Source of the DNA: Romanomermis culicivorax
Lineage: Eukaryota; Nematoda; Enoplea; Mermithida; Mermithidae
DNA length: 64,000 nt
Assembly: GCA_963922205.1 (NCBI GenBank)
Contig: CAWUHX010000351.1
Span: forward strand, 124,001-188,000
Reading direction: 5' to 3'
Shown here: in pieces, positions 1 through 64,000 of the stretch
Layout of the letters: every line of letters begins with the position of its first letter
Position numbering within the stretch: the first letter of the stretch is position 1
Notes under the pieces: model-generated
Database searches by the model: none
Told to the model about the DNA's origin: nothing
Seen by the model: only the letters and a program-made list of their open reading frames with translations
Made by a program: the position numbers and the translations under genes

Positions 1-5
1 CTAAA

Positions 6-353
6 ATGTTATATGATTATGCTAAAGATAATCCACACATGGAGTGGTCAGATAAAGGAGAAATAATTCTGAAAGGCACCAAAATAAGTGGAACCAACAT
101 TTTTGATTTGATTTCTGGTGTGGCAAGAGTTGGTCCAAGGCGTCAGCAAGCAATAGGATCAGAATTGTTTGTAAAGAACCTCTTAAAGGAGAATGTGCCT
201 CGAGATCTTTTTGTAAATAAGTCTAGGTTAAATGTTGGAAGTGAAAGCAATGAAACATTTGCTTCCCCCAGTAGCTGGGTAGATGGTAAAAAGATTAAGG
301 TATCCAAAAGCATTACACCAAGGTGTAGATGGTTAGAATTTGGAAAAGTATAA
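6..353 (+). CDS. Polinton/adintovirus block ORF of unknown function
   Basis: The ORF encodes 115 residues. The frame is open to the window edge, so the true start may lie upstream. The protein is basic with no membrane segment. It has a central conserved-looking stretch (LLKENVPRDLF) followed by a Ser/Asn-rich tail. It lies directly before a pVI/pX-like minor capsid gene, and its TAA stop overlaps a TATA-like motif (348-360) that could drive the next gene. From position I infer a structural or virion-core role, but I recognise no catalytic motif. No frame lesion is visible. Confidence 0.5.
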   Translation: MLYDYAKDNPHMEWSDKGEIILKGTKISGTNIFDLISGVARVGPRRQQAIGSELFVKNLLKENVPRDLFVNKSRLNVGSESNETFASPSSWVDGKKIKVSKSITPRCRWLEFGKV

Positions 354-360
354 AAGTTGT
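348..360 (+). promoter_or_regulatory. TATA-like motif before the pVI-like gene
   Basis: GTATAAAAGTTGT lies about 41 bp before the ATG at 390 (TATA to ATG). The identical 13-mer recurs at 748-760 before the major capsid gene. With a start site about 30 bp downstream, the leader would be only 10-15 nt. Confidence 0.5.
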
Positions 361-389
361 AACTTACAGAATTCTCTAAACTTATAAAG

Positions 390-812
390 ATGAGACAATA
401 CTTTAATCCAGAAGATTATGCAACTTGGCTTCAGTGCTACACTGAACAAGCTGAACAAACTGGCTATGGTTTCAAAGGCTTCAAAGGCACTCCCTATCAG
501 CGTGGAGGAGGTCTAGGCAGCTTCTTTAGATCATTATTCAAAATGACCATTCCTGTTATTAAGTCAGCTGCTGGCCATATTGGTAAGCAAGCACTTTCCA
601 CAGGTGCACATATTGCTGGAGATTTAGCAGAAGGTCAATCTATTAAAGAGTCTCTAGAAGAACATGGCTGAGCAGCACTCTCCAAGTCGGCCCACAGTGC
701 AGGAGACGCCTTGCAGACTGGAAGAGGCATAGGGACTAGACCAAAAGGTATAAAAGTTGTGAAAAATGATATATTCTCAAAGAAAAAGAGAGGGAAACAT
801 GGCTCTAATTGA
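390..812 (+). pseudogene. pVI/pX-like minor capsid (membrane-active) protein, one in-frame stop
   Basis: Residues 1-93 run to an in-frame TGA at 669-671. The same frame then stays open to TGA at 810-812, overlapping the major capsid start. The N-terminal part has a GTPYQRGGGLGSFFRSLF segment followed by an amphipathic Ala/Gly-rich stretch. The part after the stop has a Gly/Arg turn and ends in a Lys-rich tail (DIFSKKKRGK). This layout is known for the pVI/pX-like proteins next to the major capsid gene in Polintons and adintoviruses. In that family the role is in capsid assembly and membrane disruption. The single nonsense codon in an otherwise intact frame suggests a recently decayed copy; readthrough is possible but unsupported. 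Confidence 0.68.
748..760 (+). promoter_or_regulatory. TATA-like motif before the major capsid gene
   Basis: This is an exact copy of the 13-mer at 348-360. It lies about 50 bp before the chosen major capsid ATG (799), which favours that start over the in-frame ATG at 766, since a start site near 779 would exclude 766. Confidence 0.5.
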
Positions 813-1560
813 TACAATTTCTAGTATTGGTACAAAGTCTGAATTGGACTTTTTCACTGTACCTCCCACACAAGTAGTAATTAAACGAGGCTACTGGGAT
901 GAAGTTAACCCCATAAATCCTGTTACAAATGATGGTCGGTACGAATTTTTTATACCTCCAGAGCCTCACATGATTCAGCTTAGCAAAAATTATCTGTACA
1001 TGACCTTGAAAATTACTTACACTGTTCCTGCTGGTAGACCTGCACCAGTAATTGCACCTATCAATCTGATTGGTAAATCATTTTTACGACAAGTGAAGCT
1101 CTTCCTGAATGGTCATCTGATTCATGATAGTGGGGATAAGTATGCCTACAGAGCATTCTTTGAAACTGATTTAAATTTTGGTTTTGATGCTAAAAATAGT
1201 CACTTAAAGTCTTCTTTGTATACTATGGAAGCCGGTCCTAAAATAGATACTTCTGATTGCCAGGGTTTTAAAGACAGGGTAAAGCACTTTGAAAATGGTC
1301 AAACAGTTGAAATAACAGCTCCTCTTCATATTGATCTTCTAATGCAAGATCGATATTTACTCAGCAATACTGAGCTCAAACTGGAATTGATTCTTAATAG
1401 TAATCCATGTGTATTACAGTGTCCAGCTGGTGATGCAGAAAATGCAAAATTGGAAGTTTCCCAGATGAAACTCTTCATCAGGAAAGTTGAAGTTCTCGAC
1501 AGTGTTGGATTGGCTCTAGAAAAAGCAAATAGACACGTCTTTAATGACTATACTGCATGA
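799..1560 (+). CDS. Truncated double-jelly-roll major capsid protein (F54H12.2-like)
   Basis: The ORF encodes 253 residues from ATG 799. An in-frame ATG at 766 would add 11 residues but lies upstream of the predicted transcript start. The sequence matches the hexon-like capsid family known in nematodes as F54H12.2-like: an early PPTQVVIKRGYWDEVNP segment, a middle FLRQVKLFLNGHLI segment, and a late MKLFIRKVEVL segment. Family members are usually well over 400 residues with two jelly rolls. This one stops at TGA 1558-1560 just after the region that normally leads into the second jelly roll. The stop overlaps the protease start (ATGA at 1557-1560). I infer a deletion that removed the C-terminal half, so a normal capsomer could not form. 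Confidence 0.85.
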   Translation: MALIDTISSIGTKSELDFFTVPPTQVVIKRGYWDEVNPINPVTNDGRYEFFIPPEPHMIQLSKNYLYMTLKITYTVPAGRPAPVIAPINLIGKSFLRQVKLFLNGHLIHDSGDKYAYRAFFETDLNFGFDAKNSHLKSSLYTMEAGPKIDTSDCQGFKDRVKHFENGQTVEITAPLHIDLLMQDRYLLSNTELKLELILNSNPCVLQCPAGDAENAKLEVSQMKLFIRKVEVLDSVGLALEKANRHVFNDYTA

Positions 1561-2048
1561 ATATGTCTGAAATCTACATCTTGATGAATAGAGATCAAGC
1601 TCTCAGACAAATCTTCAATGGGGTATTCCCTATAGACTGTTTAACACCTCTTGACACTGTACCCGCAGCATTGGTTGTAAATCTGGACAAGCAGGATGAA
1701 CCTGGTTCACACTGGGTAGCTCTGTTTGTTGATAAAAAACATGCATGTTGTTATTTTGACAGTTATGGCCTGGAACAACCTCAACAGCTCAGGAATTACA
1801 TTAAGACTATATCTACTTCTTACAAGTGCAATACCAAATGTGTTCAACAGTACCTGACTGCTACATGTGGTCAGTTATGTGTATACTTTCTCGTGTGGAT
1901 TGTCAGATGTATAAGAATGAGAGATATTGCTGCTAGTTTGAAACAAGGCTATGCTGATGAATTTGTCACTGGCTTTATCAGTCTCTTTAGAACAAATACT
2001 CCCATATATGATAATGCATTTTTATTTGAACAGCTCAACAGAAAATAA
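1557..2048 (+). CDS. Adenain-like cysteine protease (C5 family)
   Basis: The ORF encodes 163 residues; a second ATG at 1563 is an equally good start. It has the adenain catalytic layout: GSHWVALFVD with the His, YFDSYG with the Asp, and TCGQLCVYFLVW with the preceding Gln and the nucleophilic Cys. In Polintons and adintoviruses this enzyme matures capsid proteins. It follows the capsid gene with a 4-base ATGA overlap. That overlap may be native or may be the scar of the deletion that shortened the capsid gene. All catalytic positions look present, so this is the best preserved gene of the block. It ends in TAA, closely followed by an AATAAAAGTTA motif. Confidence 0.9.
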   Translation: MNMSEIYILMNRDQALRQIFNGVFPIDCLTPLDTVPAALVVNLDKQDEPGSHWVALFVDKKHACCYFDSYGLEQPQQLRNYIKTISTSYKCNTKCVQQYLTATCGQLCVYFLVWIVRCIRMRDIAASLKQGYADEFVTGFISLFRTNTPIYDNAFLFEQLNRK

Positions 2049-2054
2049 AAGTTA
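2044..2054 (+). promoter_or_regulatory. Degenerate TATA-like motif before the penton-like gene
   Basis: AATAAAAGTTA overlaps the protease stop and resembles the 13-mers at 348 and 748. It lies about 40 bp before the ATG at 2084. It could also act as a polyadenylation signal (AATAAA at 2044-2049) for the protease transcript. Confidence 0.3.
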
Positions 2055-2083
2055 GTTTCTACCATAATGACATATTGAAAAAA

Positions 2084-2854
2084 ATGGATTTTTCACAGTT
2101 TTATGTAACATTATCGAGCAATGCTCAGAGCGATCGGAGTAACTCTGCTTCAAATTTTAGTATCAGGTTGCCTCATAGATTGATTTTGCAAGGTGAATGG
2201 GAATGTGCACTTTGTGAATTCATCTACCCAAATACATGGTTCAATATAACACCTAGTGATAGTGTAATAAAATTTTATGATCTTCAGACCAAAACTAGGC
2301 AATTACTAAAAGTACCTTCTACAAGGTGTGAATCTATAATAGATTTAATTGAAGCTATTCAACAATTCATCAGCTTGTTGAGTGAACAGGAAAAAGTTCC
2401 ATATAATGAGCTTATCCAATTTTCATACAGGAGATTAGCCAGGGCAGTTGTCCTGAAAGTGAACTTGACTGGAATCAAGAGCATAAAATTAAGTGATCCT
2501 TTACTCTACCTGTTGGGCTTTGAGAAATCATAACTAGAAACAACTTCATCTGAAAAATTGAAAATTGCTGCTGCACACCCTGCTGATATGAAGGCTGGTC
2601 TCGAAACTATGTATGTTTTTTGTACCATCATTGAACAACAGATTGCTGGTTATATTTTAGGCCCCCTCCTCCGTATTGTTAATATAGAGGGAGCTTTTGG
2701 TGACATTATAGATAAGATATATATAGCTCCTCACTACTTGCCTGTACTTGTAAAAGATATCGATTCTATCGAAATTTCAATTCGAACAGATCAAGACAAA
2801 CCTATAAAATTTGTCACTGGTAAAACCATTGTGAAGTTACACTTTAGAAAGCGA
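2084..2854 (+). pseudogene. Penton-like minor capsid protein, one in-frame stop
   Basis: The ATG at 2084 (MDFSQFYVTLSSNAQSD) is the only good start; a TTG further upstream is not plausible in a eukaryote. The frame is interrupted by TAA at 2531-2533 and continues unchanged to about 2854. The first part has the family hallmark of FYVTL, then RLPHRLILQGEWECAL and a YPNTWFNI motif. The second part has a LLRIVNIEG segment, an APHYLPV segment and ends in KTIVKLHFRKR, which is where penton proteins of Polintons usually end. The family forms capsid vertices as a single jelly roll. The frame then runs without a stop or Met into a TBP-like domain, which is unusual. Confidence 0.82.
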
Positions 2855-3376
2855 AGTTTATTCAAAAAAGGCAAGTACAAAACATTACTGTCACAGCTGA
2901 ACTTGGCTGTCGACTCAATTTGGACTCACTTGTTAAAAAACTATACTGACTATGGGAAAATCCAGGTCACAATTTGGCACCTTGGTGATCCTAAATGTTG
3001 TCTACTATTGTATGAAAATGGCAAGGTTGTATGTGTGAGTATTAAGGCAACTCAGCAGGCTGTGAAAAGTATAGATTATGCTACAAAAATACTTCTCAAA
3101 CATGGCTATCGGCCAAGACCTAGGAAATTTAGAATGTGAAATGTTGTCAGGTCATACACCCTAGATCACTGTATAAATGATGAAGAATTCTATAACACTC
3201 ATAAGGGTCAATGTGATTATTCTCCTGAATTATTTCCTGCACTCAAATATACAATCAACAAGCAGGGCTCATGTGCATTGATTTTCCATAATCGCAAAAT
3301 TATTATTACAGGTGCCAAAACCTATAATGAACTACAAAAAAACTTCAAAGAGTTACTCGTCAGTTTTCAAAGTTGA
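2855..3376 (+). pseudogene. TATA-binding-protein-like domain pair, one in-frame stop
   Basis: The frame is that of the penton and continues past TGA 3137-3139 to TGA 3374-3376. It shows both halves of the TBP saddle. Half one has a basic strand region, then CCLLLYENGKVVCVSIKAT and SIDYATKILLKHGY. Half two has NVVRSYTL, then YSPELFPALKY, CALIFHNRKIIITGAK and a final helix. These align in order with the known TBP patterns ALIFSSGKMVCTGAK, ARIIQKLGF, YEPELFPGLIY and GKVVLTGAK. TBP binds TATA boxes to nucleate transcription. Large DNA viruses are known to encode TBP-like factors; I do not know of one in Polintons. No Met separates it from the penton, so it may be a natural fusion or a deletion product. 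The stop falls in the linker between the halves. A captured host TBP is possible, but it is too diverged for a recent one. Confidence 0.75.
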
Positions 3377-3419
3377 TGAGTGAGTACTAGTATGATTCAA
3401 TTACAGTACAACCCACTGG

Positions 3420-3427
3420 TATAAATA
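3420..3427 (+). promoter_or_regulatory. TATA-like motif before the small Cys/His ORF
   Basis: TATAAATA lies about 43 bp before the ATG at 3463, the same spacing as seen for the other genes of the block. Confidence 0.4.
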
Positions 3428-3462
3428 TATCAAGTCAACAGGTGAAACATTCATTCTCTAAA

Positions 3463-3642
3463 ATGGAGCCTTGCAACTTATGTGGGAAAACTCCTGTGCA
3501 TTCTGTGCATTATGCTGTGTGCAAATATGTTCAGGGAGGTAGATACAGAGAACTGGGTGTTGATCCTCCACCAGTGAAAAGAATGAAAAATCCGATGAAG
3601 AAAGAGGCCACTTGGGTCCACAACTATACCAGAAAAAAGTAA
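3463..3642 (+). CDS. Small Cys/His-rich basic protein, possible zinc binder
   Basis: The ORF encodes 59 residues from the ATG in AAAATGG; a GTG further upstream is not a likely eukaryotic start. The N-terminus has CNLCGKTPVHSVHYAVC, a CxxC-H-H-C pattern that could bind one zinc. The C-terminus is basic (PPPVKRMKNPMKKEA). It is the last gene visible in the Polinton-like block. Function is unknown; a nucleic-acid-binding virion protein or a transcription cofactor is possible. I do not recognise the family. Confidence 0.45.
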   Translation: MEPCNLCGKTPVHSVHYAVCKYVQGGRYRELGVDPPPVKRMKNPMKKEATWVHNYTRKK

Positions 3643-3795
3643 AACAACATTTATTGTGGGTACTTTCTATGAAGGTACTGGCGCCACATATGTACTAGCC
3701 TCCTCCCGGCTGGTGCTGGGACTGATCCTGTGGTACACAATTTCTGTTGATATATCACATGATTTATTGCTCATATCGATTGTTTATTCCATTTA

Positions 3796-3845
3796 GGCTA
3801 GCTATATAAAGCTTGAAGCAGCAGCTTCAGCTTTATTAGCTAGGC
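3796..3845. repeat. Near-perfect inverted repeat (hairpin)
   Basis: Two arms of about 22 nt (GGCTAGCTATATAAAGCTTG and its near-complement ending TTAGCTAGGC) flank a short AGCA-type loop. It lies about 150 bp past the last Polinton ORF and could mark an element end, but no terminal repeat partner is visible here. Confidence 0.5.
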
Positions 3846-5518
3846 GAACTTCCCTCCCCCACCCCCAACGGGTGCGGCGACAGTGGGGGCAGTGGCGGGC
3901 AGCAGCAGCAATGCATAATAACAAATAACACAAATGGTAGAGCCCACACTCAATTTAGGCTTTTGTGCTAAATGGGTCATGTTGGGTACCAATCGATAGA
4001 TCTCATTGAGCTGATTCCGAAAAGCACCATATATGTCACATTATCTCGAGTTTTGACAGAGATGTGGGTGGGCCAAGTTTCGGCAACTTTTTTCTCTCTA
4101 CACCAGGTGTGACGTCATGCTTCTTTCCAACTAGAAAAATGACGTCATAGTAGTCAGAAGAAGGTCGGCTATGTTTTGTGTGGGTGCCACGGATGCAAAT
4201 TTTTTTCCAAGTCCAAGGCCTATGTTTTGCATATAAAGTGGCACAATTTTATGCTCAGCCCCCCCCCTCTATACTACTAACATTGATGCTAGACATACAT
4301 ACAGGATAGTCCCTCTATAGAAACTGATACATCTTATAATACATGCTGATTTACACAGATAAATGTCTGATTTTGTATACTGGCTGTTTTCCAAAACAAT
4401 CATAAAGAGGTTAGACTGCTGAAGTCCATTTAGCTCATAAAATCAATTATAAATGCTGGAAAAGGTCAAGGGTTCTATAAAAAACTGGCAGCAAAAGATG
4501 CTTTGCCAAAACAATTAAGGTGGTGCTTATTTTTGATAGCTTTGTAGGATAACCTAGAAGCTTCAAAGAAAAAGGGGAGAAAAAGCAAAAAGATCCAACC
4601 AAAAAGGCAGAAAAGACTGGAAAAGCTTTAATGAGGAAAAAGAGGTATAAATAGAAAAAATTAGATGAAAATTTTTTTCTAATTTCTATCTGGCCGCTTT
4701 TTTGTTTTCGATGATGATGACAACAATGAAAATGGAAATGATTTTTATCGTGTTCATCACCACCTTGAGGGCCACTTACGAGGTGTATGGTAGGCTGATA
4801 TTACAGATAAATTTTTAAATTTAAATTAAAAGGGATATAATTAGAGCATTGAAAAATATTATTGATTTTAGCGCCCTTTTTGACAACAACCGACATTGAT
4901 GCACTAGCCTTGACATTTTGGGAGGGGTCATCAGTCCATTTTAAACTATGGTGGAAAAGCCAGCGCGGGGAGCTGTATCCAGCCAGGATGAAACCCTTTT
5001 GGGGTTTCATGAAGCGCCTATACCGGATGTTTGAAAATGCTGTGCTGGAGGATATGCAATCAGCCTCGCACCTGTGGAACATCCTCCTGCCAAGTGTGAG
5101 GGCTCAATGGATTGGGGCCAATCAAAAACACATTGACCACTGTGTAGCTTTAGCATTGCCGCGTTTCTAGTAAGTTTTTGATGTTATGATACTTATGTTA
5201 TGATATGTTCATATATCTATAGTTAATTGTAAAAGACATTCTTTAGTTCTATAGAGTTATATCTAATGAGGATAAAAATGTTACGACATTTTGCTGTAAT
5301 ATTTTGGAATAAGACAAGAAAAAGGTAAATTTTACTAAAAACAAACTACAGTACAGATTTTTACCACCTGGTTACAAAAAGGGCAGGTGTTAACTTGAGA
5401 AGAAAAACAAAAAGAAAGAGTAGAATTGTACAGTAAATAATCGCTATAACAAACAGATAGTTAACTTTCCTAAAACATAACAAAGAACAGGTGTTAATTA
5501 GTGTATAATAAAATTTGT
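3846..5518. other. Non-coding stretch after the Polinton block, one unassigned ORF
   Basis: The stretch holds a GC-rich patch near 3850-3910 and AT-rich sequence beyond it. One ORF (4862-5170, 102 residues, Trp-rich) is open and has an ATTTTAG acceptor-like site just before it, so it might be an exon. I do not recognise it and see no neighbouring exon, hence no gene is called. Confidence 0.4.
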
Positions 5519-5626
5519 ATTGTATGTATGTATGTAGGTTTGTAGGTAGGTAGGTAGGTAGGTAGGAAGGTAGGTAGGTAGGTAGGTAGGTAGGTAGGCA
5601 CGTAGGTAGGTAGGTAGGTAGGTAAA
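5519..5626. repeat. TAGG/TGTA tetranucleotide microsatellite
   Basis: About 100 bp of GTAG units, with a short GTAT run at the start and a few substitutions. Unlike the GATA array that follows, it is interrupted. Confidence 0.9.
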
Positions 5627-5956
5627 TCGTTGAGTCATTGTTTCTAGAATATTCTAGAAAGTTTCATGCATTTTTATGAAATCCTTGTACAATAAGAATT
5701 GCTATAAAAACAAAAAAAGTTAGTAAGAAAAACTAAGGAATAGTTTGTAAGGAAAAACTAAGAAATAGAAAAGGAGTGTTAATAAAAGAGTTTGTATCTA
5801 GCAGTAAGCAAATGATATGGTATATATATATATATAGAGTATATATTAGAATAAACAAAAATTTTGTTTTAATTAAATAAGTTTTTAAAGTTTAGTGGCT
5901 ATGAATAGAGATGGTAGGTGCGGTGGTCATTGTTGTATATTTGCATATTGATAGAT

Positions 5957-6738
<782 letters not shown>

Positions 6739-6743
6739 GAGAT

Positions 6744-7056
6744 GTGGCGAACATTTCTCTCTGTGATTCTGAATCCCGACAAGAAAAGGTAATCGAAAAG
6801 CATTACTACTACCTGATGAACAACTCACAGTCTGTACAGACTCAGATAACTTCTCCGCAACCATCACAACAAGTTTTGCCATCAGAAACCAAAACGGTGT
6901 TTAACCCACCTAAACCTTTAGTTCTGATGAAGCCAACAACTAGTACAGCAAACATGCTTAAACCAACAGAAAAGTCGAAAGCTACAAATTTTTTTGTTGC
7001 TCCCGGAATCATAGATTTTACAATCGAAAAACCTACTGAACCGTCGGTCCCAAGAT
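6744..7056 (+). pseudogene. Element C: gag C-terminal/linker remnant
   Basis: An open stretch of about 100 residues, rich in Ser, Gln, Thr and Pro. By position it corresponds to the low-complexity linker between the gag zinc knuckle and protease in element D. No catalytic motif is present. It starts at the edge of the GATA array, so its N-terminus is lost. Confidence 0.5.
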
Positions 7057-7127
7057 AAAGCGTATGTCGAATCAAAGAATGTTCACAAAAAGGCATCAAA
7101 CTTCTGAGCTAATAGGCTATTACACGA

Positions 7128-7425
7128 GCATTCCACATCGATGCTGAAATCGGAAAAGCTAAAACAAAAGCCTTAATCAATACTGGTGCCCAATGTTCAG
7201 TCATTTCCTCATGTCTAGCTCAACACTCTTTGAAGATTGACTATGATACGTTAGAAACATCTGCGCAGATAAAAGTAGCCGATGGTGCAATCTTCGATGC
7301 CAGAGGTCCCATAATCTTCAAAATTAATTCATCTTTCGGAACGCATCTAGTACGATGCTGGATTCTACCTACCGCAGAAGAGCAATGCCTCCTTGGAACC
7401 GATTTCCTAGTACATCCGAGCGTAT
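7128..7425 (+). pseudogene. Element C: retroviral-type aspartic protease, active site altered
   Basis: The region reads through TKALINTGAQCSVISS and CLLGTDFLVHP, the two hallmark segments of retrotransposon proteases, and aligns with [11 protein letters not shown] and [11 protein letters not shown] of element D. The catalytic Asp of D(T/S)G is Asn here, which would inactivate the enzyme. A TGA follows at 7425-7427. Confidence 0.75.
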
Positions 7426-7427
7426 GA

Positions 7428-8083
7428 GCTGTAATAAACTTTAGTGAAAACTTCATCAGAATCCGAGACGTTCAACAAGAACTAAACCTAGTTTTGAAAC
7501 CGATTGAAAAAGCGCCCTATGATGAAGTATTTTCAAATACTTCTACGGGACAAAGGCAAACACAAATCGTGAAAATCGACAGATCGCTACCAATTTTGAG
7601 TATCTCATCATGCTACGTAGAACCAAATTGTCAAATGTGGGTTGACGGGAAAATCTTCCCTTTCACAAAAGAAAATTTCAAAAGCATCATAGTTCAACCC
7701 GTGAACTTCGGAAAAGGAAACTGTGAATATCCAATCGAATTGGCGATAATCAACATAATCGAAGGCAAATGTCCACTATTATTCCTCAATATTAGTGTCA
7801 ATGGCATCCATCTGCAACCTAACCAGCTTATTGCTGAGGTAAAATTCAGACTTGAAGAATCGAAAATGACAGTTGTGTCGCTAAGCAATCACGAAGATGA
7901 TTATGAACCAGCTACGTTGGTTAAAGATCAGTCGACTATGTGGGAAGAAGAAAAACTTTGACAAGCTCTCAAAAAAATGACCGAAAAGTCGAATATTAAT
8001 AATGAAGATAGAAAGATCACTATCGAAGTCTTCAAGCAATATTGCGATGTTTTTAGTCTCACTTTTCTCCATTTCGACCTTTA
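7428..8083 (+). pseudogene. Element C: pol linker between protease and reverse transcriptase
   Basis: An open frame of about 155 residues from 7494, then a stop at 7959-7961 and a short continuation ending in YCDVFSL. This aligns with the [10 protein letters not shown] segment that precedes reverse transcriptase in element D. The reverse transcriptase itself is missing. Confidence 0.55.
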
Positions 8084-8089
8084 AGAGGG

Positions 8090-8518
8090 TATGAACCCAG
8101 AATCACCAGTCTAATGTTACCGCTAAACTATGATGCATATCAATATATCTTCACATGAGCGCAACTAACATTATATAAAGAAGTTTCGGAAAACTTGAAA
8201 AATGCGTCGGAATCACATAAACGATACTTGGACAGGAAAGCCAAAGAACAGGTATACGATCTAAACGATCTAATTCTGTTAATTAATAACAAAAAAGCGA
8301 CTAAAATCGACGAAGACTACATCGGACCCTTCCTAGTGGTCGAAAATTCCGAAATTTCGAAAAACGTCATAACAGTCGATAGTTTAGATTGTCCCGGACA
8401 AACTCAGAAAGTCTCACTTTCTCGCGTAAAGCCATACATGCCTCGTATGGCATCGGCAATCCTAGAATCGGAAGATAGTGGTCCTCCGAGACTTGGAAAA
8501 GAGTTGAAAAATTTGTAA
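8090..8518 (+). pseudogene. Element C: integrase C-terminal fragment
   Basis: It opens with MLPLNYDAYQYIF, matching [13 protein letters not shown] of the element D integrase. It continues through SHKRYLDRKAKEQVYDLND and ends in VSLSRVKPY, the usual DNA-binding tail of Ty3-type integrases. The zinc-binding and DDE catalytic parts are missing because of the deletion upstream. An early stop interrupts the frame before 8195. Confidence 0.75.
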
Positions 8519-9059
8519 AAATTTCGTCATATTTCGACTAACATTGATTTCTAATTTTGCTAATAAACTATTATAGTTATTTAATCATATTTTAATCGTA
8601 AACGAAAGCGATGAGCATAAAATTTTGGTGTTTAAAACGCACTCAACACGCTAATTCAGATTCTGTGTGGAATGAGTGAAAGAAATGTGTGTGATATTGT
8701 TGCGTAGTTTTGTGTATATTCACGATCATTTCAAAGAAATCGACCTTCCCTAAGAAGTAGCATGGAAAATTAGAAAATAAAACAAAAAGCGCGCACCGTA
8801 GATATATCTTAATCCGGTCCCACCCAATCTGAACTTTACACTTTTCGTCATGTGCATGAAAAATTTGAAGTCATGGTTAACAACCTTCCACTTTACACCT
8901 TCATTTTTATAGCAAGATTTTTTCAATCTTAATTCTTAATTTGATAAATCACAAAGCCTACCAAAGGGTCGTATTGTATCAAATTCTCGATACAAGTCAA
9001 ATCGAAGTTGATAGAAAGAAAGGATGACTACTGAGTCAGAGGTGACAACGTCCCAAAGT

Positions 9060-9186
9060 TCGGGCATCACATCATCATTGATAAACCCGCCACCCATTTT
9101 TCGAAAATTTTTCAACATCCAAGACTGATACATCTCGTATCAACGAAAGCAGCATCACCAAGATGACCGATTCTTTTTCGCGGATG
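9060..9186 (+). pseudogene. Element C: first exon of spliced ORF2
   Basis: The frame reads YQRKQHHQDDRFFFAD and meets a GTAAGT donor at 9187. It aligns position by position with [16 protein letters not shown] before the GTAAGC donor of element D at 36531, including the intron phase. One stop (TGA, 9127-9129) lies inside. The start codon is uncertain. Confidence 0.6.
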
Positions 9187-9402
9187 GTAAGTTCTGCACT
9201 GCCAATTAGACTAAAGTCTGAAAAAATTAGAAACTCCGGGTTTCTCTTCCCCTGGGAAGAATGTATATCAATCCATCGATATATCATATTTGGGTCGCAG
9301 TAACTTCGCTAGAAGATTTGCACGCCGCGATTCGAAAAATTGACGTTTCCATGTGAAACTGAATCTATCAGAATTTAATCCAAATTTTATGATATTTTTT
9401 AG

Positions 9403-10650
9403 AGTATAACATAAAGCAAATGATAAGAATCACGGAATTCGAACAATGGTTTGAGACAGTGTATGCAAGGCCAATGAATGTCCTTCCCCATGCCCACATA
9501 TGTTGAAAGTGGCGACTTGAAAAACACATTGGCGATGCATAGGAAACCGAACTTCCGAAGCCACATTTTGGTCAGCTTTGATGTCAAAAAGATTTCCACC
9601 AATCAACTGTATATCCACAAAAAAACCAAACTGGATATACAGAATCAAAATGCGACTAACGTCGCTAGACTCGTCCAGCTCGGGTTCCCGACTGGACATA
9701 TAATCATGTTTGACGCTCTCCCAGCTACTTCTGTCGACTGGACTGCATTTTACGAATTGGTATCGGCCCCAAAAACCATTGTCATCAGTTTCAATCAGGC
9801 CGACAATTGGAAGTGCCTAAAAGATATGCACGGCTGAGATTTTTATTCACCCGACGCCCCTAAAATGCACTCTGCAGTGCTCGTGCCCAGTATTTTGGTG
9901 GATATCCAAATCATACTGGAAAATATCGAACAATCGCCGGAAAAATGGGAGAGAGCACGTCTCATAGGCCTCTGCCCGGAAAATAAAAAATTGAAGGGGA
10001 TAGTTGCCGATATGTTCGCCTTAGACATGGAATGATTCGCGTTAGATGTGGAACGATTCACGTTATATTTCCCACAAGCGAACGATAGAATCGCCCTAGC
10101 AGGCAAGCCCGATGAGCAAGTTATAAACTACTCGATCCTAGACGCGTACTATCCGATCATAATATTTTTGGTGTACAGACGCTACGGTTTCGTGAACAGC
10201 ATCTACGATAATATTCAAATTTTTCCGCATGATTTTTTGCCGCCCAAGTACATACACACGGCGACACAAAATCTGTATGATAATGCGAGCGTCGATTATG
10301 ATGGCGGCGAAAAAGGGGCCTTTGGCGTCATAGATCCAACGCTATCGAAAAGTCTTATCCATGCGATAATGCGCGACAAAATTTTGGCGCTGAACCAAGT
10401 CATTTTCTATGATTATAAGGTTCCCAACTTGCGCTATTGTCTGTATAATCACCCTAATGTGGAACACACCACTAAACCGCTAGGACAAAAGATGCATCCT
10501 CCAAAACTACCCTCGATAAAGGGTAGCAAACAGAATATGTCGACCTTGACCGATGAGGAAATAATCGAACTGTACGATAACGCTACTATATGTGCGGAAG
10601 TAATCGACAAAGCTCTACGCTCTAATGATATAACTCATATTCATCACGTG
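9403..10650 (+). pseudogene. Element C: DEDDy-type 3'-5' exonuclease domain, decayed
   Basis: After the TTTTTTAG acceptor (intron 9187-9402) the frame reads YNIKQMIRITEFEQWFET, matching [11 protein letters not shown] and EQWFAT of element D. A frameshift near 9475 moves to the next frame. Motif I is LVSFDVKK, with the Glu of DxE replaced by Lys. Motif II is degenerate (SFNQADNW). Motif III is intact (NYSILDAYY, YxxxD). A segment GLCPENKKLKGIV matches the conserved [13 protein letters not shown] helix. Stops at 9836-9838 and near 10033 break the frame. In the RNase D/WRN family such domains degrade nucleic acid from the 3' end with two metal ions; this copy is inactive. Confidence 0.75.
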
Positions 10651-13224
10651 ATTGGTGCCCCAATGTCGCTCTTGTTCATATCGGAAATAGACCAAAATAT
10701 GGTCATGAGCGACAATATGAAACAAACAAATTTCAATTTAGTCGTAAACGATCCGTTCTCGATGTACGGTCCGCCCGAAACCTGGCCGATATACAAAATC
10801 AAATCTGATCATCAAATTTCGGAAATGCTGGCTTTAGCGCCGCTATATTCAGTTCCCAATCACAACAAATGGATGAACGCCATCAGAGGAACCATTCTGC
10901 TAGCCCTTCACATTTGCTCACCACACTCTGAAACGGAATTGTGAGCTATAATTAAAAATGAAATCCCCAAATTATTGTCGAAAAGCGATAACATCGAAAT
11001 CGACCTTATTTGTGAACAAAATTGGATTAAACGCGACAGTATGTTTGAACTAGAATTGACCGAATGGGTTAGTCGAATACCCGTAGTCAAAAAAATTTGC
11101 AATGACAATAAACGACCAGTATACACGAATCGATACTTTATGAGACCGATAGTATTTCGAAACGACAGTTTTCCTGTCTCTAGCAAAACCGATCTAGTAA
11201 CAAAAAAGAAGTATAAGGAGAACCCTTATTACTATTTTTCTTATAACTCCACGATTTTGACATCTCGAAAATGTGAACATCTCATTTGCTTTCGGCCTAA
11301 CAGCATTTTGATGATGAGTTCGAATTGCCAGTATTCCTGGAAGCAATGTTGATGGGCGAAAGTCCGACAAAAACGCCTACTCAGGCTCCTACACAAGCTT
11401 TTACAGATACTGAGCTCGATAAAGAAACGGCAATGGCCATCAAATCACTAATAAATGATATCGCTGAGGAATCGTTCACGATAAAGACCGAAGTTCCTAC
11501 CCAAACTGATATAATTCAGATGGAAAGTGACGAAGATGACGTATCGCAAACTGATACTACTGCACGGACTACAACAGCTAAGACAACGTCTTCGTTATCT
11601 CCGTTATCCAAAAATCTATCGTATAGTCAATATGAGTTAGATTGGCCTGAAGGAGAGCAGCTTGGCGCGAAAGCTGCATTGATGAAAACCATTTCGATGA
11701 AAAATGTTTCGCGAATAGACAATGATGATGACAACTCGAAAATGTTTCCACCACAAATAAATCTGACGTGACGTAAAATACCGACATCACATGAAATGGA
11801 GACCTCTACACCTGTCAGCACAGACAGTAGAACCCCTGTTTTAGAGATAAAAGAAGATCGACTATGCGACGAACATGGACAGCCAATTGTTCACATCTGA
11901 GCTTATCAATTTTTGTTATTCCGAAGATGAAACGGGATCAATAAGCAATTACGAACAATTCAGGACTATCTGGAATCTGACCCAGAAGACCCGAATTATG
12001 TTCCACTGCCGAAGAAACGTCACCATTCGCGGGAAGAAACGCAAAGCAAAAAACGAAAAGAAACTGTATCAAAAACGGGAGAATGACGTTCATGGTCTAC
12101 TACACGAAAAGAAGACGATGACTATGATAGCTCCAAAAATTGACACGGCGAATATGCGTCGAATGAACGCCTGAAGAAATATCACCAGGATCGATACTAT
12201 TCCAAGTATCAACGTGAGCACCCGAGCGATTCGAAAGATCGGCAAAAGAAATTAGAATGGGCAAACACTCTCAAATGAGATCAATTGCAAAAGGAGGAGA
12301 TAGAGAGTCAACAGCCTCCGACAGCTGACTCCAAAAGAATGATCGATGAACCGACTACATTGCAACAAGCTGAAATGGCTAGTAATCAACAACAACAGCG
12401 ACAAATCATTCAAGAATATAAAATACCGCATCGGCGATTTGACAAACAACAAACCCCACCCGAAAAACGGTACCCCAACATACCTACTGCACCTATTACA
12501 GCCCAAATAAAACCACGAACAACCAATGAAATGATTATCATTAATTATTTCAATCGCACTCATTTAAAATTCGATCGGACAATTCTACAACAAGCCACCG
12601 CGGCTTCGCAACAAATAGCTCAGGATTTCCTTGACTATTTTCATTCATGATATTTGCATCGCGACCCGCACTGCATGGAAGAACTCACCGCAGTTCTTCT
12701 AAGTTGGATGTGCGACTACTACAAATATTATGGTGCCGAAAACACAATCGTTATAACACAGCTCACGCTGTTTCTCTTCCATGTTCGACAAGCATATGAC
12801 TACAAGACCACGGATCACTCATATTTGATGGCCTGGCGTTACATTTTGCAATGCTTAACCGATACAAGAGCACCAAATTACCCGGCTACCGAAGAAAGAA
12901 AGAGATATTCATCGCGAATATCAGATGGAGATGAATAGAAAAGCTGAAGAAAAGAAACGAAAAGATACAATGATGCCGACAAAACCGGCTGTACCTCCTA
13001 AGTATCAGATGAAACCAGCACCAATCATTGACCTGGCCACAACCACGACCATGCAACCACCGGTTGTTGGAATACGAACATCATTGGGAGCGGCGCAACG
13101 AGCTCTTGCCCCACGAGCGCCAACTACGAGTCACAGACTGCAGATGCCTCCACCCAGCATTCTAAAAGCGAGCAAAACTCTGACCAAAGTCGTGCCGAAA
13201 GGTCGCAGGTTTCCGCCAAAATGA
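10651..13224 (+). pseudogene. Element C: ORF3-like region, decayed
   Basis: It continues in frame from the exonuclease domain with no stop until TGA 10942-10944, so ORF2 and ORF3 were one reading frame here. Matching landmarks with element D ORF3 are a [10 protein letters not shown] segment versus [10 protein letters not shown], and KKKYKENPYYYFSYN versus [17 protein letters not shown]. Then come an acidic Thr/Ser-rich middle, a Gln-rich stretch, a helical block near 12654-12900 and a Pro/Ala/Arg-rich basic tail ending at 13224. Several stops and frameshifts are present. The function of ORF3 is unknown. Confidence 0.6.
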
Positions 13225-13571
13225 GTCGAAATGAAGGATTGAGTATCACAATGCTAAATGCATTTGTTTTCTTTCACTAGTTTATTGTTTTCCACTGGTT
13301 TCAAATCTCTAAAATTTTAAACTTTCTCAGTACAAAAGTACTAGTTTCAATTTGCTCATCGTTTTGTGCCTTAATATTTGTGATATCATCGTTAACATTT
13401 TCTTTGTTCGTTTGTTTATGTACTTGGCCACAGCATAGAAGAATGACGGACACAAGCCACTAAAGATAAAGATTGCCCATTACAAGCTAAATGCTCTCAT
13501 ATGATCAAAACGTCAACCGCCAATGACACTTTCAAATCGCTTAAGGCGATTTACATCAGAACAGGGAGGAG

Positions 13572-14135
13572 TGTTATGGGGCGTTTTGGTGAGTTTGTAA
13601 AGTTTGTGTCGTTTTTGGAAAAGATCGGCAAGTTGGGTAAAGAGAGATCGTGACGAGACCAGCAAAGAGGTGTGGCTACGATGTGAAGAAATTGTGAAAA
13701 TGTTTTTTATTGTGAATGTTTGTACTGTAGCCAAATGGTTGTGTCCTAGCGTGTGTGAAGATTTTCAAAAGTTTGAGGCGGCGATTTTTTGTATTAGTAA
13801 ATTGTGTTCTGAGTGTGTGATCTAGGATAAGTCAAACTATTTGGAAAATAGTTTGAGTAATCGGGTGTAACTCCTAATTGGGTAAGATAGCACAGTCCCA
13901 GTTTCGGCATCCGAAAACCTTGAATGACCTGAGCAAAGAACCTTGGAAATTTGACATAGCCCTCTCTACGAGCCCATCAATCTCCTGCGTATGATTTTCG
14001 TTGCATTAAATTAGTCTAACACTCCGAGTGTTCTGTTTCTAGTGTTCCGCACGCTCTTCTACGTTCCCTACTTCTCTTACTTAAACGCGCAATTAATCGA
14101 CTAGCTATTAGCGTCTTATTTTTTACCCTATAACA
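13572..14135 (+). repeat. Element C: 3' LTR
   Basis: A 564-bp unit starts TGTTATGGGG and ends CCCTATAACA; these ends are inverted complements with one mismatch. A purine tract (AGGGAGGAG) directly precedes it, as expected for a polypurine tract. The next base begins the D2 gag fragment. The matching 5' LTR was not found in the window. Confidence 0.7.
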
Positions 14136-16031
14136 ACAGTAGTCAACTCCTTCAAGGCTTCATTTTGTGTGACCTGCAATTTATCCACTTTCTGCACCAG
14201 TTGTAGCCACTCCTTCGAAAGAATAGCTAAAAATGATTCCTTGGCCTGCTCCTCGTTAGTCTGCTTGACATCACGAGTTGACAGACCAGGTTGCATCTTT
14301 TCGCCATTCCCATCACTCCTCTGTTCCTCAACTGCCTTTTGCAACTGATTTTGTGGTCTTGCCTTTGTTTGGTTATACTTTTTAGTACTTCCATTGGGAG
14401 CATTCCCTACAAAAGCAATTTCTGGGCATTTCTCCTCTGTAGCTACAACTTGGTTTACTGCTATAGGTTTATCTTTGGCTCCAAAAGTAGTAAAAACATT
14501 TTTATATTTTTTATCAATTTGTGTTACGGCATATGCAAGGTCTTGCCTTGTTTTCATTGATGGCAATACAACCTGCAACTCCGTCTGATACAATGGGCTA
14601 CTTTTATAAATGAAGGCATTAATAATATTCTCCTGCCTTACTTGATCTGTCTGATCTGCATAGACCAGATCCACATGATCACTCAATCTCTTTAAAAACT
14701 CTTAAGCCGATTCACCCTCTTCTTGCTTCATATTGAATAGCTCTCTCTTGAGCATCGTCAAATCATAAGTCAGTGCTAGATACTTTAATATATTTCTCTG
14801 CACTTCTGTATAATTTGAGGATGTTCTTGCTATCCTGCTAGCCGTATTTTGAGACAACCTTCTCAAACATTCTTTCTTGATCTTATCAGTAGTATTTTCC
14901 AAAAACTCACTTTCCAGATCAGTAAAGAATTTGAGCGCTTCTGTCGGCTTTATACTATCATGTAAAGGTCTATGTTTCAAGGGTTTTACCACATCTCTAA
15001 CATCCACTTCTACACTTGAGCTAGAGTTCAACGTAGACAAACTACTATTATCACTGTCTGAATAATGTCTACTCCTAGCTATAGATCTATGTGATCTCCT
15101 TCTACTTTTTGATTTTCTTCTTCTTCTCTCTGGGCTAGGTTTGGCTCTATGTGTGGTGTCTCTCCAAGGAGTAGGACTTGAAAACCTAACCTCTCCCTAG
15201 GACGATTCGTCACAGATAGTCACCATCCTTTCCATAGATTTCCTATTTTCTAAATAATTATAGTCATTCAATTGTGCTTGTTCAGCATTCCTCGAACTCT
15301 GTGGTTCCTGACTCCACACTTTATCCCTAGTAGAATATCTATCTCTATTCTCCTGAGATCTTACATAAACTTCTGATTGAACCTCTCTTTTAGGTTCACT
15401 AACCCTTTCTGTTCTACTCTCTGCGTAAGAAGACTCACTCATCTTCTTTTGTCTCTCCTTTTCACTTTCTTTTTCGCGATCCTGCCTGCCTTCCAATACT
15501 TTGATTAATAAATCAACTTTCTTTTCCAAGGCGTTAATTCGTTGATCTTTTGGGTCAATTCCTTCCTTTTGATCTTCCCATCATACCCAATTCGCCATTT
15601 TCCCTTCGGCGTGTCCTCATAATAATCGCCGGCGTGTCCTCATAATAATCGTCGAAATTCATATCCACCAAATTCGATTTCCAGGCTGGTTTCGATTTCT
15701 GTCTAATCTCGTCCAGCATTTCTGTCATTGGGTGGGTAGTTTTGGGAGGCATCGTCGGTCTTTGCCTCTCCAAGGTCTGATGACCTTTGACATTTCTGCC
15801 TACAGTAGCATCAATCTCAGCTTGCCTAGCCATCTCGAAACAACCCCTCATTTATTCTTCTTCCACTCTTGACACTTCGGCAGTTTTACTTTCCTGCCTC
15901 AGTTTGGTCTCAGGCACCTGTGCTTGAATTTGTCCTACCGCTGCTTGTTCTTCAGCAGAGTCGAAATTCGAAACACTAGGCTCATGTGACCTAGGAGGTG
16001 TTCTCAAAGTTTAACCTAAAGGAACACTCAT
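14136..16031 (-). pseudogene. D2 gag fragment, broken
   Basis: The start ATG is at 16031-16029 on the minus strand. It is nearly collinear with gag of element [21 protein letters not shown] matches [20 protein letters not shown]. It has an early TAA, further stops (for example near 15190 and 14702) and a short tandem duplication near 15615-15650. At the position of the TGA in element D gag (30024) this copy has a Trp codon, which identifies that TGA as a mutation. It is cut at 14136, before the zinc knuckle. Confidence 0.85.
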
Positions 16032-16139
16032 TTTTTGTACTTTTCCCGTGTGTAACTGTTTATAAAACCCTGATGGTTTAGTTATTTTCCTGGTGGTTCT
16101 CCCATTATCCGTCGTGAGAGGCGTTAAGAGTCCACCACT

Positions 16140-16624
16140 TGTTAGGCTGCTGTGGGGTCAAGATGATGTAACTGGCCTTTGGGTTTATACAAAGGAAGCT
16201 GCAACAGTTCTGACCACAGGCTAACAAAATACAATAAACCAAAACTCTCTCACACGGTTCACCAGATACACTCCAGTACTTCACCAAACCTCAGGCAGAA
16301 CACCTTGGCATGTACCTCAGGAGCTCCTACCCAAGTCTCCACTCCTAAACTTAAAAATGCCTTCCTCTACACTCACAAAACAATACAAGTTTACCATTAA
16401 GTGTTGTATTGGAAAAACAAGACAATATCGTCCACAAAATAATATAACAAAAAGTATAAAGTAACGATAGATGCGAAGCTCCCATAACAACTTTCCAATA
16501 ATGAAAAATAACCAAAACTACGCGAAACAGTGGCAACATAAATCTATTTAAATTTGCTCTCTTTTCGCCACTTTTCGCCATGTCCACCGCCTGCGCACCG
16601 ACGCTGGAAGCTGAACATGTGCAC
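16140..16624 (-). repeat. D2 LTR (5' LTR in minus orientation)
   Basis: It begins TGTTAGGC (complement of the element D LTR end GCCTAACA) and matches the D LTR through to its promoter-side region. It ends about 20 bp short of the expected TGTTGAGG terminus. It differs from the D LTRs by many substitutions and indels, so it is an older insertion. Confidence 0.8.
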
Positions 16625-16674
16625 CCACAGTAAACCCGACATAGCAAATCTAGCCATATGAAAATTGGCCCAGA

Positions 16675-16729
16675 TGGCCCAGTAGATAGCACTCTTGACT
16701 CACAAACTCAAAGCTCACAGTTCAAATCG
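16675..16729 (+). other. tRNA-like A-box/B-box pair, possible SINE head
   Basis: TGGCCCAGTAGA resembles an A box (TRGCNNAGYNGG) and AGTTCAAATCG a B box, about 40 bp apart. The anticodon arm does not pair well, so this is not called as a tRNA gene. A tRNA-derived SINE or a chance match are the alternatives. Confidence 0.25.
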
Positions 16730-19004
16730 CGCTTGTGTTATAATAAAGCATTTCACCATTTTTATGCGGTTGTACAGGCCAAAAAGCAGACAACAAAAAT
16801 GATTTATAACTTCAATTATTATTTCAAATGAAATACGATTTAGCAGAAAATCATAATAAGGTGGATTCTAACTTTGAAGCATATAATTCTACCACCAGTC
16901 TGATTTGTTTCCTTCGGCCCACATCTAGAACAACATTCGATGACCATTTCTGGAGGAAATTTTGTGCAGCATCGCTGGTCATGGTGACTGAGTGATTTTT
17001 GAACAAACTTCTAAATAGAAGATCATTATGGTAATTTTATTTTTCATACGATTTTTCTCATTTTGAGTGTAACAGAAAGAATTTACGCTTAGAGATTTCT
17101 CCGAAATATAATTGAATGAGTATGGAAAAGGAAAATATTATTTTCAAAAAAAATGCTATATGAAGTCAAATACCATGAGCCGATTTTATAGAGACTTAAG
17201 CTCCATCTGCGGATCTCTAATGAATTTGGCCCCCCTCAGCCTTCCAACAAGAAAAATGAGGATTTTCTCCCAAAAATCTTGATTATTTTATTACTTACGC
17301 AGCTATTCAATGTCTTATTCATATCCTGTCGACTCCAATTAAAAAACGAAAGATTATTATAGAAAGCAATACTTCTGTTCACTTGGTATGAATATCTGGG
17401 AACAGCTTCGTCAAAAAGATTGAAGCTAGTTCAAGGCTATATGTTATACCATCGCCATACGGGTGCAACTCAGCTGCAGCCATTCACACAAGACATAACG
17501 GTATAACATGTAGAGTTAAGCTGAAGAATGTAGCTAGGCCGGAACTTAAGTCTTTCTTAAGAAATCGCAAGAAACCTGGTCCAAAGATCTGAAAGTCTAA
17601 CTATCTAAATGATGTAAAGAGCGTATATTCAATGGTCGCTGAAACTGCTATGTTGTTGAGAAAATTTTGACTTTTACAATAGTTTGCGGAACTTTATTAA
17701 ACCTTGGTTACGGTAGCGCTTGCTTTCAAATCTTTCACGAAAAATAGCATTAGAAAAACAAACTGTATGCCGAAATAAAAAAACTAATAACGGGCAGGAT
17801 TTTGCCTACCTATGATAGGTAAGCTCTATACTTATGTTGGTAAGTCTATGAATGCCAGCCTCCAGCAGGTCATTTTTCATCTTTAACAGTTTTATGAAAA
17901 ATAAACACTATTTTCGTTCTTCAACTTTCAAAATGACTCAAAGAAGTAAACTGCCGATCTTACTGTATAATCTATTATTAATAAAATGCTGGTAGAATTA
18001 AAAAATTAAATCCTCAAGATCCTTAGCACGAAGCTTTTTTTCTAGTATTTTCCGCCAAAAATTTGTTGGTTGAGTTGGCTTATAAACCATTTAAATGTTG
18101 TATGTCGTTGACCCTTTTTTGTACGATAGTATAGGATTGAATCGTAGTGGATCTAGGATACTGTAAGGCTAAGACATGACTCTGATAGATTTTGATAAGC
18201 TGATTCCAAAAATTGAATTAATCGGGATTCGTTGAGTTCTGAAGAAAACGTTCAAGTTCGAACATTTCGGTCCGAAGAAATTCAGTCTTTTCAAATTGTG
18301 AGTTCGGATTACGAAAAGCCTATCATGGGTCAGAAAAAATCCACTTGTAGTAAAATTGGCTGAATATTGATCACAACCCCCCATTTTGGCTTACTTTTGA
18401 TAATTAACATTGATTGCCACGGCAACCAATTGAACTTCATAAAATTTTTTATAGAATAATAGTCTGGGCGTGCTTATTCCAGAAAAGTTCTGGACAGCAA
18501 GTCTTTTTCCAAATGACCCTCGACGCGCAGAAAGATGTTCGCGCAAACAATAAACAACCTGCGTATACATGATACCTCTTTTTCTCGAGTTGACTGTAGC
18601 AGTAATAGGAAAAAAAAAAGAAAAACAATGTCTTCCTATGATGCCTATGATCTACTGTATGCTCACCGATTTATACGGATAATTTCGCTGAGGCTCATTT
18701 GGAAATGAACATGCGATAGACAAGATTCCAGCTGAAAAATGAAAAATTTCGAAAAAACTTACCTGATAGTATATTATATTCCAGCGCATCACATTTCACC
18801 GACACTGCAGCGTGAAATGTGAAAAATTTGAAAAAGTTTTCGCGCCCATTTTTTTCATGTTCTGATCAAAATTAATTTTAAAAATATGATGTGTCTACAC
18901 TCTACAGACGAATCCCGTGGAAAGAATATTCATAGTCAATTACCAAATTTTCGAGTGAATCACACAAATATATATCAAATAATAATCGTCTCATCAAATA
19001 ATGA
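16730..19004. other. Intergenic stretch without a recognised gene
   Basis: AT-rich non-coding sequence. Around 17430-17560 it contains fragments resembling the foldback repeat at 20718-21059 (AGCTGCAGC and AGAGTTAAGCT motifs). No convincing further exon of the DEG/ENaC gene was found here on the minus strand. Confidence 0.4.
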
Positions 19005-20353
19005 TCATTGAGTATTGGATGAATTTTCTTTTCTATCTTGTCGCTCGCTTTGCTGTTGTTCTTTCAGCCTTTGTGCATACTTCTGAAAATATGATGAAGT
19101 TCACAAACTTGGGACCAGTTGAAAATAGATACAGTATTCTAAGAAGTATTTCTCGATAGACCTCGTTATAGACCTCAACGAGGTCTATCGATCGATACCC
19201 CATTTCCAGGATTTAAAGCAAAAAATTCTGTACGCCCCTGACAGTGTATCTCACTTCGCAAATAGGATTAGGGCCTTTGCGCCTGCCCCCACCAACCGCT
19301 GGGGCATTGGTCGTTGTCATCGTGCTAGACTTGGACGATGGAGAAACGTCCTTCTTATCTAATTTCAAGTCGCAGAGGGAAAAAAGATTTTTCAGAGCTG
19401 GCACTTTGTCGATTTGACTTTTACGGATCGCGTTTAAGTTGCAAAAAGTGACGGCCGGAAATTTCAATTTGTCGTGGTTGATCTAAAAATTTCAATTCTA
19501 GTTGTTTCGTGCTTTTATAATAAAAGTGGAGATTGAGTAGTATTCATGATATTTACAATTTGCTGCTAAACCGTATGTCACACAGGATCGGAAGTCCTTG
19601 CACAATTTTTCAAGTAAAAAATCTTACTGTAAAAGCTTCGTGTAAACGATCTTGAAGACAACTCTGAGTTTTGTCATCTATTGATTCACAAGTATTTTAT
19701 TAAAGACATGCTTAATTTTCACAATAATATAGTGAAAAAATGATCAAAACTATGAATCGTTTCAGCACTTCACATTATGAATACGCGTTTTTAGGGCTTT
19801 TGTAGGCAACGATTACTATTTTCTAATCATTTTTGGATTCTTCAAGGGAAAATATAGGATTTTTTTTCTTTGAAAGATCTCCTAAAATTTTGGGTAATCG
19901 AAGGCCACATGCACAAAAAAAATTGTCTGACCCCCCGTATACCTCGTTAGACTCAGGCTCATACATCGGCTTATAGGTAAAACTCAAGCCTAACCTCGAA
20001 TTTGTGCTTGAAATTTGGTTTTATCCTGATCTTTTCCCAAAAAATTGCTGAATCTGGTCACCGGTCCTGCCTCGTCTTTTGCCCGTCAGAACTGATGATT
20101 TGAATCCTGACCCAACAGTTTCCTTTTCTGAGTTCAACCCGCCATACTATTCATGGATTACCTCCGATTTCACAAGAACTGGATCACTGTTGTACTGGTT
20201 AACAAATTGTACGGTATTTATGATCACGACGCCAAACATGGCTACGACGATACCGAGCCACATCAATTTCATCCATAACTTTTCGCTGGTGGCTATGTGA
20301 TTGACCCCATGGCACGAAGTATAGATGGCTAAATCGGTCAAAGTTTCTACCAT
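19005..20353 (-). CDS. DEG/ENaC (degenerin) channel-like protein, short form, three exons
   Basis: On the minus strand, exon 1 is 20353-20162 (ATG in AAACATGG, donor GTAATC). Exon 2 is 19482-19255 (acceptor TTTTTAG, donor GTGAGA). A tentative exon 3 is 19082-19005 (acceptor TTTTCAG, stop TGA). All joins are phase 0 and the CDS is 498 nt (165 residues). Exon 1 has the family motif TSCHGVNHI followed by a hydrophobic first membrane segment (LMWLGIVVAMFGVVIINTV). Exon 2 opens with LKFPAVTFCNLNAIRKSQI, the classic start of the ectodomain. Full degenerins have 500-plus residues, a Cys-rich ectodomain and a second membrane segment; none of that was found. It may therefore be a truncated gene, or exon 3 may be wrong. 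Such channels pass sodium in nerve, muscle and epithelium. Confidence 0.72.
19153..19191. repeat. Perfect 15-bp inverted repeat in the DEG/ENaC intron
   Basis: The arm TCGATAGACCTCGTT and its exact complement flank a 9-nt loop. It lies in the inferred intron between exons 2 and 3. Confidence 0.7.
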
Positions 20354-20717
20354 GTTTGTTCGACTTGTGAATAGAATTTGCAGACAATTGATGGAAAATT
20401 TTGAAAGTTACTTTCACTTGATGTCTTAGGAACTGTAGCTAATGACTTCACCATTTTGATGACAGTAGATTTCATAATGAACTTGAAGTCAACATGGCAA
20501 CGAGTAAAAAAATTGTGAATAATGTATACACGAAATGAAAAAAGGACTCATATGCATTTGTGATGCCTCCGTTGCAATGCCAAAGTAGTGACAAGTCCGA
20601 GAAACTGAATCAAATTGACGGCTACCTGGGCCCAGTTGCACGAATATAACTCTTACCAAGGAAACCCTTTCGGTCAACTTCATATCCAAATAACTCGTCA
20701 AATCTGAGAGCTGGGGC

Positions 20718-21059
20718 CGGTTTCATCAAAGAGACTTACGCTCCAGCTGAGCTGCAGCTTAAACTGTAGCTTAACTCTATATGCTATACCATTGCCGTTA
20801 AGCTGGAGCTCAGCCGTAGCTTAACTCATGTACACAAACCATATCGAGAAAGTCAAGTTGCAGCTGAGCTATAGCTTAACTCTGTATGTTATAACATTGT
20901 CGTTAAGGTGTAGCTCAGCTGCAGCTTAAATTTCCCGATATGTTTTGTGTGTCTGAGTTACAGCTGAGCTGCAGCTTAACGGCAATGATAAAGCATATAG
21001 AGTTAAGCTACAGCTTAGGCTGCAGCTCAGCTGGAGCTTCAGTCTCTTTGATGAAACCG
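20718..21059. repeat. Foldback MITE-like inverted repeat
   Basis: The 342-bp unit starts CGGTTTCATCAAAGAGACT and ends with its complement AGTCTCTTTGATGAAACCG. Inside, AGCTGAGCTGCAGCTTAA-type units recur on both strands. It lies between the divergently oriented DEG/ENaC and EB-module genes. No target duplication was identified. Confidence 0.8.
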
Positions 21060-21613
21060 CTCGCTGTCCTTCTTCACATATCGTGAATGATTTTTTTGAA
21101 AGCTGCAATAAGACCGGAAGATTGGAACTGGAGTCGAACAAATTCATCGACTCGCTTTGGTCGAAACCCTAAATGACGGACTTCACAAGTGTGAAAAATA
21201 TGCAAAAATTTACTAAAATGTTAGAAATCCGATCCAAAAGTGATAAAAGTGTGCAGAAAAATTAAATTTTGAGCCTATCTTGTCTCGAAAATCAAATTAT
21301 CGCTTTTTCTTGTTCGATTTTGATTTTATAGTATGGGTGTCGTATCAAGCCCGCCCACAGCTTAAGCCACCTTCGACTACCACCACAGACCGGTTTTTAG
21401 AAATGGGTAAAAAATTTTAAAGTCGAATCAAAACTTTGGCCCTACGTTGAAAATATCATCAAACAACACAATATGTTAGAAAAGTTAGTGTTCTTGCCTA
21501 AATCTGGTATGAGACGACGACATCGGTGCAACGCCTTTCCAAAAATCGAAGCCAGTGTTCATTAATTAGTGGTTTTTCGTATCTGTTGTTTAGAAAACCG
21601 ATATACGGGTTTA

Positions 21614-22074
21614 ATGATAATGTGGAAATTTGCATATTTATTGATTTGGATTTTGATCCACGTTTCCGGTGAATCCAAAGCCACACTGGACCCGTGTTTA
21701 GGTGAGTTATGTGTTACGTATTGAGCAGTGATCAGAATTGACAATTTTTCGCCCAGGAAAATCAGCTTTAAATGGAACATGCGACAAAGAAGGTGATTGC
21801 AGCGGATTTGGGCTAGTTTGTCGATCAGGCCAATGCCAGTGTCATCCAAATTACGCACTCAAAATTGATCCGGACACGAAAGATCAATACTGCGAAAAAT
21901 GTCAGTCATAAATTGTTAGATGTACAAAAATGTCGACTATCAACTTCTATTTTTCAGTGCCAGACACAATAAACGCACCTTGCAGCACTTTTGGATGTTC
22001 TGCGCCCATGTTCTGTCAAAGCAACAAATGTCAGTGCGTTCGATCAAGAGCAGAGGGCAACCGATGTTACACAG
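21614..22074 (+). CDS. EB-module gene, exons 1-3
   Basis: Exon 1 (21614-21701) carries the signal peptide and ends at DPCL. Exon 2 (21757-21900) and exon 3 (21958-22074) each hold one Cys-rich module. Introns are about 55 bp with GTGAGT and GTCAGT donors and CCCAG and TTCAG acceptors. Exon 3 ends at a GTAAGT donor. Confidence 0.88.
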
Positions 22075-25000
22075 GTAAGTTTTACAAATATCACCGGGCA
22101 TCATGGAAATTCTAGATGGTGGGAGTCACATCCTAAGCGGATCATAGTTTAGACAAAAACAGAGGTACTGTACTTAAAGTTAGACCTCAAGAAGTTCCAT
22201 CGAATTATGCCCAAATCCTTGCATTTTGCTACAAAAATAAATTTCTGCTGCGTTAAACGGTTCTGTTTCGAATGGGATCAAAGACTTTCTGAGTGAGGTC
22301 AACACTGTCGCATCCTGCAGCCTCAACGCCCAATCTGTACACTGAAAGTATATGTGAATCTAACATTTATTGAAATGAACTCAAAAGTCACATGTTAAAG
22401 AGTCTGCTTTTGCACAGAAACGAAAAAAGAACGAGAGGTCAGAACCAATTTTTAGGCGAACTTGGACATCCGAATTCGAAGCCTCCTTATTAGATCACGC
22501 AACTTTTATTAGTCTGCCATTTCTATAAATTTAAACTTTGAACAAGGTGTCCGTAAAATGCGCCATTAAAAATGTTTATGATATTCAGGCGTTGGGTACG
22601 AATTTTGTATTATTATATTGAAATTGTTTTACAATATAAACTTTGATGAAGATCAAAGATATTTTTCCAAACAATTATTTTCAAAGATAATCTTGAGAAA
22701 ATCTGGACGTGATCCATCGATTAGCACCCAGTAATTCAAAAAATCAAACCGCCTGCTCAAGTATCTGCATACCAAACCCAGTACACCAAACTCATTGAAC
22801 CCGAAAACTCCCTGAGTGAGAAATTTTTTGAGAGAAGGCACTTGAAAATGCACTATTTGTATGCCAAGTCTTTATACCCTTGATAATTTACATGACATGT
22901 TTTATCCCAACAGTAGTTTGAAAAACCTTGTTCCATCAAACTATGATTTTTTCTGATCTCGATTTTTGGGCATCAGTTGATGAGACACCCCAAGATTTGT
23001 TTTCACAAAAATTGAATTAGAAATCTGAATGTCTATTTCTGATGGAAGAGTTGTACAGGTCTTTTCTTGGTGATAAAAAACTAGGGAGACAAGTTAGAAC
23101 TACTCCTTTGCTAGGCCTCTAATCTAGTGCAACAGTTTTTTCCCAGACCTGGCAACAACAAACAATAACGAACAAACGGGCCCTCACAGAGCGGACCTCA
23201 TAGACTCCCAGAAGAAAATATGTATCCACCAGCAGGAATGAGGTTGGGGAGACCCTCAATGGTATGTCTCCTACCTGACGTCTGCAAGAAAGCGACGCCT
23301 GGGCTTAGAGCTCTTCGTAGCTAACTCTAACCATCGATAATATGCAAATAAATATAAATACAGTAATAATATTAAAAGAGTTTGGATGCACCACTAAATT
23401 TACGTAGATGTTAGATGTGAAGTTGGGTGAAAGATTTATTTCTGGGCGTCAGTATAAAAATACCAAGAATAATATAAAAACATGAATGATTTTCATCATC
23501 ATTTTTCTTTTTTTGGCGCTCCGTTGCTACATATTTGTCTGCCCTTCCGAACGCCCATTATTGATTTGCATGTCGACTTCCCGATCACAAAATGGGCAGC
23601 AACAGGGTGCTCAACATCCCTCAATGTCTCTTCTGGGTACCCCCGTCATCCTCGAGACTTTCCACCCTAACTTCACTGGCTCCCAGCAAAGCTAGTTTGC
23701 CAATGCCATTAGCCCTGTACTTACCTGGTCATTGGACACAAATGAATACCAAGAGCTGTGCCCCAATGGCTGGTAGGTGACGCCCATTTTGACCTCAGCC
23801 CAAAATACTCTCTCACTCTAAGGAGTTGATGTTGCCATTCTGCCGAATCAGGTCCATTTCGGGCTCAGTTCCAGTTTGCATGTTGCGTCCACTTCGTTAG
23901 CCGATCGGTTTGGTCGAACATGCAAATTGTTCTGTTCCCATTCCGTTTTTCTAAATTAAATTCAATTCATGACATTAGTACGATACAAGAAAAACGAACG
24001 TGGGGGAAAACGAGTATCACTTAAAAACGTGAAAAATTTCAAGCAACGGGAACACGTTGCCTTAACAGAAGTATATCAGAGTTGGTAAGGTTCGTGTATG
24101 ACCTGCAACAGAATGCCAGTGCATGGTGCAGACAATAGTTTGGCTGGGGGCACTCACCCAGAGAGTGTTTGACCTTAGTTTTCAGAGCAAGCAGGAACTT
24201 TTAGCTTTCAAAACTCAACCATTGGCGATCAGTCGATAGATCCTGATGAGATGTAGACATGAAATGATTTAGGATGTAACTTTATTCTTGATGAAGTTAG
24301 GAGCGATTGGAGATTATCACAAATTTGGTTGACCTCTTTTCCGTGCAGCCGACTCACTAAACATTTCACTGACCAGGAAAAGGGATCGATTAATTATAAG
24401 AACCTGAAACAGAATCGGAACCGAATTTCGAAACGTTACAGGAACCGAAACCAACTGACTTTTTATTTCCGTCCTACTATTTTGCGTGAACATATTATGC
24501 TCTGTTGATTCATAATTGTGCCGAATATGTGTTAATGATAGGGCAAGTTCATAATTTTTATTATCAAAAAGTTAGCATTTAGTCAAATTAAACTTATTTA
24601 ATAACAATTTTTCATGGTTTCGTTTTTCAATCTTCGTCGTTGCAGCTTGAACAGTATATTGACCTGCTGAAGGATGAACAGCATAATGGATCCGCTGAAG
24701 GGTGAACAGTATAATGGACATGCTGAGAGAAAGATGCTCGATTTTAATTAGTCGGCTTAATTTCTTTCATCTTGATTTAAGGAAAAGCAATCAAGGTTGA
24801 AATAATCAAGGTGACTACTTCTTTGTAATCAAAATTATTAATTTTTTTGTAATCAAGATGGTTTCTCGTGTGTTAAATCTTGAAATCGTATGTGCAATTA
24901 AGTTGGCTTTTTTAATTTTGCGATGCAAAACTTGATTTATCGTGTGCAATTTTTTTGGTAAGTCAGGGGGAACTCAAACATGTGTTTCAAGTTACGACGA

Positions 25001-28000
25001 AAAAAATAAAGTTGACCTTCTTGTATTTCATAGGAAATAACGCACAAAACACCAAATGTGAATTCACAAATTTTTTACAGCATCTTCGGCCGGCGATATT
25101 TGCACCAAAGACGCCGATTGTGGGGCCGCATTCACATTTTGTTATAGCGGCCGTTGCGCTTGCGTCCAAGGCAGCACTCCGTCTGGATCGACGTGCGTTG
25201 CAAGTAATTGAGTACACACCCTAAATGAAAATGAACTAAATTTCAACAATGATGGACAATGATTCAACAAAAATAAACATACACACAGAATGCTGGGTCA
25301 TTTTTTAAATAGATCTCATCGGGATCACTCGATATTTAAAAAATTTTTGGTTTTGGTTTTAAGAAAAAAGTATTTCTACCCACCTTGAAAAGTGTTCAGT
25401 CACCGTGTCAATTGGTTCACCTGTGTTGATCCAGCTTTATGCATAATGTCGATTCAGCTACTGTGTCATTTCAGCCATTATCGGAAATCACCTACTGGTT
25501 TTCTCCCTGAACCATTTATTTTTCCATCTTTATTCCATTACCAATTTATTTTGTCAAACTTTTTGGCTTGTGCAATAAGAAAATTCAACGGAGAAAAGTG
25601 ACGCTCACAATTCAAGAGTTTTCAGAAGAATAAATCTAGAAATTATATATTTTAAGGTCAGCAGTGTCCAACGGGCGCCAGACCTCAAGGCCAATGCATA
25701 CGAAAATCATTGAACGTTCAGTATATACAAAACAATGTGAATTCCGGCTCCAAAGTGGATAATTGCCAAAGCGGCTCATACTGTTACGCTCCAGAAGATT
25801 CGCCGTATGGATTTTGCTGCCCTCAAGTTTGCCCTTTGAACAGTGTTCCCGAAACGAAGTACACTTGCGATCCGACGGCTACAGTAAACGCGTGCCCGAG
25901 TGCTACACATTACTGCCATAGATCTGCAGGTAAGATGTTGTTTTGGAAGAAGACTTTCCCATGCTAAAAGACTCTACACTTCACAACGTGAAATCACCGA
26001 CTGTCGCCGATTCATAGGATTTAATCGGCGACGACCGGCGACAGTTGGTGACAATCGCCGACTGTCGCCGTTTCCTGGGGTTTAATCGGCGACAATCAAC
26101 GATTTATGAAATTTTATTAATGATTCGGTGAATCGAGAATGTTATTTTATTCATTATTCGAAGAATCGGGACGTTCGGGTAATAGGGACTAATGCATTGT
26201 TCCGAGCAAACGGGAATTTTATTCATTATTCGGGGAATCGGAACCTTTGGGGAAAAGAGACTTCCAGGGAAACAAAGCATTGGGGGGAAATATGTTCGGG
26301 GAATAAGGACAATCAAAAATGATAACAAAATTTTTAAAGACGAGTGTGTTCATTTTCCTCATAGAAAACAAAATAAGGTTGCACCTGAAAATTGCCAAAA
26401 ATTCGCTTCGCACGCGCGTGGATTGTATACACCTGCATACTGAATGTTTTTGTGGTTTTGTATTGTTTAGGCAAAGCTAAAAATAACTTAGTGACTCCTC
26501 GAGCATTTTTTTCTTCCTATGCTTAGCATGTAAGAAATCGGCGTCTGTCCTGAAAAATAGAACAGTGTTCTCTTTCCCAAATTTCATCCCCGATTCCTAG
26601 AACTAAAATCGGCGACTGTCGGCAACAAAAATGCTAGGATTTTTGCACTTCTGAATTGGTAAAATTGGGAACAGTCACCAATGAAATTCCCACGAAATTG
26701 GCGACAGTCAGCAACAATCGGCGACTGTCGGAAAAAAAAATCCCAAGACTATTTCACCTCTGAATTGGGCTTAAATTTCAAGGTCTTGTAAGTTTGCGAT
26801 ATTTCGGCTTAAAAGTATCCCCATTACTTCACTCTATAGTAAGTCTTTAATAAAATGCTTTCAAGTACAAAAGTGACACAAATCAGTACTGTCGTCAAAA
26901 AGGTTAAGTCAGTATGCCCTCAAAGCGTTTATTAGAAAATCGTGAAAATTTGAAATACTACTGGCTTTCCAGTTTGATTATTTAGAAGCAAACGGAATTT
27001 TTTTCCGTATGACTCAGGAATTTAGGTTCCTACGGGCATTTTTTCATTTTCATTTTCATTTTGCTTTTTTTAATTTTTAGACATTTTCAAGCATTTTTTG
27101 GCGTCGAAAACAAGAAAAATTTTCCGAAAACATTCAAAGAGTTTTGGGTTTTGACAGTTTAAAATTTGGTTGTACTTATTCCTCCACTAAATGTAATCAA
27201 TTAGGCAGCGAATCTCAGTGCATTGTGACCATTTCAGAGTCCAGTCATTGAGCAGTCAAGGGTCACGCGGTCACTTCTCACAAAAAAAATTATCTTGGGT
27301 GTAAACGTATTTCCGCTGATTTATGATGGAAGGGGTTTTTGACTGTGGGGAATTCATTGGATGCGGTCACTTTACACAAAAAGATCATTATGAATGTAAA
27401 TAAAGGTATTCCCGTGTTTTTTAGGGGAATGAGTTTTCGACCTTTGGGAATTCAATGGGCGCAGTTACTTTACACAAAAAATTACCGTAAACAAACGTAT
27501 TTTCGCGAATTTTTCATGCAAGGGGTTTCGGATCGCGGGGAATTCAATGCACGCGAGCACTTTACACAAAAATTATCCTAAATGTAAACAAATATATTTC
27601 TGCGATTTTTTGGGGGAAGAGCTTGGTTTTCGATTACCTATGGAGAATTCGATGGATGCATGTTGGGGATGTACTTACGGTGGCAGTCATCCCATATGTG
27701 TGCAAAATTGGTGAATTGGATATTTGTTTTACTTCCACCCTATGAACAGAGCGTCAACAGTACACGCTCAATTTGAATAACATTATTATTCAATATTTAT
27801 TATTTATTATTACTATATCTCGCGCAGTTAGCAGAGGAGGGCGCCATATCACCGAGACCAATATCAAAGCAGGGCCCAGCCTTCCTGGATGTTATTGTAG
27901 TGATTTCTTAGTATTTTTGTGTTAGCCACTAGGAAGCATTTGGGTAACCCTGATCGCTTTTCGATTGCAAGCGTTAGTTATTCAAGTTACTAACTAGTGA

Positions 28001-31000
28001 CTGAAGATTGTGTTTAGGCCTTTCTTGTTTTATTGCTGACGTCTTTGGACCTAAGCAGAGATCTAAACATGACATGCAGTCTCGTCATACAAAAAATTAT
28101 CGTGCATGTAAACAAACCTATTTCAGCGATTTTTGCAGATAGGGTTTCTGACCAAGGGGAATTCAATGGATATGGTAACTTTACACAAAAAAAGGTATAC
28201 TGAATGTAAACAAATGTATTTCAACGATCTTTTGGGTTGAGGGGCTTTTTATTATTTGGAATTCAACCGATATGGTCACTTTACACTTTGTTCACGACGT
28301 TTTTTAAATACTATGCAGTTTACACATTTTTCACTTTTATCCAGTGAGAATTCGTAGCTTTAAGATTGTTTTTATTGTTTCTTAGATATGAAGATGGCGA
28401 AAGATAAAACTTCAATGTGTTTTAATGAAGGTTTTCATGCATGGTCAAGGCTCCCTAAATAAGGGTGGACTAGTTTATTAGAAAATGCCACGATGCTACA
28501 GAAAAAGAAGAATATACTTGCTTGGATAGTTTCCGAGCTAGAAAAAGGCGTAGACTAGGTTTTTGGAAACTTGGATGAGGGTTTAAATCCAGTTTTGTAA
28601 TATTGGATTTTCATTCTTTCTCATTAAAAATTTTTTCATGTATTTGAAAAAGTATAGTCTGCAGCTGAGTGCATGAACTTATTTTCCAACCATACATGTG
28701 CAGCAGGGTGTTGAGGTGGTCTCAGGTGCACGTGTTCAGCTTCCGGCGTCGGTGCGCAGGCGGTTGGACGCGGCGAAAAGTGGCCGAAAAGAAGTGATAA
28801 TTTGCATAGATGTATGCTGCCACTGTTTCGCGGTTTTTCTGTTTGTTGGTCAGTGTGAGATTTATTTGTTTTTATGGAGCGACGCCGCCATCGCCTTTCT
28901 ACAATATTTTTGTTTATTATCGTTATTTTGGCGTCGCCACTAGCTACCCAATACAACTTGAACCCGTAAGTGTATTGTTCTGTGAGCGTAGGGGAAGGAG
29001 TTTATAAGGTTAGGAGTGGAGACTTGGGTAGGAGCTCCTGAGGTACGTGTCAAGGTGTTCTGCCTGAAGTTTGGTGAAAGTTCTGGCGAGTATCTGGTGA
29101 AACGTCTGGGAGAGTTTTGTGTTTATTGTTGTTGTTAGCCTGTGGTCAGAACTGTTGCATAGTGTTGACCCCACAGCTGCCTAACAAGTGGTGGACTCTT
29201 AACGCCTCTCACGACGGATAACCGGAGAACCACCAGAAAAATAACTAAACCTCCTGGGTTTTATTTGCAGTCACATACTGGAAAAGTTAAAAAGATGAGT
29301 ATTCCGGTAGGGAAAACTTTGAGGACTCCTCCTAGGTCACACGAACCTAGTGTTTCGAATCTCGACTCTGCTGAAGAACACGCAGCGGTAGAAAAGGTTC
29401 AAGCACAGGCGCCTGAGACTGAAGGAAGGAGAGAGAGTAGAAATGGCGAAGTGGCAAAAATGGAAGAGGAGTTGAGGAAGAGTAGTTTTGAGATGGCTAG
29501 GTTAGCCGAGAGTGAAACTACGGTAAGTGGTAGTGTCAGAGGTCAGCAGACCTTTGAAAAGGAGAGACCGACGTCGCCCTCGAAGTTGGTCCATCCGATG
29601 GCGGAAACGCTGGAGGAGATTAGACGGAAATCGAAACCGGCGTGGAGGTCGAACATGATGGACATGAATTACGACGAGTATTACGAGGACGCGCCGGCCG
29701 ATTTATACGACGACAAATATTCGAGGCGATACGAGCCCGAAATTAGGAATTGGAGTCGACAAGAGGATCCAAGGGATCGAGTCGATCCCAAGGATTTACG
29801 ATTTAATGCGCTGGAGAAAAAGGTCGAATTGTTGATCAAAGTAATCGAAAGCGCGCAGGTCAAGGAAAAGGAAACGGAGGATGATCAACGGAGGAAGATA
29901 GGTGAGTCTTCTTACCTTGAGAATAGAGTTGAGAGAGTAAGTGAACCTAAGAGAGAGGTTCATTCGGAAGTTTATGTAAGGTCTCAAGAGGACAGAGACA
30001 AATATTCGGCCAGAGATAGAGGTTGAACTGAGGAGCCGCAGAGTTCGAGGAATGCTGAACAAGCACAATCGAATGCCTACGGTTACTCAGAGAATAGGAG
30101 GTCGAGGGAAAGGAAGGTGACTATTTGCGATGAATCGTCCCAGGGAGAGGATAGGTTTTCCCGTCCTACTCCTTGGAGAGATACCGCAAATAGAGCTGAC
30201 CTTAGCCCTGAGAGGAGGAGAAAGAGGAGGTCAAAGAGTAGAAAGAGATCTCACAGGTCAAGAGCTAGGAGTAGACATTACTCAGATAGTGATAATAGCA
30301 GTTCATCTACGTCGAACTCTAGCTCAAGTGTGGAAGTTGATGTGAGAGATGTGGTAAAGGCCTTGAAGCATAGACCTTTACATGATAGTATAAAGCCGAC
30401 GGAGGCTTTGAAATTTTTTACTGATCTGGAAAGTGAATTTCTGGAGAATACGGCTGATAAAGTGAAAAAGGAGTGTTTGAGAAGGTTGTCTCAGAACACG
30501 GCGAGGAGGATAGCGAGAACATCCTCAAGTTATACAGAAGCGCGGAGAAATATTTTAAAGTATCTCGCGCCGACTTATGATTTGACGATGCTCAAAAGAG
30601 AGTTGTTTAATATGAAACAGGAAGAAGGCGAATCAGCCTTGGAGTTTTTAAAGAGATTGAGTAATCATGTGGATCTGGTCTATGCAGATCAGAGTGATCA
30701 AGTAAGGCAAGAGAATATTATTAATGCCTTCATTTATAAGAGTAGTCCGTTATATCAGACGGAGTTGCAGGATGTATTGCCATCGATGAAAACTTGGCAA
30801 GACCTTGCATACGCCGTAACTCAGATTGATAAGAAATATAAGAATGTGTTTACTACTTTTGGAGCCAAGGATAAACCGATTGTAGTGAATCAAGTTGTAG
30901 CTACGGAGGAGATGTGCCCGGAAATTGCTTTTGTAGGGAATGCTCCGTATGGAAGTACTAAAAAGTATAACCAGACGAAGTCAAGACCACAAAATCAGTT

Positions 31001-34000
31001 GCAAAAGGCAGTGGAAGAGGAGAGAAGTGAGGAGAATGCTGAAGAGATGCAACATGGTCTGTCGCCTTGTGATGTCAAAAAGTCTAATGAGGAGCAGGCC
31101 AAGGAGTCTTTTTTAGCTATTCTCTCAAAGGAGTGGCTACAATTGGTTCAAAAGGTGGATAAATTACAAGTTACTCAGAGTGAAGCCTTAAAAGAGTTGA
31201 CTACTGTGAAGGATGCGTCCGCTGAAAAGCAGAAGCAGTTGAAGCAGCAGAGACCCTACTGTATATATCATAAGAATAATACTCATGCTACGGAGGAGTG
31301 TAAGACATTAGCATACCGGCGTCAGCAACAGCAACGCGGTGGATTTAACCGTGGCATGTCAAATCAGTATTATGGTGGTGATAGGAATGCTTCATTTAGA
31401 GGAAGTTTTAGAGGTAGAGGTGGACCTCAATTCGGATTTAGAGGAAGAGGAAGAGGTGCCTATTATGTAGGATTTCCCGAAGAAGATCAAATGTACGGGT
31501 ATGACCCAGAGTTTGAGAGATACAGGGAATTCTGCAGACTTAGGGAACAAGGCATCCAGTTGCAGAGGCAGCCTCAGTTGATGTTACCTGCATCAACTAG
31601 TCAACCGGCTATTCAGGCTAGTACCATCCAGGATCAGTCTGGATCATTTGTTTCGAACCAGTCGCAACCTAGTTCGCATAACGTAATGGTGACAAGCCGT
31701 ACGGATGTGGATGATGAAAGCGAACAGAGTAGAAACAAATCTTCTAGTTTGGTTCTCGGAAGTATTATTCACCTGGATAAGGTGACACCTCTAGAGAAAG
31801 TAAAGGAAAGAGATTTGGCTCATGTGAAATATGGAAGGAAAGCAACGGATGTAGAGAGAAGGTTGTTGGAAAATTATCCGAAAACGGTTCCATTCTATAT
31901 AAATGTGGTTATTAAAGAAACGGCTACCAGAGCTTTAATCGATACAGGAGCTCAGTGTACGGTCATGTCTTCTAAGCTCCTGAAAAGGGCATTAGACGTT
32001 GATTATACAGTGTACCCTCGTATCCTTAAAGTGACTGTAGCTGATGGAAAAATTGTGCATGCCTATGGGTATGTACCAGTTTGTATGAAGACTGAATTCG
32101 GAAGTTTTCCAGTCAATGCTATAGTGTTGCCAGATGCAGGTGAGGACCTGATCTTGGGCACAGATTTTTTGGCACACCCAGATTTAGGTGTGGTGATTGA
32201 TTTTAAAAGGAATGCCATGACGATACAGGGCATTGAAAGAAAGATTGACGTAGTTCAAGTTCCTTCTGTAACTACTGTGCAAAGGGTAATGGAAGAAGTA
32301 ACTAAAGTCAGTGTGGCGTCGACTGATTGCATAAATCAAATTGTTTATCCAAAAGTTTGTCTGCTAAAGACAACTGTTGCAATTGTTGCATGTAGTAAAA
32401 CCTACATTCCATATGGAACAGATGTTTTGATGAAGGCAAAACTTTGGGATCAACATGGAGATGCCACGTTGAACGGAATTATCGTCGAATCAAAGGATTC
32501 TGAAAGGAAGTTCAGAATGGAGAAAGCGGTTGTAGACGGATCACAAGAGGAGTTTGTAGTACTAATCTCCAATACCACAGGTTCTGGTTGTTGGTTTGAG
32601 AGAGATCAAATCATTGGCTATACAGAATCTATGCTTATTGAAGATGATGATACGTACAAAAAGGTGAAAGGAATGAAAAAGATAAAGGAGGAAAAGGAAT
32701 ATCAGACCTGTATGGTAAAGGAAGGAATGCCTGCATTATCAAAAGCTGATTCTGTAGAGTTCTATACTTCACTATGCAAGATGATATCGAAGGCGAAAAT
32801 TTTGGAAGAGAAGAAAACGGAAGCTATAGAATCTTTGTTGAAGTACAGAGATGTCTTTAGCTTGCCTGGTGATCCGGCTACTACAACCCCAGCTCTGACG
32901 TGCAAGATAGATACAGGAGATGCAAGACCTGTAGCAAAGAGATATTACAGAGCTTCAATTAATAGTCGGCCAGGAGTAAGGCGACACATAAAGGAGATGT
33001 TGGATCAAGGAGTGATCGAGCCCTCGAAGTCACCGTGGGCTGCACCCTTGTTCTTAGTTGGAAAGAAAGATGGAACTACGAGACCAGTAGTTGATTTTAG
33101 AGGTATAAACGAAGTGACCAAGGATGATAAATATCCCATCCCGAGAATGGATGACTATTTAGATTGCCTTGGAAGAGCCAAGTTTTATACGACTCTAGAT
33201 TTGAAGTCGGGATATTGGCAGGTCCCGATGGAGGAGGAGAGCAAGGAGAAAATGGCTTTTATATGCCAAGAGGGCTTGTTTCAGTTTAAAGTGATGCCGT
33301 TTGGGTTGAAGAATGCACCTGCTGAATTCCAAAGGATGATGGAGAGAATCCTCGGGGATTTGGTGTGGAAAATTTGCCTAGTGTACATAGATGATATTAT
33401 CATCTTCTCGAATACGTTCGAGGAACACTTAGAGAATTTGAACTTGGTGCTAGAAGCGTTGAGGAAGGCGAAGTTGACTCTTAAGCTGGAGAAATGTGAA
33501 TTTCTTCCCGAGAAGGTGCACTTTTTAGGACACATCTTGGACGCGAACGGAATTTCTCCGGATCCTAAGAAGGTCAAGGCGATAACGGAATTTGCATTCC
33601 CGGATTCTGTTAAGAAAATGCAAAGATTCCTAGGTATGCTACAATGGTGTAAGAAATTTATACCGGACCTAGCAGCACTAGCTGAACCCTTGTACAAATT
33701 AACAGGCAAGAAGGGAACATGGAATGTGACGGAGTTGCATTACACAACTTTTGAGAAGCTCAAAGTAGCATTGAGCTCAGTACCTTTCTTAAGACATCCA
33801 ATTTTAGATGGATCTGCGCGATTCATTCTTCAAACGGATGCCAGTGGAATTGCATTGGGAGCAGTGTTATGTCAAGAGACTGACTCGGAACGTTGGGTGA
33901 TTGCCTACAATAGTTGGATATTGCGGGCAGAAGAAAGGAAATGGTGCGCCACCGAAAGGGAATGCTTAGCTGTGGTTTACGGCCTTAAAATTTATAAACA

Positions 34001-37000
34001 TTATCTTTTGGGCCAAAAGGTCAGGATTCAAACTGACCACAAACCATTATTATCAATGAGGGTCAATACACAGACTAATGACAAACTCAAGAGGTGATAC
34101 GCATTCATTTGCCAGTTTAATCACAAGTTGGAGTACGTGCCTGGCAGACAGAATGCCATGGCAGATTTTCTCTCCAGGAAGGAGGAACCGGATGAACAGA
34201 AAGAGAAGTTGCCACCAAAATGGGAGCTTATCTTTCAGAAAGAAGAAGTGAAATCTCTAACTGAAGATGAAGTCCTTAACCAAAACCACAAAGTTTTAGT
34301 GAAACAACTTCGGGAACTCAGAGGAGATGAAGTGGATGAGGCTGTAGGAGTCTTCACTCCGGTGAAGATGGCCACAGCTTCAGTGGCTTCAAAGTATGGT
34401 GTTAGTGATGAGACTCGACTTAATATTTCTCCAGAATTTGATAATTATCAAATGCCTGAGAAATATGAAATTGAGGCAGTAGTCACTAGACAAATGGCAA
34501 AAAACTTGCAGCAGGAGGAAAAAGGACATCCTCCTGGGCAAGGAAAATCTAAAGAAGAGGTGAAGAGAATTTTTGAACCAAAGGAAAAGGAGTTTGAAGA
34601 AGCCCCAGAGATTGAAGATGATAGACCGAAAGGGCTTATCTCAAACGCCTTGATGGCTCAGTTGCAAGGAAAGGATAAAGATTTAAAAGTGATCTTCGAG
34701 AAACTAGGTGCTAATAGTAGCACCAAGTCTCAAAGTAACTTTTGTATCGATCAAGGGATACTATATAGAGAGACTTTTGGCGAGGCAGAGGATCAAGTTG
34801 TTGTGCCCTCTGTTCTCAAAAAAGTTGTCCTGCATCAGTATCATGGAGCAGTGATGATGACGCATCAAGGGTTTAAGAGAACCCTTACTATTATCAAAAA
34901 GCGGTTCTGGTGGCCGAGCATCGAGAAGGATGTTCGGAGCTGGATCAGCTTTTGTCCGATATGTCAAATTGCGACTCCAGGAAAGGCTACAATACCGCCA
35001 TTAAATCCAATTATTCCTAGAGGACCATTTGACATAGTCTCTGTAGATATTGTGGGAATATCTCCCATGAGCGAGAAAAGACCGTATGTGATAGTATTTC
35101 AAGATTACTTTACAAAATGGGTGGAAGCAGAAATGATCCTGGATCAATCTGCTGTAACCATTGTGGACAGTTTTCTTCGAAATATTGTGTTCAGGCATGG
35201 AACCCCGGTGAAATTGTTGAGTGATAATGGTTCATGCTTTACAGCTGATTTGATGACGTCAGTGTGTAAATTGTTGGAGTGTCAGAAGATTTTCACAACT
35301 GCCTACCATCCACAAGGAAATGGAATGGTTGAAAAGTTTAACCAAACCTTGATCAAGCAGTTGCGAAAGGTTGCTATAGAGGATTCAGATAAGTGGGACA
35401 GATATTTGCAATCTGTCGTTTTTGCATATAATGCCACACCTCATACCTCAACGAAATGTTCTCCATTTGCCTTATTGAGAGGTCATGAGGCTAATTTTGG
35501 CATTAGTATTGGTGTTGCTAGAAACATAGTTCTGCCAATGAACTATGACCCTTATAAGCATATACTAACCGAAAGTTTAGTAGAAACTTATGAAGTCATT
35601 TCAGAGAATATCAGGAAGGCTGCGGAGAGCAGTAAAAAGTTTTTTGACCGTAAAGCAAAAGCTCATGATTATTCCGTCAATGATTGGGTTTTGCTGAAAG
35701 TCGATAAACAGAAAAAACTGGGTCTGCCGTGGCAAGGACCGTATGTTGTTACTGATAATAGGAGATTATCAGAGAATGTGCTTGAAATCGCTCACTGGAG
35801 AGAGCTGCTGAAAAAGCAGGTGGTATCCGTGAGCAGGTTAAAGCACTTTCGCTACGAGACCGGCAGATGGCTGCAGTCTAACGACGTGTCATCTAAGGAC
35901 ACGCAGTTTACTGTAGATTCAAAAATCAGTAATTATAAACTGCCGTAGCGCGTAGCGCTGTGTTTCGCGTGTGTATGTGCGTGTGAATACCCCCCCCTAT
36001 TTTTCGCCCCCAATCTTGTATTTAAGTACAAATTGTATTTAATTGTATTTATTTATGTATTTATCGCGTATTTATCGTGTATTTTTAATTTTCCCTCGCG
36101 TAAATCTAAAAATTTCTCAAAATTTTTGGTAAAAAACCACTCTTCGCAAAAACCTAAAATTTTAAAACTTTTTTCGCGGCCTAAATTTTAAATTTCCCCG
36201 AGTCCGATTAATTTTTTCGGAGGAAATAGTTAGTTGTTGCCCCCCAATTCTGTGAATATTGGAAGAATTGGGAAAACCGCTGAGTTTTAGAGTGAAAATA
36301 GACAAAAAGTAGCGAAAGCGGAAAATTTGTCGATTTTTCAGCTCTTATAAAAATTATCAAAAAATTTTCGAAAATTGATAGCGCAGAATTCGAAGAATTT
36401 GAGAAAGAAGCGGTCGAGATGTCCAGGCCCCCCAATGGACGCCGGACAAAGCAATACTTGGTCACGGACCCGCACGTGACCTACGGTCAGCCGCAGGTGC
36501 GGCAAAATAATCGGTATTTTCTAGTCGATGGTAAGCGACCTAAGTTTTTAAACTTAGTTAATTTAAAAATTATTTGGGCAAGGCAGGATGTTATAGCCCA
36601 CGGGTGTCTAGATGAAGGCCTAGACAATTGTAAAAATTTTAGTGGGAACAAAATTGTTCTGTCAGCTTGAAAAAGTGTGGCAAAGCTGCCTGTAGCGCAA
36701 AATTTGGACTTTTTGCGAAACTACATCATTCCTCTACACACATAGCGAGTTGAATAAATTCGTCTATGTGATGGGGAAGAAGTGGAGCATAGCAACTAGT
36801 CGACTAGGGGTAGATAATTTCAAAATTTATTTAATTCCATCTTAATTTACTTTTCTACGAATTTCCACATTTTGGGTAAATTACTAAATATATTTTAAAT
36901 TTCTTCTTGGAAATTCTTAATTTGTTGGGTTGATAGGCCATTTTGGGCGTTGGATCGAGACGGCATGCAGTCCAATGATGGAAGACGCAGGTGGTCTGTG

Positions 37001-40000
37001 CGTGTACTCCCCTATAAGTTAGAAGTCGGGGCCGCACTTGTGTTTAACTATCTGCCAACACTAACCCAATATATGTTTGGTACCTTATTGTCCCCTGCTT
37101 GCAATTTTTCTTTTTTCCGATTTGTGCTTACTATCTGTGGTGAAGGTAGAAATTAACCGATGTGTGTCCGCTTCGAGAAATTTTCATAAAAGTTGTAAAC
37201 ATTTTGTATGAATTTTTTAGACTACAACGTTAAACGCGTTGTCAGAGTCGGTGGATGAGAACAATGGTTCGCGACGAATTTCGGGAGATTTCTGTTGGAA
37301 TTGAGGGAACCGAAAATGGTTGAAATAGGTAAGGTGGCTCAGATGATCGAAACCTTGAAGGAGAGTAGGTTTCGAGGACAGCCAATTATCGGTTTCGATA
37401 CTGAGAAAGTTACTCAAGAGTATGTGAGTAAGGTTTTTGCGACTTCTGGGGTTGATAACCCAAAAGGTAAGGAGTTTGCAAGAGTCATTAGCTTCTCGAT
37501 GGTGACTGGAGACACCTTTGTTGTAGATACTACGACAATCATGCCGAAGGAATGGACGCTCATTCATGAGCTCTTAAATTCTGACATGCTTCTCGTTGGA
37601 TACAACTTGGTTACAGATCTGGTCGCCATCTGGAATGTTAATGGCGCAGGTAGAAAGCACCAGGATGTTGATCTAACACCGGAGATCAAGCATAGAGTAA
37701 CGTCTTCGTATGGCCGTTATTATGACGTAGCCAAGGTAGGAGACCAGTTGAACGGAAGATTTTTGGCAATGTCCAGGAAGTTGGGACTTTGCCCGGAGAC
37801 TTTTAAGCTGAAAGGATTGTTCACGGAGCTGTATCTGGCGGATGTCGGTTATTTCCAAATCGATTTCCGTCAGAGAGCGCAACGTGAACGATTCTGTAGG
37901 CACACGTTGACGCAGTTTGAAATACGGTATTCAGCACTGGACGCCTACTACTCATTGTTGGTTTTCCTAGCGTTTTTCCACTATGAGTTAGCTATGGAAG
38001 TCAAGGTCGGATTCCAGTATTTTCCGCATGATTTGATGAAAGCGGATCAAATTCAGATAATGGCTTTTAGGTTGTATAGGTTTTTTAACATGATACATGG
38101 TGAAAATTTTCCGCAGACTTTTTGTGGAAGTCCGGAGGTAGAGGAGCCGCAGTCATCGGCTATGTATCACGTGATGAGACAGGAGGTGTATGCCCATATG
38201 GCTGCCCAAATGGATACCTCATTTGGAGGCTATACGGAGTACAGCTTCCCTCATTACCAGTCAAATCCGAAGAGAGGGAGAGAAGTAAGCATCCCTAAAG
38301 GTATTCATCCTGATTATACCATCAAGGAGAAAAGTAAGAATGTGGATGGTAAGGATACGGTAAGTGAGGATGAAGAGTTCGAAGAAGCTTTGTCGGAAAA
38401 GCAGATTAGAACTCGAATTACGAAGAAGGTGGTAGATATGGTGAATCAAGGGAAGAGTTTCAGTAGACTTGATGAACCAGTATCTATGGTTTTATACGAG
38501 AATTTCCTAAGGTATAGGAAAGAAACGAAACAGTTGTTGGAGATAACATCTCTGGAAGTTGATTACCACGAGTATGAACCAGTCAGAGTTTCGAATGGTA
38601 AAGACTCGTATGTAAGACAACACTAGAGTATGGATATCGGTCCTTATTCTGAAATATTGATCGAGGACAATTTTAAGAATTTGGAGTCAGTGTGTAATAA
38701 AGTTCCGCTCACGTTTCATTTATTTTGGCCAGCTTGTAGAGAGGAAGCGGAGGAGTACCTTACCTCTCTCCTTGACCACAACTATTTGAGATCCTTTAGC
38801 CCTGAGGGAAAGGAACAACTCTTGAAGATGTTGTGGAGGGGAGATAGGTATGGTCAGTACTTATCATTTTTGAACAGTCTTCCAGTAACGGAGGTGCATA
38901 CTCCAACTAAGGGCGATGCTATTACATGTTGGGGAAATCGTTTCGGATTTTTGCCGATCCGATTTTGGCCCAAGACAAAGTCATGGGAGCAAAGACCGGA
39001 AGATAAAAGGAAGCATTTGGCGGAGTGTCCGCAGTACAAAGATAATCCGTACTGCTATCAGAGGTTTTATTTCCCCCAGATAGCTGTCCAAGTTCCAGGT
39101 TTGCGATACCCAATAGATATGAGTGAGGACGCAACGAAGGAGAATCAGAAAAAGAGCGTGTTAGCGTATCAACCAGAATACGTTCCAGGTTACGAGCCGC
39201 CATTTTTCAAGCCGATATTGCCGTCCGATGCTCCAGGTTTCACGATTACGCATATTGGGGATAAGGTTGTAGTGACGCCGACAGGTAAGCAGCCAGCAGT
39301 GCCGGTTACAGGCACTGAGGTAAGCACAATGGTGAGTCAACAATCTGGAGTTCATAGGAGTAGTTTGGATCAGGTGCAGGGGATGCAGGCTGAGCCTGTT
39401 GCGGCGAAAGCACAGCAACAAGCAATACCTGCAGACCTCAACACCCCCATAGACTTGAATCAGGTAGGAGACGATTTAGAAGTGGACAAGGAGGTCACTG
39501 TTGAATCGTTGATACAGCCTGATCAAGAAACACAGGTAACTTCTTTACTAGATCAGACAGAGAGTCTACTTTCTGGAATGGATGTCAGGGCAGAGCAAAT
39601 GCTGGATGAAAGCAATCTGATAATGATTGCTGCAAGTCCAACAATAGAGGAGATTGAAGCAAGGCTCAGGGAGCGAGCTGAAAAGGAAATTGAAAGGCAG
39701 AAAGAGATTTTCGCTAAACAGCTTGCGGAGCAGAAAGCGAGATTAGATCAGCAGCAGAAGCAGCTGGAGCAGGTATTGGCTGGTTTCACGGCGCAGCCGA
39801 CGCCTCTGGCAGTGCCTACAGTCGTGCAAGCTCCGGCCAAGCCGCCTACTGCTTATCATATCCCGAAATTGCCGGTGCAACCTGCTAGTACGCAGGTCAT
39901 CCAACCTGCGGTCAGCAAGGTTACGCCGACAGTTCAAGTAGCGCCCAGAGATCCAAGTATGGACCGTGGTATACCAGGTATGTATACTGCCAAAGAGGTT

Positions 40001-43000
40001 AGAAAGTTCAGAGCAGAAGGTCGTACGGACGATCAGATTAAAAGATTAGGAAGGAGAAAGTTAGCCCGAAGAGCCAATAGGGCTAAAAAGAGAGATGAAG
40101 AGGATGTCATTGAAATTAGTGATGGTGAAGGAGAACAGACAGGGAGTTCTACGTCTGTGGACTTGAAGTTTGCAGGATCTACAACTTTATTGATGGATTC
40201 AACCAAGTCCAAGACTGGAACTACGCCGACAAGCCTGATGCCTGGAACCAAAAGTTCTACGAGTCAGGTGCAGTCGACGGTTGCTTCGGCTAAAGTACCT
40301 AGTAAATCGTCTGCATCTCAGGTAAGTGCAACGACAAAAAGTACTTTGGCTAAGCCCGTGTCTAAAGCGGATAAGACTTCTCAGCAGAACCAGAGCAGTT
40401 CCGCAGGGAAAAAAGTTGTTTCTAAACCCTCTTCGTCGGAACCGACAAAATCGGTCAAGAGAAGTAGAGATAAGGAAGTAACTTTGGAGTACCTGAGTTC
40501 TGTTTTGAGAGACTACTGGGATGTCCATAAGAAGTTTCCCTTGGTGAAGGGAAGGATAGATTTTTCGACACCGGGGGTGATCGAATTTTTTGCTCAGGAT
40601 ATGCCAGATGATAATAGGAATCAAATCATCTGGGCATTGGTGAATAATGGAGTAGAGGAGCTTTACGAGAACTACGGGGATCACTTTGATGTTCAGGGTG
40701 GTTTCCTGTATGATCATGTAAATGTTCCTGAGCCCATTTGGGAGTATATTTGGCTCAAGTTCATGCCAAATTGGTTTCATCATTTTGATGCGGAAATAGT
40801 AATGGCAGCCGTGAGATACTTATGTACCATGGTGTTGCTAAAGTTAGAACAACAGCAGTTAGGCCCGAGACACATTGGTGCAGTGGATGCACGGGCCAAG
40901 TCATTTGTCACGGAAAGGTACTATTCTATCTACCTGCGAGGAGAAGGTAGTACTGCATTCAGGGAAGCCTATGCCAACCGAATGCAGGAACACCAACAAA
41001 CTGCAGTGGATATGGCAGCAAAAAGAAGGTTGTCGGACATGGTTCAGAAATTTTCTGGTAAGTTCCAGAAGGCCGAGGATGAGGAGGGGCAACCCTTCAA
41101 TATTCCCATTCTAACGGAGAGACAACCTAGGGATACATCCAGGTCCAGGAGCCAGCACTCGCGACAATCGTCTCACTCGCAGGGTCGGCACCAGCCTGGA
41201 GTATTCAAATTACCATATGCTAATCAACAGAGTCAAGGTAGGTCCAGTACCTCAGCTTCTGGAGTATCTTCCGTAAGTTCCACTCAGGGCACGTACCAGA
41301 GGGGAACTGGAGGGGGATATGGCCGAGGCTGGGGTCAGGGACAGGGTCAAGGAAGACCCTTCAAAATGGTTAATCCGCAACCGTATAGAGGACAGGTGAT
41401 GGGCGGACCCCCTCGTGCGGCCCAACCTCGAGGAGTTTTTGGGGGATTCCTCAGGGGTCGTGGAGCTCGGGGTGGTCCCTACCCTCGCCGTGGTAGCTTC
41501 CAATACGGCGGTTATGGTGGTGGCGGGCAACAATAATTTCATATAGCCACATACTTTTTGGACCAAAATTCGTTATTTCGTACAAATTTTATTTCAAAAA
41601 TACAAAAATACAAAAATACAAATAAAATATAAAATACAAAAAAAATATATTATCTCGTTTTATTGTTGCTTTAAATTTTAAATTTTTTCTCGTTTCCGGT
41701 GCCCAAAAGTTGCCCGGCGAAATTCGTCTTTCCGTCCATCTTATTTCGGGCATGTACATAGCCCTCGTATTTTTTCTCGTTTAATTTCAGGGCCTGAAAA
41801 AGATGAAGACGTGAAAATTTTAATTGCATTTATAAAATTTTCGTAATTAGATATTTGAAGTATTTTATAGAAAATCCTTTTTTACTGAGTAGATTTGTAT
41901 TGGACGGAGCGATGTGGCGAGCGGCCAACCGTGGAGGAAGCGCACCTGGGGCACCTCATCACCGAAGCTGTAAAAACCAGTACATGGGAGAAGAGGAACG
42001 GCGATGCCCCGGATCTAGGCACAGATCGACGTCAAAGTCCAGGCCGAACTACGTTCGTGATCGTTTCCGGTAGCCTGAAAAGGAGTGCCCTGCCGAATGG
42101 ATTGGTCAAGGTCGCCGTCACCTGAAGGACCTGATAGGGGCTGGATCACATTTTGGAGGGGGTAGCCCCAAAAATTTGTTTTCCGAGGGGAAAACTGTTA
42201 TGCAGTCGGGGCCTCAGTATGAGACTCACGCTGCAGAAAGGTTTTCACCTCCCGTTGGTCGGTTTTGAGGGCTGAGGGATGTTGAGGTGGTCTCAGGTGC
42301 ACGTGTTCAGCTTCCGGCGTCAGTGCGCAGGCGGTTGGACGCGGCGAAAAGTGGCCGAAAAGAAGTGATAATTTGCATAGATGTATGCTGCCACTGTTTC
42401 GCGGTTTTTCTGTTTGTTGGTCAGTGTGAGATTTATTTGTTTTTATGGAGCGACGCCGCCATCGCCTTTCTACAATATTTTTGTTTATTATTGTTATTTT
42501 GGCGTCGCCACTAGCTACCCAATACAACTTGAACCCGTAAGTATATTGTTCTGTGAGCGTAGGGGAAGGAGTTTATAAGGTTAGGAGTGGAGACTTGGGT
42601 AGGAGCTCCTGAGGTACGTGTCAAGGTGTTCTGCCTGAGGTTTGGTGAAAGTTCTGGCGAGTATCTGGTGAAACGTCTGGGAGAGTTTTGTGTTTATTGT
42701 TGTTGTTAGCCTGTGGTCAGAACTGTTGCATAGTGTTGACCCCACAGCTGCCTAACAAGGGCATAGGGGGTGGACCCCAAGTTTGTGGCGTTTTTGAGAC
42801 AAAAATTCAATAAAGTTGCCCAAAAATTTTTTTCACAGAAAAAATTTTCAATTTCGAAACTCTGGGGGTATGTACCCCCATATCCCCGTCCCCTCGTACA
42901 TGTGTGCTTCAAACTGCATAGAATTTTTTACTGAATTTATCGTCCATAAAACAGGAATTCACTGTGGGAAGTAAGCACATAAAATCCAGCTCAGTTTTTG

Positions 43001-46000
43001 AGAGATAAAGTTACAGCGCAAAGTCTTCTTAAAACTAAATCATAGGGATGTTCCTGTTAACTGAAACCGAAACCATGAAAACCATCTTTTTTTCTGAAAC
43101 CAAAACTGAAACGGAAACCGGGATTTTGGGGGTGAATTTTACAGCTTTCACAATTGTCAGCATAGTCTTAAAAATAAGGTATAAGATCAGCAGAATTCAC
43201 AACTCCATGAGAAGATAAAAATAATGTTGATGCTGTCATGCAATGAAAACTTTATTCAATGAGAAAATTAATATTTTACATACAAAATCAAATTTTTTTA
43301 TTTGAAAAATTTAAATGAAACCATGTTTCAAAAACAATAGCTTCTCTACTGCTTTGCCTGAAATATGATTTGGTAATGGCTGAAAGATGATTCTCGCACC
43401 ACTGAATAGCTATTCTGAAAGCACACTCATGGCTGGTGCTCTGAGGTAATGCCTTGCAAGTTTTACGAAAGTTGGGTATGTTTTTTTGTTAATTTGTCAC
43501 CATTGAAGTGGATCTATGTGACAGGATGCCCGTTTTTTGTTTAGATACGCTTTACATTAGCAAGTTAGGTTTCTGTATGCATTCAATATTCATGGTGCAA
43601 AAGCTCTCTTATCTTATTAAGCCCTCTTGCTTATTGGACCACAAATCAGTAGTGAAAGAAATTCCACTTGGAGCATTTTTACTGATAATTAATTCCAGTC
43701 GATTTTTCAGATCATTATATTGCTTCCAAATCAGTCTTTTATAAAATTTGGCGAGCTTAAATTTGTTGAAAAAATTCAGCAGCCAAAATTTGTTGAAAAA
43801 ATCTAGCAGCAAGAAGTGAGCAGATTCAATCTGCCTTACTTCTAGTTTTTTCATTCATTATCCCCTACTCACTGTTTTCATCAAGTTTATCAAAGCTCAA
43901 TTCTCGACAACATTAAAAGATTGATCATCAACAGCAATCATTTGCACAATAGCTATATCAATTTCATCAGGTCTCGGATTAGCATCATCCATTTTCTCGT
44001 GTACAACAAAATGAAAAAGAGAACTTTGGTTCTCCATTTCATCTTTCAATTTCAATAACTGTAAAATAAAGCATGAAAACCAGAAACCGGTCCATCCCTA
44101 CTACCAATCCCAAGCATTAAAATTGTGCCGATGAGGAAAAATCTGCAATTGTGTCAATGTAATATAGGGCCTACATATATTATTTTATAGGCTTGGCTGA
44201 ATCAGGAGCTTTTTAAAGGCATTCTTGTATGTTTTACCCTGTTGACCCGTTTGCGGATGGTACCCAATGACTGTAGCCAGAACTCAGTTGCACTAAACGG
44301 GTCTAAGCTCGAGCTCAAGATAATCTCGAACAAAAGGACGACCATCTCAGTTTCAGTGATTGCACTGACATGTCGATGATCTCAAGTTTGGTGTAAAATC
44401 AATGTCGTCAGTATTATCCCACATTCGATGTCGAGATTATCTCCAGCTCGAGCTGTCAGGTTGCACTAACACCTTCTCAGAATTTTTTAGGTCTAAAGCA
44501 AATAAATATAAAAATGTCTACAATTGCCATACTCGAGCCTAAACCTGAATATTAGTTAATCCTGAAGTGAGGATTGTTATTGCTAATGCAAGAAAGTAAT
44601 CTCGATATTTGGATTAGCTGAAACTGAGGATCAGTATTTGGTCCGGACGTTGAGATTATCCTCAGGCTGGGTTAATGCAACCAACCTCCGGTTTTTATTG
44701 TACTTAAGGACGGCCTTTTAATCACAGGCATAAGTTGTAAAAACCAAAATGACTATAATTTGTCCATCTATCTCTATTTTCCAGGGAGAGGCACAGTTTC
44801 GAATCAGTCAAGAGCTTGAATGCTATTGGTTTACCATTTCTATTCATTTGAATGAAGTCAGTCATCAGCATGATTGTATATAATGGTCATTCACAAAAAT
44901 TTTACTGTAGTTGACAAAATGCTAGGGGAAGGATAAAATGAACGAAGCTGCAGGATATATTTTTCACAAAAAATATTTTATGAGAAAGAACGAAAACCCA
45001 ATATTACAAAACTTAATTTTTTAAAACTCTCACCCAAGTTCCCAAAAACCTAGTCTACCCCTTTTTCTAGCTTGGCAACTATCCAAGCAAGTACATTCTC
45101 CTTTTTCTGTCTCATCGGGGCATTTACCAATAAACTACTGTATATTTTCGCTGGGAGACTATTTTTATAATATGCATCCGAATAAAAATGACAAAAATTA
45201 GTGCTATCGTCTAAATTTCTCACAAGAAGCTTCTACATTAAGATTTTTCACTCAAAAATGTGATACACTTTGCTGAGTACGCTCACAAATTTTCAGTAAG
45301 TTGCGAATTATGGCTCGGCTTGTAGTATTATACTTGCTTTTCACGTTCACTATTTAGGAGCATTTCAATACAAACAAACCACACAAATGAATACTTTTTT
45401 CTTCACGATTGATAAGCATATTTTTAGATTTAAAACCGCATGTTGCAGCTACGGAATTGTAGAATTAGTTCAAGTCCTTTCACAACAAAATGTACAATGA
45501 ATATGGCCTTCAACGGCTACTGATTTCTTTGAGAATATTGTTCGCCCTTGACATCTTTTTCAGAGTCTATCTAATTTTTCAGATTCTTCCAACTGAGAAA
45601 ATAAAACTTAATCTGAAGTTCAAACTGAATTTCTCTTCAAACATGAGGCCTGAAGGCCCATTTATTGTCCCACCCGTTACAAGGTACTCTACTGTGTAAA
45701 TGAAAGATGATTCATTCAATTTCGTCATTTTATTACGTGGAGAATTTCGAATCATGTTTACACTAGCCAATTAATTTTTTCATCCTGGCAAACTCATTTA
45801 TTCATTCAAATTCATTTCGCTTCATTCAGATTCATTCAAAAATTCATTTTACTCTGACCAGCAATTAAAGTTTACTGTAGTCAAAATATGTAATTCGCAG
45901 CATAGTTGCTTTAGTACTCTGCGCTCAAGCTACCAGATTTAAAAAAGTTAAAGCTGCATCAAAACTAGGAAAATCGCGTGCTGAAACCTGTTTACATCTA

Positions 46001-49000
46001 ATTTTATGTATAGAAATTTATAGTCCGTTTATTATAAAACATTCCCATATCAGAAAAAGAAAAAATCGGTACTATTATTGTACTAACCAAAAATTGCTGA
46101 GAGTTAGTTGAGTTGGGCTTCAAATTTTTAGATCCACAAGGTTTCTGTTTTAGCAGAAAATTACAAAAAATAGAAAATGTATTTGCCCTCTCCGGTCCCA
46201 TTTTCAAAAGCATTTTAAAAAGAACATGGGGAATTTAAATCAAATAGAGTTTACAGAACTAACTGCGTCCCGTTACCTCGACTGTCTCGTTACCTCGGCC
46301 ATCCCGTTACCTCGACTAATGTGTAAAATTTCCATTACATCGACCATTAATCAATTTTTATGGAAAATAAAATCTTTTTTCACCCTATGGCGTTACCTCG
46401 ACTGTGCTACGTATATTTTGAATTTGACTTTGACGTTGGATAAATTTGAATTTTTTTGTAGTAATATTATCATTCTGCATTTATTCCCTTGATTTATCAA
46501 CAAAATCTAACTCATGCGTACAAGCAAAAATTATGTCTTTTTTATCGTGTGCTGATCAACTTCGGGATTGCTAATTATTCGATTATTTTTGACCTTTGTT
46601 CTTCCTTTTTCGTTCCTTAGTTTATCAGAATTTCTACACCGATAGCAATCAGTGGCTGATTTATCAGCCAATCTAACATATGTATTTATGTTTTTAGAAA
46701 AAGTAGAAATAATCTGGTTGAGCTGTACTTTCGCATTTTAATAAATCTTCTTATGGATAAACGTTGCTCACAATGTTCCATTTGGGCAAAAATTCAAGTA
46801 CAACCTTCTGGCTATTTCCCAAGCACCAACAATCAGAAGTAATTTCTTAATAAACATTGATGTCGTAATTGTTTGAGGGAGGTCAGTGGGAAAATAATAC
46901 ATTTTGTAAATTTCACTTAGTAATTTTTTATGACGTTACAACATGGTCATGGTAACGGGACGATCGTGTCCCGTTACTCCTAGTAATGCTATAAATCACT
47001 TTACCCCAAGTAACGCAATTTTTGCAAAAAATTGTGTCCCGTTCCTCCAACAATGCTATATGAGTCTTCTAAAATTTCCCATATGTACTTTAATACTTAA
47101 CATCACGACTTAAACAAACACTTAAGCAAAACAAAGAAAGAACGGCATGAACATAAACTAAAACATAAACAAAGACACAAAAAACAAAAGAAAAAATATA
47201 AAGAAAAATCATAGTTAAAAAATGAAAAAGATGAGAATAAAGAAAATAAACAAAACTGAAGAAAAAAATAAAACGAAAAGAAAAGCAATTTGGCACCAAA
47301 ACAGCTGGCGCCAACGCCAGCGCCCAAAAGACCCAATCCTGAATTGACTGGAGCCCAAAGGGCGGCGCCGAAGTTGGGGCGTCGAAATGACGGCATCGAA
47401 ACGTACCTTTCTATACTTTGCATGCCTTTTAAATTGGTCTGTCTTTAGGAAAATCGTTGTGCAATGATGAAAATTGAGAATCATAGGTGGCGCGATAGCC
47501 TCAACCTATAATATACTTGGTCCCCAAATTTCATGTCTCCCCCCACCTAGAGCCAAAACGGTAACAGCTAGAACCTTCGGGTTTTTTTCATAATTTCAGG
47601 TATATGGGCAAACTATGGGGTGCCTTTTGTTATTTCGCCTCTATCTGCAAGTGGAGCTCGCTGGGACCCCAAAAACATGCAAGAAACGCACTTTTTGAGG
47701 GCCTCCAGTACCACCATGCCCCACAATGAGTGTGTCATATCAAAGCTCTATACTTCGGCCTAAGCATCAGGGGGGTGCAATCTCACTTGCACAAAAAATT
47801 TTCCGGCGTGTAAACAAAGGTATTTTTGCGATATTTTGGGTTGAGGAGTTCTTATCCGTGATGAATTCAATCGATATGGTGACTTTACACTCTCTTTACA
47901 ACGTGTTCAAAGTACTATGCAGTTTAACACATCTTTTCCTTCTTCCGAAAGTAAGAATTCATAGTTTTAAGATTGTTTTTTATTCTTTTTTTGATGTGAA
48001 GATGGCCAAATTTAAAACTTCAATGTGCTTCTATGAAAGTTTTTATGCATGGTTGAGGCCCACTAAAAAAAGGTGGACTAGTTTATTAGAAAATGCCACG
48101 ATGGGACAGAAAAAAAGAAGAATATACTTGCTTGGATGGTCACCAAGCTAGAAAAAGGAGCGGACTAGATTTTTGAGAATTTGGGTTAAAGTTGGAAAAA
48201 ATTCACTTTTTTCTAATGTTGGATTTTCATTCTTTCTCATTAAAAAATTTCTCATGTCTATGAAAAAGTATCTTCTGCAGCTGAGTGCATCAACACACTT
48301 TCCAACCATACATGCGCATCTCCGAAATATTATGGAGGGCACTTGGGTGGACATTGGTTTTTCGACGTTTTTTGAAACAACAAATTCAAAAAAAGGTGGC
48401 CAAAATTTTTTTTCATGCAAAGTTTTCCAGTTCAAAACTCTTGGGGTAGTTTGCACCCTCATGTCCTCCCTCACACATGTGTACTTCCAATTCGTTGAAC
48501 TTTTTTACTAATTTTTTACTAAATTTAGTGTTAATAAAACAGGAATCAACTGTGAAAAAGTGACACATAAAATCCCACTCAGTTTTTTTAGAAGAAAAGC
48601 TACAGCGTCTTCTTAGAACTAAATTGATTATGCAGGATCTATTTAATTCAGTCATTTTATGTAACACATTGTATAGAATTTACTCCTTTTATGTAACACA
48701 TTGTATAGAATTAATTTACTCTCAATATAGGTACTCGAAATCAAGTAATCACAAGTGTTTGTTAAAACTATTCAACAAAACAGCATTATTCACAGTTTTT
48801 GGATTTAACTGAAACTTGCAGAAAGCGCACCTTTTGCAGGATTGCAGACGGGAGGCAATTTCATCCATCCCGATCGCTCCCGTCCTGCTCTCAAAACAGT
48901 CGTACTCTTGCCGTGGGGGTGCGAGTAGATTGGGGGAGAAGCGGAAACCGGTTTTGGCGCACACGGCTAATATAGCCATGGCTGAATCAGGAACTTTTTA

Positions 49001-52000
49001 ATGGAATTTTTGTATGCTTTACCCTATTGTCCCATTTTCAGATGGTGCCCAATGTGTGTAACCAAGACCCAATTGCACTAAAGGGGTCTAAGCTCGAGCT
49101 CAAGATAATCTCGAACAAAATGGCAACTCGGTTCATCTCAAGTTTGGTATAATCTCAGTGTCATCAGGATTATAACGAGCTGAATGTTGAGATTATCCCC
49201 AGCCCGAGCTGTTGGGTTGCACTAACATTTCCGCATAATTTTCTTATCTCTAAAGCAAATAAACATAAAAATGTTTGCAATACCCAAACTCGAACTTAAA
49301 CCTCAATATTAGTTAATCCTGAAGTGAATATTGTTTGTGCGCTGGAAGAAAATAATCTCAACATTGCAATTAGCTCTAACTGAGGATCAGCAAAGCCTGA
49401 TGATGGTATTATCGTCATGTCGGGTAGCTCAACCGACCTCAGGTTTCTTTATAGTTCTAAAAATGACTATAATGTGCCTCCCTCGCCATTTTTCAGCTAG
49501 CAAGAGTGAGAGCCAGGCGTTTTGAATCAGTCGGGAGTTAGAATGCTATTGGTTTACGATTTCTATAGATTTGAGTGAAGTCAGCCGTGGGCATCACTGC
49601 ATATAATTTTCACATAGAAAAAATTTTACTGTAGTTGATGCCAGGCGAAGGACAAAATGCACAATGCTGCAGAATATACTTTTTCACCGGCATGGAAAAT
49701 TTTTCAATGAGAAAGAATGAAGATCCAATATTAGAAAAGTGAATTTTTTCCAACTTTAACCCAAGTTCTCAAAAATCTAGTCCGCTCCTTTTTCAAGCTT
49801 GGTGACTATCCAAGCAAGTAATGGTTCTGAATATTGTTGAAATCTGTTGAACGATGTGCTAAGCTTACGGTTTGGTGCAAAGCAAAGAGGAGTAAAAGCT
49901 GTTAGGTAAAAGTCGGTGGGAAAGCAAAGGATGCAAAATTGGTGGCAGTTTTGTGCAATAAAAACTTTCAGAAAAATTGTTTTGAAAACACCAAATTATC
50001 TACATTTTGCCATAATTTTCTAATAATTTTGTAATAAATTTTTAATTGTCAAAAAATTATTTTTTTTAAATCTGCTATAAATCTAATGAGAAACTATACA
50101 TCGTGCACTGTTCGTTACAGATCGTTTGAGTTCAATGAGTTGAAAAATGTTCATCCTTTTATACAAATTTTTTCGGTAAAAAACAGCAATAACTTTTGAA
50201 CACCTGCTTTCCCCATTATGTGAATAAATGTGCCTGTAAGGAGATATTTTAGAATGGCAAGTTATAAATTATTCAGGCGAGCTATTGTACTATAGAGTCA
50301 AATATGCATATTGAAATACTTTTAAAAGGATTAGATCAAAAGGATCATCTCAATCTTATTGCAATTTTAAAAATTTATAGCATTCTTGGAGTAACGGGAC
50401 AGTTGGAGTAACGGGACACTTGGGGTAATGTAATGGGAATTTTAAAAATTGATATATAACATTCTTGGGGTAATGGGACACTCGGAGTAACCGGGCACTT
50501 GGAGTAACGGGACATTTGGTGTAACGAGGCACTTAGAGTAAAGGGACACAGCAAAATGAACAGTGGCGGTAGCAGTAATGGATTTTAAAGCTTTATAAAC
50601 AACATTAGTTGATTGGACTGGACTGTCGAGGTAACGTTACAGTCGAGGTAACGGGAATTCTTTATTTTTTTATAACATTAGCAAGGTAAAGGGACGGTCG
50701 AGGTGAGGGGATGATCGCGGTAACGCGACAGTCGAGGTAACGGAACACAATCAAACTGACTACCTAATTCGAAGTTGTCGGAGAAATAGGAAAAAAAGGG
50801 TAGATGGAGAGATTGGCGAAGTTCAGTGCCAAATTTACGAACTGGGTTTTCGAATCGCTAAGAGTAATATGAGTCGGTAACTTAAATCAAAGTCGGACTA
50901 GTTCGTGTTTTTTATGTTTTACTTACAATGAAAATAATAGGAGCAAAATTACAAAATTACAATTAGTGTCATACAATCTACTGTATATAGCTGACGTAAG
51001 AAATTTGTACAAAAATTCGACATGCTGCATATGCTTGCACAAACATCCGCTTATTGAAGGCGTCCTTCCGACCGAATCAATTCCACGAGTTCTACCATTC
51101 AAATTTTGATTTCTTGGGAATGCAGGTTTCAAAGATCTATCCAGCTTTAAGATGGAAGCTAATTTCCGGTTCTCCGTTATTTGGATCTGAAGTTGGCTGA
51201 TATTGTCCCCTTAGTGAAGGTGACGTTTGTGTAACTGGGCCCTGGTCATCCAAACTCAACACACTCATAACTTTCAAAAATAGAGGTGCAACGTTTTGCT
51301 TTACATTTTTTATGTTTCAACGATACTTAACGATTGACATCCAACTTTTTTGTATTTCTATCTATGCAAGTTTTTTATCTCAAAAATTTGTATCTGGCTG
51401 AGGTTTGCCCGATTTTTTATTCAAATATTGCCGTAGGCCAGAGTTATTCGTCGACCATTTGTTGCCGATCGCCTTGCACCGGTGCCACACCTCTTCTGGT
51501 CCGCGGCCAGTGTTATCCGTTGGCTTATTACGGCTCGGCTTGTCAAGTGAACGAGCAATGCGATGGCGGTTACGGTATGACTTGCTCGGGGGGTATTTGC
51601 CGCTGCGCCTCGGGTTTCGCGCCCTATTCCGACAGTTACACGTCGGGTGAAAATCCGCCCCAAACGTGCGTCCGCGACTGTGGCAGCGGCGTTGCACACG
51701 CCGGCGAATGTTTCACGTAAGAAACGACGCGAATTTGATTCTGAGAGGCTACACAGTGCAGAAAAATAATTAATTTTTACAGTGAGCTGATTCGATCCCG
51801 AAAAGCAGTGGTACACTGTAAATGAGCACTGCAAAAAAGGCTTAGACTATGTGTCCGGAATTTTGCAACAAAAGCTTTCATCTTGCTCATGGTCTTACAG
51901 TGGAAGTGTTGTAGTGCGATTGGTCTGAAATTTCTATGCTCATCTAAAATTGCCTTTTTCGACGGGACGGAACGGAGTGCAATCGACGGAACGTAACCGA

Positions 52001-54853
52001 ACGAAACGAAAATTTTCGTTGGGTTCGGTCGGAGGTTACCGTCTGTTGTTCTCCGAAAAGTTGCAGTTATTGTCTCCGACCAAAAAAGGATTTTCAGGCT
52101 GAACGTTTTAAGCTGTTGACGATCCATTTCGTTCCGTCGGAAAGAGCATGTATAAATGAGCCTTTAGCGTTCATTCGTTTCCACCGGATATCAAAGCTCA
52201 AAAATTCCATCTGGGTTCAGAATTCACGATCTGACCCAGAAAACTTACAGTAAAACTACTGAGTTTTGAAGGTTTTCATTACTTACAGTAGTTCATCATC
52301 AACAGCGTAACGAGTGAAACTACGTACAGTCTGTTTTTAATGCTAAAATGAAACCGGGAATAAAGTACTGCATCTGTTATTGCAAAATAAATTGACAATA
52401 CTGACAAGCATACATGCACGTGGGGGGCGTTGGACCCCAGCAGGCTTTAATTGACCCTCAGCAGAAGATTCTTGCTGACCCCCAGCAGATTTGACTACCC
52501 CAGCAATGATCGAGAAGATGACGAAGGAAAGTGAGCTAGAGAGAAGAGAAAGTTGTGATAAAAATGGGAATGATGTTGTAGTTTAACAATATTCCTGAAC
52601 AAAGCATACTTGATTCCAAAAAGCAACATTAAAACTTTAAAAAATGCAGTCTAAGCAAGTAATTTCACATATCTGACTAATAAAGGATATGCTGTTTGGA
52701 TGTTAGAAGACCTATCTAAAACCTTTTTCTTATCAAGAACGAAAAAATTTGTATTCCATCCACCCCCTTTCCTGGCTGACCCCCAGGTGAATTTTTATGC
52801 TGTGCATGTATGCTGACAAGCATCTCAGAACTGTTGGATCACTGTTATGATCGCTAAATGTCTGGGTTTCAGTTATTTTTGCATTCAATGTCAAGGTTAC
52901 TCGGTCAAAATTTCATTACTGCTCAGAATTCATGATCCTAATCCGAGTAATGTAGAACTAATTTTTGTAGTTTTTTATGCATTAAATTTTAAAAAAGCTC
53001 TTAGCTAGAATCGGTAGCCTTCGACCAAACAGCATCAGGCTGAGCTGTCACGTCTCCACTCGGCTGCTCGCGAGAATATCCCTACAGCAAGAATAAAAAA
53101 ATCAGCCAATAGATTCTGCAGCCCGGAGTCAAAATTGACACATACCATTGCTAAATCCAGTTCGCATGATTTAGATGTATATAGACGTTATCCAGATCTT
53201 CCTAGGCGACGACATCTATTTGGATCATTGGATGTGCATTAAATCCATGCTGTATGCCTTGCTCCGATCATTATCAGATGACTTGAATTAGTACCAGAGC
53301 TCTGATCAGGCAACTTCTGATCTCTACTCATCACCAATTAGAAAATATTGAATACAGTCAGATGCAAATGGAGACCATACTATTCATTATTAGATCAAGG
53401 CTCAATTACTTGGCATCTATGATTGTCAGTTAAACAAATAATCTCGGTCAATACACTAATTAAAAGTGCTAATTTGATCATTGGACGTACGGTAACAGAA
53501 TGAAACATTTCCATGAGTTCATCGGAGGTTCTGTATTCTAGTTAGATCTTGCACTGTTCAGTTTGTCAGACACGAACTATTGGTTAGATCCTACGACATC
53601 CAGTATGTCGTATGAGCTTTACAATGTACAGACATACAGAAGACCATCTCTCATCAGCAGAAAAGTGCAAAAAGGGATCCAGAATCATGAAATTACATAA
53701 GCGCGTCATCTAAACATAGTTTATATTCTCTGCGAACAAAGTCACTAACAAAAGAAAATCTGGAATTGATTTGATACATTAGAGAAGAATTTAATTTCTG
53801 TTTCGAATATATACATAGACACAAAATCATACAACCTATCGCAATATCAGTACCATGTTCCGATTTTTACATTTTTTAGATCTTATTTTGACGTGATGTA
53901 TGCCTCTTCCTACCTTGTTTCTGAACAAAATCTGTGACAACAGTCTTGTGTAAGTTCCATTCAACTTAATCTAGATAGATTTCGTCCTGACAATACGTCA
54001 GACAATTTGATTTGTGTTTGTCTGATATTGTGGTCTAATATAATGTAGAGAGCACTGCCAGTGCACAAGACTTGTCCTGTAACATGCCTAGATTTTCCAT
54101 GAAAATGTGGATCCTACCTAAAGACAGACCTTTCTACAGATCTTAGGTCACACCGAAACTGAACATTTATGAAATCACTCAGCTAAATCTCAAAAATCCT
54201 CTGACTGAAAAATTCTGCAGTTGAAGCTATGCTTGCCGTAGACGATTTTCAACTCATATAATGTTTTTGTCATTTCTCATTTTAGAAGCATATTACGACA
54301 GACATTAAGAATTTCGCTTGCCTTTTTTAACATACAGGTCATCGAGTTTGGGATCGTCTTGCACTGCGAATGAACAATGCCCCAGCGGCGCGGCTTGCTT
54401 CCGCGGTGCCTGCTTTTGCGACTGTCGCAAGGGGTACATTCGTTCGGGTTCAGGTTGCGTCCAAGGACAACAAACGCCGAAACCTGCTTCGGGCGGTAAA
54501 ATTTCCAATCATGGACTATTATACATATGAATAGTTTGTTTCTCTTGAACTGTTGTATATATTAAGAATGGAAAGGAAGTACTACAGATAATTTCTGTCC
54601 TATAGTATAGGACGAAAATTTATAAGTCTATTCAGCTAACCTTTACCATTTCCAAGTAAAATTATCCTGCAGTAAAATCATCTACATGTTCTACAGCAAT
54701 TTTATATAATCAAGCGAAATCTTGCTGACGTCATACTTGATAAACTTTTTCTATTTTGCTCAAATTTTAGGTTCAGCTGGAACCGCAACGACCAAGTCAG
54801 GCAACGTCTTGGATCTACTCAAAGGTATTTTCCCAGGTGCAGGATCTGGTTAG
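21614..54853 (+). CDS. Secreted EB-module cysteine-rich protein, eight exons
   Basis: Exons are 21614-21701, 21757-21900, 21958-22074, 25081-25203, 25657-25929, 51437-51716, 54338-54495 and 54771-54853. All have GT donors and AG acceptors, the phases agree at every join (phase 1 except intron 6, phase 2), and the total is 1266 nt (421 residues plus TAG). The N-terminus is a signal peptide (hydrophobic [11 protein letters not shown]). Then come repeated EB-type modules of about six cysteines, for example [60 protein letters not shown] and [18 protein letters not shown], with a different Cys-rich block in exon 5. The C-terminus is Gly/Thr-rich with no membrane anchor. EB modules are abundant in nematode extracellular proteins; the precise function is unknown. 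Intron 5 is 25.5 kb, swollen by mobile elements. Confidence 0.88.
22075..25080 (+). other. Intron 3 of the EB-module gene
   Basis: About 3 kb without a supported exon. It holds a GC-richer stretch at 23100-23780 with several short overlapping ORFs, none resembling the gene. A patch near 24410-24460 is rich in GAACCGAAACC-type words similar to those at the start of the hAT element at 43043. Patches of ATCAAGGT-type words occur near 24770-24860. Confidence 0.5.
25081..25203 (+). CDS. EB-module gene, exon 4
   Basis: The exon lies between TTTTTTACAG and GTAATT and holds 41 codons in phase 1-1. It encodes one EB module with six cysteines ([20 protein letters not shown]). Confidence 0.87.
25657..25929 (+). 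CDS. EB-module gene, exon 5
   Basis: The exon lies between TTTTAAG and GTAAGA and holds 91 codons in phase 1-1. It is a different Cys-rich unit with paired cysteines ([11 protein letters not shown]) and two further Cys pairs. It is followed by the 25.5-kb intron. Confidence 0.85.
25980..26760. repeat. Repeat with GGCGACAGTCG words on both strands
   Basis: Words such as CGGCGACAGT and its complement ACTGTCGCCG recur at 25998-26098 and 26605-26735. They flank a central segment with several ATTATTCGGGGAATCGG-like units. The arrangement suggests an inverted-repeat element, but its ends are not defined. Confidence 0.45.
27290..28290. repeat. Degenerate 85-90-bp tandem repeat array, interrupted
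   Basis: Units contain GGGGAATTCAATGGA, then CACTTTACACAAAAA, then GTAAACAAA and a GTATTTC-GCGATTTTT block. About four units lie before 27650 and two to three after 28090, split by an unrelated insertion. Single related units recur at 47790-47900 beside copy B of the TIR repeat, so the array belongs to that repeat family. Confidence 0.6.
28705..28708. other. Left target-site duplication of LTR element D
   Basis: AGGG precedes the 5' LTR and recurs directly after the 3' LTR at 42758-42761. Copy B of the surrounding repeat shows the unoccupied site with a single AGGG in TGGAGGGCACTTGG. Confidence 0.8.
28709..29186 (+). repeat. Element D 5' LTR
   Basis: It starts TGTTGAGG and ends CCTAACA (TG...CA). 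It differs from the 3' LTR at four transition sites only. Confidence 0.93.
29189..29206 (+). promoter_or_regulatory. Element D primer-binding-site candidate
   Basis: TGGTGGACTCTTAACGCC begins 2 nt after the LTR, with TGG complementary to a tRNA CCA end. The same sequence follows the LTR in D2. The primer tRNA was not identified. Confidence 0.55.
29295..35948 (+). pseudogene. Element D gag-pol, single frame with two in-frame TGA codons
   Basis: 2218 codons in one frame from ATG 29295 to TAG 35946-35948, broken by TGA at 30024-30026 and 34095-34097. Gag has a conserved capsid-like region (about 30330-31000), a Cys/His knuckle ([16 protein letters not shown], about 31254) and an RGG stretch. 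The protease active site is LIDTGAQC (Asp at 31941). Reverse transcriptase has YIDD at 33384-33395. RNase H has TDASG near 33836. Integrase has a HHCC zinc region (34830-34980), catalytic Asp near 35043 and 35223, and Glu near 35329 (GMVEKFNQ). Gag and pol need no frameshift. At the first TGA the D2 copy has Trp; the second lies in RNase H, where the family usually has Trp. Both therefore look like single G-to-A changes. Confidence 0.93.
35949..36418 (+). other. Element D spacer between integrase and ORF2
   Basis: AT-rich with runs of C and T and no coding signal. It precedes the first ORF2 exon and could contain a promoter or a branch region for a subgenomic transcript. Confidence 0.4.
36419..36530 (+). 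CDS. Element D ORF2, first exon
   Basis: ATG 36419 opens 37 codons ending in [10 protein letters not shown], then one extra base before the GTAAGC donor at 36531. Joining to the TTTTTTAG acceptor at 37220 keeps the frame of the exonuclease ORF. The same exon end, phase and sequence pattern occur in element C (9186/9403), so splicing is conserved. Function of the leader peptide is unknown; it may set the start of ORF2 on a spliced RNA. Confidence 0.65.
37221..38626 (+). pseudogene. Element D ORF2: DEDDy-type 3'-5' exonuclease
   Basis: The second exon enters with [11 protein letters not shown], meets TGA at 37256-37258 (element C has a sense codon there) and continues to TAG at 38624-38626. 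If translation starts at ATG 37316 the product is 436 residues. Motif I is IIGFDTEK (Asp 37397, Glu 37403). Motif II is VGYNLVTDL (Asp 37616). Motif III is [10 protein letters not shown] (Tyr at 37928, Asp at 37940), the YxxxD of the RNase D/WRN group. A helix [13 protein letters not shown] precedes motif III as in that group. All four acidic residues are present. Such enzymes trim 3' ends of DNA or RNA; in a retroelement, proofreading or end processing is conceivable but not shown. DEDDy ORFs are, as I recall, reported in bdelloid rotifer LTR elements. The acidic C-terminus ([14 protein letters not shown]) is unassigned. Confidence 0.85.
38630..41536 (+). CDS. Element D ORF3, large RGG-rich protein of unknown function
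   Basis: 968 residues from ATG 38630, three bases after the ORF2 stop and in the same frame. The N-terminal third is globular with [18 protein letters not shown] Gln/Pro-rich middle contains a charged coiled-coil segment (residues about 338-385, [20 protein letters not shown]). Then comes a basic patch ([14 protein letters not shown]) followed by an acidic [12 protein letters not shown] second folded block lies at about residues 620-800. The C-terminus is rich in Arg-Gly ([14 protein letters not shown]), typical of RNA binding. It has no signal peptide or membrane segment, so it is not an envelope protein. Element C has a diverged counterpart fused in frame to the exonuclease. A gag-like or RNP role is an inference. 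Confidence 0.75.
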   Translation: MDIGPYSEILIEDNFKNLESVCNKVPLTFHLFWPACREEAEEYLTSLLDHNYLRSFSPEGKEQLLKMLWRGDRYGQYLSFLNSLPVTEVHTPTKGDAITCWGNRFGFLPIRFWPKTKSWEQRPEDKRKHLAECPQYKDNPYCYQRFYFPQIAVQVPGLRYPIDMSEDATKENQKKSVLAYQPEYVPGYEPPFFKPILPSDAPGFTITHIGDKVVVTPTGKQPAVPVTGTEVSTMVSQQSGVHRSSLDQVQGMQAEPVAAKAQQQAIPADLNTPIDLNQVGDDLEVDKEVTVESLIQPDQETQVTSLLDQTESLLSGMDVRAEQMLDESNLIMIAASPTIEEIEARLRERAEKEIERQKEIFAKQLAEQKARLDQQQKQLEQVLAGFTAQPTPLAVPTVVQAPAKPPTAYHIPKLPVQPASTQVIQPAVSKVTPTVQVAPRDPSMDRGIPGMYTAKEVRKFRAEGRTDDQIKRLGRRKLARRANRAKKRDEEDVIEISDGEGEQTGSSTSVDLKFAGSTTLLMDSTKSKTGTTPTSLMPGTKSSTSQVQSTVASAKVPSKSSASQVSATTKSTLAKPVSKADKTSQQNQSSSAGKKVVSKPSSSEPTKSVKRSRDKEVTLEYLSSVLRDYWDVHKKFPLVKGRIDFSTPGVIEFFAQDMPDDNRNQIIWALVNNGVEELYENYGDHFDVQGGFLYDHVNVPEPIWEYIWLKFMPNWFHHFDAEIVMAAVRYLCTMVLLKLEQQQLGPRHIGAVDARAKSFVTERYYSIYLRGEGSTAFREAYANRMQEHQQTAVDMAAKRRLSDMVQKFSGKFQKAEDEEGQPFNIPILTERQPRDTSRSRSQHSRQSSHSQGRHQPGVFKLPYANQQSQGRSSTSASGVSSVSSTQGTYQRGTGGGYGRGWGQGQGQGRPFKMVNPQPYRGQVMGGPPRAAQPRGVFGGFLRGRGARGGPYPRRGSFQYGGYGGGGQQ
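41537..42279 (+). other. Element D 3' untranslated region
   Basis: The first 250 bp are AT-rich with repeated ACAAAAATAC words. A GC-rich stretch at 41900-42130 has short ORFs of no recognised family. It ends in a purine-rich GAGGGCTGAGGGA (42267-42279) directly before the 3' LTR, a weak polypurine-tract candidate. Confidence 0.5.
42280..42757 (+). repeat. Element D 3' LTR
   Basis: 478 bp, TGTTGAGG to CCTAACA, followed by AGGG (42758-42761). Confidence 0.93.
43043..44100 (-). mobile_element. Decayed hAT element with transposase remnant
   Basis: It starts TAGGGATG and ends CATCCCTA, with weaker inverted similarity for about 12 bp more. On the minus strand (43609-43854) a reading frame contains [17 protein letters not shown], the hallmark TTDxW segment of hAT transposases. 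The flanking 8-mers (CTAAATCA and CTACCAAT) do not match well, so the duplication is decayed or the ends are slightly off. It lies inside copy A and is absent from copy B. Confidence 0.7.
45136..46263 (+). other. Intron sequence without a recognised gene
   Basis: AT-rich sequence. Small repeats such as ATTCATTCAAATTCATTTC at 45795-45850 are the only visible structure. Confidence 0.4.
46264..50749. mobile_element. 4.5-kb element with inverted subterminal repeat arrays
   Basis: The left end has several CCCGTTACCTCGACTGT-type units (46268-46400) and the right end the complementary ACAGTCGAGGTAACGG units (50625-50749). Further in, TGTCCCGTTACTCC with AATGCTATA (46968-47060) mirrors GGAGTAACGGGACA with a TATAGCATTC word (50376-50525). 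The outermost 28 bp of both ends are complementary with three mismatches. Copy B of the TIR repeat lies inside. No transposase frame was seen. Confidence 0.6.
47800..49822. mobile_element. TIR DNA element 'copy B' with adjoining repeat
   Basis: Inverted ends at 48079-48290 and about 49660-49822 share GCTTGGATAGTCACCAAGCT, GAGCGGACTAGATTTTTGAG and further blocks. Upstream (47800-48078) it also matches the sequence left of copy A. It lacks both the LTR element and the hAT insertion of copy A, so it preserves the empty sites. No transposase frame is present. Confidence 0.7.
51437..51716 (+). CDS. EB-module gene, exon 6
   Basis: The exon lies between TTGCCGTAG and GTAAGA and enters in phase 1 and leaves in phase 2. 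It is GC-richer than the surroundings. It contains two adjacent Cys-rich parts, including [20 protein letters not shown]. Short ORFs on the opposite strand are shadows. Confidence 0.87.
51717..52400 (+). other. Intron 6 of the EB-module gene, left part
   Basis: No coding signal. Runs of GAACGGAACG-like words occur near 51960-52010. Confidence 0.4.
52409..52812. mobile_element. hAT-type MITE with perfect 8-bp target duplication
   Basis: 404 bp, ends CATACATGCAC and GTGCATGTATG (perfect 11-bp inverted repeats), flanked by CTGACAAG at 52401-52408 and 52813-52820. Both ends carry GACCCCCAG-type words internally. It is non-coding. Confidence 0.85.
52821..54337 (+). other. Intron 6 of the EB-module gene, right part
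   Basis: About 1.5 kb without recognised coding or repeat structure. Confidence 0.4.
54338..54495 (+). CDS. EB-module gene, exon 7
   Basis: The exon lies between AACATACAG and GTAAAA and enters in phase 2, leaving in phase 1. It encodes one Cys-rich module ([18 protein letters not shown]) followed by a linker of Gln, Pro and Gly. Confidence 0.87.
54771..54853 (+). CDS. EB-module gene, exon 8 (terminal)
   Basis: After AAATTTTAG it encodes a Thr/Ser/Gly-rich tail with [12 protein letters not shown] and the stop TAG at 54851-54853. It has no cysteines or membrane anchor. Confidence 0.82.
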
Positions 54854-55254
54854 CATGTGGAACATGGTGATATGAAGCTTAACAGGATATATATTTTCAC
54901 CTATCATATTTCTTCGGGTTTTGAAATATAGTAAAAATGACAGTGTTTGATTCTTTCCTTGATCAGCAAGTACATTTGTGAAATCTAATTTAATATAGAT
55001 CTTGATAAAACATCAGCTTGCCGATCTAATTTATCATCAGATTTCTCCACGCGTATTTCGGAATGAATTTACTTTTACAGCAAATAACAATCAATTTGTC
55101 CAATTCATCAACAAACTTTTCGGAGGAAGCTAGTGATTGGGTAAAATCGAAAACTCAGTTCAGGGTGTCAAATTCCGTGTAGTCATCAGATCAATACTCT
55201 CTTTGTCGTCAAAGTTATGTACATATAGTTTGTGCGTATGGAGCTTTTTCATCA

Positions 55255-55260
55255 AATAAA
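55255..55260 (+). terminator. Polyadenylation signal candidate of the EB-module gene
   Basis: AATAAA lies about 400 bp after the stop codon, followed by an A-rich stretch. Confidence 0.4.
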
Positions 55261-55956
55261 AAAGTAAAAAAAATCAGGGATTGAAAAGGTGTTATGAAAA
55301 AGTTGAAGATTTTTTCAAATATATTGATTTATAAATAGTAAAAAAATTGAACTTTTCGACGCTTACTTTATTCGCGAACTTTTCGACATTTACTTTATTC
55401 GCGAACTTTTCATAGGAATGATTGAGAACGAAAAATTTCACAATTACGAGTCCAGGATCCAAATATCATGGAAATTTCTTTCGGGGGTCAACCAGGAAAG
55501 GGATGGGATACAAAATTTTCTCTTTCTTTATAACGAAAAGAAAGGCCTTCTAACATTCAAGCACTGTTTTAGTCAGAAAAATTGCCAAACTACAGCCTCA
55601 TTTTCATTCTTATGACGATTTTTTCTTCTCTTTTGCTTATTTTCCTTTATCACCTTCTCGATTATTGCCGACGGGTCGAATAAAAATCTGCTGGGGTCAA
55701 TACTCCTCAAATCCCCAAGTGCAAGCATACTTGAATCTTGATGAAAATGCAATATTACGTAGCTTTGTTGACCTGGCATGATTATTCCTCTATAGAGTAC
55801 TCACGATTGTGAAACACGTTCCAGGAAAAAGTCAAGTATTTCCTTTCGGAATATTTGTTAGATTTTACCCGACTTTACTGTGTTTTTCTACATTTGCAAA
55901 TGTGGAAAAAATATTGGCTAAATTTTTTAAGTCGGTTCCCTCCCGGCCTTCAGCCT

Positions 55957-55985
55957 CATACCTGTTCGGACCTCTTACAGGTATG
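55957..55985. mobile_element. 29-bp hAT-like element with perfect 8-bp target duplication
   Basis: CATACCTGT and ACAGGTATG ends are joined by only a few bases. The flanks are TTCAGCCT at 55949-55956 and 55986-55993. The ends are those of the G-rich MITE family at 56621 and 56961, so it is an extreme deletion derivative. Confidence 0.75.
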
Positions 55986-56105
55986 TTCAGCCTGATTATT
56001 GCATATGAGTTTTTCGTTAATTTTGAGCATGGATTTCTGTGACTAGTGAGTAGACATTTATTTTTCCTTTAAAATTTTCCTTGGGCTTAGGCTTAGGCTG
56101 GTAAG

Positions 56106-56952
56106 CAGCGTTTTTTTGTGCACGGACATTTGTGCCAATTGGCACAAAGGGCCAAAAAAATTTGTGCCAATGACACAAAAAATTTTTTCCAGCCTAAAAA
56201 CATACTGAAAACTTTTAAAAAGTTTTTTGCCAAAAGTTTGATACATAACTAAAGATTACTTTTGCCGCACTAATTTGCATAAAAAATCGTGCCAACTCTA
56301 TTTTATCTTAGAACGTCAGTGCGATAAGAAAAACTGATGAAGGGAGTAGTTTATACGATTCAGAAAGAAACCAGATGCTGCGAGAATTCAGATATTTTTA
56401 TACAATTTTTCAGGCATTTTATATTTTTCTTTAATTTTCGGCTACGGATTTCTTCGATGTAAATAAATTAAGGATGTCCATAATGATTTTTCCTGAAAAA
56501 AACTAGAACGGAAATCACGTCGCGTAAATTTTTGGTTGAAAAATTGTGCCAACAGGGTAAATTTTTCTGTTCGAATCAAACAGATAAAAATTTCGGTTTC
56601 CAATCACAGTGAATGAACAGCATACCTGTACCTGGGGGGGGGGGGGGGGGTTGGGGGGGGGACCCACCCCAACTCGGCCAACCCTATACCCAAAATCATT
56701 TCCCCCCCAACCCCCCCGGCCCCAGTTTGGAAAAAATTAAAAAAATTGTCAAAAAAGTGTATGTTTTTTGGCCTTTTTTGGGAAAAATTTCGACTTTTTC
56801 CTACCTCCCCCCCAAAATTTCGGATTTACCCCACCCCCAACTGGTCGGAGGTCTTACAGGTATGATGAACAGTGGAAGTTAACTAATTCATTTTTCAGTG
56901 CCATTCCAAATTTTTTGTGCCAAAAACCATCTTTTGGCACAAAAAAACGCTG
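56106..56952. mobile_element. hAT-type non-autonomous element
   Basis: The ends are CAGCGTTTTTTTGTGC and its exact complement. The flanks are CTGGTAAG (56098-56105) and CTGGTGAG (56953-56960), a 7/8 match. GTGCCAA words recur near both ends. A G-rich MITE is nested inside. Confidence 0.8.
56621..56864. mobile_element. G-rich MITE 1 with perfect 8-bp target duplication
   Basis: 244 bp, ends CATACCTGTA and TACAGGTATG, flanked by ATGAACAG at 56613-56620 and 56865-56872. The left half has G runs of 8-18 and the right half C runs, so it can form a hairpin. Confidence 0.88.
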
Positions 56953-56960
56953 CTGGTGAG

Positions 56961-57210
56961 CATACCTGTACTTGGGGGGGGGGGGGGGGGGGGTTGGGGG
57001 GGGACCCCCCAACTTGGCCAACCCAGTACCCAAAATCATTTACCCCCTCCCAACCCCGCCCCCCAGTTTGGAAAAAATTAAAAAAATTTGCCAAAAAGTG
57101 TATGTTTTTTGGCCTTTTTTGGGAAAAATTTCGACTTTTTTCTACCCCCCCCCAAAAATTTCGGATTTACCCCCCCCCCCCCCTAACTGGTCGGAGGTCT
57201 TACAGGTATG
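56961..57210. mobile_element. G-rich MITE 2
   Basis: 250 bp, a close relative of MITE 1 with the same ends. The flanks are CTGGTGAG (56953-56960) and CTGGTAAG (57211-57218). The left flank is shared with the right flank of the element at 56106. Confidence 0.85.
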
Positions 57211-57225
57211 CTGGTAAGGTATAAT

Positions 57226-58225
57226 CACTGTTTTTCCAACCCAAATCGTGCTTTTTCGGGAAAAAAATTCGGAAAAGGGAAAAAATTTTGGGCTCTTTCC
57301 CCATTTGGGGATGAAAATTTTGGGGATCGGATACAGAAAAGATGCGTTTTGGTGCATTTTAGAAGGTCATAACCTCAAAATTTATCGGCGCTTCGCGTCG
57401 ATTATAACTTTAATAATCATTATTATGCATTACTCAGCTCAGGCGCGGCTTTTAGCATGTCTACCTTCATTTATCATATAATCTATAATAGTTTTCATCA
57501 TCTTGAACGTATTATCTCATGTTTTCATTGGTAATCTTCAATATTTTATCATGATATTTAATGAAGATTCGCATTTTTTCCTTTTGAGGAAGATCAATAC
57601 GTCAAGTCTCTAAGCTTTTTGATACAATTATTTCTTTTCTAACGTAAAATCAATCCAAACGCTTCATGGAAATATCTTTCGGAAATTTATACTCTGCTTA
57701 CTCATATATTTTCGACCGTTTACAAATAAATTATATGGTTTTAAAATTTTTCAAGTGAAATTCTAGAAATTACGACTTTTGAACACAAAATTCAAATCTA
57801 ATTCTTGGAATAAATGTTCGGAAAATTGATTTTCCAGCGTCGCAGAATATCAATACCCAAAAAATTTTTCCGGCGCTTTGCGCCGGAAACATCAACATCC
57901 CTTTTGGGTTCTCACTTGTCATCATAGAGGACTTAACCATCGATTTCTCATGACATTCAACGTCATTATGCTTTTGGATAGTTTGCTTGAAAGTTTGTTC
58001 CAATGCTTGTAGATTAAACTTTGAACTCGAAAATTTCAATTTTTTCCTCAATTTTAATGAATTAACGGGTCTGAAAACACCAGAAGGCTTGAAAAGGCTC
58101 AAAAGCACCTAAATAAAGCGTCTGTGAGCATTTTTAAGCGAAAAAAACCACTTCGGGAAAATGGGGAAAAATTTTTTGACCCCTTTCCCCATTTGGGGAA
58201 AAGGCCCCGGGGGAAAAAAACAGTG
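57226..58225. mobile_element. 1000-bp hAT-type non-autonomous element
   Basis: It starts CACTGTTTTTCC and ends GGAAAAAAACAGTG. The flanks are GGTATAAT and GGTATAGT (7/8). CCCCATTTGGGG words lie near both ends. The interior resembles sequences at 62740-63320 (inverted) and 63740-63925 (direct). It is non-coding. Confidence 0.8.
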
Positions 58226-58323
58226 GGTATAGTGGGGTGACTTTGATCAGGGGCGACTTTGATATGAGGATGGCATTTGATAACTATTTGAGATCAGCAG
58301 GTCATTTTTGCTGTGTAGACAAC

Positions 58324-60113
58324 TAGTGATGGACCGATGCATCGGCATCGGCCGATGCATCGGCCGATTGTTGCGTTTTTCTGTCATCGGCCATCGGCCG
58401 ATGTTTTGCCAAAAAATCGGCCGATGGCCGATTGTTTGGCAACTTTTTGTTACAATAAATTCAGGTGCGGATGCTTAAAAAACAGATTGTTCACATTTAT
58501 ATTTTACAGAACTTTGGTAGAAAAATTATTTTTTTGTGAAAATGGTTGTTTTAATGTCTGGAATGACTGCCCTGTGTTGTCATTGATGAACTAAATAACA
58601 AGAATTTGACAAGCTATGAATGGGATATTTTAGCCACGACAAGAATATATTTTAATTAATGTAAAATGTATCCACACCTTAGAGAATTATGTTTTGGCAG
58701 CTTGTCACTTTGCTCAAAATTTTTGCAGAAACTAAAAATCTATGAATCTAAAAACGCCTGTATTTTGAAAGAAATAGCTGAAGGAAAGTAAGCTAGAGTT
58801 TGTGCCTAAATTTTCCAGAAAAACACAAATTGAATTGTATCATTAAGAATTTTATGCCACTCAATTCACAATAGCAACTTTCCTGGTTTGGGTCCGTTAA
58901 AGGACAAATTGTTGGAAAAAATAAATCAATATTTTTGTGGAAATTGAGCCCACTTTGAACCTATTGAACACAATAAACTTTGTGCTTTGGTGTCCTTACT
59001 GGGTACTCGATTTAAAAAGAATGTTGGATTGAAATTTTAAATTTAACAAATATTGATCATACCAACCAAAATTCAATAATTTAGGGTTTCCGTGATCCTC
59101 AAGCAGCAGACAAAGCTGAACTAGCTTTGGTCAGAATGGTTGTTAATCAAAAACAACAAAATCAATGCTTTTCTGAAAAAATGGTTCAAAAATTGAATAA
59201 ATCTTCAAACTGATCATCTAAACTTTCTCAGTAAACCACAATTAATAATAATATAAATAATTCAGGCATTTACACAAAACTGACAAAGTTCAGGCACTAT
59301 TCAGCCATTGCAAGTTCATCTGAAGATGAGCTGGAGCCCAAAAAATGTGCAATGTCAACATATAAACAAGCAAAAGCCATCGTTTTGGAATACATTGCTG
59401 AATCAAAACTATATTTTGTTTCTTCACCACTATTTTATTGGAAGGAAAATGCTTGCAACAAAACCAGAATAAGCTAATAAGAGTGAAAATTGTATGCAGT
59501 TAAAAAATGAGTTTCATTATGAAAAAAATTTCTTTAGCTTGCCATGAAATTTTTATCAGCTCCAATTGGGTCAGTAGCTAGTGAATGATCATTTTAAAAA
59601 GCAAAGGATGTTAAAGTGGAAAAAATCCTGTTTAATGCCGAAAAATGTACAAATGCTTTTATTCTTGAAGCATGTGATTCGATTCAATAGTGCAACTTTG
59701 AAAAACAAGCTGAAGTTGGAGAAGTTTGTAGTGAACTCAGCAATCAATGCTTTTGTTGATGACGTATTGGATGGATGAAAATGTTGTTAATTATTGAATG
59801 TTGAAAATATTAGTAAAACTTTGTGAATAATTCATAGTTTTAAATTTATTGCAGTGTAGCAACTTCAGGTTGGATTTTGCACATGTTACAGCCGATGCAT
59901 CGGCAATCGGCCATCGGCCGATGCATTGCCGATGCATCGGCCGATGCCATCGGTGACCCTGGCCGATGCATCTGGTTGGATTCAGGTTGGATTTTGCACA
60001 TGTTACAGCTGATGCATCGGCCATCGGCCGATGCATTGCCGATGCCATCAGTGACCCTGGCCGATGCATCAGCATCGGCCGATGGCAAATTTTTGGCCAT
60101 CGGTCCATCATTA
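58324..60113 (+). mobile_element. hAT element with decayed transposase and perfect 8-bp duplication
   Basis: It starts TAGTGATGGACCGATG and ends with the near-complement CATCGGTCCATCATTA. TAGACAAC flanks it at 58316-58323 and 60114-60121. The subterminal regions carry many copies of the palindrome CCGATGCATCGG. Inside, on the plus strand at 59310-59590, are remnants of the hAT C-terminal region, including AMKFLSAPIGSVASE, the motif that precedes the dimerisation domain. Stops and frameshifts interrupt it, so it is inactive. Confidence 0.88.
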
Positions 60114-60978
60114 TAGACAACAAGCAAAATGACCCATTTGTGTAGACAACAAGCAAAAATGACGCACCCCACTTTACCTTATTGCCGAAAGAGGAGTAGA
60201 CTAAACTGGAAGCATTATTAAAGCGGAGCAAACTAGGACTATCAAGTCCAGGATAAACATTCTAAACAATTAAACCAGAAAAAAACCATAGAAAAACAAA
60301 AAACATTAAAAAACCACTAAAGGACCAAAAAACTAAAAAGTCGACATTTCAAAAGTTTGGTTTTTGCCAACCCTGCGTATTAGGGGCTGGAAATGCAAAA
60401 ATTTTTTGGTGCTTCGTGGACAAAAAGGAATTTCAGTTTTAAATCTGAATGTGACTGAATGAACAGAGAATATCCAGAATTTATTTCCATTCATCATTCA
60501 TTGACAGCCTATAAACTTTGCTGCAACGATGCTGATACACTGTTCGAAGCGAACTCCTTTGCGCTCAGTTTTAATATATAATAGTATCAAGGGTCTTAAA
60601 GGAATATAGTGTTTATACTTTCTGGTGAAATTGTGCTGTGGTAAACGCATCAAGTCCGTAGACTGGTGGACCAGGTTGGATACTTGAAGTAGGTAGGATT
60701 TTTCTGTATTGAAAAAGACTATGTGAGATGTGTGCAGATTTTATGCAAATGAGTTCCTGAATGCCATGAGCGCCTGGATTTTCGAACTGATCTGGATAGC
60801 TGGCATCTTGAGGAGTCCAAAAATGCCAGTTTGGACCATAATTTGGAAGCTAATCGACTTGTAAAAAAATTCCAAAAAATCTGAGATGTGGAAAAAATTT
60901 TTGAGGTCTTTTCCCATAAGAGAAATGCATTTTAATGCATTTTAGAAGGTCCAAAGCTCAAAATTTTACGGTGCTTGG

Positions 60979-61170
60979 CGCACTGTTTTTTTCCCCAAAT
61001 CGTGCTCCTTCGGGAAAAAAATTCGGAAAAGGGAGGAAAATTTTGGGCTCTTTCCCCACTTGGGGAAGAAAATTTAAGGGATCGGTTACATTTTGGTGCA
61101 TTTTAGAAGGTCATAATCTCAAAGTCTTCCGGCGCGCCACGCCGGTTATAACTTTAATTATCATTATAAT
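60979..61170. mobile_element. Truncated copy of the CACTGTTTTT hAT-type family
   Basis: It starts CACTGTTTTTTTCCCC and follows the first 200 bp of the element at 57226, including a CTCTTTCCCCACTTGGGG word. It then stops at the next element. Confidence 0.65.
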
Positions 61171-61182
61171 CATACCTGTAAG

Positions 61183-62241
61183 CACAGTTTTTTTCAACAA
61201 ATGTGGAAAGGGGTCAAATTTTTTTCCACATGTGGAAAAAATTTTTTTCGTCTTAAAATCCTCTTTTTTCGCTTGGAAATGTTCATAAACGCTTTATTTA
61301 AGTGTTTTTCAGCTTTTTAAAGTATTCTGATAACCATTCTGATCATATATCTCAAAAATTAGATTTAAACTTTGTATTCATGAATCGTAATTTCTAGACA
61401 TTTATCATTTGAAAAATTTAAAAACCATTAATTTGTTCGTAACCTTCCATAAATTTGACCGGAAAGTTATGAGTCAGAACAGGCCCGTATTTAGACGGGG
61501 AAGGGGGGAATTCCCCCCCCCTAAATTTTTTTTATAAAAAAATTTTCCGCAATATCATTGTACCTTATACATCACAATGCCGAAGTTAAATTATTATACT
61601 TACATACTTTTCGGCGAACATAGAATTTAGCCACTAATCTAGGCACATATTAACTAACTGAAAATGAGTCATCCATAAATGATTTTGATTTTCTTCTTAT
61701 TCTGTAAATTCTAAAAAAATTTGGAAAATTCCCCCCTCTTTTTTGAAAATTCTGGATATGGGTATGAGTCACAAGCGTAGAAAATTTCCAAAAATACTTC
61801 TATGAAGCTTTTGAATTGAATTTACATTAAGAAAAAAACAAATTGAATTTACATTAAGAAAAAAACTTTAAAAAGTTGAGAAAGTTCTCTCTCAAAAAAT
61901 CTATGAAGGAAAAAATGCCGATCTTCATTAAATATAAAGATATAATAATGCAAGATTGCCCATTAAACATAAAATAATACGTTTAAGATGATAAAAACTA
62001 TTAAAGATTGAATGGTAAGTGAGAGTAGACATGCTGAAAGTGGCGCCTGAGCTTGGTAGTAAATAATAATGATTATTAAAGTTAAAATGTTGAGACTTGG
62101 ACCTCCTAAAATGCACCAAAATGCATCTCTTCAATATGAAAACCCCAAAATTTTCCTCTACATTTGTGGAAAGACCTCAAAAATTTTTTCTAGATTCCAG
62201 ATTTTTTTCCACATTATAGTGCAAATGTGGAAAAAACAGTG
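61183..62241. mobile_element. hAT-type non-autonomous element with perfect 8-bp duplication
   Basis: 1059 bp, ends CACAGTTTTTTTC and GAAAAAACAGTG, flanked by CCTGTAAG at 61175-61182 and 62242-62249. The flank lies inside an older CATACCTGTA-family end (61171), so this is a nested insertion. TGTGGAAA words recur near both ends, and a G/C-rich patch lies at 61490-61525. Confidence 0.85.
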
Positions 62242-62739
62242 CCTGTAAGAGGTTCTACCAGTTGGGGAGGGGGGTAAACCGAAAATTTTGGGATGGGGGT
62301 CCTCAAATTTCCCAATATGGGGAGGGGGTCGAAAAGACCCCAAAAAAGTCGAAAAAATTTTGAAAGTTTTCCGAAAAAGCCACGTTTTCCCCAATTTTTC
62401 CTAGTTTGGGGGGTGTTGACCTAAAACAATTTGAGGATTTTTTGACCTATGAGTCGCAAGCCAACTGGCTTGTTGACCTAAAATTTTACAAGCCATTCCA
62501 AATTTTTACAAGCCAATTTTATAATATCAGTATACGTGAATAAATTCCAATGCTAGGTTATTTTTTAAAGAAATGTATATATTGAGCATCACGGCAATTG
62601 ATCAAAAAAAAATGTCATTCAACATTATTCAATAACATTTTAGAGCCATTAATTCATTAAAATTCAGCAAACATTTGAAATTTTTGAGTTTGATCGAAGT
62701 CTAATCTACAAGCATTGTGGAACAAATTTTCCAGCAAAC

Positions 62740-63320
62740 TATACAAGAACATAATGACTTTGAATTATATGAGAAATCGACGGCTAAGTCCTCTATGATG
62801 ACAAGTGAGAGCCCAAAAAAGCTATTAATCTTTCCTGCCTGAAACGCTGGAAAATTTTTTTGGGTATTGACATTCTGCGATACTGGAAAATCAATTTTCC
62901 AACCACTTGTTTGAAGAATTAGTTTCGAATTTTCTGTTCAAAGGTCGTAATTTCTGGAATTTCATGTTTGAAAAATTTTAAAACCATTAATTTATTCACA
63001 CACTCTAATGAACTTGGCCAAATAGATATGAGCAAGAAGAGTAGAAATTTCCGAAAACTACTTCCATGAAGCTTTTGGATTGATTTTAGGTTAAGAAAGG
63101 AATAATCGCTTCAAAAAGTTTACAGACTTGACGTATTGATCTTTCTCAAAAAATGTGTCAAGGGAAAAATGTGGATCTTCATTAAATATCAAGATGAAAC
63201 ATTGAAGATTACCAATTAAAACATGAGATAATACGTTTAAGATGATTAAAACTATTAAAGATTAAATGATAAGTGAAGGTAGACATGTTAGAAGCAGCGG
63301 CTGAGCAGCGGCAAGCCACT
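62740..63320 (-). repeat. Inverted partial copy of the element at 57226
   Basis: The stretch from CCTCTATGATGACAAGTGAGAG to AAGGTAGACATG is the complement of about 57440-57960, with moderate divergence. Neither hAT end is visible. Confidence 0.65.
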
Positions 63321-63639
63321 TGGCTTGTGACTCGTAGGTCAAAAAACCCTAGAGGTATGCAAATTTTGCTTTGTCTCGTCAATAATATTGAGCTATTGTG
63401 ATGTGATGTGTAGTATTTTGCAGCGTAGGTGCGTCGATGATGTGTATCAATCATCATCTCTAGCATTATATTGGCAATATACCTACCTATGCAGCCTATT
63501 GTATACAACAACACAACCAGTGTTTCAACACAAGTGTTGAAAAATATTATGTAGTAGGGACTACGGAGTGTGTGTAATGCATCATTCTATTTTCACAGTG
63601 TATCTGTCTAATATTATATATGCACATTAACATTACAGC

Positions 63640-63715
63640 TCATTTTAACATGTACCCGGGTATACCTGGGTAATTCGGGTACCCGGGTAATGAATAAACG
63701 GGTACCCAGTTAGGA
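63640..63715. repeat. Cluster of ACCCGGGTA palindromes
   Basis: TACCCGGGTA and GGGTACCCGG words recur about five times within 75 bp. This resembles the subterminal palindromes of the hAT element at 58324, so it may mark another hAT end. Confidence 0.45.
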
Positions 63716-63734
63716 AATTTTTGTCGTGTGAAGC

Positions 63735-63925
63735 CCTACTCAGGGGAGCCTTAGCATGTCTGTCTACCTTTATTTATCACTTAATCCATTATAGTTTTCA
63801 TCATCTTAAACGTATTATCTTATGTTTTAACTGGCAATCTTTAATATTTTATCCTGATATTTAATGAAGATTCACATTTTTCCTTGACAGTTTTTGAGAA
63901 AGATCAATACGTCAAGCATACATTC
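63735..63925 (+). repeat. Direct partial copy of the element at 57226
   Basis: AGCATGTCT, then TTTATTTATCA through to GATCAATACGTCAAG, matches 57450-57605 in the same orientation. Confidence 0.6.
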
Positions 63926-64000
63926 CCACAGTCGGGTACGTAAGGGTATTGGAAATTACCAAAATAGAGTCTATAGTAAATTTTTTAAGATAAGTAAAAA

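Follow-up and report, generated by a model that had tools for sequence, protein, structure and literature searches.

The question raised by this locus is what a TBP-like sequence is doing inside the capsid gene block of a Polinton in the nematode Romanomermis culicivorax, given that TBP is required by all three nuclear RNA polymerases and is not known to be carried by any transposon. We analysed a stretch of 64,000 nucleotides (the window; C351:124001-188000) and searched its genes against the R. culicivorax assembly (359,112,060 bases, 595 contigs); C and L numbers below denote contigs and loci, and clades A to E are groups of intact TBPs defined further on. We put at roughly 60% the probability that TBP is a standard component of these Polintons which would bind the element's own TATA promoters and recruit host TFIIB and RNA polymerase II. 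The v2 assembly has been described as 359.1 Mb in 595 scaffolds with 6.5 Mb of polintons, and TATA, TBP, TFIID and capsid are all absent as terms from the main text of that report in the form available (PMC10879605). The window's element contains the following features.

6..353, forward strand: conserved Polinton ORF, 3' part, upstream of the pVI-like gene
349..359, forward strand: TATA box TATAAAAGTTG before the pVI-like gene
390..671, forward strand: small virion-like protein, presumably pVI-like (homologues in L042, L052 and L065)
749..759, forward strand: TATA box TATAAAAGTTG before the major capsid gene
799..1560, forward strand: presumed major capsid protein (MCP) remnant, shortened by a large deletion in its interior (ORF of 264 aa versus an open frame of 448 aa in L039)
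1557..2048, forward strand: adenain-type cysteine protease (PF00770 at 1557-2045, 23.2 bits, cut-off 21.3)
2084..2863, forward strand: presumed penton (minor capsid) gene, with TAA at 2531-2533 and its own stop missing
2803..2813, forward strand: TATA-like box within the penton 3' end
2872..2943, forward strand: TBP N-terminus (start of repeat 1), off-frame relative to the rest
2903..3136, forward strand: TBP repeat 1, main frame (PF00352 over 2855-3136, E 9e-7, 29.1 bits)
3137..3139, forward strand: in-frame TGA between the repeats
3140..3376, forward strand: TBP repeat 2 and stop codon (PF00352 over 3140-3373, E 4.8e-14, 52.4 bits)
3420..3429, forward strand: TATA box TATAAATATA at -43 of the next small ORF
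3463..3642, forward strand: small Cys/His-rich ORF (C-x2-C-x5-H-x2-H-x3-C), present after TBP in many clade A-C copies
4278, forward strand: probable right end of the element, where the homology of six other copies stops

The initial annotation had recognised two TBP repeats in order within one frame, and both motifs are indeed present in frame from 2855. Each half exceeds the 22.9-bit PF00352 cut-off, far beyond chance, and the two halves also match solved TBPs (best 4.8e-8 and 2.4e-14, respectively). However, while the TBP-family repeats are real, the same annotation had held them to be split only by the TGA, and this is wrong: the first ~24 TBP residues (QVQNITVTAELGCRLNLDSLVKKL) are encoded at 2872-2943 in a different frame from the remainder, which places a frameshift near the 5' end. 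With this frameshift, an absent start codon and an in-frame stop, the TBP/capsid block of the window is a dead, decayed copy. Its repeat 2 shares 91-92% identity with the closest other genomic copies. The reading frame is continuous with the penton ORF because of this decay; a penton-TBP fusion was considered and rejected, as L002 and L004 have separate penton and TBP ORFs, and in representative clade A-C upstream sequences the penton stop lies just ahead of the TBP start.

As regards the identity of the carriers, pieces upstream of one clade D TBP (L075) and one clade A TBP (L076) each encode an rve integrase with a chromodomain (PF00665 2.2e-14 and PF00385 7.8e-8 in L075; 2.9e-13 and 1.4e-8 in L076), along with further conserved ORFs, a pVI-like gene and MCP; the integrase was seen in these two pieces, the left part of the window's own clade A element lying outside the window. 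A packaging ATPase of the A32/FtsK kind is present in clade A (Pox_A32, 29.7 bits, cut-off 22.8) and in clade D, where the Pox_A32 score of 18.6 bits falls below that cut-off and PF00910 scores 27.9 bits (cut-off 21.5). Among the best 80 of 999 candidates scored with PF03175, a PolB lies ~1.7 kb downstream of TBP on the same strand at C97, C354, C161 and C1, all of clade D type, with an open frame of 1326 aa at C97. Like Polintons, Mavericks and adintoviruses, these elements have an integrase with a chromodomain, an ATPase, an adenain-type protease and a presumed penton, with PolB beside TBP in clade D. An rve integrase with a C-terminal chromodomain is described as an adintovirus hallmark in the available text of a preprint (PMC11071296), and unlike the elements as surveyed there and in PMC11071308, whose main texts in that form lack the terms TATA, TBP and TFIID, those studied here bear a TBP gene. 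Most of the other listed PF03175 matches fall in multi-copy ORFs of ~350-430 aa, for example at C203:504127-504570; the few compared by eye lie away from TBP places and may represent another element family.

Several of the neighbouring genes are named on looser grounds. No Pfam or PDB sequence match was obtained for the product that we take to be MCP, and the presumed penton gave one profile match (E 0.22) and six homologues with uninformative names; MCP, penton, TBP and the small ORF all went unassigned in PHROGs, and the small Cys/His-rich ORF also lacked a Pfam family. By eye, the MMHTN... ORF of L076 is the same protein as that at 6..353, pVI-like homologues also occur in L075 and L076, and the Cys/His pattern resembles one near the clade D integrase (L075 4516-4869). 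At the right side, the homology of five other copies ends at ~4232 (query ends 905 for 4278 and 859 for 4232, counted from 3374; 33 loci matched), and exact copies of the element's end motif occur in 4 of 76 loci, each time downstream of TBP. Beyond the element, the window contains a (GATA)n array at 5950-6743 (~199 copies, 99% match) and, by eye, a Gypsy-type gag-pol region at 30117-35948 within 29265-41536 with a decayed relative at ~7000-13224; the gag-pol region is followed by an ORF at 37295-38626 with a weak 3'-5' exonuclease match (PF01612, 17.5 bits, below the cut-off of 23.6) and then by a 968-aa ORF at 38630-41536. The SL1 leader of other nematodes was absent at up to one mismatch.

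A broken TBP would be expected if a host TBP had been captured once and carried passively, or if the window held, next to a Polinton, a pseudogene of the host TBP, and the distribution of copies makes us regard this as extremely improbable. Searching the whole genome with repeat 2 gave at least 150 places, corresponding to at least 146 distinct loci, and at least 174 when places found only with a microsporidian TBP query were added and the host TBP left out. Many of these are fragments or stop-bearing; however, 74 loci yielded distinct intact ORFs for both genes, 42 for TBP (166-195 aa) and 30 for penton, such that the intact version sought at the same position is present in many copies within this one species. 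In L002, for instance, a 260-aa penton ORF is followed 2 bases after its stop by a 172-aa TBP ORF and then by a 66-aa Cys/His-rich ORF. Grouped by identity and locus, the intact TBPs form clades A (26), B (5), C (3), D (4) and E (4, a loose group), and these counts follow the choice of loci fetched, with many copies related and non-independent.

The gene order is equally recurrent. Using the best 150 of 151 penton matches for coordinates, a same-strand penton lies within 3 kb upstream at 124 of the 150 listed TBP places, at exactly 288 bp in 62, and is missing from the list upstream at 26; conversely, TBP lies within 3 kb downstream of 131 of the 150 listed penton places and is absent at 19. 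A penton match was found in 45 of the 48 loci chosen by TBP match (L001-L048; none in L018, L024 and L025), and MCP, protease and penton precede TBP in this order in many loci. Of a further 26 loci (L049-L074, in which L049 and L073 are host TBP), 16 match penton, protease, MCP or pVI-like genes, whereas such structural-gene matches are absent in 8 of the 24 non-host loci (L057, L058, L061, L063, L066, L070, L071 and L072). In the group E loci L055, L056 and L074, a distant penton (~25% identity) is located downstream of TBP. By synteny and intact copies, a TBP-family gene is a regular part of the Polinton capsid block, where its place is fixed in clades A-D. By eye, opposite-strand ORFs in L057, L061 and L063 resemble the clade D PolB-side ORF, although those tested matched no Pfam family, and the L072 TBP sits amid retrotransposon-like ORFs. 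We also observed greater divergence among clade A copies in TBP than in the 3' end of penton, a pattern resembling exchange of right ends between elements: the median pairwise identity was 0.89-0.93 for the initial 480 bases of TBP and 0.96-0.97 for the 360 bases preceding them (24 loci, in ungapped windows, the outer of which are for that reason disturbed by indels).

The host has its own TBP gene at C95, distinct from the Polinton copies; its coding pieces lie in different frames (introns), it is presumably nematode-like, and it is the only listed place with 72% identity to the microsporidian TBP. A 17-row tree placed host and human TBP together (99/99) and contained a branch (support 76/70, recovered in 78% of bootstrap trees) with all of its Polinton TBPs to one side. 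A host TBP pseudogene or direct copy was rejected in view of the multi-copy loci, the distinct C95 gene and this tree, and passive carriage is likewise at odds with at least 146 loci, 42 intact ORFs, fixed synteny and the purifying selection described below. Clade A TBPs share 31-36% identity with those of clades D and E, and pentons ~25% between clades A and E. At this branch support one and two acquisitions are indistinguishable, and a single gain of TBP by Polintons is possible. We tentatively entertain, at somewhat less than even odds, a scenario in which one such gain pre-dated the split of the lineages, with the elements since then having kept their own set of TATAAAAG promoters and a private RNA polymerase II factor.

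We next turn to the protein itself. Seven intact TBPs from clades A-E matched PF00352 with E values of 1.3e-32 to 2.4e-44, and a clade A TBP aligned with human TBP across 165 aa (2.5e-27). Like cellular TBP, the Polinton proteins have two repeats, the intercalating Phe residues, the central Asn residues and a mostly kept PELFP stirrup. Among the 42 ORFs, using what we take to be yeast TBP positions, the contact residues N159 and F207 are kept in 42, F99 and F190 in 41, and N69 and T215 in 40, while the residues facing TFIIB include E188 (37/42), L189 (41/42) and E186 (only 4/42). Unlike cellular TBP, most Polinton clades have no N-terminal domain (L057 has a short extension), V71 and T124 are replaced by Thr and Val, respectively, in 37 of 42 ORFs each, position F116 holds Tyr more often than Phe (34 versus 8), and E186 is mostly lost. 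At the compared positions repeat 2 is better conserved than repeat 1, E186 excepted.

Median NG86 dN/dS, computed on ORFs selected as intact among related, non-independent copies, came to 0.18 for the 325 pairs of clade A; it was 0.13 for A-C (78 pairs) and B-C (15), 0.23 for B-D (20), 0.28 within C (3) and 0.26 within D (6). Within clade B the median was 0.69 (10 pairs) at a dS of just 0.017, and dS was infinite for A-B, A-D, A-E and several other clade pairs. As judged from these codon comparisons, the ratios show that the predicted Polinton TBP evolves under purifying selection. With regard to the putative saddle fold, models predicted from the window sequence, and from a metagenomic protein (P0007, below), were both weak, with a mean pLDDT of 56-57 (low confidence) for window repeat 2; the first 40 Foldseek rows were all TBP chains or TBP-bearing entries, and no row had E <= 0.001.

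To look for promoters, we searched the 100 nt ahead of each start codon for TATA[AT]A. A box was present before penton in 47 of 52 loci, the exceptions being L001, L044, L055, L056 and L074, before the small ORF in 37 of 38, before TBP in 41 of 57 (in clade A usually at -66, in D-type copies at -72 or -65), before MCP and the pVI-like gene in 3 of 3 each, and before the protease in only 1 of 34. Comparing distinct upstream sequences with shuffle expectations gave 37/40 versus 8.5 for penton, 24/25 versus 5.0 for the small ORF, 27/39 versus 4.3 for TBP, 2/2 versus 0.1 for MCP, 2/2 versus 0.4 for the pVI-like gene and 1/26 versus 6.3 for the protease. In clades B and C the TBP gene has no such box in this interval; in these clades TBP may be expressed via the penton message. 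In the window, the box of its own penton (L001) has been lost, while TATAAAAGTTG occurs exactly before the pVI-like gene and MCP, with 8 matches window-wide at up to one mismatch against a shuffle mean of 3.17 (8 was reached in 2 of 100 shuffles).

In the upstream pieces from a single element each of clades A and D, a box lies 30-70 nt before 11 of 15 gene starts (4/7 in A, 7/8 in D), compared with 5 of 184 other same-strand ATGs (5/93 in A, 0/91 in D) and 4 of 159 on the opposite strand. For many element genes the distance from box to gene is ~35-50 nt and the usual form is TATAAAAG; integrase and ATPase are among the genes so preceded. Counting against a promoter reading, 4 of the 15 gene starts have no box, and as cellular TBP also binds TATA, the boxes alone need no second TBP.

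These observations point to a pathway in which the Polinton TBP would bind the TATA boxes ahead of element genes and bend the DNA in the manner of cellular TBP, host TFIIB and then RNA polymerase II would be recruited, and element genes would be transcribed when the element is active, with or without the service of host TFIID. Host TFIIB is proposed because no element-borne TFIIB was found; PF00382 matched three places in the genome only, which makes an element TFIIB unlikely at the sensitivity of that search. For the first transcription of the TBP gene, host TBP would be a simple answer. The initial annotation had suggested a basal factor carried for late genes, and while an element-encoded basal factor fits the TATA boxes, "late" appears too narrow: boxes stand before integrase and ATPase too, not just before capsid genes, which makes a general role probable.

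The same residues and boxes could also be read as directed at the host, the Polinton TBP mainly competing for TFIIB, TFIIA or TAFs, or occupying promoters, and so lowering host transcription. The largely kept TFIIB-facing stirrup of repeat 2 (E188 and L189) is compatible with this, and the canonical-looking boxes of the element might already be served by host TBP; however, minor-groove residues and fixed-distance boxes maintained across divergent clades better fit promoter use, and we regard a host-directed role as unlikely. Alternatively, the TBP fold may serve a non-transcriptional purpose, for instance by bending DNA during replication or packaging or when an integration site is chosen. TBP bends DNA, and here its gene adjoins penton in the capsid block and PolB in clade D, yet E188 and L189 are largely kept although needless for bending alone, and the boxes at 11 of 15 gene starts also speak against it, such that this explanation seems to us quite improbable. 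Use by the element of its own TBP at its own promoters is the reading we retain.

Virus-encoded TBPs offer a further comparison. TBPs of nimaviruses (wsv303), mirusviruses and megaviruses are described in the available portions of PMC10871703, PMC10132985, PMC12768974 and PMC11464507, and sporadic TBPs in integrated green-algal elements of putative mirusvirus origin in those of PMC10675990. Going by these descriptions, eukaryotic DNA viruses can encode a TBP; the carrier in R. culicivorax is a Polinton, unlike these large viruses of other groups. According to the text available for PMC12529657, KSHV ORF24, one of the TBP mimics of beta- and gammaherpesviruses, substitutes for TBP at viral promoters through a TBP-like domain with use of host Pol II, recognises TATTWAA, contains extra domains and is without the TFIIB-contact residues, whereas the Polinton version consists of the TBP core alone and accompanies TATAAAAG boxes. 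An ORF24-type loss of the TFIIB-contact acidic residues was considered and rejected, E188 being present in 37 of 42 ORFs, though E186 is in 4. A related proposal is that these are integrated adintovirus-like genomes whose TBP is a late-gene factor like the herpesvirus mimic, tied to replicated templates. The 30 distinct intact penton ORFs among 74 loci lend this some weight, as does ORF24 being required for late genes (PMC12529657, available text); however, boxes before integrase and ATPase do not indicate a late-only role, and the mostly TATAAAAG form of the boxes and mostly kept E188 and L189 differ from TATTWAA and ORF24 as described there, so that we hold this proposal to be very unlikely.

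Relatives outside R. culicivorax were few. Among 50,697 phage records the sole match was an annotated TATA-box-binding protein of the archaeal Halorubrum virus HRTV-9 (23.7% identity, E 2e-5). No confirmed relatives were obtained from IMG/VR with TBP repeat 2, penton or MCP as queries, nor from GTDB contigs with MCP. A protein search with the repeat 1 region returned nothing, and one with both repeats returned a single TBP, the metagenomic P0007; this 281-aa protein has precomputed TBP and PF11858 (DUF3378) domains and a Cys-rich tail, and its best PDB matches are archaeal TBPs. Within the open-licence literature in the form available, we found no report of a TBP in a Polinton, including in PMC12220804, PMC11244446, PMC10989877, PMC10879605, PMC10675990, PMC10132985, PMC11071296, PMC11071308, PMC10871703, PMC11464507 and PMC12768974, and other nematode Polinton or adintovirus studies may mention one.

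Should the proposed role hold, some animal Polintons would bring a general transcription factor in addition to their replication and capsid genes. This would bear on how Polintons are expressed and silenced, and on the source of the TBPs of nimaviruses and mirusviruses and of the herpesvirus mimics. Furthermore, the Polinton TBPs would provide natural variants for separating TATA recognition from TFIIB contact.
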